The notes beneath the pieces are model-generated. The model searched no databases, had not been told where the DNA came from, and saw only the letters and a program-made list of their open reading frames with translations. DNA of 64,000 nucleotides from Phytohabitans rumicis. GTDB taxonomy: Bacteria; Actinomycetota; Actinomycetes; Mycobacteriales; Micromonosporaceae. This document shows positions 1 to 64,000 of this stretch, in pieces. The DNA lies in contig NZ_BLPG01000001.1 in assembly GCF_011764445.1 (NCBI RefSeq), positions 1,178,001 to 1,242,000 on the forward strand, given 5' to 3'. Within the stretch, counting starts at the first letter, position 1; every line of letters starts with the position of its first letter. The position numbers were made by a program, and so were the translations under genes.

Positions 1-1584
1 CGGCGGCAGCCGGAGGCCGCTCGCCGCCTCGCGCGCCGCTTCCAGGACGAGCAGTTGCTGGCCGAGCGTCTCCTCAAGGTCACGCGGCGGGAACCGCAGG
101 CCGGTCAGGGCGACCTCGATGTCGTACCGCATCGGCTTCTGGGTCTTGCCGGTCAGGAGGGCATCGCGAAACGTGTCGACGCCCCCGGCCGCGGTCCTGG
201 TGCCGAGCGCGACCACGGCGATCTCGTCGCGCGGCGGCGGCAGGTCGCGTGGCACCGCGATGCTGGACGTGGCCGGATCTCCGTCGAATGCCTCGACGAT
301 CAGGTGGGCGTTGTTGCCGCCGAATCCGAAGGCGCTGATCGCTGCCCGCCGACGTCCCGGCCACGGCTCGTTGGCCCGCAGCAGCCGCAGGGGGCCGGTG
401 GACAGCTCGGCGATCGGTTCCTCGGCGCCGGCCGTGGCAGGCCGCACTCCGGTCTCGATGGCGCCAAGCAGCTTGAGGAGGCCGGCGGCGCCGGAGGCGG
501 TGAGCAGATGGCCGACGTTCGACTTGGCGGAGCCGACGGCCAGGCCGTCGTGCCCGGCGAAGAACCGGGCGGTCGCCCTCGCCTCGACGGCGTCGCCGAC
601 CGGGGTGCCGGTGGCATGACACTCCAGCAGGGACACGGTCTTCAGACCGAAGCCCGCTTGCCGGTAGGCCGCGTGCATCGCCCGGATCTGGCCGTCCTCG
701 GCGGGCGCGAGGAACCCGCCGGTGCGCCCGTCGTTGGACAGGCCGACCCCGCGGATGACGCCGTGGATGGGCAGACGCGCGTCGATGGCGTCGCGGAGCC
801 GCATGAGCGCCACGATCGCCGCCCCCTCGGCGGGCACGAGACCGTCGGCCCGGCGGTGGAACGGCCGGCTGCGCCCGGTGGGGCTCAGCCCGCCCAGCGC
901 GGCGAAGCCGAGATTGATGATGAGCCCGTCGCAGCCGGCGACGGCACCGGCGAGCATCAGGTCCGCGGTGCCGTCGTGCAGCCGGTCGCTCGCGATCTTG
1001 ATGGCGTACAGCGCGGACGCGCAGGCGGCCTCCACCGTGACGGCGCCCGCGTCCAGGCCCAGTGCCCGCGCGGCGGTGTGCGCCGGCAGCCCGGAACAGA
1101 ACCGCGAGCGGGCGTCCACACCCGGCATCGGGGGCACGGTGGCGAGCAGGTCGGGGCGGTCGGCCAGCCAGACCCGCTCGGCGTAGGCGGCCAGTCCGCG
1201 GCTGGGAAACCCGAGACTGCCCAGGATCAGCCCGGCTCGCGCGGGCGGCACGGCGCGGCCCGCCTCGCACAGCGCCGACCGGGCCGCATGCAAGACCCAG
1301 CGCAGAGCCGGGTCGTAGGCGACGACCTCTTCGGCGTCGATGCGGAAGCCGGAGGGGTCGAAGACGTCGTCGAAGCCGGTCACCGCCCCAGCCGTCGCGG
1401 GCCGGCCGGCGACGGCCGGGGCGCCCGGTGGCATCCGCCAGTCCTCGGGCCGCACCGTGCGCAGGCTGACCCGGCCGTGCGCGATGTTGTCCCAGAACTG
1501 GCCGGGATCCAACGCGCCGGGCAGCACACAACCGCGACCGACGATCGCGACCGGCTCGAATCCCGCGGCGTCGAACGCTGTCAT
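1..1584 (-). CDS. PfaC-like ketosynthase / chain-length-factor protein, partial (continues past left edge)
   Basis: The minus-strand frame opens at ATG 1584 and stays open to the window edge. Residues 1-440 are a complete beta-ketoacyl synthase: active-site Cys near 188 (VEAACASAL), first His near 323 (ECHATGT), second His near 359 (SNVGHL), then SAFGFGGNNAHL. After about residue 455 a second KS-fold begins (VALTGLRFPPRDLEETLGQQ), as in PfaC proteins, where a KS is followed by a chain-length-factor-like domain. The start overlaps the stop of the upstream PfaA-like gene (ATGA), so the two are translationally coupled. By homology it extends acyl chains iteratively on the ACP of its partner. Acyltransferase or DH domains would lie outside the window. 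PfaC-like is inferred from domain order; a free-standing secondary-lipid KS is the alternative. Confidence 0.82.
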   Translation of the reverse strand, partial: MTAFDAAGFEPVAIVGRGCVLPGALDPGQFWDNIAHGRVSLRTVRPEDWRMPPGAPAVAGRPATAGAVTGFDDVFDPSGFRIDAEEVVAYDPALRWVLHAARSALCEAGRAVPPARAGLILGSLGFPSRGLAAYAERVWLADRPDLLATVPPMPGVDARSRFCSGLPAHTAARALGLDAGAVTVEAACASALYAIKIASDRLHDGTADLMLAGAVAGCDGLIINLGFAALGGLSPTGRSRPFHRRADGLVPAEGAAIVALMRLRDAIDARLPIHGVIRGVGLSNDGRTGGFLAPAEDGQIRAMHAAYRQAGFGLKTVSLLECHATGTPVGDAVEARATARFFAGHDGLAVGSAKSNVGHLLTASGAAGLLKLLGAIETGVRPATAGAEEPIAELSTGPLRLLRANEPWPGRRRAAISAFGFGGNNAHLIVEAFDGDPATSSIAVPRDLPPPRDEIAVVALGTRTAAGGVDTFRDALLTGKTQKPMRYDIEVALTGLRFPPRDLEETLGQQLLVLEAAREAASGLRLPP

Positions 1585-4500
1585 GCGGGAGTGGCCGCAC
1601 TGGTGCTGAGCGCGGATGGCATGTCGGGCCGGCGGATCAGGCTGACACCGAACAGCTCCACCCGCGGCGCTCCGTCCGCGTCGAGCAGGGCGATGTCGCA
1701 CCGCATCTGTCCATCTGCGACGGTGCCGGCTCGGACGAGGCAGCGCAGCGGACCTGGCGCCGGACCGGTGCGGTGCACGCGCAGCGCGTCCACGCCCATC
1801 GGCAGCGTCGCGTCGCCGACCGCATAGCTCGCCCATAGCACCGCTGTTTGCAGAGCGCCGTCGACGGCGGCCGGATCCGTCCACCATGGACCCCCGGGCC
1901 AACCCGCGTCGCGCAGGCCGCGGACGTGCGCGTCGGCGCCGTCCTCGGACAGCGCGTCGAGGCTGCTCAGCGTCTGGAATGCCGGTCCGTGGAAGAGTAC
2001 GGGGGCGTCGTAGACGTTGTCCGGGACGGTACCGCGGGATGCGACGAGCGCGGTCCAGGTCCTCGGTGCCGACGCCGGTTCCGGTGCGACCAGGCGGGCC
2101 CGGTAGTGCGTGCTGCCCGCCGGTGCGGTCAGTCGTAGGTCAAGCTGGTCCGGCTCGTGTGCGGCGGCCCGGCCCTCGACGGTGAAGCGGTGGCCACCGG
2201 TGGCCAGGTCCGGCAGGTCGACGCGCCTGAGCACGCGCACGTCGCGGAGATTCGTCTCCCGGTACGGAAAACGGGCCCGACCCGCGGCAGTGAGCCACTC
2301 CATCGCCATGGCCAGCGGAAGCACCGGCGCGCCGGCCGGGGCGTGATCGAGCAGATAGCCGTGGGTGCGGGCGTGCACCCAGACACCGGCGGCGAAGCTC
2401 GGGCGCGCGTCCGTTCGCCTCCCGCTTGGCATGCCGATGAGCACGTCGACGGGTTCGGGGCTCGCGTCGATCTCGGCCACGAAGGCGCGCGCGCCGACGT
2501 CCAGCGGGAGCAGCGGCACGCCGCGCCGCGCAAAGTGGGCGGCGAGCGCGTCGGTGACCATGCCGCCTTCCCAGGGCCCCAACCGATCGCGGTCACCCGG
2601 CACGCCGGGCGCCGCCGGCGTTCGGCCAACGCCAGCTGGTTGAGGGTCTCGTTGGCCATCGCGTAGTCGCTCTGTCCCGGGTTGCCGAGGCGGGCCGCGA
2701 CGGAGGTGAACACGCACAACAACAGCAGCGGATCGGCCGCGGTCGCCTCCAGCAGCGCGCGGAAGCCGTCGACCTTGGTCGAGTACACGCGGTCGAACTG
2801 CTCGTCGGTCTTGTCGGCGATGCGCTTGTCCGCGAGCACCCCGGCGCCGTGCACGAGACCGGTGATCGGTCCCCATTCCGCGCGGGTCCGGTCCAGTTCC
2901 CGGCCCAGCGCCACCCGGTCGGTGACGTCGACCGCGGCGTACCGGACCGTCGACCCGGCCCGCGCCAGCCCGGCGAGGGTGGCGCGCACCTCGCGGGCCG
3001 CACGGATGGCCCGGGCCTGGGCCGCCACCTGCGCCGGGCTGGACGCCGCGTGCTCCCGGGCCAGCAGCCGGGTCAACGACGTCTCGTCCCGGGCCACGGC
3101 GAGGTATGCGGGTTCGTCGACGAGTTCGGTACGACCGATGAGCAGCATCCGGGGTTGGTGCGCGGCGGCCAGGGCAAGCAGCGCGGCGGCCGTCACACCA
3201 CGGGCGCCGCCGCTGGCGACGATGACCGAGTCGCCCCTGACCGGTGACGCGGCGGCTGGCTCTGTTTCCGTTTCGGTTTCGGTCAGGATCCACCGGGTGC
3301 CGTCCGCGCGCAGGCCGACATCGAGTGTGGGGCCGCCGGTCAGCAATTCCTCCACGATCGCTGCGGCTGCCTCGGCGTCGGTACGGCCGCCGCGCTGGCA
3401 GTCGATGGCCTTCACCGCGGCGAGGGGCCATTCCAGCGCCGCGGTCCTGGCCAGTGCCGCGAGGCCGCCGAGCCAGGCGCGCTCCGGATCAGGATCCAGG
3501 CGCCCGAAGCCGCCGCCCGTGTCCTGGACGGTCACGAAGACACCGCCCCGGTCGGTCATCCCGGCGGCGACGTCCCGGGCGATCCGGAACGCGGTCCGGT
3601 GCACGTGGAACGCCTCCCGCGGGCCGGACGAAGCGAGCGTCCCGCCAAGCAGGATCACGCCCCGGGCATCGGGTCCGGGGGCATCGCGCACTACCGCGGT
3701 GATGTCGTGTGCGGCGAGGCACTCGACCACAGCGGGGGCCAGCCCGCTGCCGCCGTCGACCACGACCAGCGGCGAGCCGGTGAGGCCCGCCAAGGCAAGA
3801 CCGCAGGCCGGCGCGGCGGCCGGCCGGACCTCTAATCGGCGCGCGACCTCAGTGGTGATCCGCCCGCCGTCGTCGGGTCGCGCGGGTGGTCGCGCCTCGG
3901 TGCGGTCGCTGGTGCCGTCGCCTGCCCATTGGACGATCTGGTCGAGGGTGCGCAGTTGGAACAGCTGCGCCATCTGCGGCGAGTCGGCCGACGGCATGCC
4001 CGCTACTCGTTCGCGTAACGCCGCGAAGATCTCCACCTTCTTGATCGAGTCGATCCCCAGGTCGGCTTCCAGGTCCATGGCGCCGTCGAGCATGTCGGTG
4101 GGATAGCCGGTCTTGTCCGCGACGATGTCCAGCAGCAGCCCGAGCTCGATGGGGTGCCCCGCCTCGGGGCCGGGCACCGCCACGGCCGAAGCGGCCCGCG
4201 GCGTCGGCGCCACGGGCTGGGAGGCCATGACGGGCGCCGCAGGCATGGCAGGCGCAGGAGGCACTACGGCCGGGAATGCCGTCGCGGGTAGGGGTGCCAT
4301 CGCCGGCGGCGGCACCGCCAGCGGGCCGGCGAATTCGGGATCCGGTGCCTCCGGGTAGGCGCCGGACGGAGGGCCGGCGAAGGCCGCGAACGTCTGCCCG
4401 GCCATCTGCAGGAAGGTGCGATGGGCGTCACCGAGGACACGCTGGAAGTTCATGTGCGCCTCGGCGGTCTGGCGTTGCAGCTCGGCGACCGTGGCGAGCC

Positions 4501-7429
4501 ATTGCCCGCTCGGTTCAGCGGGCGCGGGTTCGCGAGGTTCGGGCATGGCGGCAAACTCCTCAGCGACGGGGCGTTCCGGGAAAACGGGGGCCGCCATGAC
4601 GGGTTGTTCCTGGGGCGCCGGGCTCGGCTTGCCGTAGCCGGTGCCGTCGATGCGTAGCGACATCCGGGGACGGTCCGCGGGCCGCGCCGGCCGTGGCGGG
4701 GCCGACCGCCAGTGCTCCGACAGGCCCGACAGGTTCATCGGCACGCCCCGGACGGCGAGCCGGGCCATGGCCTCGTGCCAGGCGGTGACCCCGTCCTTGC
4801 CTGGCTTGTCCAGGCTCACGGCGAGGTGGTCGCGGTCGCCGAGGATCTGCCCGACCAGGCCGGTGAGCACCGACCCGGCCCCCACCTCGACGAACGTGCG
4901 CACACCGTCGGCGTACATCGCCTCGATCTGGTCGTGGAACCGGACCGGCGCCGTGGCGTGTTCGGCGAGCCGGGCGCGGACAGCGTCCGAGTCGCGATCG
5001 TAGGTCCGCGCATCGGCGTTGCCGTATACGTCGATGCGCGGTGCGGCCAGCTTCAGCCCGTCAAGGAACCGGCGCAGTGGTGGCGTCACGGACGCGATCA
5101 GCGGGCTGTGGAAGGCGGCGGAGACGTCGAGGCGCCGGGAGGTGATCCCGGCCGCTGACAGGCGGGCGTGCAGCGCGTCGACCGCTTCGGTGGTGCCGGA
5201 CACGACCGTCTGGCGCGGAGCGTTGAGGTTGGCCAGCCAAACGGATTCCAGCGTGTCCGTGTTCGAGGTGACCGTGTCGGCGTCGGCGGCGACCGCGAGC
5301 ATCGCGCCCGGCGCCCCGTCGATCTGCGTCATCAGCTCCCCGCGGTACCGGGTCAGATACAGCAGCGTGGCGGCGTCCATGGCGCCGGCGGCGTGCAACG
5401 CGACCAGCTCGCCCAGGCTGTGCCCGGCGACGCACGCGGGCTCGATCCCGGCGGCCGTCAGCATCGCCAGCAGCGACAGGCTGTGAGCGGCGAGGGCCGG
5501 CTGCGCCCAGCGGGTCGCGGTGAGCCGGTCCGCCGCGGCGGCCCCGTCGGTCGCCGAGAACGGCCGTGGTGGGAAGACCACGTCGTGCAAGGCACCTTCC
5601 CCCAGATCCACCGCGGCGGCGGCATCCCATGCGTCCTGCGCCGGTGGGAAGGCCATAGCGACGTCACCGCCCATGCCCACGTACTGCGAGCCCTGTCCGG
5701 GGAAGAGGAACGCGACGCGTCCCGCATCCGGCTGGGCGGCCTCGCACCACACGCCGCCCGGAACGGTGAACGAACCGCCGCGCTCGAGCAGCGCGGCGGC
5801 CTGGTCGAGCTTGGCGCGCAGATCCTCCTCGTCGCGGGCCACGACCGCCAGCCGGACCGATGCGCCGGCGGCGAAGTCGTGCTGCGCGTCGCGGGCCAGG
5901 TCGGACGGTGCCGCGGCCGTCGAGCGCCCGGCGACGTCCCGGATGCGCGCCGACAGCTCGTGCGGCGAATCCGCGGCGAGCAGCACCAGCTCGCTCGCTG
6001 CGACCCTGAACCGAGGCGCCGTCCGACCCGCGGCTTCCTCCAGCGCGACGTGGAAATTGGCGCCCCCGAAGCCGAAGCTCGACACCGATGCCCGACGCGG
6101 GTGATCGTCCGGCCGGGTCCACGGCCGGGCGGCCGTGTTGAGGTAGAAAGGGCTGTCCTCGAGTCCGAGCCGGGCGTTGGGCTGCCGCACCTTGATGGTC
6201 GGCGGCAGCACCCGGTGATGCAGGGCCAGCACCGCCTTCACCAGTCCCGCGGCGCCCGCCGCCGCCTTGGTGTGGCCGATCTGCGATTTGACCGTGCCCA
6301 GCGCGCACCACCGCGGGTCCGGCCGGCCGCTCCCGGCGAACACCTGGCGCAGGGACTCGAACTCGGCGGCGTCCCCGGCCCGGGTGGCGGTGCCGTGCGC
6401 TTCGACGAGCTCCACCGTGTCGGGACCATAGCCGGCCACCGCGTACGCGCGCCGCAGCGCCCGGACCTGGCCCGGCGGCATCGGCGCGTAGATCGCGCCG
6501 CCGCGGCCGTCCGAGGAGGAGCCGACGCCCCGAATCACGGCGTAGATCCGGTCGCCGTCGCGTTCGGCGGCGTCCAGCCGCTTGAGCCCCAGCATCGCCA
6601 CACCCTCGCCGAGAATGGTGCCGTCGGCGTCCTCGGCGAAAGGGCGGGCGTCGCCGGTCGGCGACAGGGCGGGGGTCTTACTGAAGCAGACGTACATCAG
6701 CGGGTTGTTGGTCGCGTCGACGCCGCCGGTGATAACCAGGTCGGCCTGCCCGAGTGACAGCTCGTTGATACCGGCGGCCACCGCGGCCAAGGAGCTGGCG
6801 CACGCGGCGTCGACGGTGCAGTTGGTGCCGTGCAGGTCAAGGCGGTTGGCGATCCGGCCGGCGACCACATTGGACAGTAGGCCGGGGAAGGTCGCCTCCT
6901 GCCACGGCACGTAGTGCGCCGCGATCCGGTCGCATACCGCCTCCGCCGCCGCCTCGTCGATACCCTGCTCCCGCAGTGCCCGCAGCCACACCGGCCGCTG
7001 GATCCGGGCGTCCATCGTGCCTACGCGGCTCAACGTGGAACTGCCGATGATGACGCTGACCCGTTCCCGGTCCAGCGGACCGGCCAGGCCCTGGTCGAGG
7101 TCCGCGAGCAGTTCGTCGGCGACCACCAGACCTAGCAGCTGGCCCGGATCCAACGCGGGCAGCGTGGCCGGCGGCAGGCCGTGGGCCAGCGGATCGAACT
7201 CGATCTCAGGCAGGAACGCGCCCCGGCGGGAATAGGTCTTGTCGGGAGCCGCGGGGTCGCGGTCGTAGAAGTCGTCCGTCGACCAGTGTGAGCCGGGCAC
7301 GTCGGTGATCAGATCCCGGCCCGTGACGATGTTGCGCCAGAACTCGGCCGCGTCACGGGCGCCGGGCATCAGCGCGGCGAGGCCCACCACGGCGACGGGG
7401 ACCTGACCTGTGGCTGGGCGGTCCGGCAT
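1581..7429 (-). CDS. PfaA-like iterative type I synthase, KS-AT-ACP-KR-DH (one apparent frameshift)
   Basis: This is a multidomain secondary-lipid/polyketide synthase of about 1950 residues. I chose ATG 7429 because GAGAGGAAG lies just upstream. KS: Cys ~210 (VDAACASSL), His ~345 (EAHGT) and ~386 (IGHTKAAAG). AT: Ser ~671 (GHSLGE). A Pro/Ala-rich linker (~910-1090) leads to one ACP with Ser ~1128 in LGIDSIKKVEIF, the wording typical of PfaA ACPs. KR follows (SGGARGV, then S and Y in FTSVAARLGNPGQSDYAMAN), then a DH hot-dog region (HGYLLDHAPAGAPVLPLAMA). In the KR the frame breaks at the GGG run 2574-2576: one base is missing within the expected WGPWEGGMV, and coding resumes in the next frame to the TGA at 1581. 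Only one ACP is present, whereas classical PfaA has several. A C-terminal phosphopantetheinyl transferase, expected in enediyne synthases, is absent. Confidence 0.85.
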
Positions 7430-7457
7430 GGGTCTTCCTCTCACGACAGCAGACGCG

Positions 7458-9104
7458 TCACGACAGCAGACGCGGCCGGTGGATGAACGCTTCGTCGGGC
7501 ACGGCGACCCCGAAGGTGCGCAGCTGGTGCGCGCGGGTCACGGCCGCCGCGCCCTCGAGCAGGTTGAGCGCGATCTGGACGACGGTGCGGTGCTGCGGCA
7601 CGGCCAGCGGGCTACCCGCCACCCAGCGGTTGAAGGCGCCGATCGCCGGGCCGCACCAAATCTGGTAGTCCGCCTGCCGGCTCGGCTCGCCGTCGATGGC
7701 CCACCGGCTGGACAGGCCGAGATACGAGCGGAACACCAGCGCCATGCGGTGGCGTGGGTCGTGCTCGGCACGGTCGGCCTCACGCGCGTCGCGCTGCTGC
7801 CAGAACCGCCGGGTCCGCACCCACGCGTCCGCGAAGGTGCTTCGTAGTACGTCCTTCTCGATGCGGTCCCGCACCGGGTCGGGGATCTCCTCCAGCGACG
7901 GATACCGCAGGTATGCGTCGTACAGCTGACCCGCCCGCGCGCCGAACAGCGTGCCCCGCCGCAGCACCTGGACCCGCACGCCGTACTCGAACATGTCCGC
8001 CGCGGGTGCCATCACGACGTCAGCCATGTCGGCCGCGGCCAGCATCGTCTTGGCCGCGTCCGACAGGCCGGCCTCGACGGCGAGCTGGTTGACGGTGCCG
8101 GTCAGCACATAGGCCGCCCCGGCGGCGAACGCGGCCGCCACCGCAACCGGGTCGCCGAGGCCGCCGGCCGCGCCGACCCGGATCGGCCGCGGGTAGCCGT
8201 GGCGGCGGGCGAGGGTGTCGCTCAGCGCCTTGATGACCGGAAGCACCACGGCCAACGGCCGGTTGTCGGTGTGACCGCCGCTGTCGGCCTCGACAGTCAC
8301 GTCCTCGGCGAGCGGGACGTGTTGTGCCAGGCGGGCCTCGTCCTCGGTGATCTGCCGGCGGTCCAGCAGGACGCGCAGGATGTCGACGGGCGCCGGGGAC
8401 AGGAACCGCTCGGCGACCTCCGGTCGCGAGACCTTCGCGAACAGGTGCCGGGCGCGGTCGATCCCGCCGCATCGATCGGATCGAAGCCCGGCCACCGCGC
8501 ACCGCACGACGGCCGGGGTGAGCTCCATGAACGCGGATGCGGACACATTTGCCACATCGACGCGCAGCAGGAGGTCGACCACGCCATCCTCGTGCCCGGG
8601 CTCAGCGGGAGTGTGGATCAGGTTCACGCCCCAGTTCCGGACCCCGGGCAAGGTGTCGGCCAGCTCCCGGACCGCCCGTTCGATCGCCGGCAGCCCCAGT
8701 CCGGCGGCCCCGAAGAAGCCAAGCATCTCCGCGCGCGCCATCGCAGCGACCAGCGCGGTGGTCGCGATGCCGTTGGCCATCTCACCGGCGACGTACGGGA
8801 ACCGGACGCCGTGCACCCGGGTGAAGGACCGGTCACCCAGCCATTCCGGATACATCGGCGGCAGCGTGCCGAGCAGCTCGTAGCCGGCACCGGCCGCCGC
8901 GACGGTGCCGTGCAGGCCCACCCCGGGCTCATATCCGGCCGCGCCACGGATGATGTGCAGCGGCTGCCGGACCTGCCAGGCGCTCGCGGCGATGTCGGCC
9001 GCCGAGAAGGCCGCCGGGTGCCGGCCGGGCAGCCAGCGCGGCACGGGCGCCTCCGCGGTCAGGCTGGGCATGCCGGCAGCACGCCCGAAGCGGGATCCAT
9101 CCAA
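7458..9104 (-). CDS. PfaD-like FMN-dependent enoyl reductase
   Basis: A 548-residue protein of the PfaD family (trans-acting enoyl reductases of PUFA and some polyketide synthases, nitronate monooxygenase-like TIM barrel). The signature EADSGGHTDNRP is at residues 272-283. An FMN-phosphate-type Gly/Ala stretch follows (VGAAGGLGDPVAVAAAFAAGAAYVLTGTVNQ, about 313-343), and the C-terminal half has the family's ADYQIWCGPAIGAFN segment. Length matches the family (about 540). ATG 9104 has GGAAG about 9 bases upstream; ATG 9071 is a weaker alternative. It is first in the operon, 28 bp ahead of the KS-AT-ACP-KR-DH gene. It should reduce enoyl-ACP intermediates in trans, so the product is probably at least partly saturated. 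Confidence 0.9.
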   Translation of the reverse strand: MDGSRFGRAAGMPSLTAEAPVPRWLPGRHPAAFSAADIAASAWQVRQPLHIIRGAAGYEPGVGLHGTVAAAGAGYELLGTLPPMYPEWLGDRSFTRVHGVRFPYVAGEMANGIATTALVAAMARAEMLGFFGAAGLGLPAIERAVRELADTLPGVRNWGVNLIHTPAEPGHEDGVVDLLLRVDVANVSASAFMELTPAVVRCAVAGLRSDRCGGIDRARHLFAKVSRPEVAERFLSPAPVDILRVLLDRRQITEDEARLAQHVPLAEDVTVEADSGGHTDNRPLAVVLPVIKALSDTLARRHGYPRPIRVGAAGGLGDPVAVAAAFAAGAAYVLTGTVNQLAVEAGLSDAAKTMLAAADMADVVMAPAADMFEYGVRVQVLRRGTLFGARAGQLYDAYLRYPSLEEIPDPVRDRIEKDVLRSTFADAWVRTRRFWQQRDAREADRAEHDPRHRMALVFRSYLGLSSRWAIDGEPSRQADYQIWCGPAIGAFNRWVAGSPLAVPQHRTVVQIALNLLEGAAAVTRAHQLRTFGVAVPDEAFIHRPRLLS

Positions 9105-9306
9105 ACGACACTTCCATGAGTGGGCGCGAATGTTGCCGGCCGGCTGCCACCCACGGTAACGCAGCCGGCAGAACGTGAGGTGTCCGAAAAACGCAGCAAC
9201 GTTCGCCGGGGTATGGAAACGAGACGAGATCTGTCTCGAAGGCGCATCCGGCGCGCCATTCGCTTCGGCCGGTCGGTGACCCCGCAGTCGCCCCTGACCA
9301 CAAAGG

Positions 9307-10970
9307 TCACGACATCACCGGCACGACCACGGCTGGTACTCCGAACCTTGCGAGCGGTGCACGGTGATCGCGTACGCGTGCTGCAGTTCGTCGAGTTCGT
9401 CGAAGTCGTACGCGATCTCCTCGTCCTCGTCGGTGCGGACCGTGAGCTGCCGGTCCTCGCCGGACAGGGCGGTGACCATGCCGACGGTGCCGTTGAAGAC
9501 CCCGTTGGCGCCCTTGTCGTAGTTGTTGCGGATCTGGATGACCTTGTCGCCGATCCGGAACACCCGGGCGCCGTGCCGCCGCTCCGGCGCGCCCTCCCGG
9601 TGCGGAGAGATCGCCTGCTGAAGGGCCAGGTTCAGGTTGCCGGCGCCGGCCGGCCCGCGGTGCATCGGGGTGAGCACCTGGATGTCGCGCGGCCGGATGC
9701 CGAACTTGCGCGGGATGCGCCGGGCAACCACGTCCACCACGAGGTCCGCGGTCGCCTCCGGCTCGTCGACCGGGAAGTGGAAGAAGTCCGGGTACGCCGC
9801 AAGGTGCGGCGGCTGGCCGGCGTTGATCCGGTGCGCGTTGACCACCACCCCGGACTCCTGCGCCTGCCGGAAGATCTTCGTCAGCCGCACCCGCGGGATC
9901 CGCTCGGCGGCCAGCACGTCGCGCAGCACCTCCCCCGCGCCCACCGAAGGCAACTGGTCCACATCGCCGACCAGCAACAGGTGCCCGCCCCGCGGCGCCG
10001 CCTTGACCAGCTTGTTGGCCAGGATCAGGTCCAGCATGGACGCCTCGTCCACCACGATCAGGTCCGCGTCGATCGGGTTGTCCCGGTCGTGTACCGGGTC
10101 GCCGCCGGGACGCAGCTGAAGCAGCCGGTGCACGGTCGCCGCCGGGTGGCCGGTCAGCTCGGTCATCCGCTTCGCGGCCCGGCCGGTCGGCGCGGCCAGC
10201 ACGATCTTCGCCCGCTTCGCCGCCGCCAGGCTGACGATCGATTTCACGGTGACCGACTTGCCGCAGCCCGGCCCGCCGGTCAACACCGCCACCTTCGAGG
10301 TCAACGCGAGGCGTACCGCCTGCTCCTGCTCCGGCGCGAGGTCCGCGCCCGTGCGGGCGCGCAACCACGCCCGGGCCTTGCCCCAGTCGACGCCGGCGAA
10401 CGCCGGCATCCGATCCTCGCGGCCGTCGAGCAGCCGCAGCAGACTCGCCGCGAGGCTCGCCTCCGCCCGGTCAAAACGGCACCAGGTACACCGCCGGGAT
10501 CGTCCCGCCCTCCGTGCTGGGGTTGGGCACGGCGTGGCACACCACGCCTTCCTCGCCGGCCAACTCCGAAAGGCACCCCCGCACCAAATCCAGCGGTACC
10601 CCCAAGATTTCGGCGGCGTCCACGAGCAGGTTCGGCTCTGGCAGGTAGCAGTGCCCGTTCTCAGCCGCCTCCGACAAGGTGTACTGGATACCGGCCCGCA
10701 CCCGTTGCGGGCTGTCGTGCGGGATGCCCACCGCCTGGGCGATCGTGTCGGCGGTCTTGAACCCGATCCCCCACACGTCCGACGCCAGCCGGTACGGCTC
10801 GTTGCGGACCACCGACGCCCTGCAAGAAGACCATCACCTCCTTGATGGCCTTCTGCTCCTCCCAGGCCTCCGCGATCATCCTGGTGCGCTTCGGCCCGAG
10901 ACCCGGCACCTCCACCAACCGGCCCGAGTCCAGCTCAAGCACGGCCAGACGTTCGCCGCCCGGATCGACA
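9307..10970 (-). pseudogene. recD2: recD2-type helicase remnant (multiple lesions)
   Basis: The pieces read as one RecD2/TraA-like helicase gene: HhH segments (VEVPGLGPKRTRMIAEAWEE near 10.9 kb; SDVWGIGFKTADTIA near 10.8 kb), Walker A TGGPGCGKSVT near 10.28 kb, Walker B DEASM near 10.05 kb, GDVDQLPSVG, and motif VI TVHRSQGSEY near 9.33 kb. Four lesions are visible. The N-terminal OB region is missing. About 16 codons are deleted, with loss of frame, near 10815 (FLQGVG joins VVRNEPYR). There is one extra T at 10474-10477 (stop after YLVPF). A one-base loss near 9323, followed by a stop, removes the last ~70 residues after motif VI. Loss of both ends makes real decay more likely than sequencing error. 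A functional copy presumably exists elsewhere. Confidence 0.88.
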
Positions 10971-11120
10971 CCGCGGCGCTGGCGGACGGCGCCCCGCACG
11001 AGGCCGAGCTGCGCGAGGTCATGAACGAACTCCGCCCGGCCTCCGCCCAACGCTGCTGACGCGGCGCCGGCTCGAACCCTTGACAGGTCTCAAGATTCGC
11101 TCAAGAAGGGGATGGATGCT

Positions 11121-11139
11121 ACCGACCAATGTGGTCGGT
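11121..11139. promoter_or_regulatory. Perfect palindromic operator overlapping a TTGACA box
   Basis: ACCGACCA (11121-11128), spacer atg, TGGTCGGT (11132-11139): an 8-bp perfect inverted repeat of the form bound by TetR-family repressors. It runs straight into TTGACA (11139-11144), a possible -35 box, about 70 bp before the start of the LuxR-type regulator. No clear -10 box was seen at the usual spacing. No TetR gene is in the window, so the binding protein is unknown. Confidence 0.55.
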
Positions 11140-11207
11140 TGACAGTATCCGTGGATTACGTGCGGCTCGAACGAACATCACGATCGGCGAGTGATGAGAG
11201 GCGGACG

Positions 11208-13887
11208 ATGACCGGCGGGCGGGTGCTGTTCGGACGATCGCACGAGCTGTCGGCGATCGAAGATCTCCTGGCCGGTGCCCGGTCCGGTCGCGGCGACGCC
11301 CTCCTGGTCAGCGGAGACGCGGGGACCGGCAAGTCCGCCCTCCTCGACCACGCCCGGTCGATCGCCGCGATGCGCACCCTCTCCGCCACCGGGGTCGAGT
11401 CGGAGTCCCAGCTGCCCTTCGCAGCCGCGCACATGCTCCTGCGGGCGACGTTCGGCCACATCGACGCGCTGCCCGCCCTGCAGGCCGACGGGATCAGGGC
11501 CGCGTTCGGGCTCGGCCCGCCAGCCGGCGGCGACCGCTTTCTCGTTGGGCTCGCGGGGCTCGCCCTGGTGTCGGAGTACGCCGGTGGCGAGCCGCTGCTG
11601 TGCCTGGTGGACGACGCGCAGTGGCTCGACCAGGCATCGGCCGACATGGTGCATTTCATGATCCGGAGACTCGGCGCCGAGGGCATCGCGCTGATCGTCG
11701 CCACCCGGGAGGGCGAGGGCGCGTTCACGGTGCCCGGCCTTCCGGAACTGCGGCTGGGCGGCCTCGCCGCCTGCGACGCCGCCCGCCTGCTGGGCACGGT
11801 GGCCGGCGAGCTGCCCGCCGGCGTACGCGACCGCATCATCCAGGAGACCGGCGGCAACCCGCTCGCGTTGATCGAGGTGGCCGCCCAGCTCGATCCGGAG
11901 CAGCGGGCCGGCCGGATCATTCCGCTGGCCCTGCACGTCGCGGCCGGCTCGTACCAGCCCGGGCGGATCCAAGCGGCGTTCTGGCACCGGATCCGCCGGC
12001 TGCCCGACCGCACCCGGACGCTGCTCCTCGTGGCCGCCGCCGACGACACGGGCGACCTGGGCGTCGTGTTGCGCGCGGCGCACCGGCTCGGGGCGACGCT
12101 GCCCGATCTGGCGGCCGCCGAGCAGGACGGCCTCGTCGAGGTCGCCGGATCGGTGCTGGCCTTCCGACACCCGCTGGTCCGCACGGCGGCCTACCGATGC
12201 GCGCCAGCGGCGCAGCGGGTGGCCGCGCATCAGGCCCTCGCGGCGGTGTACACGGACGCGGCGCACACCGACCGGCGGGCCTGGCACCGTGCCGTCGCCG
12301 CGCTGGAACCCGATGCGGACGTGGCGGCGGACCTGGAGGTCGCCGCCGAGCTGGCCGCCGTCCGCGGCGGGCACGCGGAGGCGTCCGCCGCATACGAGCG
12401 GGCCGCGGAGCTGACCGACGACCCAGGAACACGGTTCCGCCTCCTCGCCGCCGCTGCGGAGGCGGCCCACCAGGCGGGCCGGCTGGCGCAGGTGATCACG
12501 CTGGCCGGCCGTGCCCAGGGCCTCGCCGACGACCCGGCGGCGCTCACGCACTTGGCGCGCCTTCGCGCGAACGCGGAGTTCGAGCGGGTCTCCCCCCGCC
12601 AGGCCTGCCTGACGCTGCTCGCCTGCGCCTCGCTGGTGGCCGACCGCGATCCGCCGGCGGCCCTACCGCTGCTCGTGGAGGCGGCGTGGCGGGCGTGGTA
12701 CGCCGGTGACGGAGCCCTGGCCGCGGACGCCACCCGCCGGCTGGAGCGCCTGGAAGTATCGCCACGGCCGAACCTCCCCGTGAGGGTGGACCTCGCCCGG
12801 TTGACCGCGGGTGACGAGGCGAGCGCCCTTCTGTGCGTCCTGGCCGGTGACGAGGACACCGGCTGGACGCTGGCCACTGCCCTCGTCACGGAGCTGCGTG
12901 ACGGCGGGAAGATCGGCCGGCTGCCGCTCGCACTGGCCGCGCTCGCCATAGCCGAGCTGTTCCGCGGCGAGCACCCCGGTGCGTCGGTCGCCGCCGCCGA
13001 ATGCGTGCGGCTGGCCGCGGACACCGGCCAGCCGCGCCGCGGAGCGCTCGGCACCGCGGTTCTCGCGCTGCTCGCCGCGATCGGTGGCCACGAGAAGCGG
13101 TGTGCCGTGCTGGCCGAGGAAGTGGTGGGGCACGCGTCCGCCCACGGCATCGGCTCGGTCGCCGCGCTCGGCATCTGGGCCGCCGGCCTGCTCGACCTGG
13201 GCCTCGGCCGGTACGCCGAAGCGCTGCGCCGGCTCGGGGGCTGCCCGCCGACGCGTTCGCCCCGTTCCTGCCCGCCCTGGTAGCGCCCGACCTGGTCGAG
13301 GCGGCGGTCCGCGCCGGCCGGCCGGAGCTCGCCCAGGAACCACTCGGGCGGTTCGCGGAGTGGTCGGCCCAGACGCGTCGGCCCTGGGCCGACGCCGTCC
13401 TGCTGCGCTGCCGCGCCCTCGCCGGCGAGGGCGCGGCGGCCGAGGAGCAGTACCGGGCCGCGGTGGCGCAGCATGCAGAGGGCGGCCGGCCGTTCGAGCG
13501 GGCGCGCACGGAGCTGCTCTTCGGCGAGTGGCTGCGCCGGGCCCGCCGGCGCGCGGAGGCACGGACCCACCTGCACGCCGCCCTGCAGGTCTTCGACCGG
13601 ACCGGCGCGCGCCCGTGGGCCGTCCGAGCCCGGATGGAGCTGGCCGCCACCGGCGAGTCGGCGGGGCCAGCGCCGGTGGACCGCGGGGCCGCGCCCGGCC
13701 TGACCCCCAGGAGCTGCAGATCGTCCGGCTGGCCGCGCGGCACCTGACGAACCGCGAGATCGCCGTTCAGCTGTTCCTGAGCCGGCGCACCGTCGAGTTC
13801 CACCTGTGCCGCGCCTACCGGAAGCTCGGCGTATCCGCACGGGGCGAACTCGAGGACGCCATGATCAGGGCGTCCCTCACGTCGTAG
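11208..13887 (+). CDS. LuxR-family large ATP-binding (LAL) regulator, two apparent frameshifts
   Basis: About 890 residues once two frame breaks are bridged, normal for LAL regulators. ATG 11208 follows GAGAGGCGG. The N-terminal AAA/STAND ATPase has Walker A SGDAGTGKSALL (about 35-46) and Walker B LLCLVDDAQWLD. The middle is alpha-helical repeat, and the C-terminus is a LuxR HTH (TPQELQIVRLAARHLTNREI, then RRTVEFHL). Frame breaks lie at the G5 run 13236-13240 (expected GGLPADAF) and the C5 run 13704-13708 (expected GLTPQELQ). In both, one extra base restores the frame, so these are probably sequence errors. LAL proteins often activate secondary-metabolite clusters. Control of the neighbouring Pfa-like operon is possible, but only adjacency supports it. 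Confidence 0.87.
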
Positions 13888-13902
13888 GGACGCCCTGATC
13901 AT
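13861..13902. terminator. Shared bidirectional hairpin between convergent genes
   Basis: ATGATCAGGGCGTCCCT (13861-13877), an 8-base loop, and AGGGACGCCCTGATCAT (13886-13902) form a perfect 17-bp stem. The left arm encodes the last codons of the LuxR-type gene (stop 13885-13887), and the RHS gene ends 10 bp beyond the right arm. There is no U-tract, as is common in actinobacteria. Confidence 0.8.
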
Positions 13903-13911
13903 GACGAGGGC

Positions 13912-16900
13912 CTACTTGCAGTAGCCTCCCGGGCCGTACAGGCCGGCGGTGAACCAGCCCCAGTAGTAGTACTGCATCCAGACGCATCGCTTCATCCGGG
14001 CCGCGATCGTCGCCAGTTGGGTCATGACCCACGCGAACCGGGCGGCGGCTTCCCAACTGTCACGCACCCACCAGATGGGCGTGGCCCACCAAAAGTTCTC
14101 GAGAACCTGGTACAAGGCGTCCCAGCGGTCCCGCAGATCCTTCGTCTCCCGGCGGTTGTACAGAACCCTCAGGGCATAGGGAACGAACCACTTCTTCTTC
14201 CACTCCCGCTTCCGCAGGCCGCTGAGATCCTGTTTGGCCAGCGGGTCCTGGCCCGAGTAGTCGTAGGCGTTGGCGTCGGCGGCGGGGACCGGGTCCACCT
14301 GGAGGAACCGGCCCAGGCTCGGCGCGTACAGCCGAGCGCCCATCAGGATCGCCCCGCTCGGGGTCTCGGCCGACCGGTCGAACCCGCCGAGCCAGCCGTA
14401 GCGGGTCGCCGTCTGCCCGGCGCGCGGGTTGCCGAACTCGTCGAAGCCGTACACCGACGCGGCGGCGGTGGCCACGGTGTACTGGATGGTCACGTCGCCA
14501 TGCAGATCGGTGAGCAGCAGGACCGTGCCACCCGTCGCACCGGTGGCCGCCGCCGTCTGCCCCTCCGGACCAGCGACGAGGCGCGACACGGTCCCGCTCG
14601 CGCTGTCGGTGGTCCAGGTCGGGCTGTCGCTATTGGCCGCGTAGTGGTTGACCTTGGTGCCGGTCGCCTGCCACGCCCCGTTGGCGTCCTTCGCCTCCGT
14701 GGTCCACGCCCCGAGCCGGCCCGCCGCCTCCAGCGTCCAGGTCTGGCGGGTCGACCCGACGGTCTGCCGCTGCACCATGTCGTTGACGAAGTACTCGAGC
14801 GTGGTGTTCGGCGCGGCCGTGGTACGGCCGAAGGCGTCGTAGGCGTATCCCGCGTCAACCAGCCGGTCGGCGCTGTCATAGGTGTGCGACGTCACCGTGC
14901 CGCCGCTCGGGCAGGCGGCGCCCGCCGCCGCCGTCGCGGTGGCCGACGCCGTGCGGTTGGCGTCGAGGTCGTAGGCGTAGGACCGGGTCGTGCAGACCGT
15001 GCTCCGGGTGTCCTGCGCGCTGGTCAGCCGCCCGGCCGCGTCGTAGCGGTACTCCAGATCCGCGGACGTCGACGAGGTGGCGGTCCGGCTGCCCCACTGG
15101 TTGTGGACGGTCCGGTCGACCCAGTCGTAGAACAGCACCGCACCGCTCGACGAGCGGTACTCGCGCTCGACCGGGTTGCCGGCCTCGTCGCGGTACTCGT
15201 TGAGAGTCACCCCACCGGGCATCGTCTGCCGGTTGAGCTCGCCGTCGGAGTCGTAGGTCGCGGTGAAGGTGCCAGCCACCGAGTCGGTCACCGACACCGG
15301 CATGCCGCGCGGCTCCACGTGCGGGTCGTAGCTGTAGGTGGTGCTCGAGGGGACGTTGTTCGAGACCGTGACCGGCCGGTCGAGAGCGTCGTACGCGGTC
15401 GTCGTCGTGCCGCCCGCGCCGTCGCCATAGCTGATCAGCCGGCCCAGCGCGTCGTAGGCGTAGCTGGTCGTCGCGCCGCTAGCCGATACCGATGCGATCC
15501 GCCCGTTGCTGGTGTTGTAGGTCTGGGTGCGGGACGACACCGCGGCGCCGGCCCCAGTGACCGCGGACGAGGCCAGCCGCCCGGCGGCGTCGTAGCCGGG
15601 CGTCGTCGTCCGGGTCACCGCCCCTGAGACCTCCGTGACCTTCGTGACGGTGCCGTCCCGGCCGTACTCCGTCGTCCGGGTCGGCGCGGTCGTGGGGTTG
15701 GTCCCACCGCCGGTGATCGCGCCGCCGGGCGCCACCTGGCAGACCAGGTCGGCCCACTCCGGCCGGCCCGCGCACGTCCCCGAGCCGGTGGCCGACCAGT
15801 ACGTGGTCGTGGTGGTGGTGACGGCGTCCGACCCGCTGGATTTCGGCAGCGTGCTCTTGACGACCCGTCCTTGGCTGTCATACGCGGTCGTTGTGGTGAT
15901 CGCCAGCCCGCCCGGGTCGGTCACCTTGGCCGTCGCCCGCCCGGTCGTCCAGTCGTACGCCGTGGCCGTGACCCGGATGTCGCCGTCCGTCGTGTACCCG
16001 GGCACGGCGGCGCCCGTGGCGGTCTGCGTGACCAGACCGCTGACCTTGGCGCTGCCGTCGGTCGGCCGCCCGCCGTCGTAGGTGTAGACGCTGTGCTGCC
16101 GAGCCGGCACCCAGGCACCCGGCGACAGGTACGGCTTGCCTTCGGTGTCGAGGCCGTCGGCGAGGGCGACCATATGCAGCGGGCCGTACTGCTCCAGTTG
16201 CCGTACCCCGTCCGCGCTGTACACAGAGGTCGTGGCGAGCACCGCGGCCCGCTGCGCCGGGGTGCTGCTGGTCAGGCCGAGCGTCGCGAGGCGCGACTCG
16301 TCGCCCGAGGTGCTGATCGCGAGTTCCCGGTTGCTCGCCGACAGCTGCCAGACGGCGTTGCCGAACTGGTCGTAGTTGACGGCCGAGAGATGGCCGCCGG
16401 GAGTGGCGGTGTTCACCTCGCGGCCCACCGCGTCCAGGTAGGTGACCGTCGAGTACCAGTAGTCCGTGGGGTACATGCTGGCGTCGGAGCCGGTGTGGGA
16501 GGCGGGCAGTTCGCCGGAGGCGAAGACCGCGGTCCCGTCCGTCGGCGCGTCGGCCTGCCCCCAGGCCGCCACGTCCGTGCCGGACAGGGCGTACGGCGCG
16601 GTGCTGCCCGAGAGCGGTACCCCGTAGACCATCCAGGTGGACGAGGTGCCACCGTCTGTTGTGGACGCGCTGCCCTGGGCGAGGGTCGGCCGCGACGCGG
16701 TCAGCAGCATCCCGTCACCCGCGAATGCGGTGCCGCCCGCAGTGCCGTAGGTGAACGTCCACGGCAGCTCGCCGGGCGGGGTCAGCCCGACGATCCGGCC
16801 GGTGCTGTCGTAGGCGTACCCGGTCCGGAGCGCCGGGCTGATCCGCGGGTCCCAGGACTGCACCAGCCGGCCCGCGGTGTCGTACGCGTAGGCCGCCACC

Positions 16901-18713
16901 GCGACCGAGGTCGACGCCGTGGCGCCGGGCGTGGTCGCCCACTGCAGGATCTGCTTGACCCGCCCGGTGTAGTCGCCCGGTGCGCTGCTGGTCGCGGTGG
17001 TCGCCGTGGCGTACACGTACTGGAGCACCCGGCAGCCACGCGTCTGCGGCGCCGTCTGGCACGTGGCCGCGGCGACGGCGACGGTCGGGCTGATGATCAT
17101 CGTGGGTCGGGCGAGTGTGGTGGACCCGCTGGTCACCGCCTCGGACACCACCTTGGTGGTGGAGTTCTCGGTCGGCAGGTAGGTGGTCGAGACCTGCCAC
17201 GCCGTGTCGGTCGACGACGTCTTCACGAACGTCGTGCTGGCACCGTCGGTGTCGGTGAGGATGAACGACCCGGTCAGCGAGCCGGTCAGCGTGAGGTCGT
17301 CCGACCCGGGCTGGGACGCCCACCCGCCGCTGGTTGTGGCGGTGAAGTCCACCCAACCGCCGTCGAGGCGCATGACCTGCACGGAGGTGGTCGACGTCGG
17401 CCGGAGGCCGGTGTAGGGCGACTGGGTCTGGGCGACCATTACCCCGCTGGCCCACTGCGGGCCGAAGATCGGCACCTGCCCGTCCTGGCTGGCGCCGAGC
17501 GTCGGGCGGCGCGAGGAGGCGGTGCGGTTCACCGTCGCCCCGAAGAACGAGACATCGGTGGCCGCCAGGGCGTAGTCGCCGGTCAGCAGGTTGACCGAGC
17601 CGGGGCCGACGCTCGTGCTGGACGCCGAGCCGGCGTTGCGGTCAACGAGGACGTCCACCGACGACGAGGACAGCGTGCCGGCCGTGCCGCTGTAGACGAC
17701 CCGGACTGAGACGGTCCCGTCCGCGGCGAGGGTGCCGGTGGCGTTCCACGTGAGGGGGTGGAGAGGCCGTTGGTGACGGCGACGGGCCAGGTCACGGTCG
17801 TCCCCGTCGCGACCGTCGCGACATTGGCCGCCGGGATGTCCTTCCAGGTGTCGGCCTCGCCCCGCCGGTACTGGAACGTGGCACCGGTGTAGCCGGTCGT
17901 GCCGGTCGCGGCCAGCCTGACACGGCGCGCCGTGGTGTCGCCGTCCTCGGGACTGGTCACCGCCACGCTGTCGACCGCGGCGGCGGTGAGATAGGCCGGC
18001 GCGGCCGGGTACACCGCGGGCGCGAGCGCCGTGGGCTTGCCGACGACCACCCGCACCCGGCCCGACCACGGCGAGCTCGTGTGCTTGTCGCGCAACCGGG
18101 CACGGAAGGAGTACGTCGTGCCCGCGCGGAGGGCGGCTAGGCCGAAGTCCTTCGGGGTCGCGGTCACAGAGGCGCCCGGCTCGGCGCGCTTGGCGACCCG
18201 CTTGACGCGGGTGTCGCCGCGGTACAGCTCGAACTCTGCCCGAAGGCCCTCGCTGGCGGGCACAGTGGCGACGGCGCTGAAGAACGGATTGGCGCTCGCG
18301 GCACGGCGCGGCGAGCCCGGCGCCGCCGGGCTGACGTCGACCCGCGGCGCGGCGAGCGGCGGGGCGTAGCGGGCCGTGATCCTGGCGGAACCGATCCGCT
18401 TCCAGCCCGCGGGCCCCCGCAGCGCCGTGGCCCCGCCGGGCCGCGCCACGAGCGTCAGCGTGCCGTCCGGCTGCGCCCACGCCTGCGGCGCGGCCTGTTC
18501 GCCGTCCGCCACCTGAATGGGGCGCTGCTGGAGGCGGGCGGTGAGCAGCGCGGACTCCAGGTCCGCCGCCACCGCCGGGCCGAGCCGCGCGCCCTCCTCG
18601 GGAGAAACGGTGAACGTAAACCGGGCCGCCTCCGCGCTCTGCGCGAACGGACCCAGCGTGACCACCAGCACAAACGACATTCCCAGAGTTAGCGCCTTGC
18701 CGAGGAACTTCAC
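13912..18713 (-). CDS. Secreted RHS/YD-repeat protein with unusual C-terminal tip (one apparent frameshift)
   Basis: About 1600 residues from GTG 18713, preceded by GGAGG. The N-terminus is a signal peptide (FVLVVTLGPFAQSAEA). A beta-rich Ala/Pro region with a fibronectin-like RAGTTYSFRARLRDK segment follows, then many YD repeats (YDAAGRL, YDALGRL, YDSQGRV). The RHS core ends in GARLYAPSLGRFLQVDP and DPLAKQDLSG. After the core is a tip of about 100 residues rich in W, Y and R (CVWMQYYYWGWFTAGLYGPGGYC), the position where polymorphic toxin domains sit; I do not recognise it. The frame breaks at the G5 run 17754-17758 and one extra base restores NGLSTPLTWNATG. The next gene in transcription direction is convergent, so no immunity gene directly follows. 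RHS shells normally encapsulate or display the tip outside the cell. Confidence 0.85.
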
Positions 18714-18814
18714 TTTTCCTCCATCGCCGAGGCCCGGATCAGGCCGTCATTGAAGCACGCCAATAAGCGATGGAAGATGCCGGATTTCCGCACTACCTAA
18801 CCAATCAGCAACCC

Positions 18815-19533
18815 CTACCTAATCCCGCGTTGATCAGGGGACTCGTCCTGCGTGTCGTCGGCGCACCGCCGGAGAAAGTCCCTGATCAGCGTCCTCCGCC
18901 CTTGCATCCGGCCCACGGCCGTCCACTTTGGCCTATGGAACAGTCGTCGCCGGCGGCCCGCCCGCGCGCCGCACGCGCCCGGGTCGGTGTACATGCCGGC
19001 GTAGCAGGCGGCCAGGACCGGCCCTGGGGTGGCGAGCAGTTGGTCCCGGACGGCCGAAGGCAGGGACCCGAGCTGGTCGTGGGCCGCGGCGCCGCCGGCC
19101 CGCAGCCGCGCCAGGCGTACGTCGAAGCCGCGCTCCTCCTCCGCGTCGGCGCCGTAGGCCGGGTCGATCACGACGAGCGCCGTGACCACGTTGGGATGCT
19201 CGACCGCGAGGGCGGTCACCACCTGTGCACCCATCGAGTGGCCGACGGCCACCACTGGTCCAGTGTGGAGCCCGGCCAGAGCCGAGCCAGGTCGACCGGC
19301 CGGTACCCGCCCTCGGGCGCAGACGACCGGCCGTGGCCGCGCAGGTCGACGGCGATGACGCGGTGCCCGGCGAACGGGATCGGCTCCCATACGCGCGAGT
19401 CCCCGCCCCATCCGTGGACGAGCAGCAGGGCCGCTGACCCGGCGCCCGCGACCCGGCAGTTCAGCCGGACCTCGTCCAAGTCGGCGTACGGCACGCCAGC
19501 CTGCGGCACATCCACGTGACCGACGGCCTGCAA
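18815..19533 (-). pseudogene. Alpha/beta hydrolase remnant
   Basis: The N-terminal part reads as an alpha/beta hydrolase (LLLVHGWGGDSRVW oxyanion region, then VIAVDLRGHGRSS). The frame shifts near 19280, and the nucleophile elbow VGHSMGAQV with IDPAYGADAEEE follows in another frame. After MYTDPGACGA (about 18.99 kb) similarity ends and the reading becomes Arg-rich and non-protein-like, so the acid/His part of the triad is lost. One indel could be an error, but the missing C-terminus indicates decay. A start near 19533 is uncertain. Confidence 0.7.
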
Positions 19534-19879
19534 GACTGACCGCCATCCCGTCTGGCTTGGCCACGAGTCGCGTAGCGCCCAACTGCGTGGGCCAGAGAAG
19601 GGGTGCCGTGGGATCGGCTCTGCTCAAGCTCCCGATAGGCGATGGGAGCAACGAATATATCGAGATCGAGGTCGACCGCCGAGATCTTGGACAGAACCCA
19701 GGCAACCTTCAGCATCACCATCACTTGGCGAAAGCCAGCCGCCCCCCAGACGTCGTAGACCGGTTACGGGCCTTGCCCGCACGCAGTGTCCCAGGCAAGG
19801 TGTCGGCGCTCACGGAATCCGGATACCCCCGGGCCTTGCTTGAGCCGTATGCCGCGACGAGTGGCACGTACGGATCTGA

Positions 19880-19911
19880 GGGGCCCCGATGCAGCAATAC
19901 ACCGGGGCCCC
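19880..19911. repeat. GC-rich hairpin
   Basis: GGGGCCCCG (19880-19888) and CGGGGCCCC (19903-19911) form a perfect 9-bp stem around a 14-base loop. It is terminator-like and lies about 20 bp from the longer inverted repeat at 19929-20011. Confidence 0.6.
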
Positions 19912-19928
19912 GACTGCGTCTAATCTTG

Positions 19929-20011
19929 GTGTCGGCGTACAGGCTAATGTGCACAACGACGTACGACCCTTGCCCGTAGGCGCCTGTGTAGATGAGTTCG
20001 TACGCCGACAC
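19929..20011. repeat. 12-bp inverted repeat with nested inner repeat
   Basis: GTGTCGGCGTAC (19929-19940) and GTACGCCGACAC (20000-20011) are perfect reverse complements 59 bases apart. Just inside, ACAGGC (from 19939) pairs with GCCTGT (near 19983). This is a possible structured RNA, protein site or small mobile-element end. No transposase is adjacent. Confidence 0.55.
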
Positions 20012-20059
20012 TTGGCCGGTCGGTGGATCGTAGACTCAATGTCCGCCACCAGATTTGCG

Positions 20060-20302
20060 CCGCGTATGCGTTCGGCAGGCGTATCCGGACCGCCACCCCG
20101 CCGGTGCTGACCCGAACCACCTGGCGGACCGGTGGTTCGCGAATCCCTTCTCGGACCAATTCGGCGCGGCGCTCGGGCGCTGGGGCGTGGCGGTCCAGGC
20201 AACGGCCTACGCGGTCGAGCCCGAGCAAGCCGTCGTGCCAGCGCACGCCAACAGGGCGGCCACGGTGAGGGACGACAGGGACCGTGGCAGCGTACGCGTC
20301 AC
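20060..20302 (-). pseudogene. SGNH/GDSL hydrolase N-terminal remnant
   Basis: GTG 20302 overlaps the epimerase stop (GTGA) and opens a secretion signal (RTLPRSLSSLTVAALLACAG). The frame hits TAG at 20207-20209 but continues with the family-like WTATPQRPSAAPNWSEKGFA. It then shifts to VRQVVRVSTGGVAVRIRLPN, the conserved N-terminal strand of secreted SGNH hydrolases, and ends. A nonsense codon, a frameshift and loss of the catalytic domain make this a true pseudogene. Confidence 0.72.
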
Positions 20303-21225
20303 GCTGAGCCCTTCAGTGCGTTGGCGGTTTCGATGAGGACGTCGTCCAGGAGAGTCGGCTTGAGGTCGAAAGTCCGCGTGGCCAGCGAAGCGTCCAGAAC
20401 GGCGGGCCGCTGGTAGAGATACTGCATCTCCGGAACTTCCCCAAGGATCGGATCGGCGAGGGCCAGGTTGTGTAGATCGAGCGGTGACATGTTGACCAGG
20501 TCGGGGACGGGGGAGCCCGTCACTTCCGCGAACCGAACCGCCACCTCGCGCACCGAGCCGTCGGAAATGGACGGCACATGCCACGCTTGTCCCCAGGTCC
20601 GCTCGTCCCGACTGAGCGCGACAAGCAGGCGGGCGACGTCACCGGGATAGGCCCAACTGTGCGGCGCGTCCAGATCCGCCGGAATGTGGACCGGTTGGCC
20701 GGCCAGCACGGCTGGCGCGACCATCAGGTTGAACATCGACACCGATCCAGGGCCGATGAAGTCGCCCGGTCGCACCTCGGCGTACCGGATCCGTCCCTGT
20801 TCGTGGAGGGTGATGGCGTCGTGCCACATCCGCGCCCGGACCCGACCCTTGATGGTGGTCGGCGATAGGGGAAGGTTCTCGGTGATCGGACCGGCGACGG
20901 GACCGTACCCGTATATGTTGCTCAGGTTGAGGTAACGCGCGCCGCTGTATTCGGCGGCGGCCAGCAGCGCGGCAGCGAGCGGCGGAGTCTCGATCGGCAG
21001 CCGGTTGTAGGCGGGCGAAGCGCAGTTGATGAGCGTGGCCGCGCCCTGCGCCAACTCGGTGAGGACAGCGGCGTCGCTGGCGTCCGCGGTGATCCGTTCG
21101 ATCAGCGGATGCTCCGGCCCGCCGCCACGTCGGCTGAGCATCCGAATGCGGTCACCGGACTCGGCGAGCAGGCGAGCGGTGGCCGTGGCGGAGTGGTTGG
21201 CTCCCACGACAATGTGAAGTGACAT
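20299..21225 (-). CDS. NAD(P)-dependent epimerase/dehydratase-family protein
   Basis: A 308-residue Rossmann protein of the extended SDR family. The N-terminal strand and dinucleotide loop are HIVVGANHSATATARLLAES, a variant in which the usual GxxGxxG has partly changed. NCASPAYNRLP, the strand SNIYGYGPVAGPITE (a YG-type active-site area) and RPGDFIGPG follow, as in NAD-dependent epimerases. Start ATG 21225 is favoured over 21228. It is divergent from the AraC-type gene (120 bp apart), which may regulate it. Substrate unknown. Confidence 0.8.
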   Translation of the reverse strand: MSLHIVVGANHSATATARLLAESGDRIRMLSRRGGGPEHPLIERITADASDAAVLTELAQGAATLINCASPAYNRLPIETPPLAAALLAAAEYSGARYLNLSNIYGYGPVAGPITENLPLSPTTIKGRVRARMWHDAITLHEQGRIRYAEVRPGDFIGPGSVSMFNLMVAPAVLAGQPVHIPADLDAPHSWAYPGDVARLLVALSRDERTWGQAWHVPSISDGSVREVAVRFAEVTGSPVPDLVNMSPLDLHNLALADPILGEVPEMQYLYQRPAVLDASLATRTFDLKPTLLDDVLIETANALKGSA

Positions 21226-21344
21226 CAAGATCCTTTCGGCTGACTCTTGACCTCGACCGTATGTCTCCTGTCAGAGACTATGAATAGCTTGTCGTCTACG
21301 ATTGATGTCCCAGCGTCTGCGTCCAGCGGCGCTAAAGTCGCGGT

Positions 21345-22262
21345 ATGGACCTGCTCAGCGACACGCTCTCCGCCATGCGCACCGGGCAGCCGTACGCGGG
21401 GCGCACCACGTGCCAGGCGCCCTGGGGCGTGCTCTTCCCCGACGGAGACGCAGCGGCTTGTCATGTGGTTCTGCAAGGCTCGTGCTGGCTCATCCCCCAG
21501 CGCGGTGCCCCGCTGGCGCTCGGCGTCGGTGACGTGGTGTTCACCCCGCATGGAGACGCGCACGCGATCGTCGACCAGCCGGGCAGCCCGACGATGGAGT
21601 ATCAACCGCAGCGCGGCGATGAATCACCCATCAGGCAGATGACCATCCCCGGCCCGGGCGCCACGACGGAGATGCTGTGCGCCTCCTACAGCTTCGACCG
21701 AGTTCGCCCGCATCCGCTGCTGCACGGCCTGCCCCCGGTCGTCCACCTACCCACACGGGTCGGGCAGCACCCCGCCCTCCGCGCGGCCGTCGACCTGCTG
21801 GGCAACGAACTGCGAGAACCCCGCGCCGGTACGGAGGCCGTTCTGCCCGCGCTCATCGACATGCTGCTCCTCTACGTCCTGCGGGCGTGGCTGGAAGAGC
21901 AATCCGGCCACGGCGCGACCGGCTGGGCCACGGCGCTGCACGACCCGGCGATCTCCGTGGCGCTGCATCGCGTCCACCGCCACCCCGAGCGCCCATGGAC
22001 CGTCGAAGACCTCGCGAAGGAGGCGGGACTTTCCCGCGCCGCCTTCGCCAAGCGGTTCGCCGCCGTGGTCGGGCAGCCGCCGCTGACCTACCTGACATGG
22101 TGGCGGATGACGACCGCGGCGCGACTGCTGCGCCAGTCCGACGTCGCGTTGAGCACCATCGCTGAACGCTGTGGCTACGGGTCGGAGTTCGCGTTCGCCA
22201 AAGCGTTCAAACGCGAGTTCGGCACCGCTCCGGGCCGGTACCGGCGCACCCCCCTGGGCTAA
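21345..22262 (+). CDS. AraC-family regulator with N-terminal cupin
   Basis: 305 residues. The N-terminal half is an AraC-type cupin sensor (WGVLFPDGDAAACHVVLQGS, ALGVGDVVFTPHGDAH). The C-terminal ~100 residues hold two HTH motifs (WTVEDLAKEAGLSRAAFAKRF and LSTIAERCGYGSEFAFAKAF), ending GTAPGRYRR as usual. Such proteins often repress or activate a divergent oxidoreductase; here the candidate target is the epimerase-like gene across the 120-bp intergenic region. Intact, normal length. Confidence 0.9.
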   Translation: MDLLSDTLSAMRTGQPYAGRTTCQAPWGVLFPDGDAAACHVVLQGSCWLIPQRGAPLALGVGDVVFTPHGDAHAIVDQPGSPTMEYQPQRGDESPIRQMTIPGPGATTEMLCASYSFDRVRPHPLLHGLPPVVHLPTRVGQHPALRAAVDLLGNELREPRAGTEAVLPALIDMLLLYVLRAWLEEQSGHGATGWATALHDPAISVALHRVHRHPERPWTVEDLAKEAGLSRAAFAKRFAAVVGQPPLTYLTWWRMTTAARLLRQSDVALSTIAERCGYGSEFAFAKAFKREFGTAPGRYRRTPLG

Positions 22263-22450
22263 CCCTCCGTCGGGCGCTTACCGCGCCTCGATACGGTCGG
22301 GCGGCGTCTGGACCGCGTTTGCACCCGCGTTCGTAGAGTGGGAAACCCGACGCCTGGCCTGAGCCGCCGCGTGTGCTGGCGCGCGTCTGGCTGGATGAGC
22401 CCGAACTGCCCCCGATCCGGCGCTCCTGAAGGCTGGCGGACCTGCGGACC

Positions 22451-23811
22451 GTGCTCGCCGAGAACGGCGTGGATCGCAGCGTCCTCGACGGCGAGCGTTG
22501 CGACAACGCCGTAGCCGCCCAATTGCTGGCGTACGCCCGCGACTCGTCGCAGACCGCCGGGGTCGTGGTGTGGGCCGACCCGGACGATCCCGGGCTCGCC
22601 GGCACCCTCACCGGCTACCGTGGGCTGCCCGATGTGCTGGTCCGGGAAGGCGAACGGCACCGGGACTTCTTCGTCGTCCTGGCCGGCACAGTCGCGATCT
22701 TCGAGGGGTACAGCACCGCCGAGGAGCGGCTGGTCAAGGTCCACGGCCCGGGCCGGTTCCTCGACGAGCTGGGCCTGCTCACCGGCCCACGCGCGGCCCG
22801 CCCGAGTCCGAACTCGACCTCGTCATCGTCGGCGCCGGCCCGGCCGGGCTCGCCGCCGCCGTCTACGGCGCCTCGGAAGGACTGACGACCGTGGTGCTCG
22901 ACGCCATCGGCACCGGCGGGCAGGCCAGCACCTCCGCACGCATCGAGAACTACCTCGGCTTCCCGGCCGGGATCTCCGGCGCGGAGCTCGCCGACCGGGC
23001 CGTCATCCAGGCCGAGAAGTTCGGCGCCACCATCACCGTGCCCGCCGCGGCGACCGGCCTGGAGCAGCGGGACGGCTGCCACGCAGTACGGATCGAGGAC
23101 GGCACAGAGCTCCGCACCCGCACCGTGGTGATCGCCACCGGTGCCCGCTACCGCAGGCTCGACGTACCGCGGCTGGACGAGTTCGAGGGCACCAGCGTCT
23201 ACTACGCCGCCACGATCGTGGAGGCCCGCCTCTGTCTGCGGCAGCCGGTGGTCGTCGTGGGCGGTGGCAACTCCGCCGGCCAGGCCGCCGTCTACCTGGC
23301 CCAGCACGCGGCCGCCGTACGGCTGCTGATCCGCCACGACGACCTGGGCCGCGACATGTCCCGCTACCTGGTCGACCAGATCGAGCGCGACCCCCGCGTC
23401 GAGGTGCTGCGGCACACCGCGGTACGCGAGATGGTGGGCCGCGACGGGCAGCTCGAAGCGGTCATCGCGGAGGACACCCACACCGGCATTCGCCACACGC
23501 TCGACGCCAGCCTGCTCTTCGTATTCATCGGAGCCCAGCCGTGTACCGGCTGGCTCGCCGGGCGCCTCGCGCTCGACGACCACGGCTACGTCCACACCGG
23601 ACCGGCAGCCGCGCCGGCCCCGCCCGGCGACCGCCAGTCCGACCTCCTGGAGACCAGCCGCCCCGGCGTCTTCGCCGTGGGCGACGTGCGCAGCGGATCC
23701 ATCAAGCGGGTCGCATCCGCGGTAGGCGAGGGAGCCACGGCGGTCCGCCTCGCCCACGAACACCTCGCCAGGACCGGCCGCTCCCGGGCCGCTGACCGTT
23801 CGACGGCCTGA
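22451..23811 (+). pseudogene. CNB-domain / thioredoxin-reductase-like fusion, internally deleted
   Basis: Two parts of a known fusion type are visible. From about 22630 a cyclic-nucleotide-binding-like cup ([20 protein letters not shown], then [15 protein letters not shown]) is read in one frame. From about 22805 a pyridine-nucleotide disulfide reductase is read in another frame ([76 protein letters not shown]). The usual linker of about 150 residues is missing and the frame changes at the junction near 22800; the N-terminus before the cup is also not family-like. The reductase part lacks the redox CxxC of true thioredoxin reductases, which is normal for this family. An internal start could still give a free reductase domain, but the full gene is broken. 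Confidence 0.75.
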
Positions 23812-23834
23812 GCCTGCGTACGCGGGAGGTCATG

Positions 23835-24178
23835 ATGATTGATTCCGGAACCCTCCGCCAGGCCCGGCGCCGTCCCTGGTTGCGCATGTTCCTGATCGGC
23901 CTGGCGCTGTGGCTCGCCACGGTGGTGGCCACCTTGGTCACCGGCAACTCCAACCTGATAGCTACTCTCGTGCTGCTCGGCAGCTTCCTCGTGCCGTAAC
24001 GTTCGTGGCGTGGGCGTTCGAGCGCCACCAGATCGGCGAGCTCACCGCGAGCCTCGTGTTCTGCACCTTCGTCACCGGTGGGATGCTGGGCGTGCTGGCC
24101 GCGTCGGTGCTCGAGAAGTCCGGACCGCGGGCCGCAAGTTGCCGGCTCGATGAGCTCGCCGGGGCATTCAGGCCATGA
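23835..24178 (+). pseudogene. PrsW-like membrane protein, N-terminal fragment
   Basis: GGGAGG precedes tandem ATGs at 23832/23835. A membrane helix (MFLIGLALWLATVVATLV) leads to LVLLGSFLVP and a stop. One missing G at about 23997 puts the continuation VTFVAWAFERHQIGELTA and VTGGMLGVLAASVLEKS in the next frame. This is the start of actinobacterial PrsW-type intramembrane metalloproteases, but the catalytic helices are absent. Too short to function. Confidence 0.6.
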
Positions 24179-24206
24179 ACAGCAGAGCCGATACGATCTT
24201 GTTTGG

Positions 24207-24241
24207 CGGCGTGGCCGACATCCGCAAACACGGCCACGCCG
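24207..24241. terminator. Hairpin in gene-free gap
   Basis: GGCGTGGCCG (24208-24217) pairs with CGGCCACGCC (24231-24240), extended by one C-G pair. It sits 30 bp after the PrsW-like fragment in a 360-bp gap (24179-24537) that otherwise holds only the hairpin at 24432. Confidence 0.5.
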
Positions 24242-24431
24242 TCCTAACATGCCGAAAGTAGTACATCGTCAAGGTAGCGAAAAATGGGTCACAAGCGCCT
24301 GACCAGTGAGCCATTCCGCGTAACGATGGGTCGCGCTGCGTAGCTGACTGTCGGCGGGTGCGGCGACACGATGGATCTGTTGTGGTGCAACGAGAAGACG
24401 CAGAATCCCGGCTTGAAGGTGGACTATGTGC

Positions 24432-24475
24432 GGCGGCATGGCGGTCGGCTTTGTTTTGTCGACCGCCATGCCGCC
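24432..24475. terminator. Strong 16-bp hairpin downstream of the subtilase gene
   Basis: GGCGGCATGGCGGTCG (24432-24447) and CGACCGCCATGCCGCC (24460-24475) form a perfect stem around the T-rich loop gctttgttttgt. It lies 63 bp beyond the stop of the minus-strand subtilase gene and is its likely terminator. Confidence 0.75.
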
Positions 24476-24537
24476 ACTCCGTCTAGGGCCTCTCCGTTCT
24501 TGGTTTACAGCGGGCTGTGGTCTGCGAAGGTGTGTAG

Positions 24538-27500
24538 TTAGACATAGCATTCATCGTGTGCTATCCCCCAGGTCGTGCCCATGGAACTGGTCGCTATTAC
24601 TACAAGGTCATAGTTGTGATCCTTCAAACCCTCCTTGAAGCGAGTGTCGATCCACCAGCGACCGTCCCTTCTTGTCTCCTCGGAGGGAAGGTCCGTTCGG
24701 CTCCACAGTTGGCCATCCGAGTAGAGGAGCAAGCTGGCTGTAAATGGGGTATACGGCTCGGGACCTATACCCCAAGCATCAAGTGCAATGTCAACCCAGC
24801 CAACCTCGTAACCGACAGGAGGGATTGGGACGTAGTGTGGCGTGCAGGTGATCTTGGCTTCGACGACTATGTCATATGGGACACGGAACGCGACAACATT
24901 TGTTGATCCACTCTCGCCTGAGATATTGGTTGCTGTAACCCGGAACTCGTATGTGGTAACCGGTCGAATAGGATAGTAGTCGAAAGTGGTTGCTGCCACC
25001 GGATAGAGCAGCTTGACCCATTCATTTCCCGTCGACGGGTCGCGCACATAGATGTTGTAGAGGACCGGGGGTGTCGGGCTGGGCACCCAGATCAAACGCG
25101 CACCCTTAGTGGATCCCTTTCTGATTGGCGTGGCGGTCAGGTTGACAGGTGATTGTGGTAGCGGCGGCATCGGTCGAGCCGTTGCCACATTGGAGGGTGC
25201 GCTTTCCCCGGACAGGTTGGTGGCCCGTACCCGGAAGTCGTACGTCGTGCCGTTGTCCAGCAGCTTGACGGTGTAGGTGCAGCAGGTGGTGACCGGGTAT
25301 TGCAGTTGTCGCCAGGGGCTTCCCTTGGCCCGCAACTCGACCAGGTACCACACGTTCGGGGTACTGGACGCCGACCATCTGAGGGTCACCTGGCCGTCCC
25401 CGGCGGTCGCGGTCAAGTTGGAGGGTGGCTGCGGGAACGGTGGCATCGGTCGTGCGCTGGCCACATTGGAGGGTGTGCTCTGGCCGGACAGGTTTGTTGC
25501 TCGTACCCGGAAGTCGTACGTGGTGCCGTTGTCCAGCAGGTTCACCACGTAGGAGCAGCACGTGGTGACCGGGTATTGCAGTTGTCGCCAGGGGCTTCCC
25601 TTGGCCCGCAGCTCGACCAGGTACCACACGTTCGGGGTACTGGACGCCGACCAACTGAGGGTGACCTGGCCGTCCCCGGCGGCCGCGGTCAGCCCGGACG
25701 GCGCCTGCGGGAGCGGCGGCATCGGCTTGACGGTGACGATGTTGGTGGGTGCGCTTTCACCCGCCGTGTTGGCGGCCACCACTTTGAACCGGTAGGTGTG
25801 TGCGTTGGTCAGGAACTGGGCGGTCATGGTGCAGCAGGAGGCCGGGGTGGGCAGCTTCTGCCAGGACTGCCCGATCGTGGTGTCTTGCTGGTAGACGGTG
25901 TAGGTCACCGGGGTGGTGGTGCTGGCTGTCCAGGACAGCACGGCCTGGCCGTCTCCAGCGGTGGCGGACAGCCCCGTTGGTGGGTTCGGTAGCACGTCGA
26001 CGGCGGTGATTTGGACGACGTTTGAGGCTGGGCCTTCACCCCCCGGGTTTTGCGCGGTGACCTTGAACTCGTACAGGTGGGTGGGCCACAGGTCGGTCCA
26101 GGTGTATGCGCTCGTGTTGACCGAGGTGAACGACTTGGTGAAGGTCGTCTGCCCGGCGGTGACGTCGCGGATGTACACCCAGAAGATGAGGTTCGGGCCG
26201 GCGTCCCAGTTCAGATGCACGGCCTTACTGCCCGCGGTCGACGCGCGCAGGTTGGTCGGTGCGGGTGGTGGGCTGTAGTGGGCGGTCGCTTGGGCCGGGT
26301 CGGACAGCGGCCCGGCTCGGCCGTTGGTGGCGCCGACCTTGAACTGGTAGACGTGGCTGTGGACCAGGTAGGAGGCGGTCAACGCGCAGCACTGCGTGAC
26401 CGGTAGCGGCAGCTTGGTGAACTCGGTCTCGCCGGCGGTGACGTCCCGCTGGTAGACGTCGTACCAGAAGTCGCCGCCCGGGGGCGCCGACCAGGACAAC
26501 GCTATCGAGCCGTCGTTGTTCGCGGTCGCGGTCAGGCCGGTCACCTTTGCGGGCAGCGGCGGCAGCGGCGTGGCCTGCACCAGGTTCGACGGCCCCGACT
26601 CGCCGACGACGTTGGTCGCGGTCACCTTGAACTCGTACGTGTGTTGGTTGGCCAGGTAGGTCGCGGTCAGCGCGCAGCACTCGGTCACCGGCAGCGGCAG
26701 CTTGGTGAACTCGGTCTCGCCGAGCGTCACGTCCCGTTGGTAGACGTTGAACCACACGTCCGGGCTGGGCGCCGCCCACGTCAACTGGACCTGCGAGTCA
26801 CCCGCGACGGCCGTGAGGTTCGTGGGTACGCCCGGCGGCGGATACACCGAGCGTGCCGTGGCCGGGTTCGATGGTGGGCTCTCGCCGCCCACGTTGGTGG
26901 CGGTCACGGTGAACTCGTAGTCGTGGCCGTGGTGCAGGAACGCGGCCGTCAACGCGCAGCACTCGGTCACCGGCAGCGGCAGCTTGGTGGGCTCGGTCTC
27001 GCCCGCGGTGATGTCCCGCTGGTACACGTTGAACCACACGTTCGGGCCCGGCGTTACCCACGACAACGCGATCGTCCCGTCGTTGTTGGACGCGGCTGTC
27101 AACTGCGTCGGCGGTCCAGGCGGGGCCGTGTGTGCGACCGCCGAGGCCACATTCGACTCCGGTCCGACACCCATGCTCGTAGCGGCCGCCACCTTGAACT
27201 CGTACGTGTGGCCTTCCACCAGGTCACGAGCCACTGCGGTCGTGGCGTCGACCGGATCCGCCCACCGCTCGAACTCGCTCTGACCGAGCGTGACGTCCCG
27301 AGAGGAGACTAGGTACTCGACATGCGGAGTGGTCACTGGTTGCCACTGCAGGCCGACGGTGCCATCGGGGTTGGGTGTAGCGACCAGATTCGTCGGTGCT
27401 TGGTCTGGTACCTGCTCGATGAACAGCAGCCGGTTCGATGTGTCGACGTCTGAGAGGACGTCCGGTGTGGCGGCGTCGACTAGCGCCGCGCGGACCTGCT

Positions 27501-29958
27501 CGGGTCCGTAGCCAGGATGGGCCGCCAGCACCATGGCTGCCGCCCCGGCGACGTGTGGCGCGGCGTACGAGGTTCCGGTCTTCGCTGCGACGCTCGTATC
27601 TGATTGGTCGGTCGCGGCAGGTACGGCCGCACCAGGAGCGTAGATACTCACACAGGGTCCCTGGTTGCTGGATCCAGTGCGTTGATCATTTTCTGTCGTA
27701 CCCCCGACGGTAATCAGGGCTGAGGTCTTGGAAAGATACGCTGGGAAAGAATTGCACGCATCCGCACCGTCGTCGTTGCCGGCTGCGGCAACGACTGTCA
27801 GGCCTCGGCCGAGAAGCTTCAACACCGCGCGATCCACCTTGGTGGGTCGGGCTTGTTTTATTCCGGCGAGGCTCAGGTTGACTACGGCGGGCCGGGTGGC
27901 TGTACGTGCCACCCACTCAATACCCGCCGCCTGGACGTCGCCTGACCTGGTCATGCAATCGAAGACTTTTACTGGCACGATACGAACGTTCCTTGCCACT
28001 CCGAGGTATGTGCCTCCAGCGAGTGACGCCACCCCTGTACCGTGCCCGCTACAGTCATCTGTCATGGTGCCACCGTTGAATGCGTTGTAGCCTTGAGCAA
28101 CTCTGCCGCCAAACTGCGCATGTGTGGCCCGGACTCCGGTGTCCACCACATAGATGGACACACCATCTGCACTGTTGGGGTAACGGTAGATCCGGTCGAG
28201 CGGAAGATTTTCTTGATCGATGCGATCAAGACCCCACGCCGGGTTCGTCTGGCTCCCGCCATCGGCTGCGATATTAACGGTTTGGACCTGCTCCACGTCG
28301 AGCACGTCGGGATGCGCAGCAAGAGTGATTGCCACTTCCTGGCTTACGACCATCGAAAACCCGTTGAGCGTCAACGGGTAGAGATAGCCCAGCGTTGCCC
28401 CGTATTGCTGAGTAATTTCCTGCGCGAAACGCTCGACACCGGTCGCCTGGACAGCGGGCGTGTCCTTAAACGTGACGAAGTACTTGTTCGCAACAGACTC
28501 GGGAGTATTCGCCAGGTGAATCAGATCAATATCAGTCGGCGGTGTAGGCGTCACTGTCGCAGCGCTCGGTCGTGGGCTTTCACCCGATGCGTTGGCGGCG
28601 GTGATAGTGAACTGGTACTCGTGGCCGCGCACCAACTCTCCGAACTGTGCCGACGTGCCGGTGACCGGGACGGAATGGCGAGCGAAGTGGGTTTGGCCAC
28701 CGGTCACATAGCGGCGGTAGACGCGGTACTCCGTTGCTCCGGCGACCGCGTTCCACGACAGGTTCACGGTCCCCGTGGTGCTGCTGGTCGCGGTCAGCCC
28801 GGTCGGTGCGGCCGGCAGGGTGCTGGGGTTCGGCTGCGTCGGCGGCCAGTCGATCTCCCGGAACCGTGGCCGATACAAGCGGGCGTCGGCGTAGTTGTCG
28901 GCGTTGTCGAGGGTGTTGACGTCGTACGAGAGCAGTAGCTTTCCGCTGCGCGCCAGCTCCTGGTGCAGACGGGCGTGGTAGACGACGACGTCGTTGCCGG
29001 GCACCGCCTCGGGCGCGCTGAACAGGACGGTCGGCCCGGCGAACGGCCCAACCGGCGACGCAGCGGTGTACGCGACGAACTGCCGATCAAGAACCAGGTT
29101 GTTCTCCTGCGTGATCAGCACGTACTCGCTGCCCACCTTCTGGACCGCGAAGTTCGTGCCAACCCCGCTCAGCAACCGCGAAGCGGCCGACTCCTCCGGG
29201 GACCACGCGGAGCCGTTCCAAAACTCCCACGTCCCACCGAGGTTCCCCACCGGCACCCGGGCCACGTGGCCGAACTTGAGATTGGCAAGCCCTGACGAGG
29301 CGCCGTAAACGTAGGTGTGGCCCCCTTCGGTCAGCAGCGCCGATCCCCACACGATGGCACTGCCCAGCGGAAGGTCGACAACCGAGTCCAAGGTCAGCGC
29401 AGGCAGCGTGAACGTGGCCAGCGACGTGCCCGTAGGCACGAAATCCAGGCTGCCTCCCGGGCCGAGCCGGTACCGGTTGTAGAGCACCTTCAGCTGGCCG
29501 TTATCCACCAGACCGTTGGCGACCCAGAAGAACTCGCCGGCCTGCTGGGGAACCACGAGCGCGGTCGGTGCGGTCGCCGTACCGCCGTGCAGGGTCGCCA
29601 CCAGGCTCGTGTCCTCCTGGACCACGATCGTGTTGTTGACCATGGGGGTGTTCGCCGGCCGGCTGCCGTCCGCGTTCACCGTGCCCAAGAAGGTGTCGGA
29701 GAACAGCCACACGACGCGCCCGTCCGGCAGCAGCACCGACGCCGTGCTGTCACCGCCGGTCCAATGCCCCCCGGCATCGCCATAGGCAGCGAACATGCCG
29801 GTGACAGCCGCCGGTGTCATGCCACCCGCCGGAACAGCCGCCACCGCCCTCGACGCAGACGTGAAGGACACGACAATCGTCGCGGCAAGCAGGACAGCCG
29901 CGGCGAGCATGGCCCGCAGCCAGGCTCGCCATGTCCATAGTGGGACGTCATACGGCAT
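24538..29958 (-). CDS. Secreted propeller-subtilase-FN3 fusion (S8 peptidase)
   Basis: 1806 residues; ATG 29958 has GGGGAG upstream. Order: signal/anchor helix (about 14-38); a DUF4185/DUF5005-like beta-propeller (GGDSTASVLLPDGRVVWLFS, about 65-375); one FN3 module; an I9-like prodomain (NKYFVTFKDTPAV); then an S8 subtilase with Asp in VDTGVRATHAQFGG, His in GHGTGVASLAGG and Ser in GTSYAAPHVAGAA, all three catalytic residues present. Nine more FN3 modules follow, then a ~110-residue C-terminal domain ending HDECYV. FN3 modules 2, 3, 4, 6, 7 and 8 after the protease carry a CC pair (VTECCALTA, VTTCCSYVV and similar), except where degenerate, and modules 7 and 8 are nearly identical. Probably an extracellular protease with carbohydrate- or surface-binding parts; target unknown. 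Genetically intact despite its length. Confidence 0.88.
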   Translation of the reverse strand: MPYDVPLWTWRAWLRAMLAAAVLLAATIVVSFTSASRAVAAVPAGGMTPAAVTGMFAAYGDAGGHWTGGDSTASVLLPDGRVVWLFSDTFLGTVNADGSRPANTPMVNNTIVVQEDTSLVATLHGGTATAPTALVVPQQAGEFFWVANGLVDNGQLKVLYNRYRLGPGGSLDFVPTGTSLATFTLPALTLDSVVDLPLGSAIVWGSALLTEGGHTYVYGASSGLANLKFGHVARVPVGNLGGTWEFWNGSAWSPEESAASRLLSGVGTNFAVQKVGSEYVLITQENNLVLDRQFVAYTAASPVGPFAGPTVLFSAPEAVPGNDVVVYHARLHQELARSGKLLLSYDVNTLDNADNYADARLYRPRFREIDWPPTQPNPSTLPAAPTGLTATSSTTGTVNLSWNAVAGATEYRVYRRYVTGGQTHFARHSVPVTGTSAQFGELVRGHEYQFTITAANASGESPRPSAATVTPTPPTDIDLIHLANTPESVANKYFVTFKDTPAVQATGVERFAQEITQQYGATLGYLYPLTLNGFSMVVSQEVAITLAAHPDVLDVEQVQTVNIAADGGSQTNPAWGLDRIDQENLPLDRIYRYPNSADGVSIYVVDTGVRATHAQFGGRVAQGYNAFNGGTMTDDCSGHGTGVASLAGGTYLGVARNVRIVPVKVFDCMTRSGDVQAAGIEWVARTATRPAVVNLSLAGIKQARPTKVDRAVLKLLGRGLTVVAAAGNDDGADACNSFPAYLSKTSALITVGGTTENDQRTGSSNQGPCVSIYAPGAAVPAATDQSDTSVAAKTGTSYAAPHVAGAAAMVLAAHPGYGPEQVRAALVDAATPDVLSDVDTSNRLLFIEQVPDQAPTNLVATPNPDGTVGLQWQPVTTPHVEYLVSSRDVTLGQSEFERWADPVDATTAVARDLVEGHTYEFKVAAATSMGVGPESNVASAVAHTAPPGPPTQLTAASNNDGTIALSWVTPGPNVWFNVYQRDITAGETEPTKLPLPVTECCALTAAFLHHGHDYEFTVTATNVGGESPPSNPATARSVYPPPGVPTNLTAVAGDSQVQLTWAAPSPDVWFNVYQRDVTLGETEFTKLPLPVTECCALTATYLANQHTYEFKVTATNVVGESGPSNLVQATPLPPLPAKVTGLTATANNDGSIALSWSAPPGGDFWYDVYQRDVTAGETEFTKLPLPVTQCCALTASYLVHSHVYQFKVGATNGRAGPLSDPAQATAHYSPPPAPTNLRASTAGSKAVHLNWDAGPNLIFWVYIRDVTAGQTTFTKSFTSVNTSAYTWTDLWPTHLYEFKVTAQNPGGEGPASNVVQITAVDVLPNPPTGLSATAGDGQAVLSWTASTTTPVTYTVYQQDTTIGQSWQKLPTPASCCTMTAQFLTNAHTYRFKVVAANTAGESAPTNIVTVKPMPPLPQAPSGLTAAAGDGQVTLSWSASSTPNVWYLVELRAKGSPWRQLQYPVTTCCSYVVNLLDNGTTYDFRVRATNLSGQSTPSNVASARPMPPFPQPPSNLTATAGDGQVTLRWSASSTPNVWYLVELRAKGSPWRQLQYPVTTCCTYTVKLLDNGTTYDFRVRATNLSGESAPSNVATARPMPPLPQSPVNLTATPIRKGSTKGARLIWVPSPTPPVLYNIYVRDPSTGNEWVKLLYPVAATTFDYYPIRPVTTYEFRVTATNISGESGSTNVVAFRVPYDIVVEAKITCTPHYVPIPPVGYEVGWVDIALDAWGIGPEPYTPFTASLLLYSDGQLWSRTDLPSEETRRDGRWWIDTRFKEGLKDHNYDLVVIATSSMGTTWGIAHDECYV

Positions 29959-31151
29959 CGGCGCTCTCCCCTTCTATGCCTACTTCGGCTCGCCACCCGT
30001 CGGACGGCTCAGCGACCTGCACAGCGAACGAGAGGTCCCCGGCCACAGGCTTCCTCGCGCCGGGATACCCTCCGGGTCGAGCAGCAGACCAACGCGTCGG
30101 TCGGAGCCGAAACGTACGAACCCGCAGCCCCGGCGACAACACAGCCGCCGCTTAACGTCAATGCCTCAACGGATCACAAACTGTTCGAACTGGACCTACT
30201 TGATCCGCTGACCAGCAAGATCACGCCACCACCGAAGACGTCGAAACACCGGTTGTTCGCCACCCAGGGCGGTCCCGAACAACCGCCAGGTGTCAACCTC
30301 GCGCCGAACGCCGCCACCAGCTCGGATTCCCGCGGTGTCAAACGCCGTCGGATCATAGATGTGGCCGGAACACCTCAAGCTCGAAGAGATAATCCACGGT
30401 CATGCGACCTATCAGCCAGCCCGGATGACATCGCCGCGCGGGCGACGACTGCGTTCAAATCGAGACGGCAAAGCTTGATCACGTGCACTGACGCGGAGAT
30501 CGCGGGGATCGTCGACCGGACGCGTCAGCGACTTGCCGCTGGCCTGAGGCTTGCTGATCGTCGGGGCGGTGATCATGCCCCCACCAGCCGCCGACTCCGT
30601 TTGCATCACCTGAACTGCGCCATCGACTTGACGAAGGTAAGGACCAAACGACATCGACCCAGCCACCTTGTCGCCGGTGAACGGCGCCCCGCGAAACCGT
30701 TGAGCGGAGCCGCGTGGGCGCTCCAAGTTGGGCATCGGTAGCGCTGCGGCGTCGTGGACGATCCGCATGTCATGTCCTGGGAGGTCGCCGGTTGGTCGGC
30801 ACCCGCAGCGGCACGTCCTCGCCCGAGGCGGCGCGCGGCTAGCCGGCCACATCGACGTCGGCAGTGGATGTGACACGGCGCGATGGGGTGTACCGTGCAC
30901 CGTGTCACCCCGGTCCCCGGTGGCGGAATCCTTGGCGTGCCATGGTTTTGCCTGCCACCGGAGGGGTCGAATGACCGGTATCGCGGCTTCGGTGTCCGCG
31001 GGTTGCCCCGGGCGCGGCGGCGGCGCGATGAGCACGGCCATGGCGCGTGCCGACCGGGAACCGGCGGCTGAGCGGGCCACGGGTGCCTGGCCGTCAGGCC
31101 AGGGACCGCTCGCAGGTGCAGCTGAACCAAGACTTTCCAGGGGCCGGGGGA
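29959..31151. other. 1.2-kb stretch without a recognisable gene
   Basis: Both strands were read. A plus-strand frame around 30060-30290 without a start reads like protein (TLRVEQQTNASVGAETYEP, HKLFELDLLDPLTSKITPPP), then loses that character; it may be a gene remnant of unknown family. Minus-strand frames between 30.4 and 31.1 kb are Arg/Pro-rich and resemble composition artefacts. The promoter of the subtilase gene should lie at the left end of this stretch. Confidence 0.4.
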
Positions 31152-31180
31152 GGGTCCCGGGCGGTTTCCGCCCGGGACCC
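31152..31180. terminator. Perfect 13-bp hairpin after the GAF-ANTAR gene
   Basis: GGGTCCCGGGCGG (31152-31164), loop ttt, CCGCCCGGGACCC (31168-31180). It lies 65 bp beyond the stop of the minus-strand GAF-ANTAR gene and is its probable intrinsic terminator; no U-tract. Confidence 0.72.
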
Positions 31181-31244
31181 CACCACGACCGCCCGCATCC
31201 GCCCCGATGCCGGTTGCCAAGGCCACGCCGGCCTTGGTGGAGTA

Positions 31245-31973
31245 TCAGCGGGGCAGGCCGGTGGCCGTGGCCAGCGGGATCCGTTCGGTTCCGGCTACCA
31301 CGGCCTGGGCGAGGTCGGACAGGCGCAGGTTGCGGCTGCGGGCACTGCCACGCAGCAGCGTGAACGCTTCGGCCATGTCCAGGTGGAGCCGTTCGGCCAG
31401 GACACCCTTAGCCTGCTCGATCAGGACCCGGCTGCGCAGCGCGGTCTCCAACTGTTCGGTCAGGGTGTCGCGGCGATGGATGGCGCGTTGCTGCAGCAGT
31501 CCGATGGTGGCCACGTCGGCCAGGGCCTGACCGATCCGCAGCTTGCCCTCGTCCAGCGGGCCCGGAGCGGTGTCGAACAGGTTCAACGCGCCGATCACCT
31601 CCGCGCGCAGCCGCATCGGCACCGCATGAACCGCGGCGAAACCGACCTCAGCGGCGGCGGCGGTGAATCTAGGCCAGCGGCCCGCCGTGGTCAGGTCAGC
31701 GACCGACACGGGTTGGCCGGTGCGGAAGCAGTCCACGCACGGGCCCTGGTCGGTTTGCAGCTGGAACAGCTCCAGCAGCCGGGTCCGTTCGGAGGAGGCG
31801 GCCACCACGTGCAACGCGTCCCGCTGGTCGGTCAACAGCAGGCCGGCCGCCGACACGCCCAACAGCTGCACACACCGCTCGGTCAACCCGTGCAGGAAGT
31901 CGATCACGTCGAAATCGTCGACGAGGGTATCGGCCATCTCCACAAACATGTCGGCTAGCTGGACCTCGGCCAT
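31245..31973 (-). CDS. GAF-ANTAR RNA-binding antitermination regulator
   Basis: 242 residues from ATG 31973, chosen for GAGGTGA just upstream. Residues ~20-160 form a GAF sensor (LLGVSAAGLLLTDQRDALHV, TDQGPCVDCFRTGQPVSVAD, AVHAVPMRLRAEVIGALNLF). The C-terminal ~70 residues are an ANTAR domain (LEQTLRS-like ALRSRVLIEQAKGVLAERLH, AEAFTLLRGSARSRN). ANTAR proteins bind paired hairpins in nascent RNA and prevent termination. The Cys-bearing GPCVDC pattern is typical of actinobacterial GAF-ANTAR proteins and may sense redox state or a small ligand. A second, truncated paralogue is immediately upstream. Intact. Confidence 0.9.
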   Translation of the reverse strand: MAEVQLADMFVEMADTLVDDFDVIDFLHGLTERCVQLLGVSAAGLLLTDQRDALHVVAASSERTRLLELFQLQTDQGPCVDCFRTGQPVSVADLTTAGRWPRFTAAAAEVGFAAVHAVPMRLRAEVIGALNLFDTAPGPLDEGKLRIGQALADVATIGLLQQRAIHRRDTLTEQLETALRSRVLIEQAKGVLAERLHLDMAEAFTLLRGSARSRNLRLSDLAQAVVAGTERIPLATATGLPR

Positions 31974-32083
31974 CTCACTCACCTCGCCACACGGTAGACC
32001 CGCCCGCCTGGACATTAGACCTGCTCGCCCGGCGGCTGGCAGCCGCCCACCGAACGTGACGCGAGCGCGCCGAGTCGGGGACG

Positions 32084-32618
32084 TCAACGGCCACCACGGT
32101 CTCCGTCAGGTTTGGGGTGGAATCGCAGGCGTCGGGCGACCACGTCCGTGGCGACGTCATGCAGCCGCCGGTCGTGGGCGTACGCGTAGGCGCGCAGCCG
32201 GACCAGCGCCACCGCCGCGCTCACCCCCAGCTGCACGGTGACCATCCCGGTGGCCTGGTGCACCTGCGGATACGCGAGGGAGGCCGGCTCCGGCCGGCGC
32301 CCGTCCGGGTGCGGCCGCTCGTGCTGCACCGCGTCCAGCACCAGCGCGCAGGCGATGTCAGCCAACAGCAGCCCGTCGGCGAGCTGGTCACCGTCCAGGC
32401 CACCGGGCCGCGCGCGGTAAAGGTCCAGGACACCGACCCGGACCGCGCCGACGTGCAGCGGCAGCGCGAACACCGCACCCGCGCCGGCGGATGCTGCCGC
32501 GGGCGCGAACATCGGCCACCGGGCCAGGCAGTCCGCGCCCGTCAGGTCGGTAACCAGCGCCGGACCGCGGGCGTCAGGCCGGTCGCGTTGGTGCGGGCAC
32601 GATAGCGGACCGGATCAA
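32084..32618 (-). pseudogene. GAF-ANTAR paralogue lacking its N-terminus
   Basis: The frame holds the second half of a GAF domain (DLTGADCLARWPMFAPAA, AVFALPLHVGAVRVGVLDLY) and an ANTAR-like end (QATGMVTVQLGVSAAVALVR, DVATDVVARRLRF). Upstream the frame closes at a TGA near 32619 without any ATG/GTG/TTG before ATG 32512, which would start in mid-GAF. About 80 N-terminal residues are missing, so it is probably a remnant. A shortened protein from ATG 32512 cannot be excluded. Confidence 0.7.
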
Positions 32619-32663
32619 CCGGCTGTCGGCAAGTCCCGGCTCGGGCACCGGATCGAGGACGGG

Positions 32664-34004
32664 TCAGTGGATTGGGCCGTGGACGAAGATATCGAAGGCG
32701 TCATTGGTGTCTGATGGCACCAGGTTGGATGCCCCTGTCGTGAAGGTCACGTATCGGCCGTCGGCGCTGATCGCCGGCGCGAGACTGGCGGTGTTGGCTT
32801 GGACTCCCGTGGTTGAACGGCTGACCCGGGTCGTGGTGCCCATCCGCCGATCCCGCACGACGACGTCCCACGCATCGTTGGTGTCATCGGGCACGAGATT
32901 GCGTGCGCTGGAGAGGAAGGCTACATATCGGCCGCTGGCGCTCATGACCGGCACGGCACTGTTAGTGACGCCCTCCGCGCCGCTGGTGGACACGCTGATC
33001 CGAGTCGTCGTACCGGCCCGCCGATCCCTCACGAACACATCCGGGACCCTGTTGCTGTCGCCAGGTACCAGGTTCGACGCGGCGGAGGTGAAGGCGACGT
33101 AGCGGCCGTTGGCGCTGATCGCCGGGAGGTAGGTGTCGCCGGCGGCTTGGCGTTCTGTGTTCGAGACGCTGATCCGAACGGTGGTACGGGCCCACCGGTC
33201 ACGGATGAACACATCTGAGGTGCCGTTGCTGTCGCCAGGTACCAGGTTCGACGCGGCGGAGGTGAACGCAACGTACCGGCCGTTGGCGCTGATCGCCGGA
33301 GTCGCACTGTCGTGATTGGTGCCCTGCCTGCCCCGGCTGGACACGCTGGCCCTGGTGGTGATTCTCGTCAGCCGATCCCGCACGAACACGTCGACGGTGC
33401 CGTTGGTGTCACCCGCGACCAGGTTCGAGGCGGTGGATGTAAAGGCAAGGTAGCGGCCGTCGGTGCTGATGGTGTGGTTGTACGTGCTGGCGTTCGCCTC
33501 AACCCCTGTGCTTGACAGGTTTGCCCGGACGGTGGTCCCGGCCACGCGGTCACGCACGAACAGGTCGGTCATCTCGTTGGTGTCACGAGGCACCAAGCCC
33601 GGCGCGCCAGACGTGAAGGCCACATACCGGCCGTTGCCGCTGATGGCCGGAGACATACCGCCGGAGTTCCTGCCGTCGTCGGCTGTACCCACGGCACTGA
33701 TCCGTGTGGTGATACGGGTGCGCCGGTCCCGCACGAACACGTCGATGTCGCCGTTGACGTCGCCGGCCACCAGGTTCGACGCGTAGGAACTGAAGGCGAC
33801 ATACCGCCCATCCCCACTGACCGCCGAGATGGTGACCTGTTCATTTCCCTGCACCCCGGCAGTGGACACGCTCACCCTGTCCGTCCTCGCGCCGTGTGCC
33901 GCAGCCGGCCCGGCCGCCCTGGCCGGCGAACCCGGGAGACCGGTCGCGATCAACAGGCCCGCGGATGCGATAATTGATGACAATCTATCTCGGATGACAA
34001 ACAT
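32664..34004 (-). CDS. Secreted seven-repeat beta-propeller (TolB/PD40-like)
   Basis: 446 residues with a signal peptide (SSIIASAGLLIATGLPGSPARA). Seven repeats of about 55 residues follow, each reading like ISANGRYVAFTSAASNLV, then PGDxNGxxDVFVRDR, then TTTRISVS. The DxNGxxD loop in each repeat resembles calcium-binding loops. The last repeat lacks its final strand, while the N-terminus supplies TDRVSVSTAGV, so the propeller probably closes by the usual N/C strand swap. No catalytic motif was found. Likely a surface or secreted binding protein; intact. Confidence 0.85.
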   Translation of the reverse strand: MFVIRDRLSSIIASAGLLIATGLPGSPARAAGPAAAHGARTDRVSVSTAGVQGNEQVTISAVSGDGRYVAFSSYASNLVAGDVNGDIDVFVRDRRTRITTRISAVGTADDGRNSGGMSPAISGNGRYVAFTSGAPGLVPRDTNEMTDLFVRDRVAGTTVRANLSSTGVEANASTYNHTISTDGRYLAFTSTASNLVAGDTNGTVDVFVRDRLTRITTRASVSSRGRQGTNHDSATPAISANGRYVAFTSAASNLVPGDSNGTSDVFIRDRWARTTVRISVSNTERQAAGDTYLPAISANGRYVAFTSAASNLVPGDSNRVPDVFVRDRRAGTTTRISVSTSGAEGVTNSAVPVMSASGRYVAFLSSARNLVPDDTNDAWDVVVRDRRMGTTTRVSRSTTGVQANTASLAPAISADGRYVTFTTGASNLVPSDTNDAFDIFVHGPIH

Positions 34005-34619
34005 TGGAAGTCTCCAGTCCGCGTCGAGCGTGGCCTGGGTCCAGAGTCACCGAGATGACTTCAAGCTACACCGCGCGATAGGTGGGAGTGTGGAAGCGAA
34101 GTGCCAATTCCGACGCACGCTTCCGATACACCGGGCCTCGTGACGGCAGCGCTGTCAGAGGCGGAAGGGGTACGCCCGAATCAGCCTCGGCGCGTGCTGA
34201 GACTCCGGGGCGAACCAGCGGAGTCGCAGCGCGTGTCGCCAGGGACTGCAGCTCGCTCGTGCGCTTCTCCTTGACGCGCAGTCGGCGGGGAACCAGCCGT
34301 CAAGGAGGCTGTCGACGCGCTCCGCAGCACCGCAGACGACGAGATTAAGCCCGTAATCGCCGGTTCGACCTGTCCGGATCTGCCGCTGCCCGAGCGTGAA
34401 TAACCCCAGGCGGGCGTGCGACATCCTCAGCCTCGATCCACGGGTTTGATCTATGGCGGCCGTTGTTTCGGGATGTTCGCGGCATGCTGATCTTGTTGGT
34501 GACGGTGGGCAGGGGTGATCCGCCGATCAAGGATCGTCGGTCTGCTCGCGGGGCGGTCGGGGTGGTCGGGCTTGGGGTGTGGCCGGCGCCGGCTGCCAGG
34601 TTCGTCTGATGTAGACGGT
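34005..34619. other. Gene-free stretch with a possible C-terminal remnant
   Basis: No full gene. A plus-strand frame without start at about 34265-34402 reads EPAVKEAVDALRSTADDEIK and ends PDLPLPERE before TAA; it looks like a real C-terminus of unknown family. The rest, up to the transposase scrap at 34620, shows nothing recognisable. Confidence 0.35.
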
Positions 34620-34735
34620 TCAGGCCGGTGGGGCGTGTACGGCGGTGAACAGGTTGTCCCAGGCGTGCTGCCAGGGCCAGCGCCGCGGTAGGTGCACCCG
34701 CGTCACGCTCGCCGGCCCGCGCGTGCGGGAACGCC
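34620..34735 (-). mobile_element. IS1380-like transposase C-terminal remnant
   Basis: The minus frame reads PASVTRVHLPRRWPWQHAWD then NLFTAVHAPPA and stops, which matches my recollection of the C-terminus of actinobacterial IS1380-type transposases. Nothing upstream of about 34735 continues it; the GlxA-type gene begins within 12 bp. Only a scrap of an old insertion. Confidence 0.6.
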
Positions 34736-34746
34736 GAGTTGCGTCA

Positions 34747-35697
34747 TCAGGTTTCGCTGAAGGTCCGTCGGTAAATGCCGGGTGTGGTGCCGAGATGCAC
34801 CCGGAACCGGCGACGTAGGTTGACCGCTGAGGCGAGTCCGACCCGGGTGGCGATGGCTTCCACCGGAAGGTCGGTCTGTTCCAGCAGTATTCGTGCCGCG
34901 TCGAGGCGTTGGCCGAGCAGCCACTGTCCCGGGCTGGTGCCGAGCTGTTCGGTGAAGCGGCGGGCGAGGGTTCGGCTGGACAGTCCGGCGCGTTCGGCGA
35001 GGTGGTCGAGGGTCAGTGGGGTGTCGAGGTGGGAGGTGGCCCACTCCAGCAGTGGCGCCAACGACTCGTCCGCCCTGGCCGGTGCGGGGTGTGCGGCGTA
35101 CTGGAGTTGGCTGCCTTCCCTGTGCGGTGGCAGGACCATGCGCCGGGCGACCTGGGCGGCGTACGCCGCGCCGTGGTCGGAACGCACCAGGTGCAGGCAC
35201 AGGTCGATGCCCGCGCCGGTCCCGGCGCTGGTCGCCACATCGCCGTGGTCCACAAAGAGCACGTCCGGATCCACCCGCACCTCGGGGAAGGCGGCGGCCA
35301 ACTGGACGGCGCTGCGCCAGTGGGTGGTGGCACGGCGGCCATCGAGCAGTCCGGCCTGAGCGAGCACGAACGCCCCCGTGCAGATGGCGACGATCCTCGC
35401 CCCGCGCCGGTGGGCGCCCCGCAGCGCCTCGGCGACGTTCGGCGACACGAGTGCGCCGGGCGGCTGCCAGCCGGGGACGACCACGGTGTCCGCTTCCCGT
35501 AGGGCGGCCAGCCCCGCCTCGACGAGCATCGCGTAGCCGGCGGTGGTCGGCAGGGGTCCGGGGCGCTCGGCGCAGACCCGGAAGCTGTAGTGGGGCGGCG
35601 CGTCCTGCGGAACGGTACCGAAGACCTCGGAGGCACAGGCCAGCTCGAAGGGCGACTGCGGCGCGGTGACCAGGGCCACCACCCGATGAAGGGTCAT
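34747..35697 (-). CDS. GlxA-type regulator (DJ-1/PfpI amidotransferase fold plus AraC HTH)
   Basis: 316 residues. N-terminal ~170: class I glutamine amidotransferase-like/DJ-1 domain (VVALVTAPQSPFELACASEV, ADTVVVPGWQ, and IVAICTGAFVLAQAGLLDG with the elbow Cys). C-terminal: AraC HTH pair (LTLDHLAERAGLSSRTLARR, VEAIATRVGLASAVNLRRRF), ending GTTPGIYRR. It is divergent from the hydrolase gene at 35768 (70 bp), its likely target. Intact. Confidence 0.92.
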   Translation of the reverse strand: MTLHRVVALVTAPQSPFELACASEVFGTVPQDAPPHYSFRVCAERPGPLPTTAGYAMLVEAGLAALREADTVVVPGWQPPGALVSPNVAEALRGAHRRGARIVAICTGAFVLAQAGLLDGRRATTHWRSAVQLAAAFPEVRVDPDVLFVDHGDVATSAGTGAGIDLCLHLVRSDHGAAYAAQVARRMVLPPHREGSQLQYAAHPAPARADESLAPLLEWATSHLDTPLTLDHLAERAGLSSRTLARRFTEQLGTSPGQWLLGQRLDAARILLEQTDLPVEAIATRVGLASAVNLRRRFRVHLGTTPGIYRRTFSET

Positions 35698-35767
35698 GGC
35701 AGGAATGTACCTAAGGGTGTCGTTCCAGACTCTCGGCGGGAAGGCCGGCCCCGGTCACAGTGGACCC

Positions 35768-36607
35768 ATGAGTGAGATCGTCGAAACGACAGTGCTGCGC
35801 ACCGAGATCCAGGTCGACGGCGAGATGGCCAGCTACCTGACCGTGGAGCAGGACGGCCCGGCCGTGTTGCTGCTGCACGGAACGTACTGGAGCCGGGTCT
35901 GGCTGCCGGTGCTGGACCGCCTCGCTGCGGCGGGGCTGCGGCCCGTCGCGGTCGACCTGCCCGGACTTGGGCGCTCGGGCGGCGAACTCACCCTGGAAAC
36001 GGGCACGGTCCCGGCCCTCGCGGATTGGGTGGCGCGCTTCGCCTCCGCGGTGCGGCTCTGCGGGCCGATCGCCGTAGCGGGTCATGACATCGGCGGCGCC
36101 GTCGCCCAGCACCTGCTCGTCCACGATCGGCTGGAAGTGTCCCGGCTGGCATTGGTCAACTCGGTCACCTACGACTCCTGGCCGGTGTCCGGCGTGGCCC
36201 GGTTCCGGGACCCGCAGGTCGTCGCCGCCATTACCGCCGACGAGATTCTCGCCGCCCGCCGGCAAGCCGTGACAGCGGCGCTGGCCGGTGCCGCCACCGA
36301 GCAACGGATCGCGGACTATCTGGATCCGTGGACCGATGCGCGGGTTCGCCGCTCCTGGATGGCCCTGGCCGGCGCGGCCGACAACCGCTACACCCGCGAT
36401 GCCGTTCCCGCGCTGCGGCAGAACGCGACACCCAAGTTGCTGATCTGGGGCGAGGACGACGACTTCCAGAAGGTGGAGTACGCCGAGCGGTTCGCCGCGG
36501 AGATCCCGCACACCACACTCATACGCATCCCGGATGCAGGGCACATCCCCACCGAGAACGCGCCCGGCCAGGTCGCGCGCGCACTCATTGACTTCTTCAC
36601 GGCGTAG
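35768..36607 (+). CDS. Alpha/beta hydrolase (GHDxGG type)
   Basis: 279 residues from ATG 35768. Oxyanion region LLLHGTYWSRVW, then VDLPGLGRSGGE; nucleophile elbow AGHDIGGAVAQHLL carries Asp rather than Ser, as in haloalkane dehalogenases and epoxide hydrolases. Acid region LLIWGEDDDFQKVEY, His in DAGHIPTENAP near the C-terminus. Asp nucleophile plus His suggests an ether, epoxide or halide substrate, but a carboxylic ester hydrolase cannot be excluded. Divergent from and probably controlled by the GlxA-type regulator. Confidence 0.87.
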   Translation: MSEIVETTVLRTEIQVDGEMASYLTVEQDGPAVLLLHGTYWSRVWLPVLDRLAAAGLRPVAVDLPGLGRSGGELTLETGTVPALADWVARFASAVRLCGPIAVAGHDIGGAVAQHLLVHDRLEVSRLALVNSVTYDSWPVSGVARFRDPQVVAAITADEILAARRQAVTAALAGAATEQRIADYLDPWTDARVRRSWMALAGAADNRYTRDAVPALRQNATPKLLIWGEDDDFQKVEYAERFAAEIPHTTLIRIPDAGHIPTENAPGQVARALIDFFTA

Positions 36608-36796
36608 AGGCTGACTGGGCGGTATGAGCGCTGCCGCCGTCGTTTCGGTCACTACGGGTGGGATTCGTCGTCACCGCATGCCGGCGGCGGGACGATGATG
36701 CCGACGAGAATGGGTCCAGCGAGTGCCCGTAGACAAGGACGGCGGTACGGCCGCACTGCGGCCGAGCCGTAGCGCTTGTTCGTCGCGACAGAAAGC

Positions 36797-37084
36797 ATGA
36801 CCGCATCCTCATTGGACGGCCGCCGGTTCGCCGCTGTCGCGAACGTTGGCGGCGAGGTCGGCGCAGACACTGTCTTCGAGTATCAGGAACGCGACGGCGA
36901 GGTCTGGGCGACCTACCGCGGTGGCGCGGTACGTCGTGGCTTCATTGTCGGCACCCGTACCCGCGACACGCTCGACATCCGTTACGTCCAACTCAACGAC
37001 AGCGGCGAGACGTCCAGCGGGTATTGCCGGTCCACGATCCACGTGTTGGATCGAGCAGGTGCTGGTTACCCCAGCTTGGCTTGA
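36797..37084 (+). CDS. Small conserved protein of the family often labelled N-acetylglutamate synthase
   Basis: About 95 residues: LDGRRFAAVANVGGEVGADT, FEYQERDGEVWATYRGGAVR, GFIVGTRTRDTLDIRYVQLN, ETSSGYCRSTIHVL. This beta-rich pattern (antiparallel barrel-like) matches small proteins sometimes mislabelled as N-acetylglutamate synthase. Compared with them the last ~15 residues look lost or out of frame after HVLDRAG. The ribosome binding site is weak. Function unknown. Confidence 0.6.
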   Translation: MTASSLDGRRFAAVANVGGEVGADTVFEYQERDGEVWATYRGGAVRRGFIVGTRTRDTLDIRYVQLNDSGETSSGYCRSTIHVLDRAGAGYPSLA

Positions 37085-37374
37085 CCCGCCCCCGTCGGCC
37101 TTGACCGTGGCCTCGGCCATGCCACACTCGGCAGCGATGTCCGCATTGGACAGTCTGCGGTGACCGCCGCGTCGCCACGCAAACCACCATCAGGAAGCGT
37201 GGAGCGGTTGGCCGGCTGGGCCCGACCCGACCTGTACATCCGCGACGTGCCATCCAAGATCAGGGTGAGCAACGGGTCGAGCAAGACACCCAACCGCTCC
37301 GGCGGTTGTCATAAGCCGGTTTCGTTGCACCGCCGCGAATTGGCCAGGCGCGATCCGGGCCGCGCTGGCGCGGC

Positions 37375-38220
37375 CTACCGGAAGGCGGAGATGTGGCCCT
37401 GGACCCAGCCGGCGAAGGTGCGTGGCGCGCGGCCGAGCACCTGCTCGACCGTGGGGCTGATCCGCTGCTCGGCGGGGGTCGGCTCGCCGAGGACGGCGAG
37501 TGTGGTTTCGACCGCCCATTCGGGCATGAACCGCAGCATCTGTGTGCGTGCTTCATCGCGGGTCTGCTCGACGAACCGGATGGGCTCCCTGAGTACGTCG
37601 CCGATGGCGTTGGCGCGCTGTCGCGGCGTGGTGAGCGCCGGCCCCGTCAACTCATAGATCTGCCCGGCGTGGCCGTCCTCCCGCAACGTCGTGGCCGCTA
37701 CGTCGGCGATGTCGGCGGGATCAACCGTCGGCATCCCGACGTCACCGAATGGCGCGATGACCGTCCGCTGGGTACGGACCGATTCCGCCCAGGCGTACAT
37801 GTTGGAGTTGAAGCCACCTGGTCGCAGAATCGTCCAATCCAGACCCGACTGCCGCACGGCGTCTTCGATAGACCGCAACAGGACGCCGTGGGAGTGGGAA
37901 TCCGGCCGGGTGCCGACTCCTTGCGAGGACAGCAACACAACTCTTCGTACTCCCGCGGATTTGGCCAGGTCGAGGATGTTTCGTGGCTTCAACGCCTGGG
38001 CGCTGGCGCCGCCGTCGTGCAGGAACAGCGCGTCGGCGCCATCGAAGGCGGGCCGAAGACCCTCCGGGTCGGTCAGATCCGCCGCGGCGACTTGTACACC
38101 CTTCGGCACGGCCGCTTCCCCGACTCTGCGAGACACTGCCGTCACCTTCTCACCGGATGCCGCGAGCGCCTGGACAAGCGGCCGGCCAACGTTTCCGGTC
38201 GCTCCCGTAACTACGATCAT
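37375..38220 (-). CDS. NmrA-like NAD(P)-binding oxidoreductase
   Basis: 281 residues. N-terminal GATGNVGRPLVQAL is a canonical GxxGxxG dinucleotide loop, followed by AADLTDPEGLRPAFDGADAL, VVLLSSQGVGTRP and ILRPGGFNSNMYAWAE as in NmrA/atypical SDRs (azoreductase or quinone reductase-like). RBS AAGGAAG precedes ATG 38220. Divergent from the HxlR-type gene, whose family often controls such redox enzymes in response to electrophiles. Intact. Confidence 0.88.
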   Translation of the reverse strand: MIVVTGATGNVGRPLVQALAASGEKVTAVSRRVGEAAVPKGVQVAAADLTDPEGLRPAFDGADALFLHDGGASAQALKPRNILDLAKSAGVRRVVLLSSQGVGTRPDSHSHGVLLRSIEDAVRQSGLDWTILRPGGFNSNMYAWAESVRTQRTVIAPFGDVGMPTVDPADIADVAATTLREDGHAGQIYELTGPALTTPRQRANAIGDVLREPIRFVEQTRDEARTQMLRFMPEWAVETTLAVLGEPTPAEQRISPTVEQVLGRAPRTFAGWVQGHISAFR

Positions 38221-38298
38221 CGAATTGCTTCCTTGTCAGGTCACTGTTTCCACGGCCTGGTGGCCGGGAACGGAGTGACGCTAACATCGCCGGTATAG

Positions 38299-38308
38299 TA
38301 GGTACCTA
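38299..38308. promoter_or_regulatory. Palindrome TAGGTACCTA in the divergent NmrA/HxlR intergenic region
   Basis: A perfect 10-bp palindrome 31 bp upstream of the HxlR-type start and 79 bp from the NmrA-like start. Its position fits autoregulation by the HxlR-family protein; no direct evidence. Confidence 0.4.
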
Positions 38309-38338
38309 GGGGAAAGTGACTATGCCGGAGGGACGTAC

Positions 38339-38731
38339 ATGACTGGCAAGCCGACCTGGAAGTCGCGCACGCCGACCGACCCCGAGGACGCCTGCCCGAT
38401 CGACCCCGTCGTGGACATCGTGTTCAGCCGGTGGACCACACCGATCCTGTGGACCCTGAACGAGCACGGCCGGCAGCGCTTCGTTGAGCTGGCGCGGCGG
38501 ATAACCACGATCACGCCGAAGGTGCTGACGCAGCGGCTGCGCCAACTCGAACGGGACGGCCTGATCGTGCGCACCTATCACCCCGAAATCCCGCCCCGAG
38601 TCGAGTACGAGATCAGCGACCTCGGTCGCAGCCTCGCCCCACTCTTCGCGCACCTGGCTGACTGGGCGAGCACCAAACTCGACACGGTGGAGCAGGCCAG
38701 GCGCGACTACGACGCCAAGGCGACCCGGTAG
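38339..38731 (+). CDS. HxlR-family winged-helix regulator
   Basis: 130 residues from ATG 38339 with GGAGG upstream. It carries the HxlR signature: Cys in DACPIDPVVDIVFSRWT, then ILWTLNEHGRQRFVELARR, ITPKVLTQRLRQLERDGLIV, PPRVEYEISDLGRSLAPLF. The single Cys near the N-terminus is the usual redox or electrophile sensor in this family. Probably represses the divergent NmrA-like oxidoreductase. Intact. Confidence 0.93.
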   Translation: MTGKPTWKSRTPTDPEDACPIDPVVDIVFSRWTTPILWTLNEHGRQRFVELARRITTITPKVLTQRLRQLERDGLIVRTYHPEIPPRVEYEISDLGRSLAPLFAHLADWASTKLDTVEQARRDYDAKATR

Positions 38732-38806
38732 CCTGCCGCGATCAGGCACGACAAAGACACCACGACCACATTCCTCACCGGTCTTGGTTCGCCGGTGTTG
38801 CCCTCG

Positions 38807-38874
38807 ACAACACGGACTAAGATGTCCGTTTGTTGCTATTTGCCGCCGAGGGGAAACGCGGCGAACCAGGAACC
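38807..38874. repeat. Diverged repeat, copy A
   Basis: Shares with 43688-43754 the blocks AAGATGTC, TTGTT, CGAGGGGAA and CGGCGAACCA in the same order and spacing, over about 68 bases at roughly three-quarters identity by eye. The shared part is not read in the same frame, so it is probably non-coding. Confidence 0.5.
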
Positions 38875-38949
38875 GTCTTCATGGTCGCGGCGACAGCGGC
38901 ATGGCGATTCCGTCGTTGCTGGGAGGCTCGGCCACGACCTAAAGTTGGC

Positions 38950-39191
38950 TTCATGTCAAGGCCCGCCGAGTCCAACGTGATCCGTGTCGTCACGGCGGCG
39001 ATGTGCGACAGAAGGATCAGGGGTTCGAAGACGCCGCCGTAGACTGGTCCGTATTCGGACGGCGGCAGCAGATGGTCGGGTAGCCAGACACTGTCGAAGC
39101 CCAAGACTTCGGCCCGGCGGGCCACCTCGACGATCCGCCGCGGGTCAGCTTCTGCCGACTCGTCGGGCAATACCACGCCGAGTCGCATCAC
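38950..39191 (-). pseudogene. LLM-class flavin oxidoreductase N-terminal fragment
   Basis: About 80 residues of the luciferase-like family: MRLGVVLPDESAEADPRRIV, GFDSVWLPDHLLPP, EPLILLSHIAAVTTRITLDS. Similarity stops at about 38950; a normal protein has some 200 more residues. Its ATG overlaps the stop of the hydrolase fragment (TGATG), so both are remnants of one former operon. Confidence 0.8.
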
Positions 39192-39440
39192 GCCTCAGAC
39201 CGCAGTAGTGCGCCGGGATGAACCCTATCAAGGAACCCTTCGATCGCATGCTCCCACTGCGCTGCTCTCTCCATGGCGATCAGGTGCCCAGAATCGATCT
39301 CGACACTGTGGGCGCCGCGTATGTTGGCGATCAGCTCAGCCGGGTGCGATGGCGCGACCAAGACGTCAGCCGTGGTGACGTCAAGAGCTTTGAGCCACCG
39401 CACGGCGAGAGCGAAGAGGTCGTTGTGGTCAGCGACGGAT
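39188..39440 (-). pseudogene. Alpha/beta hydrolase C-terminal fragment
   Basis: The frame carries an alpha/beta-hydrolase end: VLVAPSHPAELIANIRGAHS (acid region area), then EIDSGHLIAMERAAQWEHAI with the His of the triad. No nucleophile part remains, because the flippase-like gene ends at 39429. Overlaps the LLM-fragment start. Truncated on its 5' side. Confidence 0.7.
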
Positions 39441-40445
39441 GACGGTCCAGGTGATCCAGCCCGCGCTGATGATGACACCGAGGCTGATGATTCGGTACAG
39501 CACGACGGTGGCGAAGGCGGTGTCGGTGTCGATGCCACCGGCGGCCAGGCCGAGGATGAGCGCGCTGTCGATGACGCCGAGGCCGCCCGGGACGATGGTG
39601 ATGCTGGCGGCGGCGTAGCCGGCGCAGAACGCCAACAGGAGTCGAGTGGTGCTGATGTCGGCGTTGCTGACGGCGTGCAGGCAAAGCCAGAGGCAGGCGG
39701 CGTCGAGGAGCCAGTTGAGCAGGGCGTAGGTGGTGGCACCGGCGGCGTGACCCGGCGGGAGGCGGGCGGCGCCGAGTTGTCTGGCGAAGCCGATGATTCG
39801 GTCCAGTCCGTCGGCGGCGGGTCGGTGCCGGAGCCGGTTGAGACGGGCCAGCACGGCGTGTACCGCTGATTCGACCGCTCGGGGATGGCGGGTGAGCCTG
39901 CGGATGCCGCCGGTGAGCAGCAGCGCGACCACTGCCAGACCGATGAGGGTGTGCCATGGGGGCGCGCCCTGGGTGGCGAGCGCGCTGGCCGTGGTGATGA
40001 CGGCCAGCGCGCCGGCAGAGAGGATGCCGGACAGGGCGATGCACCAGGACGCGACGGCGGGGGAAGCGCCGAAGCGGCGCATCTGCTGGTAGTTGAAACG
40101 GGTGGAGAACGCCGGGCCGCCGGGCAGAGTGACGCTGAGCGAGTGCGCGGCGTAGGCGAGCGCCGCATGCCGGTAGATCGAAACCCGGACGCCGGCTGAG
40201 CGCAGCAGTCGGCGTTGCATCCGGGCGTAGGCGGCCATCGCGGCGAGTTCGGCGATCAGCGCCGCGGCGAGCCAGCCGGGCCGCGGCGCGCGGAGCTGAT
40301 TGAGTGCCGTGGTCAACGAGGGCCAGGCATATATCAATTCGATGGCGAACAGGGTCAACAGCAGCGATGCGGCGAGCGGGCGTATCCAGCGGCGGTGGCC
40401 GTGTTTCGAATGGGTTGCCGCATCGGTGGTAGCGCTAGGTTTCAC
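39429..40445 (-). CDS. YbhN/LPG-synthase-TM-like membrane protein
   Basis: 338 residues with about eight hydrophobic segments. Motifs fit the lysylphosphatidylglycerol synthase TM / YbhN (UPF0104) family: LAYAAHSLSVTLPGGPAFST, and IVPGGLGVIDSALILGLAAG near the C-terminus. Members without the soluble synthase domain are thought to flip or transport lipids or polyprenyl glycolipids; the substrate here is unknown. Its 3' end overlaps the degraded hydrolase fragment, so it is not part of that operon. Confidence 0.85.
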   Translation of the reverse strand: MKPSATTDAATHSKHGHRRWIRPLAASLLLTLFAIELIYAWPSLTTALNQLRAPRPGWLAAALIAELAAMAAYARMQRRLLRSAGVRVSIYRHAALAYAAHSLSVTLPGGPAFSTRFNYQQMRRFGASPAVASWCIALSGILSAGALAVITTASALATQGAPPWHTLIGLAVVALLLTGGIRRLTRHPRAVESAVHAVLARLNRLRHRPAADGLDRIIGFARQLGAARLPPGHAAGATTYALLNWLLDAACLWLCLHAVSNADISTTRLLLAFCAGYAAASITIVPGGLGVIDSALILGLAAGGIDTDTAFATVVLYRIISLGVIISAGWITWTVIRR

Positions 40446-40544
40446 GGGTATGGTTTTCGTTCTGGTCGACGGGTTCGGGCAGGTCGGGGCTCCCGACGGC
40501 CGGTCGGGCAGACCGGCCGTCGGTATTGCCGGCGAAAGCTGTTC

Positions 40545-41408
40545 TCAGGCCTGCGGGTTCGCGCCCGCTTGGTCGAGGTTGCCGTGTGCCTCGGTCGAGA
40601 GGTCCTGCCCGTCGGCCCAGGTCTTGAGCCGGTCGGCGTAGACCTGCTCGATCATCTGGTGGAAGCCCTGTCCGAAGAGCACCCGCAGTGGCGGCTCGTC
40701 CGAGTCGACAATCTTGAGCAGTGTCTGGGCCGCGGCGACCGGGTCACCGGCGGGCTTGCTGCCCGTCATCTGGCCGAGGCGCTGGCGCAGACCGTCGTAT
40801 GCGGGGTTGAGCTGGGCCATGTGGCCGTTGTCGAGCGGGTTCGGGTTCTTGCCCTTTCTGGTGGCGAAGCCGGCGGGTTCGATCAGGGTCACCTTGATGC
40901 CGAAGTCGGCGACCTCGCGGGCGAGGGTTTCATTCAACGCTTCCGCGCTCCACTTGGAGATGTGGTACGCGCCGCCGAGTGGCATCGCGATCAGGCCGGC
41001 GACCGAGGACAGCTGGACGAAGTGCCCTGAGCCCTGCTCGCGCAGGTAGGGCAGCGCCGCCTGAATCACCCACACGGCGCCGAACACGTTGGTCTCGAAC
41101 TGGTCGCGCAGCTCCCGCTCGGACAGCTCCTCGATCGCGCCGACCTGGGCGTAGCCGGCGTTGTTGACGATGACGTCGAGGCGGCCGAAGTGTTCCCTGG
41201 CCCGCTGCACGCTGTCGAAGACGGCGGCCTTGTCGGTCACGTCCATCTCGAGCGGAAGGACCGCGTCGCCGTATCCGGCGACCAGGTCGTCGAAGCTTGC
41301 CGTGCTGCGGGCGGTCGCGGCCACTTTGTCGCCGCGGGACAGGGCGGCCTCGACGAAGTTGCGGCCCAGGCCGCGCGACGAACCGGTGATGAACCAGACC
41401 TTGCCCAT
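40545..41408 (-). CDS. Short-chain dehydrogenase/reductase
   Basis: 287 residues from ATG 41408. Classical SDR: FITGSSRGLGRNFVEAALSR (TGxxxGxG), EMDVTD, NNAGYAQVG (NNAG), Ser in VQLSSVAGLIAM and YHISK (YxxxK) catalytic pair. The C-terminal half is longer than in minimal SDRs and resembles oxidoreductases annotated as ketoreductases. Near a second SDR and a LysR gene. Substrate unknown. Confidence 0.92.
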   Translation of the reverse strand: MGKVWFITGSSRGLGRNFVEAALSRGDKVAATARSTASFDDLVAGYGDAVLPLEMDVTDKAAVFDSVQRAREHFGRLDVIVNNAGYAQVGAIEELSERELRDQFETNVFGAVWVIQAALPYLREQGSGHFVQLSSVAGLIAMPLGGAYHISKWSAEALNETLAREVADFGIKVTLIEPAGFATRKGKNPNPLDNGHMAQLNPAYDGLRQRLGQMTGSKPAGDPVAAAQTLLKIVDSDEPPLRVLFGQGFHQMIEQVYADRLKTWADGQDLSTEAHGNLDQAGANPQA

Positions 41409-41507
41409 GATGTAGCTCCGTTCGTTGGTGGTTGGTTGTTTGGACACGAGATGGCGGCGATCGGACCGCTGTGACAGTGCGCCCGCGTGAGCTGTGCCAG
41501 GCGCCGG

Positions 41508-42250
41508 TCACCAGGCAACGGGTCCTAGGCGGTCGACGAAGACGCCGGTCGGCCCGTCGGGGCCGAGGATCGCGAGCCCGATGATCGAGTCGGTGCCCTC
41601 GGTGACGGTCAGTTGGCCGGTGTGGTGGTTCATGTCGGTGGCGGCGAACTTGCGGTTGGCGACCTCTCCGGGGTGGCGATGTTGAACTTGATCTCTGGGA
41701 GCGCCTGGGCGTACCGGATGGTGATCATGTTCAGTGCCGCTTTCGACGAGCTGTAGGCCAGCTCGTGCATCTTCGAGACCGGCTGCTGCGGATCGGTCAC
41801 AACCGCGAACGAGCCGCCACCGCTGGAGACCATCACGACCCGCGGGTGCCGCGCCGCCCGCAGCAGGGGAAGGAACGCATGCGTGACTCTGATCGGCCCG
41901 TACACGTTGGTGTCGTAGACGGCATGCACCTCCTCGGCAGTCGCGTCCGCGGGCGCGACGATGTTTCCCGGCGCGCCGGCATTGTTGATCAGTACGTCCA
42001 GCCGGTCGGTGTGCTCCCGAACGAGGCGTACGGCGCCGGCCACCGACTCGTCCGAGGTCACGTCCAGCGGCACCAGGACCACGTCCGCGCCACCGGCTGC
42101 CAGCTTGTCGGCTGCCGCCCGTCCTCGACCCTCGTCGCGCGAGCCGAGGAAGACCGTCCAGCCCTGCTTGCCGAGCCGACGGGCCGCCTCGAAGCCAAGT
42201 CCCTTGTTGGCTCCGGTGATCACCACCGAGGTCTGTTCCGAGTCGGTCAT
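41508..42250 (-). CDS. Short-chain dehydrogenase (one apparent frameshift)
   Basis: About 247 residues once bridged. N-terminus: VVITGANKGLGFEAARRLGK, then PLDVTSDESV, NNAGAPGN, Ser in VMVSSGGGSF and YSSSK. The frame breaks in the G4 run 41670-41673; adding one base restores NIATPG and the family C-terminus (FAATDMNHHTGQLTV, DGPTGVFVDRLGPVAW). Divergent from the LysR-type gene (110 bp), its likely regulator. The lesion is in a homopolymer, so the gene is probably intact in the organism. Confidence 0.88.
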
Positions 42251-42360
42251 GTCCTTGAGTTCCCTTCGTCTGTGGTGCCCGCACAGCGTCCGTCGCGGTC
42301 GGGCTGTGGATCAACGGCGACCTCGGCAACGACTCTTTAGCCGCAGTTGATAATGGAAGC

Positions 42361-43257
42361 GTGGAGTTGCGCGACATCGAGATCTTCCTGACCCTCGCCG
42401 AGGAACTGCACTTCGGCAGGACCGCCGATCGGCTGCGGCTGACCACCGCTCGGGTCAGTCAGTCCATTCGCAAGCAGGAACGGCTCATCGGCGCGCCGCT
42501 GTTCGACCGCACCACGCGCGCGGTTCGCCTGACGCCACTCGGCGAGCAGTTCCGCACCGACCTCAAGGCCGCATACGGCCAACTCCGGGCCGCGATCGAG
42601 GTCGCGACCACGACCGCTCGCGGCGCCACCACCCTCACCTTGGGCGTCTTCGGGTCCCAAACCTACGAACTGGTCCGGGTCATCGACCGGTTCCGCGCCC
42701 GCAACCCGCGCTGCGACCTGCTGTTCCGTGAGGTGCACTTCAGCGACCCGTTCGGAGCGCTGCGAGCCGGTCAGGTTGACCTGCAAACCTGCTGGCTGCC
42801 GGTACGGGAACCGGACCTCACCGTCGGACCAACGGTGATTACCGACCCACTCCTGTTGATGGTCGCCAGCACCCACCCACTCGCCACCCGGGCGTCGGTG
42901 CTCCTGGAAGACCTCGGAGACTGCGTCCTGCCCCAGATCGCCGGCTCGGTGCCCGCCTACTGGGAAGCCGCGGTACTCCCGTCCCACACACCGAGCGGGC
43001 GTCCGATACCGCGCGGCCCGCAGGTCGCCACCTTTCAAGAGATTCAGGCGGTCGTCGTCGCCGACCAAGCCGTCTGTGTCGTGTTCGCCGAGGCGAGCCG
43101 CTACTACCAGCGACCCGGCATCGTCTACCTGCCCATCCGGGATGCGCCGCTGGGCCACTGGGCCCTCGTCTGGCGCACGGCAACCGAGTCGCCACTCGTG
43201 CGCGCCTTCGCCGACGCCGCACGCGATCTCGACGGCGCGGGCGCCACGTCAGCGTGA
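42361..43257 (+). CDS. LysR-family transcriptional regulator
   Basis: 298 residues from GTG 42361. N-terminal winged HTH: ELRDIEIFLTLAEELHFGRT, then RVSQSIRKQERLIGAPLFDR and RAVRLTPLGEQF. The rest is a LysR effector domain (LTLGVFGSQTYELVRVIDRF, LLMVASTHPLATRASVLLED). Probably regulates the divergent SDR in response to a small molecule. Intact, normal length. Confidence 0.93.
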   Translation: MELRDIEIFLTLAEELHFGRTADRLRLTTARVSQSIRKQERLIGAPLFDRTTRAVRLTPLGEQFRTDLKAAYGQLRAAIEVATTTARGATTLTLGVFGSQTYELVRVIDRFRARNPRCDLLFREVHFSDPFGALRAGQVDLQTCWLPVREPDLTVGPTVITDPLLLMVASTHPLATRASVLLEDLGDCVLPQIAGSVPAYWEAAVLPSHTPSGRPIPRGPQVATFQEIQAVVVADQAVCVVFAEASRYYQRPGIVYLPIRDAPLGHWALVWRTATESPLVRAFADAARDLDGAGATSA

Positions 43258-43264
43258 TCACTGG

Positions 43265-43435
43265 GTGGTCCGACGAGAGGCGTGGCAATGCGCGCGCGAC
43301 GAACGCCGACCGCGATGAGGTGCTGCGGCTGGCTCGCGGAGGCCGGCGACGCAGGGTGGTTCTTGTGCAGCGCGGTCGGGCTGGTGCCCTGGTAGCCGCT
43401 GTCGCCGATCATCCCTAGTCCGTCGGGGCGAGGGG
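43265..43435 (-). mobile_element. Possible transposase fragment (IS5/IS4-like)
   Basis: The minus frame reads LGMIGDSGYQGTSPTALHKN, resembling the DDE-transposase segment around the second acidic residue (GD-GYQG). It continues for about 30 residues without the final catalytic Glu region. Too short for a family assignment. Confidence 0.35.
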
Positions 43436-43687
43436 TCAGCAAAGATGACCTATCGGACTCGGCCGCCGCGTCCAATCAGGACACTCTCAGACCCGTCGCG
43501 GCACCCACCGACGTCACTCCGCATCACATCTGCGAGCGTCGACTTAGTTTTTGAATTGCCCTCCTGATCAGCGACACCGCGGGGCAGGTCACTGCATCCG
43601 GGCCCAGCTCATCGGCTATCCGTGCGCCAAGCTCCGCCGGGCAGATCTGCGAGGAGCGGTTCTTGGTTCACCGGGGTTTGCCCCTGA

Positions 43688-43754
43688 CGACATGCGCCAA
43701 GATGTCTGATTGTTCCGATATAACCCCGAGGGGAAGTCGGCGAACCAAGACCCG
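43688..43754. repeat. Diverged repeat, copy B
   Basis: Partner of 38807-38874; same order of AAGATGTC, TTGTT, CGAGGGGAA and CGGCGAACCA. It abuts the VOC remnant. Repeats of this kind can be old mobile-element or RNA-element relics. Confidence 0.5.
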
Positions 43755-43951
43755 GTCGCCGGATCCACCTCGACGTCATGCCTACGGACCGAACGCGTGA
43801 CGAGGAGGTCGAGCGGCTGAAGGAGCTCGGTGAGACCGAGTACAAGGATCACCGCAAGCCCGACCGGACGGGGTGGGTGACGATGGCGAACCCGGAGGGC
43901 AACGTGTTCTGCGTCGAGCGCAGCGCCGCCGAGCGCGCGCCTGGGGCCTGA
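43735..43951 (+). pseudogene. VOC/glyoxalase-fold C-terminal fragment
   Basis: A plus frame without start reads RRIHLDVMPTDRTRDEEVER, TGWVTMANPEGNVFCVER, the second half of a small actinobacterial VOC (glyoxalase/bleomycin-resistance) protein, including the metal-site Glu region EFC/VFC. The N-terminal module is missing. Confidence 0.75.
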
Positions 43952-44299
43952 GTCTGGATGCAGTGCGGCCCTTTTCCTGCACTCCATGTTGGTATCGCTG
44001 TACGGCCTTCGTCTCGATGGTGTGCGTTCGAATCCCAGGCGGTCCCGTACAAACATGGGACGCAGCGTGACCAGCGACGGCACGCGCTACTGGCCTGCCT
44101 GACCTTCGCCACCTGTATCGGCGGCCTCCTTTCGCGACGTCCCATCACCATGCAGGTGGCCAAGGGTTCGGGCCGATGCGGGCCGGGCTCTGCACGGCGC
44201 CCTGCACCTTGACCATTCCTCGTCGTATCGACGCGGGTCAGCCCTCTTTCATCTTCTCTACGCCCAGACGGTGGCCGGTGCCTTGTGGACGACGTTGAC

Positions 44300-44334
44300 A
44301 CGGTGGGCCGGGCGCTTTGTACCCGGCCCACCGT
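44300..44334. terminator. 13-bp hairpin upstream of the esterase gene
   Basis: ACGGTGGGCCGGG (44300-44312), 9-base loop, CCCGGCCCACCGT (44322-44334). It is a terminator-like hairpin with no obvious gene ending just before it; it may insulate the CE1-CBM2 gene from upstream transcription. Confidence 0.6.
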
Positions 44335-44426
44335 CGTTGCGGAGCCGACGAAAGCTAGGCCACTCTATTGACGGACGTCACGATTTTACCTAACGTTTTC
44401 AGCGATGTTCTTCGATGGAGGTGCTC

Positions 44427-45773
44427 ATGAATCGAATGAAGACCGCGATCGCGGCCGTCGCCAGCGGCGTGCTGGCCGCGGCCGCCGCGGTCGTCTTGTC
44501 CACACCGGCATCCGCCGCGTCGTTGGTGGAGGTGACGAGCTTCGGCGACAACCCGGGCGGGATGCGCATGCACATCTACGTCCCAGACTCCCGCCCGGCC
44601 AACCCGGCGATCGTGGTCGCGATGCACGGCTGCAGCGGCTCCGGACCAGGCTTCTACCAGCAGAGCGAGTTCGCCCGCCTCGCCGACCAGTACGGGTACA
44701 TCGTCATCTACCCCAGCGCCATGCAAGAGGCCGGCTTCGGCAGGTGCTTCGACACCTGGTCCGACGCGGCCAAACGCCACGGCGGAGGCAGCGACCCAGT
44801 CTCGATCGTCTCCATGGTCAACTACGCCAACCGTCAGTACGGCGGCGACCTGAACCGCGTCTACGCGACCGGCAGCTCCTCCGGCGGCATGATGACCCAA
44901 CACATGCTCGCCGTCTACCCGGAGGTGTTCAAAGCCGGCGCGTCCTTTATGGGCGTACCCTTCGGCTGCTTCGCCAACGCCGCCGACTACCCACCAAGCA
45001 CCAGCCAATGCACCACCGGCCAGGTGGATCGCACCCCGCAACAATGGGGTGACCTGGTCCGCGCCGCCTACCCCGCATACAGCGGAGTACGACCGCGGGC
45101 GCAACTGTGGCACGGCACCGCCGACAACCTCGTACCGTACTCGCGGCTGAACGAGTCGATCGAACAGTGGACCAACGTGTTCGGCCTCGGCCAGACACCA
45201 ACCGCCAGCGACACCCCGCAAACCAACTGGAACCGCCGCCGCTACGCCAACAGCTCCAGCACCGTGCAGGTCGAGGCGTACGCCATCCAGGGCGCCGGGC
45301 ACAGCCTGCCGGCAAGCGGCATGGCGCTCGCCGCCCTCCAGTTCTTCGGAATCACCTCGACGCCGCCCACGACACCCACGACGCCCCCACCCACCGCCAC
45401 GACACCCACCACACCACCCACCAGCACGCCGCCCACCACCTCTCCCCCGCCCGCCGGCACGGGGTGCCGGGTCGCCTACACCGCCAACAGCTGGAACACC
45501 GGCTTCACCGCCACCGTCGCCATCACCAACAACGGCAGCTCGGCAATCAACGGCTGGACCCTCCAGTGGACGTGGTCGGGCAACCAGCAGGTGACCAATG
45601 CCTGGAGCGCCACCGTCGCGCAGTCCGGCAACCAGGTGACCGCCCGAAACGCCGCCTGGAACGGCACGATCGCCGCTGGCGGCAGCGTCAGCTTCGGCTT
45701 CCAGGCCACCTACAGCGGCGCCAACAACGCGCCGACCCAGTTCACCCTCAACGGCACGGCTTGCGCCAGCTGA
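44427..45773 (+). CDS. Secreted CE1/PHB-depolymerase-family esterase with CBM2
   Basis: 448 residues from ATG 44427; GGAGGTG lies 4 bases upstream. A signal peptide (TAIAAVASGVLAAAAAVVLS, then TPASAA) precedes an esterase of the PHB depolymerase / acetylxylan-feruloyl esterase type: oxyanion AMHGCSGSGPGF, nucleophile GSSSGG, Asp in WHGTADNLVPY, His in QGAGHSLP. A Thr/Pro linker (about 315-350) leads to a family 2 carbohydrate-binding module (CRVAYTANSWNTGFTATVAI, GWTLQWTWSGNQQVTNAWSA) with the usual Cys at both ends. The CBM suggests action on plant cell-wall acetyl or feruloyl esters. Intact. Confidence 0.92.
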   Translation: MNRMKTAIAAVASGVLAAAAAVVLSTPASAASLVEVTSFGDNPGGMRMHIYVPDSRPANPAIVVAMHGCSGSGPGFYQQSEFARLADQYGYIVIYPSAMQEAGFGRCFDTWSDAAKRHGGGSDPVSIVSMVNYANRQYGGDLNRVYATGSSSGGMMTQHMLAVYPEVFKAGASFMGVPFGCFANAADYPPSTSQCTTGQVDRTPQQWGDLVRAAYPAYSGVRPRAQLWHGTADNLVPYSRLNESIEQWTNVFGLGQTPTASDTPQTNWNRRRYANSSSTVQVEAYAIQGAGHSLPASGMALAALQFFGITSTPPTTPTTPPPTATTPTTPPTSTPPTTSPPPAGTGCRVAYTANSWNTGFTATVAITNNGSSAINGWTLQWTWSGNQQVTNAWSATVAQSGNQVTARNAAWNGTIAAGGSVSFGFQATYSGANNAPTQFTLNGTACAS

Positions 45774-45783
45774 GCAGTGCCCC

Positions 45784-45822
45784 GCCGGGGTGGGTGGCAG
45801 CTGCCCGCCCACCCACCCCGGC
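45784..45822. terminator. Bidirectional hairpin between convergent genes
   Basis: GCCGGGGTGGGTGG (45784-45797) pairs with CCACCCACCCCGGC (45809-45822): 14-bp stem, 11-base loop. It lies between the CE1-CBM2 stop and the PaaX-type stop at 45825, serving both. Confidence 0.78.
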
Positions 45823-45824
45823 CC

Positions 45825-46652
45825 TTACCGTGGGATCTCGACGGCGTCGACCACCTCGTCGAGAATCGTTTCGGCGCGCATGCTGAGCTGGTTGTGGCGG
45901 CGCCGGAAGGCCTTCTCAGCGGCGACCGCGGGCCAGTCGGGTGGCAGGTGTCGCAGCGGTATCCGGGGATCGTCGCGCAGGACCAGCAGCCACTCGCTGA
46001 CCAGCCAGAGCAGCCGTGCCAGGTCGTCGGGGGCGGCCGGCAGCGGGCGCGGGGTGCCCCAGCGGTGCAGGAACTGCTGGTAGCGTCCGGCGATCGCGGA
46101 CAGGTCGTAGGCGTCACGAACCATCTGTCCGACAGCTGCCGGGTCCGCCGGCTCGGCGTAGAAGACCTGGACATCGTCGTGCAACTGCCCGTTCGGCAAT
46201 GGGGCGGCGATGTCGACCCGGCCCGGCGCGATCCACATCCCGCTGCGCAGCAGGCCGAAGCCGGCCCAGCGCAGCCGCGATCGGAGCAGATGGCGCTCGT
46301 CGCGGCGGGACTCAGGCAGCGAGAACCCGAGCAGGGTCCAGCGTCCGTCCGCGTCCCGGTTGACCGCTCCGGCACGCCACAGTCGGTGCTCGCCTTCCGC
46401 CAGGACCGCTTCGGCCCGCGGCGTCAGCCCGAAGTACATCTTCCGGCCGCGGGGGTGGCGGGCCAGCAGACCGTGGTTCACCATCCGGGTCAATGTGGAC
46501 CGGGTCGCCTGTTCCGAGATGCCGAGTCGCTCCATCACGGCGATGTAGCTGCCGGAAAAAACGGCGATGTCGCGACCGAGCACCGCCTTGCCGAGGAAGG
46601 TCAGCAGGAGGGTCTGCGGTCGCACGCCAGTTGGTGGACCGGGCGCTGCCAC
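45825..46652 (-). CDS. PaaX-family transcriptional regulator
   Basis: 275 residues. Family features: N-terminal winged helix (TLLLTFLGKAVLGRDIAVFS, SEQATRSTLTRMVNHGLLAR, GRKMYFGLTPRAEAVL), central PaaX domain (WTLLGFSLPESRRDERHLLR, RLRWAGFGLLRSGMWIAP) and a helical C-terminus. PaaX regulators respond to CoA thioesters, classically phenylacetyl-CoA. It follows two esterase genes on the same strand (44 bp after the second) and probably regulates that unit. Intact. Confidence 0.9.
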   Translation of the reverse strand: MAAPGPPTGVRPQTLLLTFLGKAVLGRDIAVFSGSYIAVMERLGISEQATRSTLTRMVNHGLLARHPRGRKMYFGLTPRAEAVLAEGEHRLWRAGAVNRDADGRWTLLGFSLPESRRDERHLLRSRLRWAGFGLLRSGMWIAPGRVDIAAPLPNGQLHDDVQVFYAEPADPAAVGQMVRDAYDLSAIAGRYQQFLHRWGTPRPLPAAPDDLARLLWLVSEWLLVLRDDPRIPLRHLPPDWPAVAAEKAFRRRHNQLSMRAETILDEVVDAVEIPR

Positions 46653-46696
46653 CGGCCCAGGATAGGGTATCGATGTTGGGCGCTATGTTTTTGACC

Positions 46697-48103
46697 TCAT
46701 GGCGGCCAGAAGGCACATTGGTGTTCGGCGACGAACTGTGCGTCGGACATAGGACGGCTTTCCCCGCCGGCCCGTAGCGACATGGACTCTCCGGGATGGT
46801 CGTACCGCGGCCACCACGCCAGCCCGCGGGCGTTTGGCGTGCCGTACCGGGCGAACGCGGCCCAGTAGCGCTTCATGTCCGTGGCCAGTTGTCGTTCCGC
46901 GGCGTCGAAGGTGGGAGCGATGGGAACGCCGTTGTCGAAGCTGGGGAACAGGTACGCGAGCTCCGCGGCATGTCCGGCCCCCCACATATAACCGGGAATC
47001 GGGGTCAGCCCGGGACCGGTCCGGTGCGCGAACTCGTACGCCCAGGTGGGCTGCCGGGTGGCGTCGATGAACCCTTGGGCGAAGGTGCGGCCCTCGTCGC
47101 GATTGGCACCGATGACGATCGGAACGCGGGCGAACTGCCCGGAGGCGACCGCCTCGGCCGGATCGGCCGGCAGGGTGGGTGTTTCCCGGACGAAGCCGAA
47201 CCGGCCAGCCGGTGTGTCGATGAGCCGGGCGACCTCCGTCCGCCGCAGGCAGTCGACCGCGGTCGCCGCGGCGCCGCAGCCGACCGCCGGCGCGAAGGAG
47301 GTGCCGGCCGTCTCAGCCTCCTGCTGGGTGCGGCTGATACACGATCCGCTCTGGATCATCGCTTTGCTGAGCAGGCCGCGTGATCCCGGGGCGACCAGGT
47401 GCGCGCACACCGACCAGCCGCCCGCGGACTCGCCGCCGACCGTAACCCGCCGGGGGTCCCCGCCGAACGCGGCGATGTTCCGCGTGATCCAACCAAGGGC
47501 GGCCTGTTGGTCCATCAACCCGTAGTTGCCCGACTCGCCGGCCTCGGCGGTCAGACCGGCGTGTCCAAGGAACCCCAGCACGCCGAGGCGGTAGTTGAAG
47601 GACACACCGACGACGCCGGTACGCCGAACGATCGCGGCCATGTCGGCCTGGTTGGCACTGCCGTTGACCAACCCGCCGCCGTGGATGAACACGTAGACAG
47701 GCCGACGGTCGCTGGGCTTGAGGCCGGTGGGACGTTGCACGTTGACGAACAGGCAGTCCTCGGCCTCCGTCCGCGGCCCGTTCGAGCTGGCCGCGGCTGC
47801 GCACCGGTCACCGTACGCGGTCGCCTCGGCCACACCACCCCAGGGTGCGGCCGGATGAGGGGGACGCCAGCGCAGGACGCCGACGGGCGCGGCGGCGTAC
47901 CGGATGCCGAGGAAGCTGTCGACGCCGTCGGCCCGCACACCCCTGACGTCGCCCTTGTCGGTGCGCACCACGAGGCCGCTCTTGTGATCGCCACGGTTGG
48001 CCGCGGCGGCGGCGGCGCCGCCCGAGGCCGCCGTTGCGGCCCCGGGCGGGGTACCGAGCACGCCGGCCAGCACCGCGCCGGCCAGGCACACGAATGGACG
48101 CAT
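46697..48103 (-). CDS. Secreted type-B carboxylesterase
   Basis: 468 residues with a signal peptide (CLAGAVLAGVLGTPPGAATA). Type B motifs: SFLGIRYAAAPVGVLRWRPP, EDCLFVNVQRP, oxyanion FIHGGGLVNG, nucleophile GGESAGGWSV, GANRDEG as the acid region, His in GAGHAAELAYLF. Cys pairs match the family disulfides. Middle gene of an apparent operon (14 bp after the hydrolase, 44 bp before the PaaX-type gene). Substrate unknown; aromatic esters would fit a PaaX-type partner (inference). Confidence 0.92.
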   Translation of the reverse strand: MRPFVCLAGAVLAGVLGTPPGAATAASGGAAAAAANRGDHKSGLVVRTDKGDVRGVRADGVDSFLGIRYAAAPVGVLRWRPPHPAAPWGGVAEATAYGDRCAAAASSNGPRTEAEDCLFVNVQRPTGLKPSDRRPVYVFIHGGGLVNGSANQADMAAIVRRTGVVGVSFNYRLGVLGFLGHAGLTAEAGESGNYGLMDQQAALGWITRNIAAFGGDPRRVTVGGESAGGWSVCAHLVAPGSRGLLSKAMIQSGSCISRTQQEAETAGTSFAPAVGCGAAATAVDCLRRTEVARLIDTPAGRFGFVRETPTLPADPAEAVASGQFARVPIVIGANRDEGRTFAQGFIDATRQPTWAYEFAHRTGPGLTPIPGYMWGAGHAAELAYLFPSFDNGVPIAPTFDAAERQLATDMKRYWAAFARYGTPNARGLAWWPRYDHPGESMSLRAGGESRPMSDAQFVAEHQCAFWPP

Positions 48104-48116
48104 GGCGGCTCCTGGC

Positions 48117-49481
48117 CTAGCGGTACCGCGGTGGTGCGGGGCGGTCGCCGAGGAACTCCGGCACGCGGAACCTGATGAAGGCGGCCGAGCCGAGCCCTAG
48201 CGAGTCGGCGAGGGCCTGCATCCGGTGCGGTTCAGCTAGTCCGTCCCAGCGTCCGGTCTGGATGCGATTTTCCATGGTGACCACCGCCGCGACCAGTTCA
48301 GCGGTCGTGAAGGTGCAGTGCCCGGCGTGCTCGGCGTACGCCTGCCGCAGCAGCGCGGCGGAGCGGCTGTCGTGGACGTCCTCGGCGTACTCCTCCTCGT
48401 GCTGCACCGGGACGAGGCCGTCGTCGGTGGTATGCAGCGTGAGGACCGGCATGTCCAACCGTCCGGTCAGCGTGGAGTTGCGCATCCAGCGGTACGCCGC
48501 GGGATCGGCCGTCACGGTGGCCGTATGCGTCAGCAGCTTCAGATCCGCGCGCAGATCGATACCGGCCCGCCGATAAATCTGCGCCACCTCTGCAAGGCGA
48601 CCCGACTCGGCCAGTTGCCGACCGTAGTCGACGCCTTTGTTCCAGGTCGGGTTGCCGCCGGCGCTGCGCTCCATGTCGGAGCGGCCCGCCACGATGAACG
48701 GCAGGATCGTACGCAGGTTCTGGTACTGGCCCGCCACCTGCGCCTCGATGTCACCGGGTGCCGGCTTCGGCTGCCCGGGCACCCACGTCGGCTCCTGGTA
48801 CAGGGCCGTGATCAGGGCGACCCGGGCACGCCCGGCCGGGCTGGCCTGCGCCTGATCCAAGGCGGCCACCATCCGACCCGCGGTGGCGAATGCCTCAGCG
48901 GTATCGGTGAAGCGAACGAGCTTCACCTGCTCCCCCGCGAGCAGCAGTTGCGCGACCGCGTGCGACCCGTCCAGCTGGTAGTTGTGCAGGTCGATCCCGC
49001 CGCCCATCAGGCCGCAGGTGGCGATCGCGCCGTCGAGCCACCGGCCGCCGCGTTCGGCGAGCTGTCCGGTGATCATGCCGCCGAACGAGGTGCCGAGCGC
49101 GATGGCGCGGCGTGGCTGGCCGATCAGCGCGGTGACCGCCCGCAGCGTGTCGAGCCCGTCGCTGGCGGCGGTGTCGGTGACCCATCCCGAGCGGGAGTAC
49201 GACGAGCCGGCCAGCGCGTAACCGCGAGCCAGCAGGGCCTCGGCCGCGGCCGGACCAGGGCTGTTGACGGGCGGGTTGTTCGGGGTGGGGTTGTAGCCGT
49301 GGCTGTAGAGCAGGAGCGTGCCGTTCCAGTTCGCCGGCACGTCGGCGATCCATGTCGCGCCGTTCGGCAGGGTCCCGTCGTACCTGGTCGCGGGCGCGGC
49401 CTGCACTGTGGTGGGTGCCAACGCCAGCGCGGCCAGCGAGACGATCGTGATTGTGGCGAGCAGCCGTCGAATAGTCCTCAT
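48117..49481 (-). CDS. Secreted alpha/beta hydrolase
   Basis: 454 residues with a signal peptide (LLATITIVSLAALALAPTTV, then QAAPA). TLLLYSHGYNPTPNNPP is the oxyanion area, ALGTSFGGMITGQLAERGG the nucleophile elbow, LHTTDDGLVPVQHEEEYAED the acid and AEHAGHCTFTTAE the His. Resembles actinobacterial secreted hydrolases annotated as DUF6351 or tannase-like, but I cannot fix the family. First gene of the esterase-esterase-PaaX unit. Intact. Confidence 0.85.
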   Translation of the reverse strand: MRTIRRLLATITIVSLAALALAPTTVQAAPATRYDGTLPNGATWIADVPANWNGTLLLYSHGYNPTPNNPPVNSPGPAAAEALLARGYALAGSSYSRSGWVTDTAASDGLDTLRAVTALIGQPRRAIALGTSFGGMITGQLAERGGRWLDGAIATCGLMGGGIDLHNYQLDGSHAVAQLLLAGEQVKLVRFTDTAEAFATAGRMVAALDQAQASPAGRARVALITALYQEPTWVPGQPKPAPGDIEAQVAGQYQNLRTILPFIVAGRSDMERSAGGNPTWNKGVDYGRQLAESGRLAEVAQIYRRAGIDLRADLKLLTHTATVTADPAAYRWMRNSTLTGRLDMPVLTLHTTDDGLVPVQHEEEYAEDVHDSRSAALLRQAYAEHAGHCTFTTAELVAAVVTMENRIQTGRWDGLAEPHRMQALADSLGLGSAAFIRFRVPEFLGDRPAPPRYR

Positions 49482-49619
49482 GATGCGCTGCCTCCGTGGG
49501 GGTATGGCGAGCGGCCTCGGTGGAGACTGTCAATAGATTCGGAAACTAGACACCTTCCGGGCGTCCGTCAAGCGAAACGGCAAACATTGTCGACGACCTT
49601 CGGGCGCCAAACAGTACGA

Positions 49620-49635
49620 GCTAACCCGATTTAGC
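49620..49635. promoter_or_regulatory. LacI-type operator, copy 1
   Basis: GCTAACCCGATTTAGC: inverted repeat of the form GCTAAA-N4-TTTAGC with one mismatch. It shares this core with 55331-55346 and 56479-56494. It lies 231 bp upstream of the phosphodiesterase-lectin gene and 139 bp from the hydrolase start; either could be controlled. Confidence 0.6.
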
Positions 49636-49850
49636 CTCATGCGGCTCCGGACAACCCGCCCAGTCAAGCCCTGGCAACGGGGCGAGGTGCACCTGTAACG
49701 CGAAATTCTTTCGCAATATCCTTCCGTTCGGGCATCACGAGCGCTTACAGTCTCGGCCAGCATCGATGTGCCAACCGCCGTCCATGCGCTGACTCGTACC
49801 CACCGCGTACGCCCGGATGGGCGTTCAGCAGCGTAGAGAAGGGCCGGCCC

Positions 49851-50967
<1,117 letters not shown>

Positions 50968-50994
50968 GTCCTTCGGTGGCCGCGCCCGAGCCGG

Positions 50995-52017
50995 TCACGC
51001 CGGCGGGGCGATGGATTTGCGCCGACGCAGCGGCATGGAAACGAGGCATGGTGCGGCGGTGTGGCTGTCGAGGAGCAGCTCGATCGCTCGGCGCCCCATC
51101 TGCTCGTGCGGGAGGGCGGCGGTGGTCAAGCCGGGCCGCAGCCAGGCCGCGATCGGGTCGTCGTCGAACGCGACGACCGAAATGTCGTCCGGCACGCGGA
51201 GGCCCGCGTCGGCGATTGCCTGGTAGGCGCCGAAGGCGAGCCGGTCGTTCATGCAAATGACGGCGGTGGGCCTGGTCGGCTTGCGCAGCAGCGCGCGGAT
51301 GGCGCGATATCCGAACTCGGGTAGCCATTCCTGGCAGAAGGCCTCGGCGGCGACTGTCGTGCCCGCCTCGGCGAGGGTGGCACGGATGCCGCGCATGCGG
51401 GCCTCGGCAGCGAGGGATACCTCGGGGTTGCGTTCCTTGAGCCGGTTGCGGCCGATCACCGCGATCTGGTCGTGATGGCCCTGCTCGAGCAGCGCGGTGG
51501 TGACGGTCCGGCCGGCCTGTTCGTCGTCCGGGAGCACGCACGGCACGTTCTCCGGGCCGGTCGCGTTGAGCAGGACCGCCGGGCCGGTCAGCAGGGCGGG
51601 CGGCACCGTCAACCGGCGGGACTGCATCGCGGCGTAGATGACACCGTCGACCTGCCGGTCCAGCATCGCCTCGATGGCGAACTGCTCGAATGCCGCATCG
51701 CCCTGTGTCTCGGCGATGAGCAGGACGTGGTCTCGCTCGCGGGCGGCGTCCAGCGCACCACGGATCAGCCCGCTGGCGAACCGGGTGGTGGCGACGATGT
51801 CGGACACGAATGCGATGGTGGCGGTCTTGCGGGTACGCAGGCTCCGCGCGGCGATGTTGGGCCGGTAGCCGAGTTCCTCGGCCGCTTTGAAGACCCGCTG
51901 GTGCGCCTCGGCCGACAACCGGGTGCCCTCCCGGCCGTTGAGCACCATCGACGCGGCCGTCTTGGACAGCCCGGCGCGGCGCGCCACGTCCGCCAGGGTC
52001 ACTCTGTCGCGGCCCAT
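50995..52017 (-). CDS. LacI-family regulator 1
   Basis: 340 residues from ATG 52017 with GGAGG upstream. N-terminal LacI HTH (VTLADVARRAGLSKTAASMV), hinge, and periplasmic-binding-protein-like effector domain (IAFVSDIVATTRFASGLIRG, SVVAFDDDPIAAWLRPGLTT). It lies 68 bp after the last importer gene on the same strand, so it may be co-transcribed. Residues 7-102 are identical to the second LacI at 55447, while the effector halves have diverged (about 65-70% by eye). Same operator, possibly different inducers. Confidence 0.93.
   Translation of the reverse strand: MGRDRVTLADVARRAGLSKTAASMVLNGREGTRLSAEAHQRVFKAAEELGYRPNIAARSLRTRKTATIAFVSDIVATTRFASGLIRGALDAARERDHVLLIAETQGDAAFEQFAIEAMLDRQVDGVIYAAMQSRRLTVPPALLTGPAVLLNATGPENVPCVLPDDEQAGRTVTTALLEQGHHDQIAVIGRNRLKERNPEVSLAAEARMRGIRATLAEAGTTVAAEAFCQEWLPEFGYRAIRALLRKPTRPTAVICMNDRLAFGAYQAIADAGLRVPDDISVVAFDDDPIAAWLRPGLTTAALPHEQMGRRAIELLLDSHTAAPCLVSMPLRRRKSIAPPA
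51710..51999 (-). repeat. 290-bp perfect inverted repeat, left copy
   Basis: Identical in reverse complement to 55465-55754, from codon 7 of each LacI gene to codon 103. Compared base by base on five consecutive 60-base lines with no difference. The copies flank the importer operon in opposite orientation, about 3.5 kb apart. Confidence 0.9.
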
Positions 52018-52085
52018 CGGTCCTCCGTGGCGGTCGGGATATCGCTTTCCGACCATCATGCCCGCCGCGACACCGGCTGCGTGAG

Positions 52086-52910
52086 TCAGCCCTTCAAGGA
52101 GCCTTGGAGCAGTGCCTTGATGAACTGGCGCTGAAAGATGAGGAACACGATGAGCGTCGGGGTGAGGATGAGCAGGGACCCGGCGCACAGCAGCACCTGG
52201 TCGGTCCCCCACTGACCTTGGAACGCGCCGAGTGCGCCGGCCATCGTGCGTTTGGTGGAGTCGTCGACTAGCACGATCGCGAGCAGGAACTGGTTCCAGG
52301 TCCACAGGAACAGCAGGATGGTCAGTGACGCGATCGCGGGCCGGGCCAGGGGCACCTGTACGCGCCAGAACATTTGCCAGGTGTTGCTGCCGTCGACGCG
52401 AGCGGCGTCGGAGAGTTCGCGGGGGACGTTGATGAAGTGGGCGCGCATCCAGAACACGGCGAAGGGCATGTAGAGGCCGATCAGCGGCAGGATGATCGCC
52501 CACCGGGTGTTGAGCAGGCCCAGCTGCTGCACCTGGTAGTAGATGGGCGTGATCACGGCCTCGAACGGCAGGGTGAGGCCGAGCAGGAAGAGCAGGAAGA
52601 CGAACCGGCCGCCGGGTACGCGCAGGTGGCCGAGGCCGAAGCCGGCCATGGTCGCGATCAACACCGACACGGGCACGACACCGGCCACGATGAGCAGGCT
52701 GGAGCGCAGCAACGCCCCCATGTTCGCGACGTTGAACGCGTCGACGAAGTTTCCCCACTGCGGGTCGGTGGGCCAGCTCAGGCCGTCGGGTACGGTGCCG
52801 CGCGGCTGCAGGGCGGCGGACAGCATGCTGACGAATGGCAGCAGCGTCACCAGGACGAGAGCGATGAGGAACAGCCGGCTGGTGAGCTGTTCGCGGCGGC
52901 TCAGGTTCAT
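52086..52910 (-). CDS. Sugar ABC importer permease, MalG-like
   Basis: 274 residues, six transmembrane segments; EAA loop near residue 190 (RELSDAARVDGSNTWQMFWR, then VQVPLARPAIASL), typical of MalG-type permeases. ATG 52910 overlaps the stop of the MalF-like gene (ATGA). Third gene of an SBP-permease-permease operon lacking its own ATPase, as is usual in actinobacteria, where a shared MsiK-type ATPase energises many sugar importers. Confidence 0.92.
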   Translation of the reverse strand: MNLSRREQLTSRLFLIALVLVTLLPFVSMLSAALQPRGTVPDGLSWPTDPQWGNFVDAFNVANMGALLRSSLLIVAGVVPVSVLIATMAGFGLGHLRVPGGRFVFLLFLLGLTLPFEAVITPIYYQVQQLGLLNTRWAIILPLIGLYMPFAVFWMRAHFINVPRELSDAARVDGSNTWQMFWRVQVPLARPAIASLTILLFLWTWNQFLLAIVLVDDSTKRTMAGALGAFQGQWGTDQVLLCAGSLLILTPTLIVFLIFQRQFIKALLQGSLKG

Positions 52911-53878
52911 CCCTTGTCCTCCCGGGTCAGCCGCTGGATCGGCAGCACGCAGATGAGCACCAGCGCCATCAGCACCACGCCGAGGGCGGAGGCGAGGCCG
53001 ACCTGGCGCTGGGCGAACGCGAGGCGGTAGATCTCCAGGCCGGGCACGGTGGTTTGCAGGCCGGGGCCGCCGCCGGTGGCGATGTAGACGATGTCGAAAC
53101 TGGCCAAAGCGGCGATGACGGTGACGGTCAGGCAGACGCCGATCTCCTGGCGCAGGCTGGGCAGGGTGATGGCGAGGAACTCGCGGATCGGGCCGGCTCC
53201 GTCGAGGCGGGCCGACTCGTACAGCGCGGGGTCGATCTTGCTCATGCCGGTGATCAGCAGGATCGTGCACAGGCCCAGCAGGACCCAGGCACCGATGAGG
53301 CCGACGGAGGGCAGGGCGGTGTCGAACTCCCCCAGCCACGCGCGCGCGAGCCCGTCCAGTCCGATCCCGCGCAGCAGCTGGTTGACCAGGCCCGTCGAGG
53401 ACAGCAGCCAGCTCCATGCGATGCCGGCCGCGACCAGCGGGATGACCTGCGGCAGGAACAGGATGGTACGCACGGCGGTGCCGAACGGGCCGCTGCTGAT
53501 CCGGCGCACCAGAGCGGCGATGACCAGGCCGAGACCGACCGGGATGAAGCTGAAGAAGATGATCAGGACGAACGCGTTGCCGACGATCTTCAGCAGGTCG
53601 CGGTCGGTGAAGACCGTGACGTAGTTTTCCAGGCCGGCCCAGCGGGCCACGCCGATGCCGTTCCAGTGGTAGAGCGAGTATTGGAACGTCAGCGCCAGCG
53701 GCCGGAGCACGAAGATCGCGTACATCAGCAGGGCGGGCAGGACCCACAGCCAGCCGCTCCACCGGGCGAGGCGGAGCCATCGGCGTCGGCGGGGCGGCAC
53801 GGGCGTCGGGCGGCCCGGGCGGGCCGGCCTGGAAAGGCCGGCCCGCTGGGCTGTCACCCTGCTGGGAGCAGTCGTCAC
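52907..53878 (-). CDS. Sugar ABC importer permease, MalF-like
   Basis: About 323 residues from GTG 53878, which overlaps the stop of the binding-protein gene (GTGA). Cytoplasmic Arg/Pro-rich N-terminus, then six helices (WVLPALLMYAIFVLRPLALT, FVLIIFFSFIPVGLGLVIAA) and the EAA loop (PALYESARLDGAGPIREFLA). Works with the MalG-like subunit; substrate probably an oligosaccharide given the adjacent glycosidase (inference). Confidence 0.92.
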   Translation of the reverse strand: MTTAPSRVTAQRAGLSRPARPGRPTPVPPRRRRWLRLARWSGWLWVLPALLMYAIFVLRPLALTFQYSLYHWNGIGVARWAGLENYVTVFTDRDLLKIVGNAFVLIIFFSFIPVGLGLVIAALVRRISSGPFGTAVRTILFLPQVIPLVAAGIAWSWLLSSTGLVNQLLRGIGLDGLARAWLGEFDTALPSVGLIGAWVLLGLCTILLITGMSKIDPALYESARLDGAGPIREFLAITLPSLRQEIGVCLTVTVIAALASFDIVYIATGGGPGLQTTVPGLEIYRLAFAQRQVGLASALGVVLMALVLICVLPIQRLTREDKG

Positions 53879-55236
53879 TTGGACAGTTCCTTCTCGTACT
53901 CCGCCTGCACGGCCTTCACGTAACCCTCCGGGGTCTGCTGCCCGGCGACCAGCTTCTGCATCTCCGGGGTGATGGCCGAGGCGAAGATGGCGCCGGTGGC
54001 GTTGGCGGTGAAGTCCACCGCGCCGTTCTCCGCACCGAGTTGTGCGGACGCCTTGAGCGTCTGGGCCAGCACGGTGCCCTCGGCGGCCGGTGGGACGGCC
54101 AGGTTCGGCGGGCCGCCGGGGCTGGTGCCGCCGTTCTTCACGGAGATCTCGCGGGCCTTGTCGTTGGTGTGCACCCAGTTGAGGAAGAACGCGGCGGCGT
54201 CCGGGTGCTTGGCCTTGGCGCTGACGCCGAAGGTGTTGGGCGCGGACATCGCCACGTGCTTGGCTCCCGCCGTTTCGCCGGGGAAGAGGAAGAAGCCGAC
54301 GTTGCCGGGCATGCTCTTGTCGAGATTGGCCGACTCCCAGTCGCCGTTGAACATGAACAGGCCGCCGCCCTTTTGGAACTGGCCCATCATGGCGGTGTAG
54401 TCGATCGCGTTCGCGTCCTTGGGGAAGTAGCCGGCCTGGGCCCATTTCTGGATGGTCTGGGTGGCCTTCAGCGCGGCCGGGGTGTCGAACGTGGCGCCCG
54501 GCTTCTGGAAGATCCAGTCCGCGATCTGGGCCGGGTCGCCGAACTGGTTCTGCAGCGCCTGGTGCGGGAAGTTGATGCCAGCGGTGTTCTTGTTGAACTG
54601 CATGATGGGCTGCACGTTGGCGGCCTTCGCCTTGGCCAGCAGATCCTCGAATTCGGCCACGGTCGCCGGCGGCTGGGTCATGCCCACCTTCTGGGCCAGT
54701 TGCTTGTTGTAGAAGACGCCAGTGATGGCGTAGCCGAGCCCCATGGCGTACAGCGAGCCGGTACCGCGCGGCCGGCCACCCTCGGCGACGCGCAGTTGGA
54801 CCAGCTGGGAGGCCGGGAACTTGTCCCACCCGTACGCCGCGAAGTAGGGGTCGAGGTTCTTCAGTAGGCCGTCCTTGACCAGGTCGACCATCGTGGGCAG
54901 CCGGATGATGTCCGGTGCGTTGTCTGAGGCCATCACCCGTGGCGCGTTCTCCACGATAACGGTGAACTGGTCCTCGCGGACGTTGAATTTCACGTTCGGG
55001 TGCTGCTTGGTGAACTCCTCGGCGAGCGCCTTCGCGAGGGGGAAGCCGGTTTCGGCGTACATCTCCAAGGTGATCTGCTCGCTGCCGAGCTCGGTGCTGA
55101 CGGCGGCGCTGGTCTGTCCGGACGGCGACTCCTGCGCGCCCGGCGCGCTGCACGCGGCGACCATCGCCAGGACGGTCAGGGGCGCGGTCAGCGCCACCCT
55201 CCGCCGCGACAACCGCCTTGTTCTGTATTCGGGCAT
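53875..55236 (-). CDS. Extracellular sugar-binding lipoprotein
   Basis: 453 residues. Lipoprotein signal with lipobox LAMVAACS, so it is anchored outside the membrane. Family 1 extracellular solute-binding features: ITLEMYAETGFPLAKALAEE, APDIIRLPTMVDLVKDGLLK, LYAMGLGYAITGVFYNKQL, GGGLFMFNGDWESANL. Promoter-proximal gene of the importer operon, with the operator at 55331-55346 in the divergent region. Sugar unknown. Confidence 0.93.
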   Translation of the reverse strand: MPEYRTRRLSRRRVALTAPLTVLAMVAACSAPGAQESPSGQTSAAVSTELGSEQITLEMYAETGFPLAKALAEEFTKQHPNVKFNVREDQFTVIVENAPRVMASDNAPDIIRLPTMVDLVKDGLLKNLDPYFAAYGWDKFPASQLVQLRVAEGGRPRGTGSLYAMGLGYAITGVFYNKQLAQKVGMTQPPATVAEFEDLLAKAKAANVQPIMQFNKNTAGINFPHQALQNQFGDPAQIADWIFQKPGATFDTPAALKATQTIQKWAQAGYFPKDANAIDYTAMMGQFQKGGGLFMFNGDWESANLDKSMPGNVGFFLFPGETAGAKHVAMSAPNTFGVSAKAKHPDAAAFFLNWVHTNDKAREISVKNGGTSPGGPPNLAVPPAAEGTVLAQTLKASAQLGAENGAVDFTANATGAIFASAITPEMQKLVAGQQTPEGYVKAVQAEYEKELSK

Positions 55237-55330
55237 CTATGGCTCCTTGCTGGTATCGGCACCCGTCGGCCGCACCCACGGGCGGCGTCGCGCGGGTTCG
55301 GGTACCGCTCACCGTGAGCGGGTCAGGTTC

Positions 55331-55346
55331 GCTAAACTGATTTAGC
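55331..55346. promoter_or_regulatory. LacI-type operator, copy 2 (perfect)
   Basis: GCTAAACTGATTTAGC: a perfect 6-bp inverted repeat with a 4-base spacer between the divergent importer operon and the second LacI gene. This is the best copy and a likely site for both regulators. Confidence 0.75.
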
Positions 55347-55446
55347 ACGAGCATGGTCGCGGTGGTCAGCGGTGTCAAGGACCATTTCGGCAACGGCTCG
55401 GAAATGACTGGTTCACACGCCGACCGCTACGAGATCCGGAGGATCC

Positions 55447-56469
55447 ATGGCGCACAACCGCGTAACCCTGGCGGACGTGGCGCGCCGCGCCGGGCTGTCC
55501 AAGACGGCCGCGTCGATGGTGCTCAACGGCCGGGAGGGCACCCGGTTGTCGGCCGAGGCGCACCAGCGGGTCTTCAAAGCGGCCGAGGAACTCGGCTACC
55601 GGCCCAACATCGCCGCGCGGAGCCTGCGTACCCGCAAGACCGCCACCATCGCATTCGTGTCCGACATCGTCGCCACCACCCGGTTCGCCAGCGGGCTGAT
55701 CCGTGGTGCGCTGGACGCCGCCCGCGAGCGAGACCACGTCCTGCTCATCGCCGAAACGCAGGGCGACCCCGCCTTCGAGCAACACGCGATCGACGCCATG
55801 CTCGACCGCCAGGTCGACGGTGTCATCTACGCCGCGATGGCCACCCGTCGGCTCACCGTGCCGCCCGCCCTGCTGGCCGGCCCGGTGGTGCTGCTCAACG
55901 CCACCAGCCCGAACGGCCTGCCCTGCGTGCTCCCCGACGACGAGCGGGCCGGGTGGACCGCGGTCACCGTGTTGCTGGAAAGCGGACACCGCGACCGGAT
56001 CGCGGTGATCGGCCGCAACCGGCTCAAGGAGAACGACCCGGAGGTGTCGATGGCCGCCACCGCGCGACTTGCGGGCATCCGCGGCGCTCTTGCCGATGTG
56101 GGCGCCGCCGTTCATCGCGAAGTCTCCTGCCCGGACTGGCTGCCGGAGCACGGCTACGCCGCGATGCGGACCCTGCTGCGCAAGCCGGAGCGGCCCACCG
56201 CGGTCGTCTGCATGAACGACCGGCTCGCCTTCGGCGCCTACCAGGCCATCGCCGAGGTCGGCCTGAGCGTGCCCCGAGACGTTTCGGTTGTCTCGTTCGA
56301 CGACGATCCGATCGCCGCGTGGCTGCATCCCGGCCTGTCAACGGTCGCACTCCCCCACGAGCTGATGGGCCGGCGGGCCGTGGATCTCCTCCTGGACGGT
56401 ACGGGCGCCGGGCCGACCCTCGTGCCGATGTCGTTGCGGCGCCGCAGGTCCATCGCTCCTCCCGCCTGA
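55447..56469 (+). CDS. LacI-family regulator 2
   Basis: 340 residues from ATG 55447 (GGAGG upstream). The same architecture as the first LacI; residues 7-102 are identical, including the whole HTH and hinge region. The effector domain differs at many ligand-pocket-like positions (ATRRLTVPP, SFDDDPIAAWLHPGLS). Divergent from the importer operon and 42 bp before the glycosidase gene, which has its own operator. Probably represses both. Confidence 0.93.
   Translation: MAHNRVTLADVARRAGLSKTAASMVLNGREGTRLSAEAHQRVFKAAEELGYRPNIAARSLRTRKTATIAFVSDIVATTRFASGLIRGALDAARERDHVLLIAETQGDPAFEQHAIDAMLDRQVDGVIYAAMATRRLTVPPALLAGPVVLLNATSPNGLPCVLPDDERAGWTAVTVLLESGHRDRIAVIGRNRLKENDPEVSMAATARLAGIRGALADVGAAVHREVSCPDWLPEHGYAAMRTLLRKPERPTAVVCMNDRLAFGAYQAIAEVGLSVPRDVSVVSFDDDPIAAWLHPGLSTVALPHELMGRRAVDLLLDGTGAGPTLVPMSLRRRRSIAPPA
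55465..55754 (+). repeat. 290-bp perfect inverted repeat, right copy
   Basis: Identical to the reverse complement of 51710-51999. The first difference after it is at 55755 (a here, g in the first gene). Identity in silent positions points to recent duplication or gene conversion. Confidence 0.9.
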
Positions 56470-56478
56470 GCCAATCGC

Positions 56479-56494
56479 GCTAAATCGGTTCACC
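56479..56494. promoter_or_regulatory. LacI-type operator, copy 3 (imperfect)
   Basis: GCTAAATCGGTTCACC: left half-site intact, right half TTCACC in place of TTTAGC. It lies just upstream of the glycosidase start (56511), so the regulators probably also bind here. Confidence 0.55.
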
Positions 56495-56510
56495 TGGTAC
56501 CTTCCCGCGT

Positions 56511-57473
56511 ATGCTTCGACTGCCAGACCATTGGGTGTGGGACAGCTGGTACGCGCGGGACGACGACGGCGCGTGGCACGTGTTCTTCCTGCGCGCGTCC
56601 CGCGCCCTGCTCGACCCGGAACGCCGCCACCACCGCGCCTCGATCGGCCACGCGGTCTCCACCGACCTGCGCTCGTGGCGGCTGCTGCCCGACGCGCTCA
56701 TCGCTGCCGACTCGCCGGGCTGGGACGACCTGGCGGTCTGGACCGGCTGCACCGTCCACGGACCGGACGGCCGGTGGTACCTGTTCTACACCGGTGTCGG
56801 CCGTGCCGAGCGTGGCCTGGTGCAGCGGGTCGGCCTGGCTGTCTCGGACGACCTGACCACCTGGCATCGGCACGGCACCGAGCCGCTGGTGGAGGCGGAC
56901 CCCACCTGGTACGAGCTGCTGGACCCGGACGCCTGGTACGAGCAGGCATGGCGGGATCCGTGGGTCTTGCCCGACCCTGCCGGCGATGGCTGGCACATGC
57001 TCGTCACCGCCCGCGCCAACACCGGCCCGGCGGCGGGTCGCGGCGTCATGGGCCATGCCACTTCCCGCGACCTGCTCCATTGGACGGTCCAGGCACCGCT
57101 GTCCGCGCCAGCCGGCTTCGGGCACCTGGAGGTGCCGCAGGTCGCGGTCGTGGACGGCCATCCGGTCCTGCTCTTCTGCACCAACGCCGGGCAGCCGGAG
57201 CACCGCATCTGGGTCGCGCCCGGAGCAAGTGTCACCGGAGCGTGGGACGTCGCCGCCGCGCGCCCCTACGCCGACCCACACCTTTACGCGCCGCGCCTGG
57301 TGACCGATGTGGACGGCAGCTGGTCGGTCATCGGCTTCCTCGACCGGGTCGACGGCGCTTTCGTCGGCGCGCTGAGCGATCCGATCCCGGTGCGCTACCA
57401 CCCGGCGGCGGGACTGGTGTCCCGCGCGCCGGGTGCACTCGTGCAATCCACTTCGGACAGCCACGATGGCTGA
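56511..57473 (+). CDS. Five-bladed-propeller glycosidase (GH32/43/68-like)
   Basis: 320 residues without a signal peptide, hence probably cytoplasmic. Order of motifs matches clan-J/GH43-type propellers: WVWDSWYARDDDGAWHVFF (nucleophile Asp region), WTGCTVHGPDGRWYLFYTGV, RDPWVLPDPAGDGWHMLV (RDP), and HLEVPQVAVVDGHPVLLFCT with the acid/base Glu. Fructosidase or arabinosidase activity is possible; I cannot choose. Follows the second LacI gene and its operator. It would hydrolyse the imported sugar (inference). Intact. Confidence 0.83.
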   Translation: MLRLPDHWVWDSWYARDDDGAWHVFFLRASRALLDPERRHHRASIGHAVSTDLRSWRLLPDALIAADSPGWDDLAVWTGCTVHGPDGRWYLFYTGVGRAERGLVQRVGLAVSDDLTTWHRHGTEPLVEADPTWYELLDPDAWYEQAWRDPWVLPDPAGDGWHMLVTARANTGPAAGRGVMGHATSRDLLHWTVQAPLSAPAGFGHLEVPQVAVVDGHPVLLFCTNAGQPEHRIWVAPGASVTGAWDVAAARPYADPHLYAPRLVTDVDGSWSVIGFLDRVDGAFVGALSDPIPVRYHPAAGLVSRAPGALVQSTSDSHDG

Positions 57474-57474
57474 C

Positions 57475-57917
57475 TCAGATGGACGGCTTGTGCTGGCTGA
57501 GCAACCACCGGAGTATGGAGCCGTCCTCATAGGTCGGTCCGTAGGCGGCGTGGTAGTCGGGTAGCGAGAACGCCGCGTCCTCGTACTCGGTGTAGCGCAG
57601 CAGCGGCCCGATCTGCTCGGGGGTCTTGGCCCGCGCCGCGTACGCGTTGGTGAGAAGTGTCCGGGTGGTGCGGGCCAGGCTGATGTTCAGCAGATGGTCG
57701 TGTACGCCGTGCGTGACCCACAGCGGGATCTCCGCCGCGGCGATCGCGGTCGCCTGGTCCGCGTTCACCGCGAAGCCACCCGTCACCAGCCCACCGGCGA
57801 ACAGGTCCGGCCGCTTGGCAAACGCGTTCCACAGCAGCCGCGAGCCGTACGAGACGGTCGTGGCGTAGACCCGCCGCTTGTCCACGGCAAAGTCCTTGAG
57901 GAACTGGATCGCCGACG
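57475..57917 (-). pseudogene. Peptidase-like alpha/beta hydrolase, C-terminal fragment
   Basis: The minus frame reads AIQFLKDFAVDKRRVYATTV, SYGSRLLWNAFAKRPDLFAG, PLWVTHGVHDHLLNISLA and DYHAAYGPTYEDGSI: the end of a phospholipase/carboxylesterase or poly(3-hydroxybutyrate)-type hydrolase, with Ser in the SYGSRL elbow. Everything before residue AIQF is replaced by integrase sequence at about 57917. Ends 2 bp from the glycosidase stop. Confidence 0.72.
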
Positions 57918-58290
57918 AGCACAGCCGATCGACCGTCAAGAACAGCCTTGCCATCCTGGTCAGGGTCATGGAACAAGCGGTCAGAGATGGCATCATCGAC
58001 CGCAACCCCGCCAGGGTCAGCGGATGGCAACGCGAGTATCAGCAAGCGGAAGACGAGCTGGATGACCCGCGATACCTCGCGCTGCCGGACTGGGAGACCC
58101 TGTGCACGCTCGCCGACGCGTTGGTCAAGCGGTCCTATGGGGAGTTCGCCGGATGGGGTGACGTCGTGAAGTACGGTGCGTGCACCGCCGCGCGCATCGG
58201 TGAGGTGTCGGGCGTCCGAAAGGAAGACATCGACCGGGGTACGTGGATGTGGACGGTCCGGCGCCAGAAGACCCCGGGCTTCGTGACGAC
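57918..58290 (+). mobile_element. Tyrosine recombinase (integrase) fragment
   Basis: The plus frame contains the core-binding domain end (STVKNSLAILVRVMEQAVRD, GIIDRNPARVSGWQREY) and the beginning of the catalytic domain with the first Arg (GACTAARIGEVSGVRKEDID, then WMWTVRRQKTPG). The His-x-x-Arg and Tyr parts are missing; the export operon begins at 58310. A relic of an integrated element whose insertion cut the hydrolase gene. Confidence 0.8.
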
Positions 58291-58309
58291 CATGCTCGAC
58301 GCGGGGATG

Positions 58310-59494
58310 TCAAGGGGCAGTGAGGGCTTCGGTGGGTGACAGGCGAGCGGCGCGTACGGCGGGATACAGGCCGGCGCCTATCCCGACCACGATGGTCGCG
58401 CCGAGACTGCCGGCGGCGGCCCAGATCGGGACCAGCGTCGGCCAGCCGCGCGCCGTCGCATAGGCCGCGGTGATGCCGATTCCCAGCAGGGTGCCGGCGG
58501 CCCCGCCGAGCCCGGACAGCAGCAGCGATTCCATGAGGAACTGCAGGCGGATCTGGCCCCGGGTGGCGCCGAGCGAGCGGCGTAGACCCACCTCTGCTCG
58601 GCGTTCCAGCACCGAGATGACCATCGTGTTCGCCACTCCGATGCCGCCGATCAGCAGGGCCACGGCTCCGACGCCGAGCAGTTGCGCGCCGAGGGTGTCG
58701 TTGGCGGCGCGGCGGGCGGCGAGCGCCTCGGAGGGGCGGGAGATCCGTACCTCGTTCGGTGCGGCGGGGTTGACGCTTGCCCCGAGAACGCCGCGCACCG
58801 CCTCCACCCGGGTCTCCACTGCCCGGGTGTAGACGGTAGTCGGGTGGCCGTCGAAGCCAAGGTAGTGCTCGGCCGCTGGCCACCCGACAAGCGCGGCCGC
58901 GTCGATCTCTGCGGCGAGTGGGATCGGGTCGAGGATGCCGGCGACGGTGAACCACTCGCCACCGAGCCAGACGCGCAGCCCGGCTCTGCGGATGTCGAGC
59001 CGCCGGGCGGCGCCGTCGCCGAGGACGACCGCCGGATACTCGGCCGTCGCAGGGTTGAGCCAGTCGCCGGTGTCGATCCGGCCACGGACCACGTCGAGCA
59101 GGTCGAGTTCGGCCGCTAGAACGGCGATGCCGCCGCTTTGGCCGGTGGGCACCAGGTCAGTGCGGTACACCGAGGCCGATACCTTGCCGGTAGCCGATAC
59201 GCCGGTCACCGGCCCGATCCGGCCGACCATGGTGGTGGCCTCGCGGGGCAGCACCGCCGGCTGGCCGGTGAACGTGGTACCCGGCGTGACCGTCAACAGG
59301 TTGGGACCCAACTGGTCAAGAGTTCGGTCGAGTTCGGCGCCCGCGGACACAGAGATGCCGACCACGGAGAGCATTGCCGCGATGCCGATCGCGATCCCGA
59401 GGGTGGACAGGAAGACCCGCAGAGGTCGGGCGGCCAGGCCGCCGCCACCGACCCGGAGCACGTCGGCGGGGCTGAGCCGGGCGGGTTTCAGCAC
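58310..59494 (-). CDS. MacB-type ABC transporter permease (FtsX domain)
   Basis: About 394 residues from GTG 59494, which overlaps the ATPase stop region. N-terminal helix ([20 protein letters not shown]), large extracytoplasmic MacB domain (about 70-270), and three C-terminal helices of the FtsX type ([40 protein letters not shown]). With ATPase, adaptor and lipoprotein genes upstream it forms a MacAB-like export or mechanotransmission system. Its 3' end meets the integrase relic. Confidence 0.9.
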
Positions 59495-60168
59495 AGCGCA
59501 CCTTCTATGACTCGGCCATCGCACATCCGTACCTGCCGGGGCAGGCTCGCACCCACCTGAAGATCGTGGGTGATCACCACAACCGTGGTGCCCGTCGCGT
59601 GCAGCTCGCGCAGGAGTTCGAGCACACCAGCACCCGAGTCCGAGTCAAGGTTTCCGGTCGGCTCGTCGGCGAGGAGCAGCGGTGGTTCGCCGACCACCGC
59701 CCGCGCGATCGCGACCCGCTGGCGTTCGCCGCCGGACAGTTCGTGCGCGCGATGATCCAGCCGGTGCTCCAGGCCGACCCGACGCAGCGCCGCGTCCGCG
59801 CGCCGCCTGCGCTCCTTGCGTGGTACGCCCGAATAGAGCAGACCGTCGGCTACGGCGTCCCGCACCGGTACGCCGGCGGGCAGGTGGAACTGCTGGAACA
59901 CGAACCCGATGCGCCGGGCCCGCAGCGCGGACAGTTCCCGATCGGACAGGTCGGCCACGGCGTCGCCGTCGATCTCGACCGAGCCGGACGACGGCCGGTC
60001 CAGGGTACCCACCAGGTGGAGCAGGGTCGACTTGCCGGAGCCGGACGGGCCGAGCAGGCCGACGAGTTCGCCTCGGCCGATTGTCAGGCTGACGTCACGG
60101 ACGGCGGTGACACCGCCGGAGTAGGTCTTGGTCACCCGGTCGAGGGTGACGAGCGGCCGCGCGGTCAT
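59488..60168 (-). CDS. ABC transporter ATPase, MacB/LolD-like
   Basis: 226 residues from ATG 60168 (ATGA overlap with the adaptor stop). Walker [11 protein letters not shown]-loop FVFQQFHL, signature [14 protein letters not shown], Walker [15 protein letters not shown]-loop VITHD. Length and the [11 protein letters not shown] wording match the MacB/LolD/FtsE subfamily. Pairs with the FtsX-type permease. Confidence 0.95.
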
Positions 60169-61247
60169 TCGGGAGTCCGGATGGTCATACCGGCGTCGAT
60201 GCCGGCGCCGCGCACCTCGACTCGCCCGTCGGCGAAGAACCCCGCCTCGACCGGCACGATCCGCCAACCAGCGCCGTCCTGCACCTCTAGTCCGTAGCCG
60301 CCCTCGGCGAGCGCGAGTAGGGCGACCGTCGGCACGGTCAGCACGTCGGACCGCTGCTGAAGCACATACCGGACCGCGACCGGGGCATTGTCGAAGGCGT
60401 TGAGCGCCTGCTGGTCGTTGATGGCCACGGTGACCTGGACCGTGGCCCCCTCGGTACCGCCGCTGCTGCGCTGTCCGGCTCCTGCCTGGCTGTCGTCGAT
60501 CGACGCGCTCCGACCGACGGCCTTAACGACGCCGGCGACCTCCTTGGCATCGGGAAGCACAACGGTCACCGCGGTGCCCGGCTTCGCCCAGCCGGACTCG
60601 GCTACTTTCACCGCAGCGGTAACCATCCGGTTGACCCCGGTGTAGGACAGCATCTCGCCGGTGGCGGCGGCGCCGGGCCGGACCAGGTGCTCGGCGATCC
60701 GGATCGGCGCCGCCGCGAAGACGACCTGGGCCGGGTCGATCGTTCCGGTCTCGGTCACGCCGAGGCGGCGCTGCCATCGCTTGACCGCAGCCTCGGTTTC
60801 GGCGGAGTACGTCTCGTCGACCGTGAAGCCGGTGAAGCCGAGCTGGCGGAGGTTGTGCTCGAACTGTTCGACGTCGCGGCCTTTGGTGTCCTTGGCAAGC
60901 GGACGGAACGCCGGCATCGTGCCGATCAGCAGGACGACCGGCTGATCATCGACCCGGAGCACAATCTGGCCCCGGCCGACCGTCTCGCCGGTCGGGGCCA
61001 GCCAGGTTACCGTGCCGGCGGCCTTCACCGGCAGCGACACGGCTTCGCCGTAGCCGAGTTCGGCCTTCACCTCGACCCGCTGGACCAGTGTCTCCCGTTT
61101 GATCCGGGTCGTCGCCCGTGCCGCCCGGTCCCCGGCACGGTCGTCGGGCGGCTGGCCGGACCCGCCGATCCCGGCGGCGGCGAAGGCCACCGCGCCGAGG
61201 ACCGACAGGCCGGCGATACTGAATGCGGCCGTTCGCAGCGCGCTCAT
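60165..61247 (-). CDS. Periplasmic-adaptor-like (HlyD/MacA) protein with peptidoglycan-binding domain
   Basis: About 360 residues from ATG 61247. An N-terminal membrane helix is followed by a barrel-sandwich half ([20 protein letters not shown]), an inserted PG_binding_1 module ([36 protein letters not shown]) and the second beta-barrel half ([20 protein letters not shown]). Such adaptors with a peptidoglycan-binding insert link actinobacterial MacB exporters to the cell wall. ATGA overlap on both sides shows tight coupling. Confidence 0.88.
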
Positions 61248-61759
61248 CCGCCACCGCTGCCCGGCGAGGGTCGGCCGATGATGTCGGTGCACGCTTCGTA
61301 CGCCTTCTTGTAGTCGGGATCCTCCTGCGCCTTGAGGTAGGCGGCGCTGTTGTCGCCGCCGCTCGGATCCGGATACGCGGTCACGCCGTTGGTGCGCATG
61401 CATTGCGCGAATTCCGCGAGCTTCTCCTTCGCGGCCGGCTGTTGGGTGTCCGGCACGGGCGCGGCGGGTAGGAGCTTGCGGCACTTCTCGTAGGCGGCGC
61501 GGTAGCCGGCCGACTGCTCGAGCTCCGCAGGCACCCGCAGCGACCCGTCCGGGGACGGGTCGTCGAGCTGGACACCCTCGGCGCGCATGCATTGCGCGTA
61601 CTTGGTCAGGTCGGTCTGGGCTGAGGCCGCGACCGATCCGTTCCCGCCTGGTCTGCCCGTGGCCAGGTCCGGCTCTTGGCCGGTATCACACCCGGCGGTG
61701 GCGCCGAGCAACAGGGCTACGTAGACCACTACATTCCCGATGGTCCGCGTGAGCGGCAA
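61244..61759 (-). CDS. Putative lipoprotein with duplicated CM motif
   Basis: About 171 residues. I chose TTG 61759 because GAGGAGG lies 4-10 bases upstream. Signal sequence with lipobox-like GATAGC. Two repeats share YAQCMRAEGVQLDDPSPDG and FAQCMRTNGVTAYPDPSGGD, each followed by a helix and a second Cys (AYEKC, AYEAC), suggesting paired disulfides. Small proteins of this type often accompany MacB-like operons in actinobacteria. First gene of the export operon. Confidence 0.75.
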   Translation of the reverse strand: MPLTRTIGNVVVYVALLLGATAGCDTGQEPDLATGRPGGNGSVAASAQTDLTKYAQCMRAEGVQLDDPSPDGSLRVPAELEQSAGYRAAYEKCRKLLPAAPVPDTQQPAAKEKLAEFAQCMRTNGVTAYPDPSGGDNSAAYLKAQEDPDYKKAYEACTDIIGRPSPGSGGG

Positions 61760-61898
61760 GAATCCTCCTCGGTTCGGGTCGGTCGACGGGCGCTGAAGGC
61801 TGCCCGTACATCCCGTCTTGGACGGACTGCGCCGAAGCGTCACCTCGGTCGGCCGATGTGACGTTTTCCCGCCGGAGTGCGAAGTGGAGGATGTGACC

Positions 61899-62468
61899 GT
61901 GGATCCGCGCCGGAACCTCGCCGAGATGGACGACTGCGACCTGGTCGCGGCGTTCGACGGCGATCCGGAAGCTGTGGAGGAGTTCTACCGCCGGCATGTC
62001 CGCGGGTTGACGCGCTACGTCACCCGTGTCGTCGGCGACGGCCACGACGCGGCTGACCTCGTGGCGGCGGCCTTCCTCGCGGCGCTGGAGTCGGCCGCCG
62101 GCTTCGATCCCTCCCGCGGTGAGCCGGTCGCCTGGCTGTACGGGATCGCCGCCAATCTGATCGCGGGCCGCAACCGCCGGTCGGGCATCGAGTCGCGGGC
62201 GCTGCGACGGCTGTGGGGACGACGGCCGGCGGCACCCGACGACTACGGCCGGGTCGACGAGCAGGTGGACGCCCGCCGTCGCGGCGGTGGCCCGTTGGCG
62301 GAGTTGTCCGCCCTGCCACCGGCGGAACGGGAGGTGGTCGCGCTGATTGTGCTCGACGACCTGACCGTGACGGAGGCCGCCGGTGTGCTCGGCATCCGGC
62401 CCGCCACCGCCCGAATGCGGTTGGCCCGAGCACGTGACCGTTTCACGAACCGGCCGCAGGAGGGCTGA
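61899..62468 (+). CDS. ECF-like RNA polymerase sigma factor
   Basis: 189 residues from GTG 61899 (GGAGG 8 bases upstream). Region 2: AVEEFYRRHVRGLTRYVTRV, DLVAAAFLAALESAAGFDPS, PVAWLYGIAANLIAGRNRR. Region 4: LPPAEREVVALIVLDDLTVT, EAAGVLGIRPATARMRLARA. Divergent from the export operon (140 bp between starts) and 5 bp before a membrane protein gene that may be its anti-sigma partner. Confidence 0.9.
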   Translation: MDPRRNLAEMDDCDLVAAFDGDPEAVEEFYRRHVRGLTRYVTRVVGDGHDAADLVAAAFLAALESAAGFDPSRGEPVAWLYGIAANLIAGRNRRSGIESRALRRLWGRRPAAPDDYGRVDEQVDARRRGGGPLAELSALPPAEREVVALIVLDDLTVTEAAGVLGIRPATARMRLARARDRFTNRPQEG

Positions 62469-62473
62469 TCCCG

Positions 62474-63499
62474 ATGGCCACCAAGCGCGGACCCGACTAC
62501 GCCAGTCTCCTGACCGAGGCCGAGCAGCGCACCCTGGACGAGCTGCTGGCCCACGCCCGGACACGGGCGGGAACGACCAACCACACTAAACCGCGATCCT
62601 GGGCACGCCCGCCTTCGCGATCGCGCTGGCTGGCGGTCGTAGGCTCGGCCGTCTCGGTACTGGTACTGGCCGGAGTCGGCACGACGATCCGGATCGGGCT
62701 GACCGATCGTGGGGACGCCCCAGGCGGTTCCAGCGCCGCCGCCGTCCTGGCCAAGTTGGCCGCCTCGGCGAGCAACGCGCCCGCTGCCGCATTCGCCGCG
62801 CCCGATGCGCTGTTCGGCTCGCCCGATCCGGCTGGCCCGGCCTTCGGAGGGCAGCGCCAGCGCACCGTCGACATCGTCGTGACCGGTGCACCTGGACCGT
62901 GCTGGATCGATGCGGTAGAGGCCGAAGTGCGCGCCGACTCCACAGGCTCTGCCACGTCCGCGGGTGGCCGCCTGCGGGTCGAGCAGATCACGTTGCCCTC
63001 GGTCACGATGAACGTGGCGGGCTGCACCGGGTACGGTCCAAGCCAGCCGGTGGCACGGCCGATGATCGACAAAACGACCGAGGATCTGGCCGACCTATGG
63101 GCGCAGGCGCGGAAGACGTTTCCAGCTCTCGGCGACTACGTGAGTCCGAACTGGACAGTTGCTGATGTTCCCGCCACACCCAAGGCGGTCAGCGAGCTGA
63201 TCGACGCGGCGAGCGAATCCACAGTGGACAATGAACCGTGGTGGCGCTGGTTGACGGCGGCATTCGCGAGTCCGGAGCTTTCCCCCGCCCAACACGGCGC
63301 GGCGCTGAGACTGGCCGCGCAGACCGAGAAACTGGTCCTGCTGTCGACGGACGCGCCGACCCTGACCGGTTTGCGAGGAGTCAAGCTGCGTGTGCCAGGC
63401 GGGGCAGAACTCATCTTCGAGCCACGGACCGGGGTTCTGCTCCAACGGTCCGTGGTTCGCCAAGACCGGGGCGTGGCCATAACGATCTACCGCCGCTAA
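62474..63499 (+). CDS. Membrane protein, putative anti-sigma partner
   Basis: 341 residues. Cytoplasmic N-terminus ~50 residues (LLTEAEQRTLDELLAHARTR), one transmembrane helix (LAVVGSAVSVLVLAGVGTTI), then an exported domain with a Cys pair (GPCWIDAVEAEVRA, NVAGCTGYGPS). It resembles the CU044_5270-type proteins that follow sigma-70 genes in actinobacteria. Direct coupling with the sigma gene (5 bp) supports a sensing or inhibiting role; no zinc-binding anti-sigma motif was seen. Confidence 0.7.
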   Translation: MATKRGPDYASLLTEAEQRTLDELLAHARTRAGTTNHTKPRSWARPPSRSRWLAVVGSAVSVLVLAGVGTTIRIGLTDRGDAPGGSSAAAVLAKLAASASNAPAAAFAAPDALFGSPDPAGPAFGGQRQRTVDIVVTGAPGPCWIDAVEAEVRADSTGSATSAGGRLRVEQITLPSVTMNVAGCTGYGPSQPVARPMIDKTTEDLADLWAQARKTFPALGDYVSPNWTVADVPATPKAVSELIDAASESTVDNEPWWRWLTAAFASPELSPAQHGAALRLAAQTEKLVLLSTDAPTLTGLRGVKLRVPGGAELIFEPRTGVLLQRSVVRQDRGVAITIYRR

Positions 63500-63538
63500 C
63501 GTGCTGACCACGAACGTTCACCGGGTCGGTCGGCAGGC

Positions 63539-63645
63539 ACCGACAACGGGCTGCGGGGAATACGGGAACGCGCGGTGCTGCTGGGCGGCGAGGTGGCCGC
63601 CGGCCCCGGGCCGGACGGTGGCTATGTCGTGCGGGCCCGCATCCC
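63539..63645 (+). pseudogene. Histidine kinase C-terminal scrap
   Basis: The plus frame reads DNGLRGIRERAVLLGGEVAA and GPGPDGGYVVRARIP, the G2-box end of HATPase domains of NarL-type sensor kinases. Nothing before or after belongs to a kinase or response regulator. Confidence 0.65.
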
Positions 63646-63695
63646 CTCGATCTGGCGCAGACCGCATGATCCGCGTGCCCAGGGCCGCATCTGGG

Positions 63696-64000
63696 TCATC
63701 GGCGTGGGATGTCGACCGCCGTCGGCGTGGCGAGCGTGGCGGCGGCGAAGGAGGCGGAGTGGCCGGCCGCCGCCCCTTCCGCGCCGATCCGGGCGGTTGC
63801 GGCGGCGGTGACGTCGAGGACCCGCTGGCTGTCCCGGGCGTCGGTGTCGGCGGTGGCGAAGTGGACGGTGTGTATCGGCTGGGTGATGGTCACGCCGCGG
63901 ATGTCCCCGGCGAAGAGGCAGAGCAGGGTGTCCGGTGCCAGCAGCACCGTCCGCGCCGGCTTGACCGCTTTGGCCGTGATCCGCAGGTCGGGCCAGCCAC
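63696..64000 (-). CDS. Unrecognised protein, C-terminal part (continues past right edge)
   Basis: The frame is open from the window edge to the stop at 63696: WPDLRITAKAVKPARTVLLA, PDTLLCLFAGDIRGVTITQP, HTVHFATADTDARDSQRVLD. Coding character is good up to about VDVTAA; the Ala-rich end is less certain. I do not recognise the family. The first visible base is mid-gene. Confidence 0.5.
   Translation of the reverse strand, partial: GWPDLRITAKAVKPARTVLLAPDTLLCLFAGDIRGVTITQPIHTVHFATADTDARDSQRVLDVTAAATARIGAEGAAAGHSASFAAATLATPTAVDIPRR

What the first reader, a model, noticed from the sequence alone, without database searches (positions are those of the whole stretch)
1..9104. Pfa-like (PUFA/secondary-lipid) synthase operon in an actinobacterium, D-A-C order
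A PfaD-like enoyl reductase, a KS-AT-ACP-KR-DH protein with an LGIDSIKKVEIF ACP, and a KS-CLF protein lie in one tightly coupled operon. The domain set is that of iterative PUFA/secondary-lipid synthases, but there is only one ACP and PfaD comes first, unlike the classical marine operons. Pfa-type homologues with unknown lipid products are known in many bacteria; the product here cannot be predicted.
Basis: partly seen in the sequence, partly recalled or inferred. Interest (0 to 1): 0.7.

Follow-up and report, generated by a model that had tools for sequence, protein, structure and literature searches.

The report
Actinobacterial polyunsaturated fatty-acid synthase operon
A soil-type actinobacterium carries a three-gene assembly line of the kind that builds polyunsaturated or other special long-chain fats; the kind and its gene order are already known, but this slim version with a single carrier domain has no known product.

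Summary
On the minus strand lie PfaD (9104-7458), a KS-AT-ACP-KR-DH protein (7444-1581) and a KS-CLF protein that leaves the window and continues as PfaB-like AT plus FabA-type dehydratases. D and A pass the curated PfaD and PfaA models. D-A-C order is usual here: 44 of 47 judgeable named loci, and in print for myxobacteria and Streptomyces. One ACP is also common: 20 of 46 complete relatives. The genome is probably Phytohabitans rumicis, whose published PKS/NRPS tables show no such operon. Verdict: new member of a known kind. The best lead lies in relatives, where the operon sits beside a protein resembling fatty-acyl-AMP ligase-ACP-condensation and, in three, a DUF3419 gene.

The parts
7458..9104 (-). 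pfaD/pfa1-like FMN enoyl reductase (ATG at 9071 is a likely start)
   Evidence: TIGR02814 623 bits, cut-off 449; best solved relatives are PfaD 6lkc and 4yx6 at 484 and 467 bits, against 371 and 309 for DfnA and MlnA (that these two are trans-AT PKS reductases is recalled)
1581..7444 (-). pfaA/pfa2-like gene KS-MAT-ACP-KR-PS-DH, open in two frames
   Evidence: Pfam; TIGR02813 1117 bits, cut-off 1010, for the first frame and 41 bits for the second
6188..7399 (-). KS domain of A, active-site Cys and both His present
   Evidence: PF00109/PF02801; motifs; KS trees
4841..5710 (-). malonyl transferase domain of A (FPGQGSQ, GHSLG, AAFH)
   Evidence: PF00698 154 bits; motifs
3920..4153 (-). the single ACP domain (LGIDSIKKVEIF)
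   Evidence: ACP profile, one hit of 101.9 bits in A; PF00550 once
2579..3250 (-). KR domain with GGARGV, Ser and Tyr (ends approximate)
   Evidence: PF08659 108.6 bits; motifs
2550..2600 (-). approximate place where the coding frame of A changes; most relatives are open through here
   Evidence: two overlapping ORFs; 57 of 69 loci with hits to both parts have them in one ORF
1632..2375 (-). PKS-type dehydratase domain of A (HxxxGxxxxP, DxxxQ)
   Evidence: PF14765, PF21089; motifs
1..1584 (-). first part of pfaC/pfa3-like gene (KS and start of CLF); continues left as CLF-AT-DH-DH to L010:3324 (window -4676), 2086 aa from ATG 1584
   Evidence: Pfam: ketoacyl-synt, FabA in 3 stretches, Acyl_transf_1 just under its cut-off; translation; motifs

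Best explanation
The operon encodes an iterative Pfa-type (PUFA/secondary-lipid) synthase of the terrestrial D-A-C lineage. MAT of A loads malonyl units on the single ACP, which a PPTase coded elsewhere must activate. KS of A and the KS-CLF pair of C extend the chain, and KR reduces. PS-DH of A or the FabA-type dehydratase/isomerases of C remove water and place double bonds, and D reduces the enoyl step where a saturated unit is needed. The PfaB-like AT inside C moves the finished chain off the ACP. Shown here: domain content, order, catalytic motifs, phylogeny. Inferred from established Pfa chemistry: every chemical step, a long-chain partly unsaturated product, and that A is one protein in the living strain.
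For: Curated models passed for D and A. Domains and catalytic motifs present, including GYSSG, the type of AT motif described for bacterial PfaB in PMC12895367 (passages). Two His-bearing FabA hotdogs. KS-A in the PfaA group, 99/98, and KS-C in the PfaC group, 100/99, of a 50-row tree. Coupled genes: ATGA overlap A/C, 13-base gap D/A. D-A-C order in 44 of 44 named loci where D, A and C were all found.
Against: The frame of A changes inside it, so as assembled it would not give one protein. The AT in C scores 67.8 bits on the PfaB model, under its cut-off of 144.3. No product is known for any member of the nearest clade in the papers seen. No PPTase, thioesterase or AGPAT was found beside it.
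Confidence: 0.8

Rival explanations
1. The synthase makes the acyl tail of a specialised conjugate (lipo-amino acid or lipopeptide) with partners coded elsewhere, not a membrane PUFA.
For: In 5 of 9 loci of the nearest clade (L047, L052, G219, G197, G259) and in Virgisporangium aurantiacum a protein clustering with an AMP-ligase/ACP/condensation protein sits beside the operon (domains scanned in Asanoa ishikariensis only). Published triple hybrids pair Pfa operons with PKS/NRPS (PMC13291983). The genome has other AMP-binding ligases.
Against: No such partner within 36 kb to the left or 30 kb to the right of this operon by my ORF clustering; none in the held flanks of the closest relative L046 or of L048; no DUF3419 match in this genome.
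Confidence: 0.3
2. A Pfa-type synthase whose chain is saturated or hydroxylated (as for heterocyst glycolipid or phenolic lipid chains) rather than polyunsaturated.
For: Secondary lipid synthases with such products are in print (PMC3098273 section 6).
Against: Type F lacks the DH/I domains that C has here; two His-bearing FabA-type dehydratases favour double bonds.
Confidence: 0.2
3. A is a real pseudogene and the operon makes nothing.
For: The frame of A changes near 2576; 57 of 69 loci with hits to both halves have one ORF.
Against: Several other same-strand frame jumps lie in the first 24 kb (RecD2 helicase and an AAA_16 protein by Pfam; an RHS-like and a reductase-like protein by eye), which fits a read-error-rich assembly (PacBio RSII and Canu 1.4 for the likely strain). 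Both halves stay open and conserved, and D and C are intact. Seven relatives also carry the PS-DH in a second ORF before C.
Confidence: 0.12
4. An enediyne or modular type I polyketide synthase.
For: KS, AT, KR and DH domains in one protein occur in enediyne synthases too.
Against: KS trees; PfaD and FabA domains; this genome's enediyne-type cluster is elsewhere, with DUF1702 and UnbV genes.
Confidence: 0.01

Closest known systems
Terrestrial myxobacterial pfa1-pfa2-pfa3 (Aetherobacter, Minicystis rosea, Sorangium)
   Same: D-A-C order; A = KS-MAT-ACP-KR-PS-DH; AT inside C (Aetherobacter, Minicystis); PPTase coded elsewhere in Aetherobacter and Sorangium (PMC8436480 passages; PMC4882568 passages)
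   Different: those carry AGPAT at the end of C; here C ends at the last dehydratase. The Sorangium So ce26 locus has 2 ACPs by motif and profile count
Type L secondary lipid synthases (Shulse and Allen; Streptomyces coelicolor, Nakamurella, Sorangium and others)
   Same: pfaD first, fused pfaBC, found in Actinobacteria (PMC3098273 section 7)
   Different: Type L is described as KS-CLF-DH2-AT; here the AT lies between CLF and the dehydratases and nothing follows them
Actinocrispum wychmicini D-A-C operon (L046)
   Same: closest relative: 90% identity in KS-A, 77% over C, one ACP, no tail
   Different: A is one open frame there
Clade V Streptomyces and clade IV Mycobacteriales hybrids (PMC13291983)
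   Same: pfaD, pfaA, fused pfaBC with two DH/I (clade V)
   Different: those sit with PKS and NRPS genes; no such genes were found beside this operon
Marine pfaABCD (Type A)
   Same: same catalytic set
   Different: free PfaB, 4-6 ACPs, pfaABCDE

Membership tests
Pfa-type PUFA/secondary-lipid synthase | PfaD-family enoyl reductase | tested here: met
   623 bits, cut-off 449
Pfa-type PUFA/secondary-lipid synthase | PfaA-type KS-MAT-ACP-KR protein | tested here: met
   TIGR02813 1117 bits, cut-off 1010, on the first frame alone
Pfa-type PUFA/secondary-lipid synthase | KS-CLF with FabA-type dehydratases | tested here: met
Pfa-type PUFA/secondary-lipid synthase | KS groups with Pfa KS, not modular or enediyne | tested here: met
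   no named marine Type A, HglE or Azotobacter KS was included
Pfa-type PUFA/secondary-lipid synthase | tandem ACPs | tested here: not met
   one ACP. Shulse and Allen did not exclude clusters with a single ACP, so I do not treat it as a bar to membership
Pfa-type PUFA/secondary-lipid synthase | PfaB acyltransferase | tested here: inconclusive
   AT region in C matches TIGR02816 with 67.8 bits, below its cut-off of 144.3; GYSSG motif present
Pfa-type PUFA/secondary-lipid synthase | long-chain (poly)unsaturated product | not testable with these tools
   needs lipid analysis
Type L | pfaD at the 5' end | tested here: met
Type L | fused pfaBC of KS-CLF-DH2-AT order | tested here: not met
   KS-CLF-AT-DH-DH, no C-terminal AT/AGPAT
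Terrestrial myxobacterial pfa1-3 | AGPAT domain at the end of Pfa3 | tested here: not met
   the protein ends with the last FabA-type domain
Enediyne PKS | KS in the enediyne group and DUF1702/UnbV partner genes | tested here: not met
   KS lies in the PfaA group (one enediyne KS only); the partners lie at C2, none among the neighbours scanned

The most novel reading that the evidence does not exclude
This operon belongs to a compact actinobacterial subfamily (one ACP, no AGPAT) whose chain is not meant for phospholipid. In relatives the chain is re-activated by a fatty-acyl-AMP-ligase-like domain, loaded on an ACP and joined by a condensation domain to an amino head group that a DUF3419 (BtaA-like, name recalled) enzyme and methyltransferases build: a PUFA lipo-amino acid or betaine-type lipid. 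The window operon would make the same chain with head-group genes elsewhere or lost.
Probability: 0.2. Interest if true: 0.55.

Novelty: new member of a known kind. Interest (0 to 1): 0.32.

Why it matters
It adds a Pfa operon to a strain whose published PKS/NRPS tables do not show it, and shows a well-supported actinobacterial clade of single-ACP, AGPAT-free synthases. That clade is a natural test of whether tandem ACPs and a built-in AGPAT are needed for such a synthase to work, and the ligase/DUF3419 genes beside the operon in relatives point to a lipid not described in the papers seen.

Tried and rejected
Enediyne or modular PKS: rejected by KS trees and by D and FabA domains. Order as a novelty: rejected. 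Of 80 named loci, 44 hold D (150 bits or more), A and C, all 44 in D-A-C order; of the 36 without D, three (L093, L098, L104) have 2-4 kb upstream of A and still no D, L065 has C before A, and the rest are cut before A's start or show no A. Single ACP as a novelty: rejected as unique. One search gave 22 of 48 complete relatives, but two of those were second copies of named loci; without them 20 of 46 have one ACP, 15 two, 4 three, 6 four, 1 five (the profile was built from motif-found ACPs of these same proteins). PPTase or AGPAT next door: not found. DUF3419 in this genome: none. FAAL-ACP-C in this genome: no full-length match; the best hits are other ligases at 38-39% identity. A minus-strand ORF of 517 aa left of the operon matched no family and is overlapped by a copper-monooxygenase-like gene on the other strand. 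MMPL transporter -10105..-7937: clusters only with genes in the Actinomadura and S. silvae loci among 18 compared and has weak hits (32-35% in the four rows shown of six loci), so left out.

In the 83-row tree two rows from L183 and L184 labelled PfaA were very long and lie directly beside the PfaC-type KS, so they are probably CLF domains; with them the PfaA label needed two changes. For one search I dropped these two and L130_2990 and thinned the set to 50 of 83 rows. A search for classical marine loci gave 2 of 274 genomes over the PfaB cut-off, both in long frames of over 2400 residues, so no textbook pfaABCD and no HglE is in the trees.
Full report
What is there. The window is G000 contig C1 1178001-1242000 of a 10.7 Mb genome in 3 contigs. 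On the minus strand at its left edge lie three genes. D is open from 9104 (TTG) or 9071 (ATG) to 7458. A starts at 7444 (GTG) or 7429 (ATG) and stops at 1581. C starts with ATG at 1584, so that its start overlaps A's stop as ATGA, and codes for 2086 residues to window coordinate -4676, read from stretch L010 of the same genome. Pfam and NCBIfam give D as PfaD family (623 bits, cut-off 449), A as KS-MAT-ACP-KR (TIGR02813 1117 bits, cut-off 1010) with PS-DH, and C as KS, a second KS-like region taken as CLF, a weak AT and FabA-like domains in three stretches. Motifs for the catalytic domains of A and C are present: KS Cys-His-His in A and C, FPGQGSQ/GHSLG/AAFH in the MAT, GYSSG in the AT of C, KR Ser and Tyr, PS-DH His and Asp, and two FabA-type His hotdogs; the CLF lacks the Cys. 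GYSxG instead of GHSxG is described for bacterial PfaB in PMC12895367 (passages). A profile built from the ACPs of these proteins finds one ACP in A.

The frame break. The KS-to-KR part and the PS-DH part of A lie in different frames, changing near 2576. Among 69 loci with hits to both parts, 57 have them in one ORF. Of the 12 others, four (L054, L055, L061, L096) have the dehydratase hit inside the C ORF, seven (L058, L062, L068, L070, L085, L105, L118) have it in a second ORF before C, and in L109 the upstream part is cut; so a divided A is not without parallel. The first 24 kb of the window hold further same-strand frame jumps: a RecD2 helicase in pieces and an AAA_16-domain protein, and an RHS-like and a reductase-like protein named by eye. 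The genome is very probably Phytohabitans rumicis NBRC 108638: PMC7692728 (abstract, methods, tables 1-4 and passages read) gives that strain as 10.71 Mb in three scaffolds, sequenced by PacBio RSII and assembled with Canu 1.4, and the sizes of three of the five other genomes of the genus met here (9.6 Mb/1, 11.3/5, 10.1/1 contigs) fit its sister strains; an enediyne-type cluster like the one shared by those strains is also present. This identity is inferred, not read from a name. An assembly error is thus the simplest reason for the break; I did not build a mended protein.

Family. A 50-row KS tree puts the A ketosynthase in the PfaA group (99/98) and the C ketosynthase in the PfaC group (100/99), apart from nine KS of other PKSs (100/100) and the one enediyne KS of this genome. 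The 83-row quick tree agrees apart from two rows that are probably CLFs. D is nearer to solved PfaD than to DfnA and MlnA (484 and 467 against 371 and 309 bits). HglE and named marine KS domains were not in the trees.

How unusual. Of 80 named loci found with C (the best 80 of 308), 44 hold D, A and C within the stretch and all 44 have D-A-C order on one strand. Against a strict rule: L093, L098 and L104 have 2-4 kb before A without a D hit, and L065 has C before A. PMC8436480 (passages) reports this gene set for Minicystis, Aetherobacter and Sorangium and synteny with Streptomyces; PMC3098273 (sections 6, 7 and passages) describes Type L with pfaD first and lists actinobacterial members; PMC13291983 (abstract, sections 5 and 7) gives pfaD, pfaA, fused pfaBC in Streptomyces. 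One ACP occurs in 20 of 46 complete A ORFs (2 in 15, 3 in 4, 4 in 6, 5 in 1, correcting 22 of 48 for two repeated loci), although PMC4882568 (passages) writes of two to over ten. Many relatives have a tail of about 390 residues (PS-DH-like) or about 700 (PS-DH-like plus AGPAT-like, judged by eye) after the dehydratases; this gene and its nearest clade have at most a few residues there. The operon therefore fails the Type L domain order and the myxobacterial AGPAT mark, while sharing their gene order.

Nearest clade. Of the 6 genomes of the genus met, only this one has a PfaD of this kind; the PfaD hits of G077 have 43-48% identity and no C partner in the stretch.

What relatives add. In 5 of the 9 loci of this clade (Asanoa x2, G219, G197, G259) and in Virgisporangium aurantiacum, a protein clustering with the Asanoa ishikariensis AMP-binding/ACP/condensation protein sits beside the operon. 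It is absent from the held flanks of this genome, L046 and L048, and the contig of G021 ends inside the operon. In Asanoa ishikariensis, the only one scanned, its AMP domain resembles fatty-acyl-AMP ligase structures and models (318 and 323 bits; all models under their cut-offs). In Asanoa x2 and G259 there are also a DUF3419 gene, a methyltransferase, a hydrolase and a PEMT-domain protein by clustering. None of these is near the window operon, and the genome has no DUF3419 match. Paper searches with these terms (12 of 17 listed, 12 of 21 listed) showed nothing that joins DUF3419 or FAAL with actinobacterial pfa genes; only listings were seen. PMC12964715 (passages) treats PUFA-synthase/NRPS hybrids in Proteobacteria and holds no mention of FAAL or Streptomyces.

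Verdict. A sound finding, correctly read, and ordinary in kind: a new member of the terrestrial Pfa-type synthases, slimmer than most, product unknown. No entry for it appears in the PKS/NRPS tables of the likely strain (locus tags were matched to positions by inference), that paper holds no mention of PUFA, and the listings of searches (capped at 12 to 20 rows) showed no paper on it.

Noticed in passing
L047:16204-23778; L052:19647-27099; G259 stretches (L166, L144): Beside the Pfa operon of two Asanoa and one unnamed relative: AMP-ligase/ACP/condensation protein, DUF3419 gene (BtaA-type, name recalled), methyltransferase, hydrolase and PEMT-domain protein; may make a PUFA lipo-amino acid.
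   Followed up: partly
window 9315-24118: Many same-strand frame jumps (RecD2 helicase, AAA_16 protein, RHS-like and reductase-like proteins), pointing to indel errors in the assembly.
   Followed up: partly
L012:2605-15890 (C2): Enediyne-type gene cluster with PKS, thioesterase-like, DUF1702, UnbV and P450 genes; used as control.
   Followed up: partly
L186:1734-14771 (C1 about 419-432 kb): Cluster of acyl-AMP ligase, two acyl-CoA dehydrogenases, two ACPs, KSIII-like, ATP-grasp-like, PLP decarboxylase and aminotransferase genes; looks like an amino-lipid pathway.
   Followed up: no
window -10105..-7937 (L009:9895-12063): MMPL transporter 3.3 kb beyond the operon's end; related genes also lie near mycobacterial Pfa loci (L066, L071, L075, L111) at 32-35% identity.
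   Followed up: partly
L049, L051, L080, L084 and others, end of C: Many D-A-C relatives carry what looks like a second PKS-type dehydratase after the FabA domains, with or without an AGPAT-like end.
   Followed up: no
L054, L055, L061, L096: In four relatives the PS-DH that belongs to A here is found at the end of the C ORF instead.
   Followed up: no
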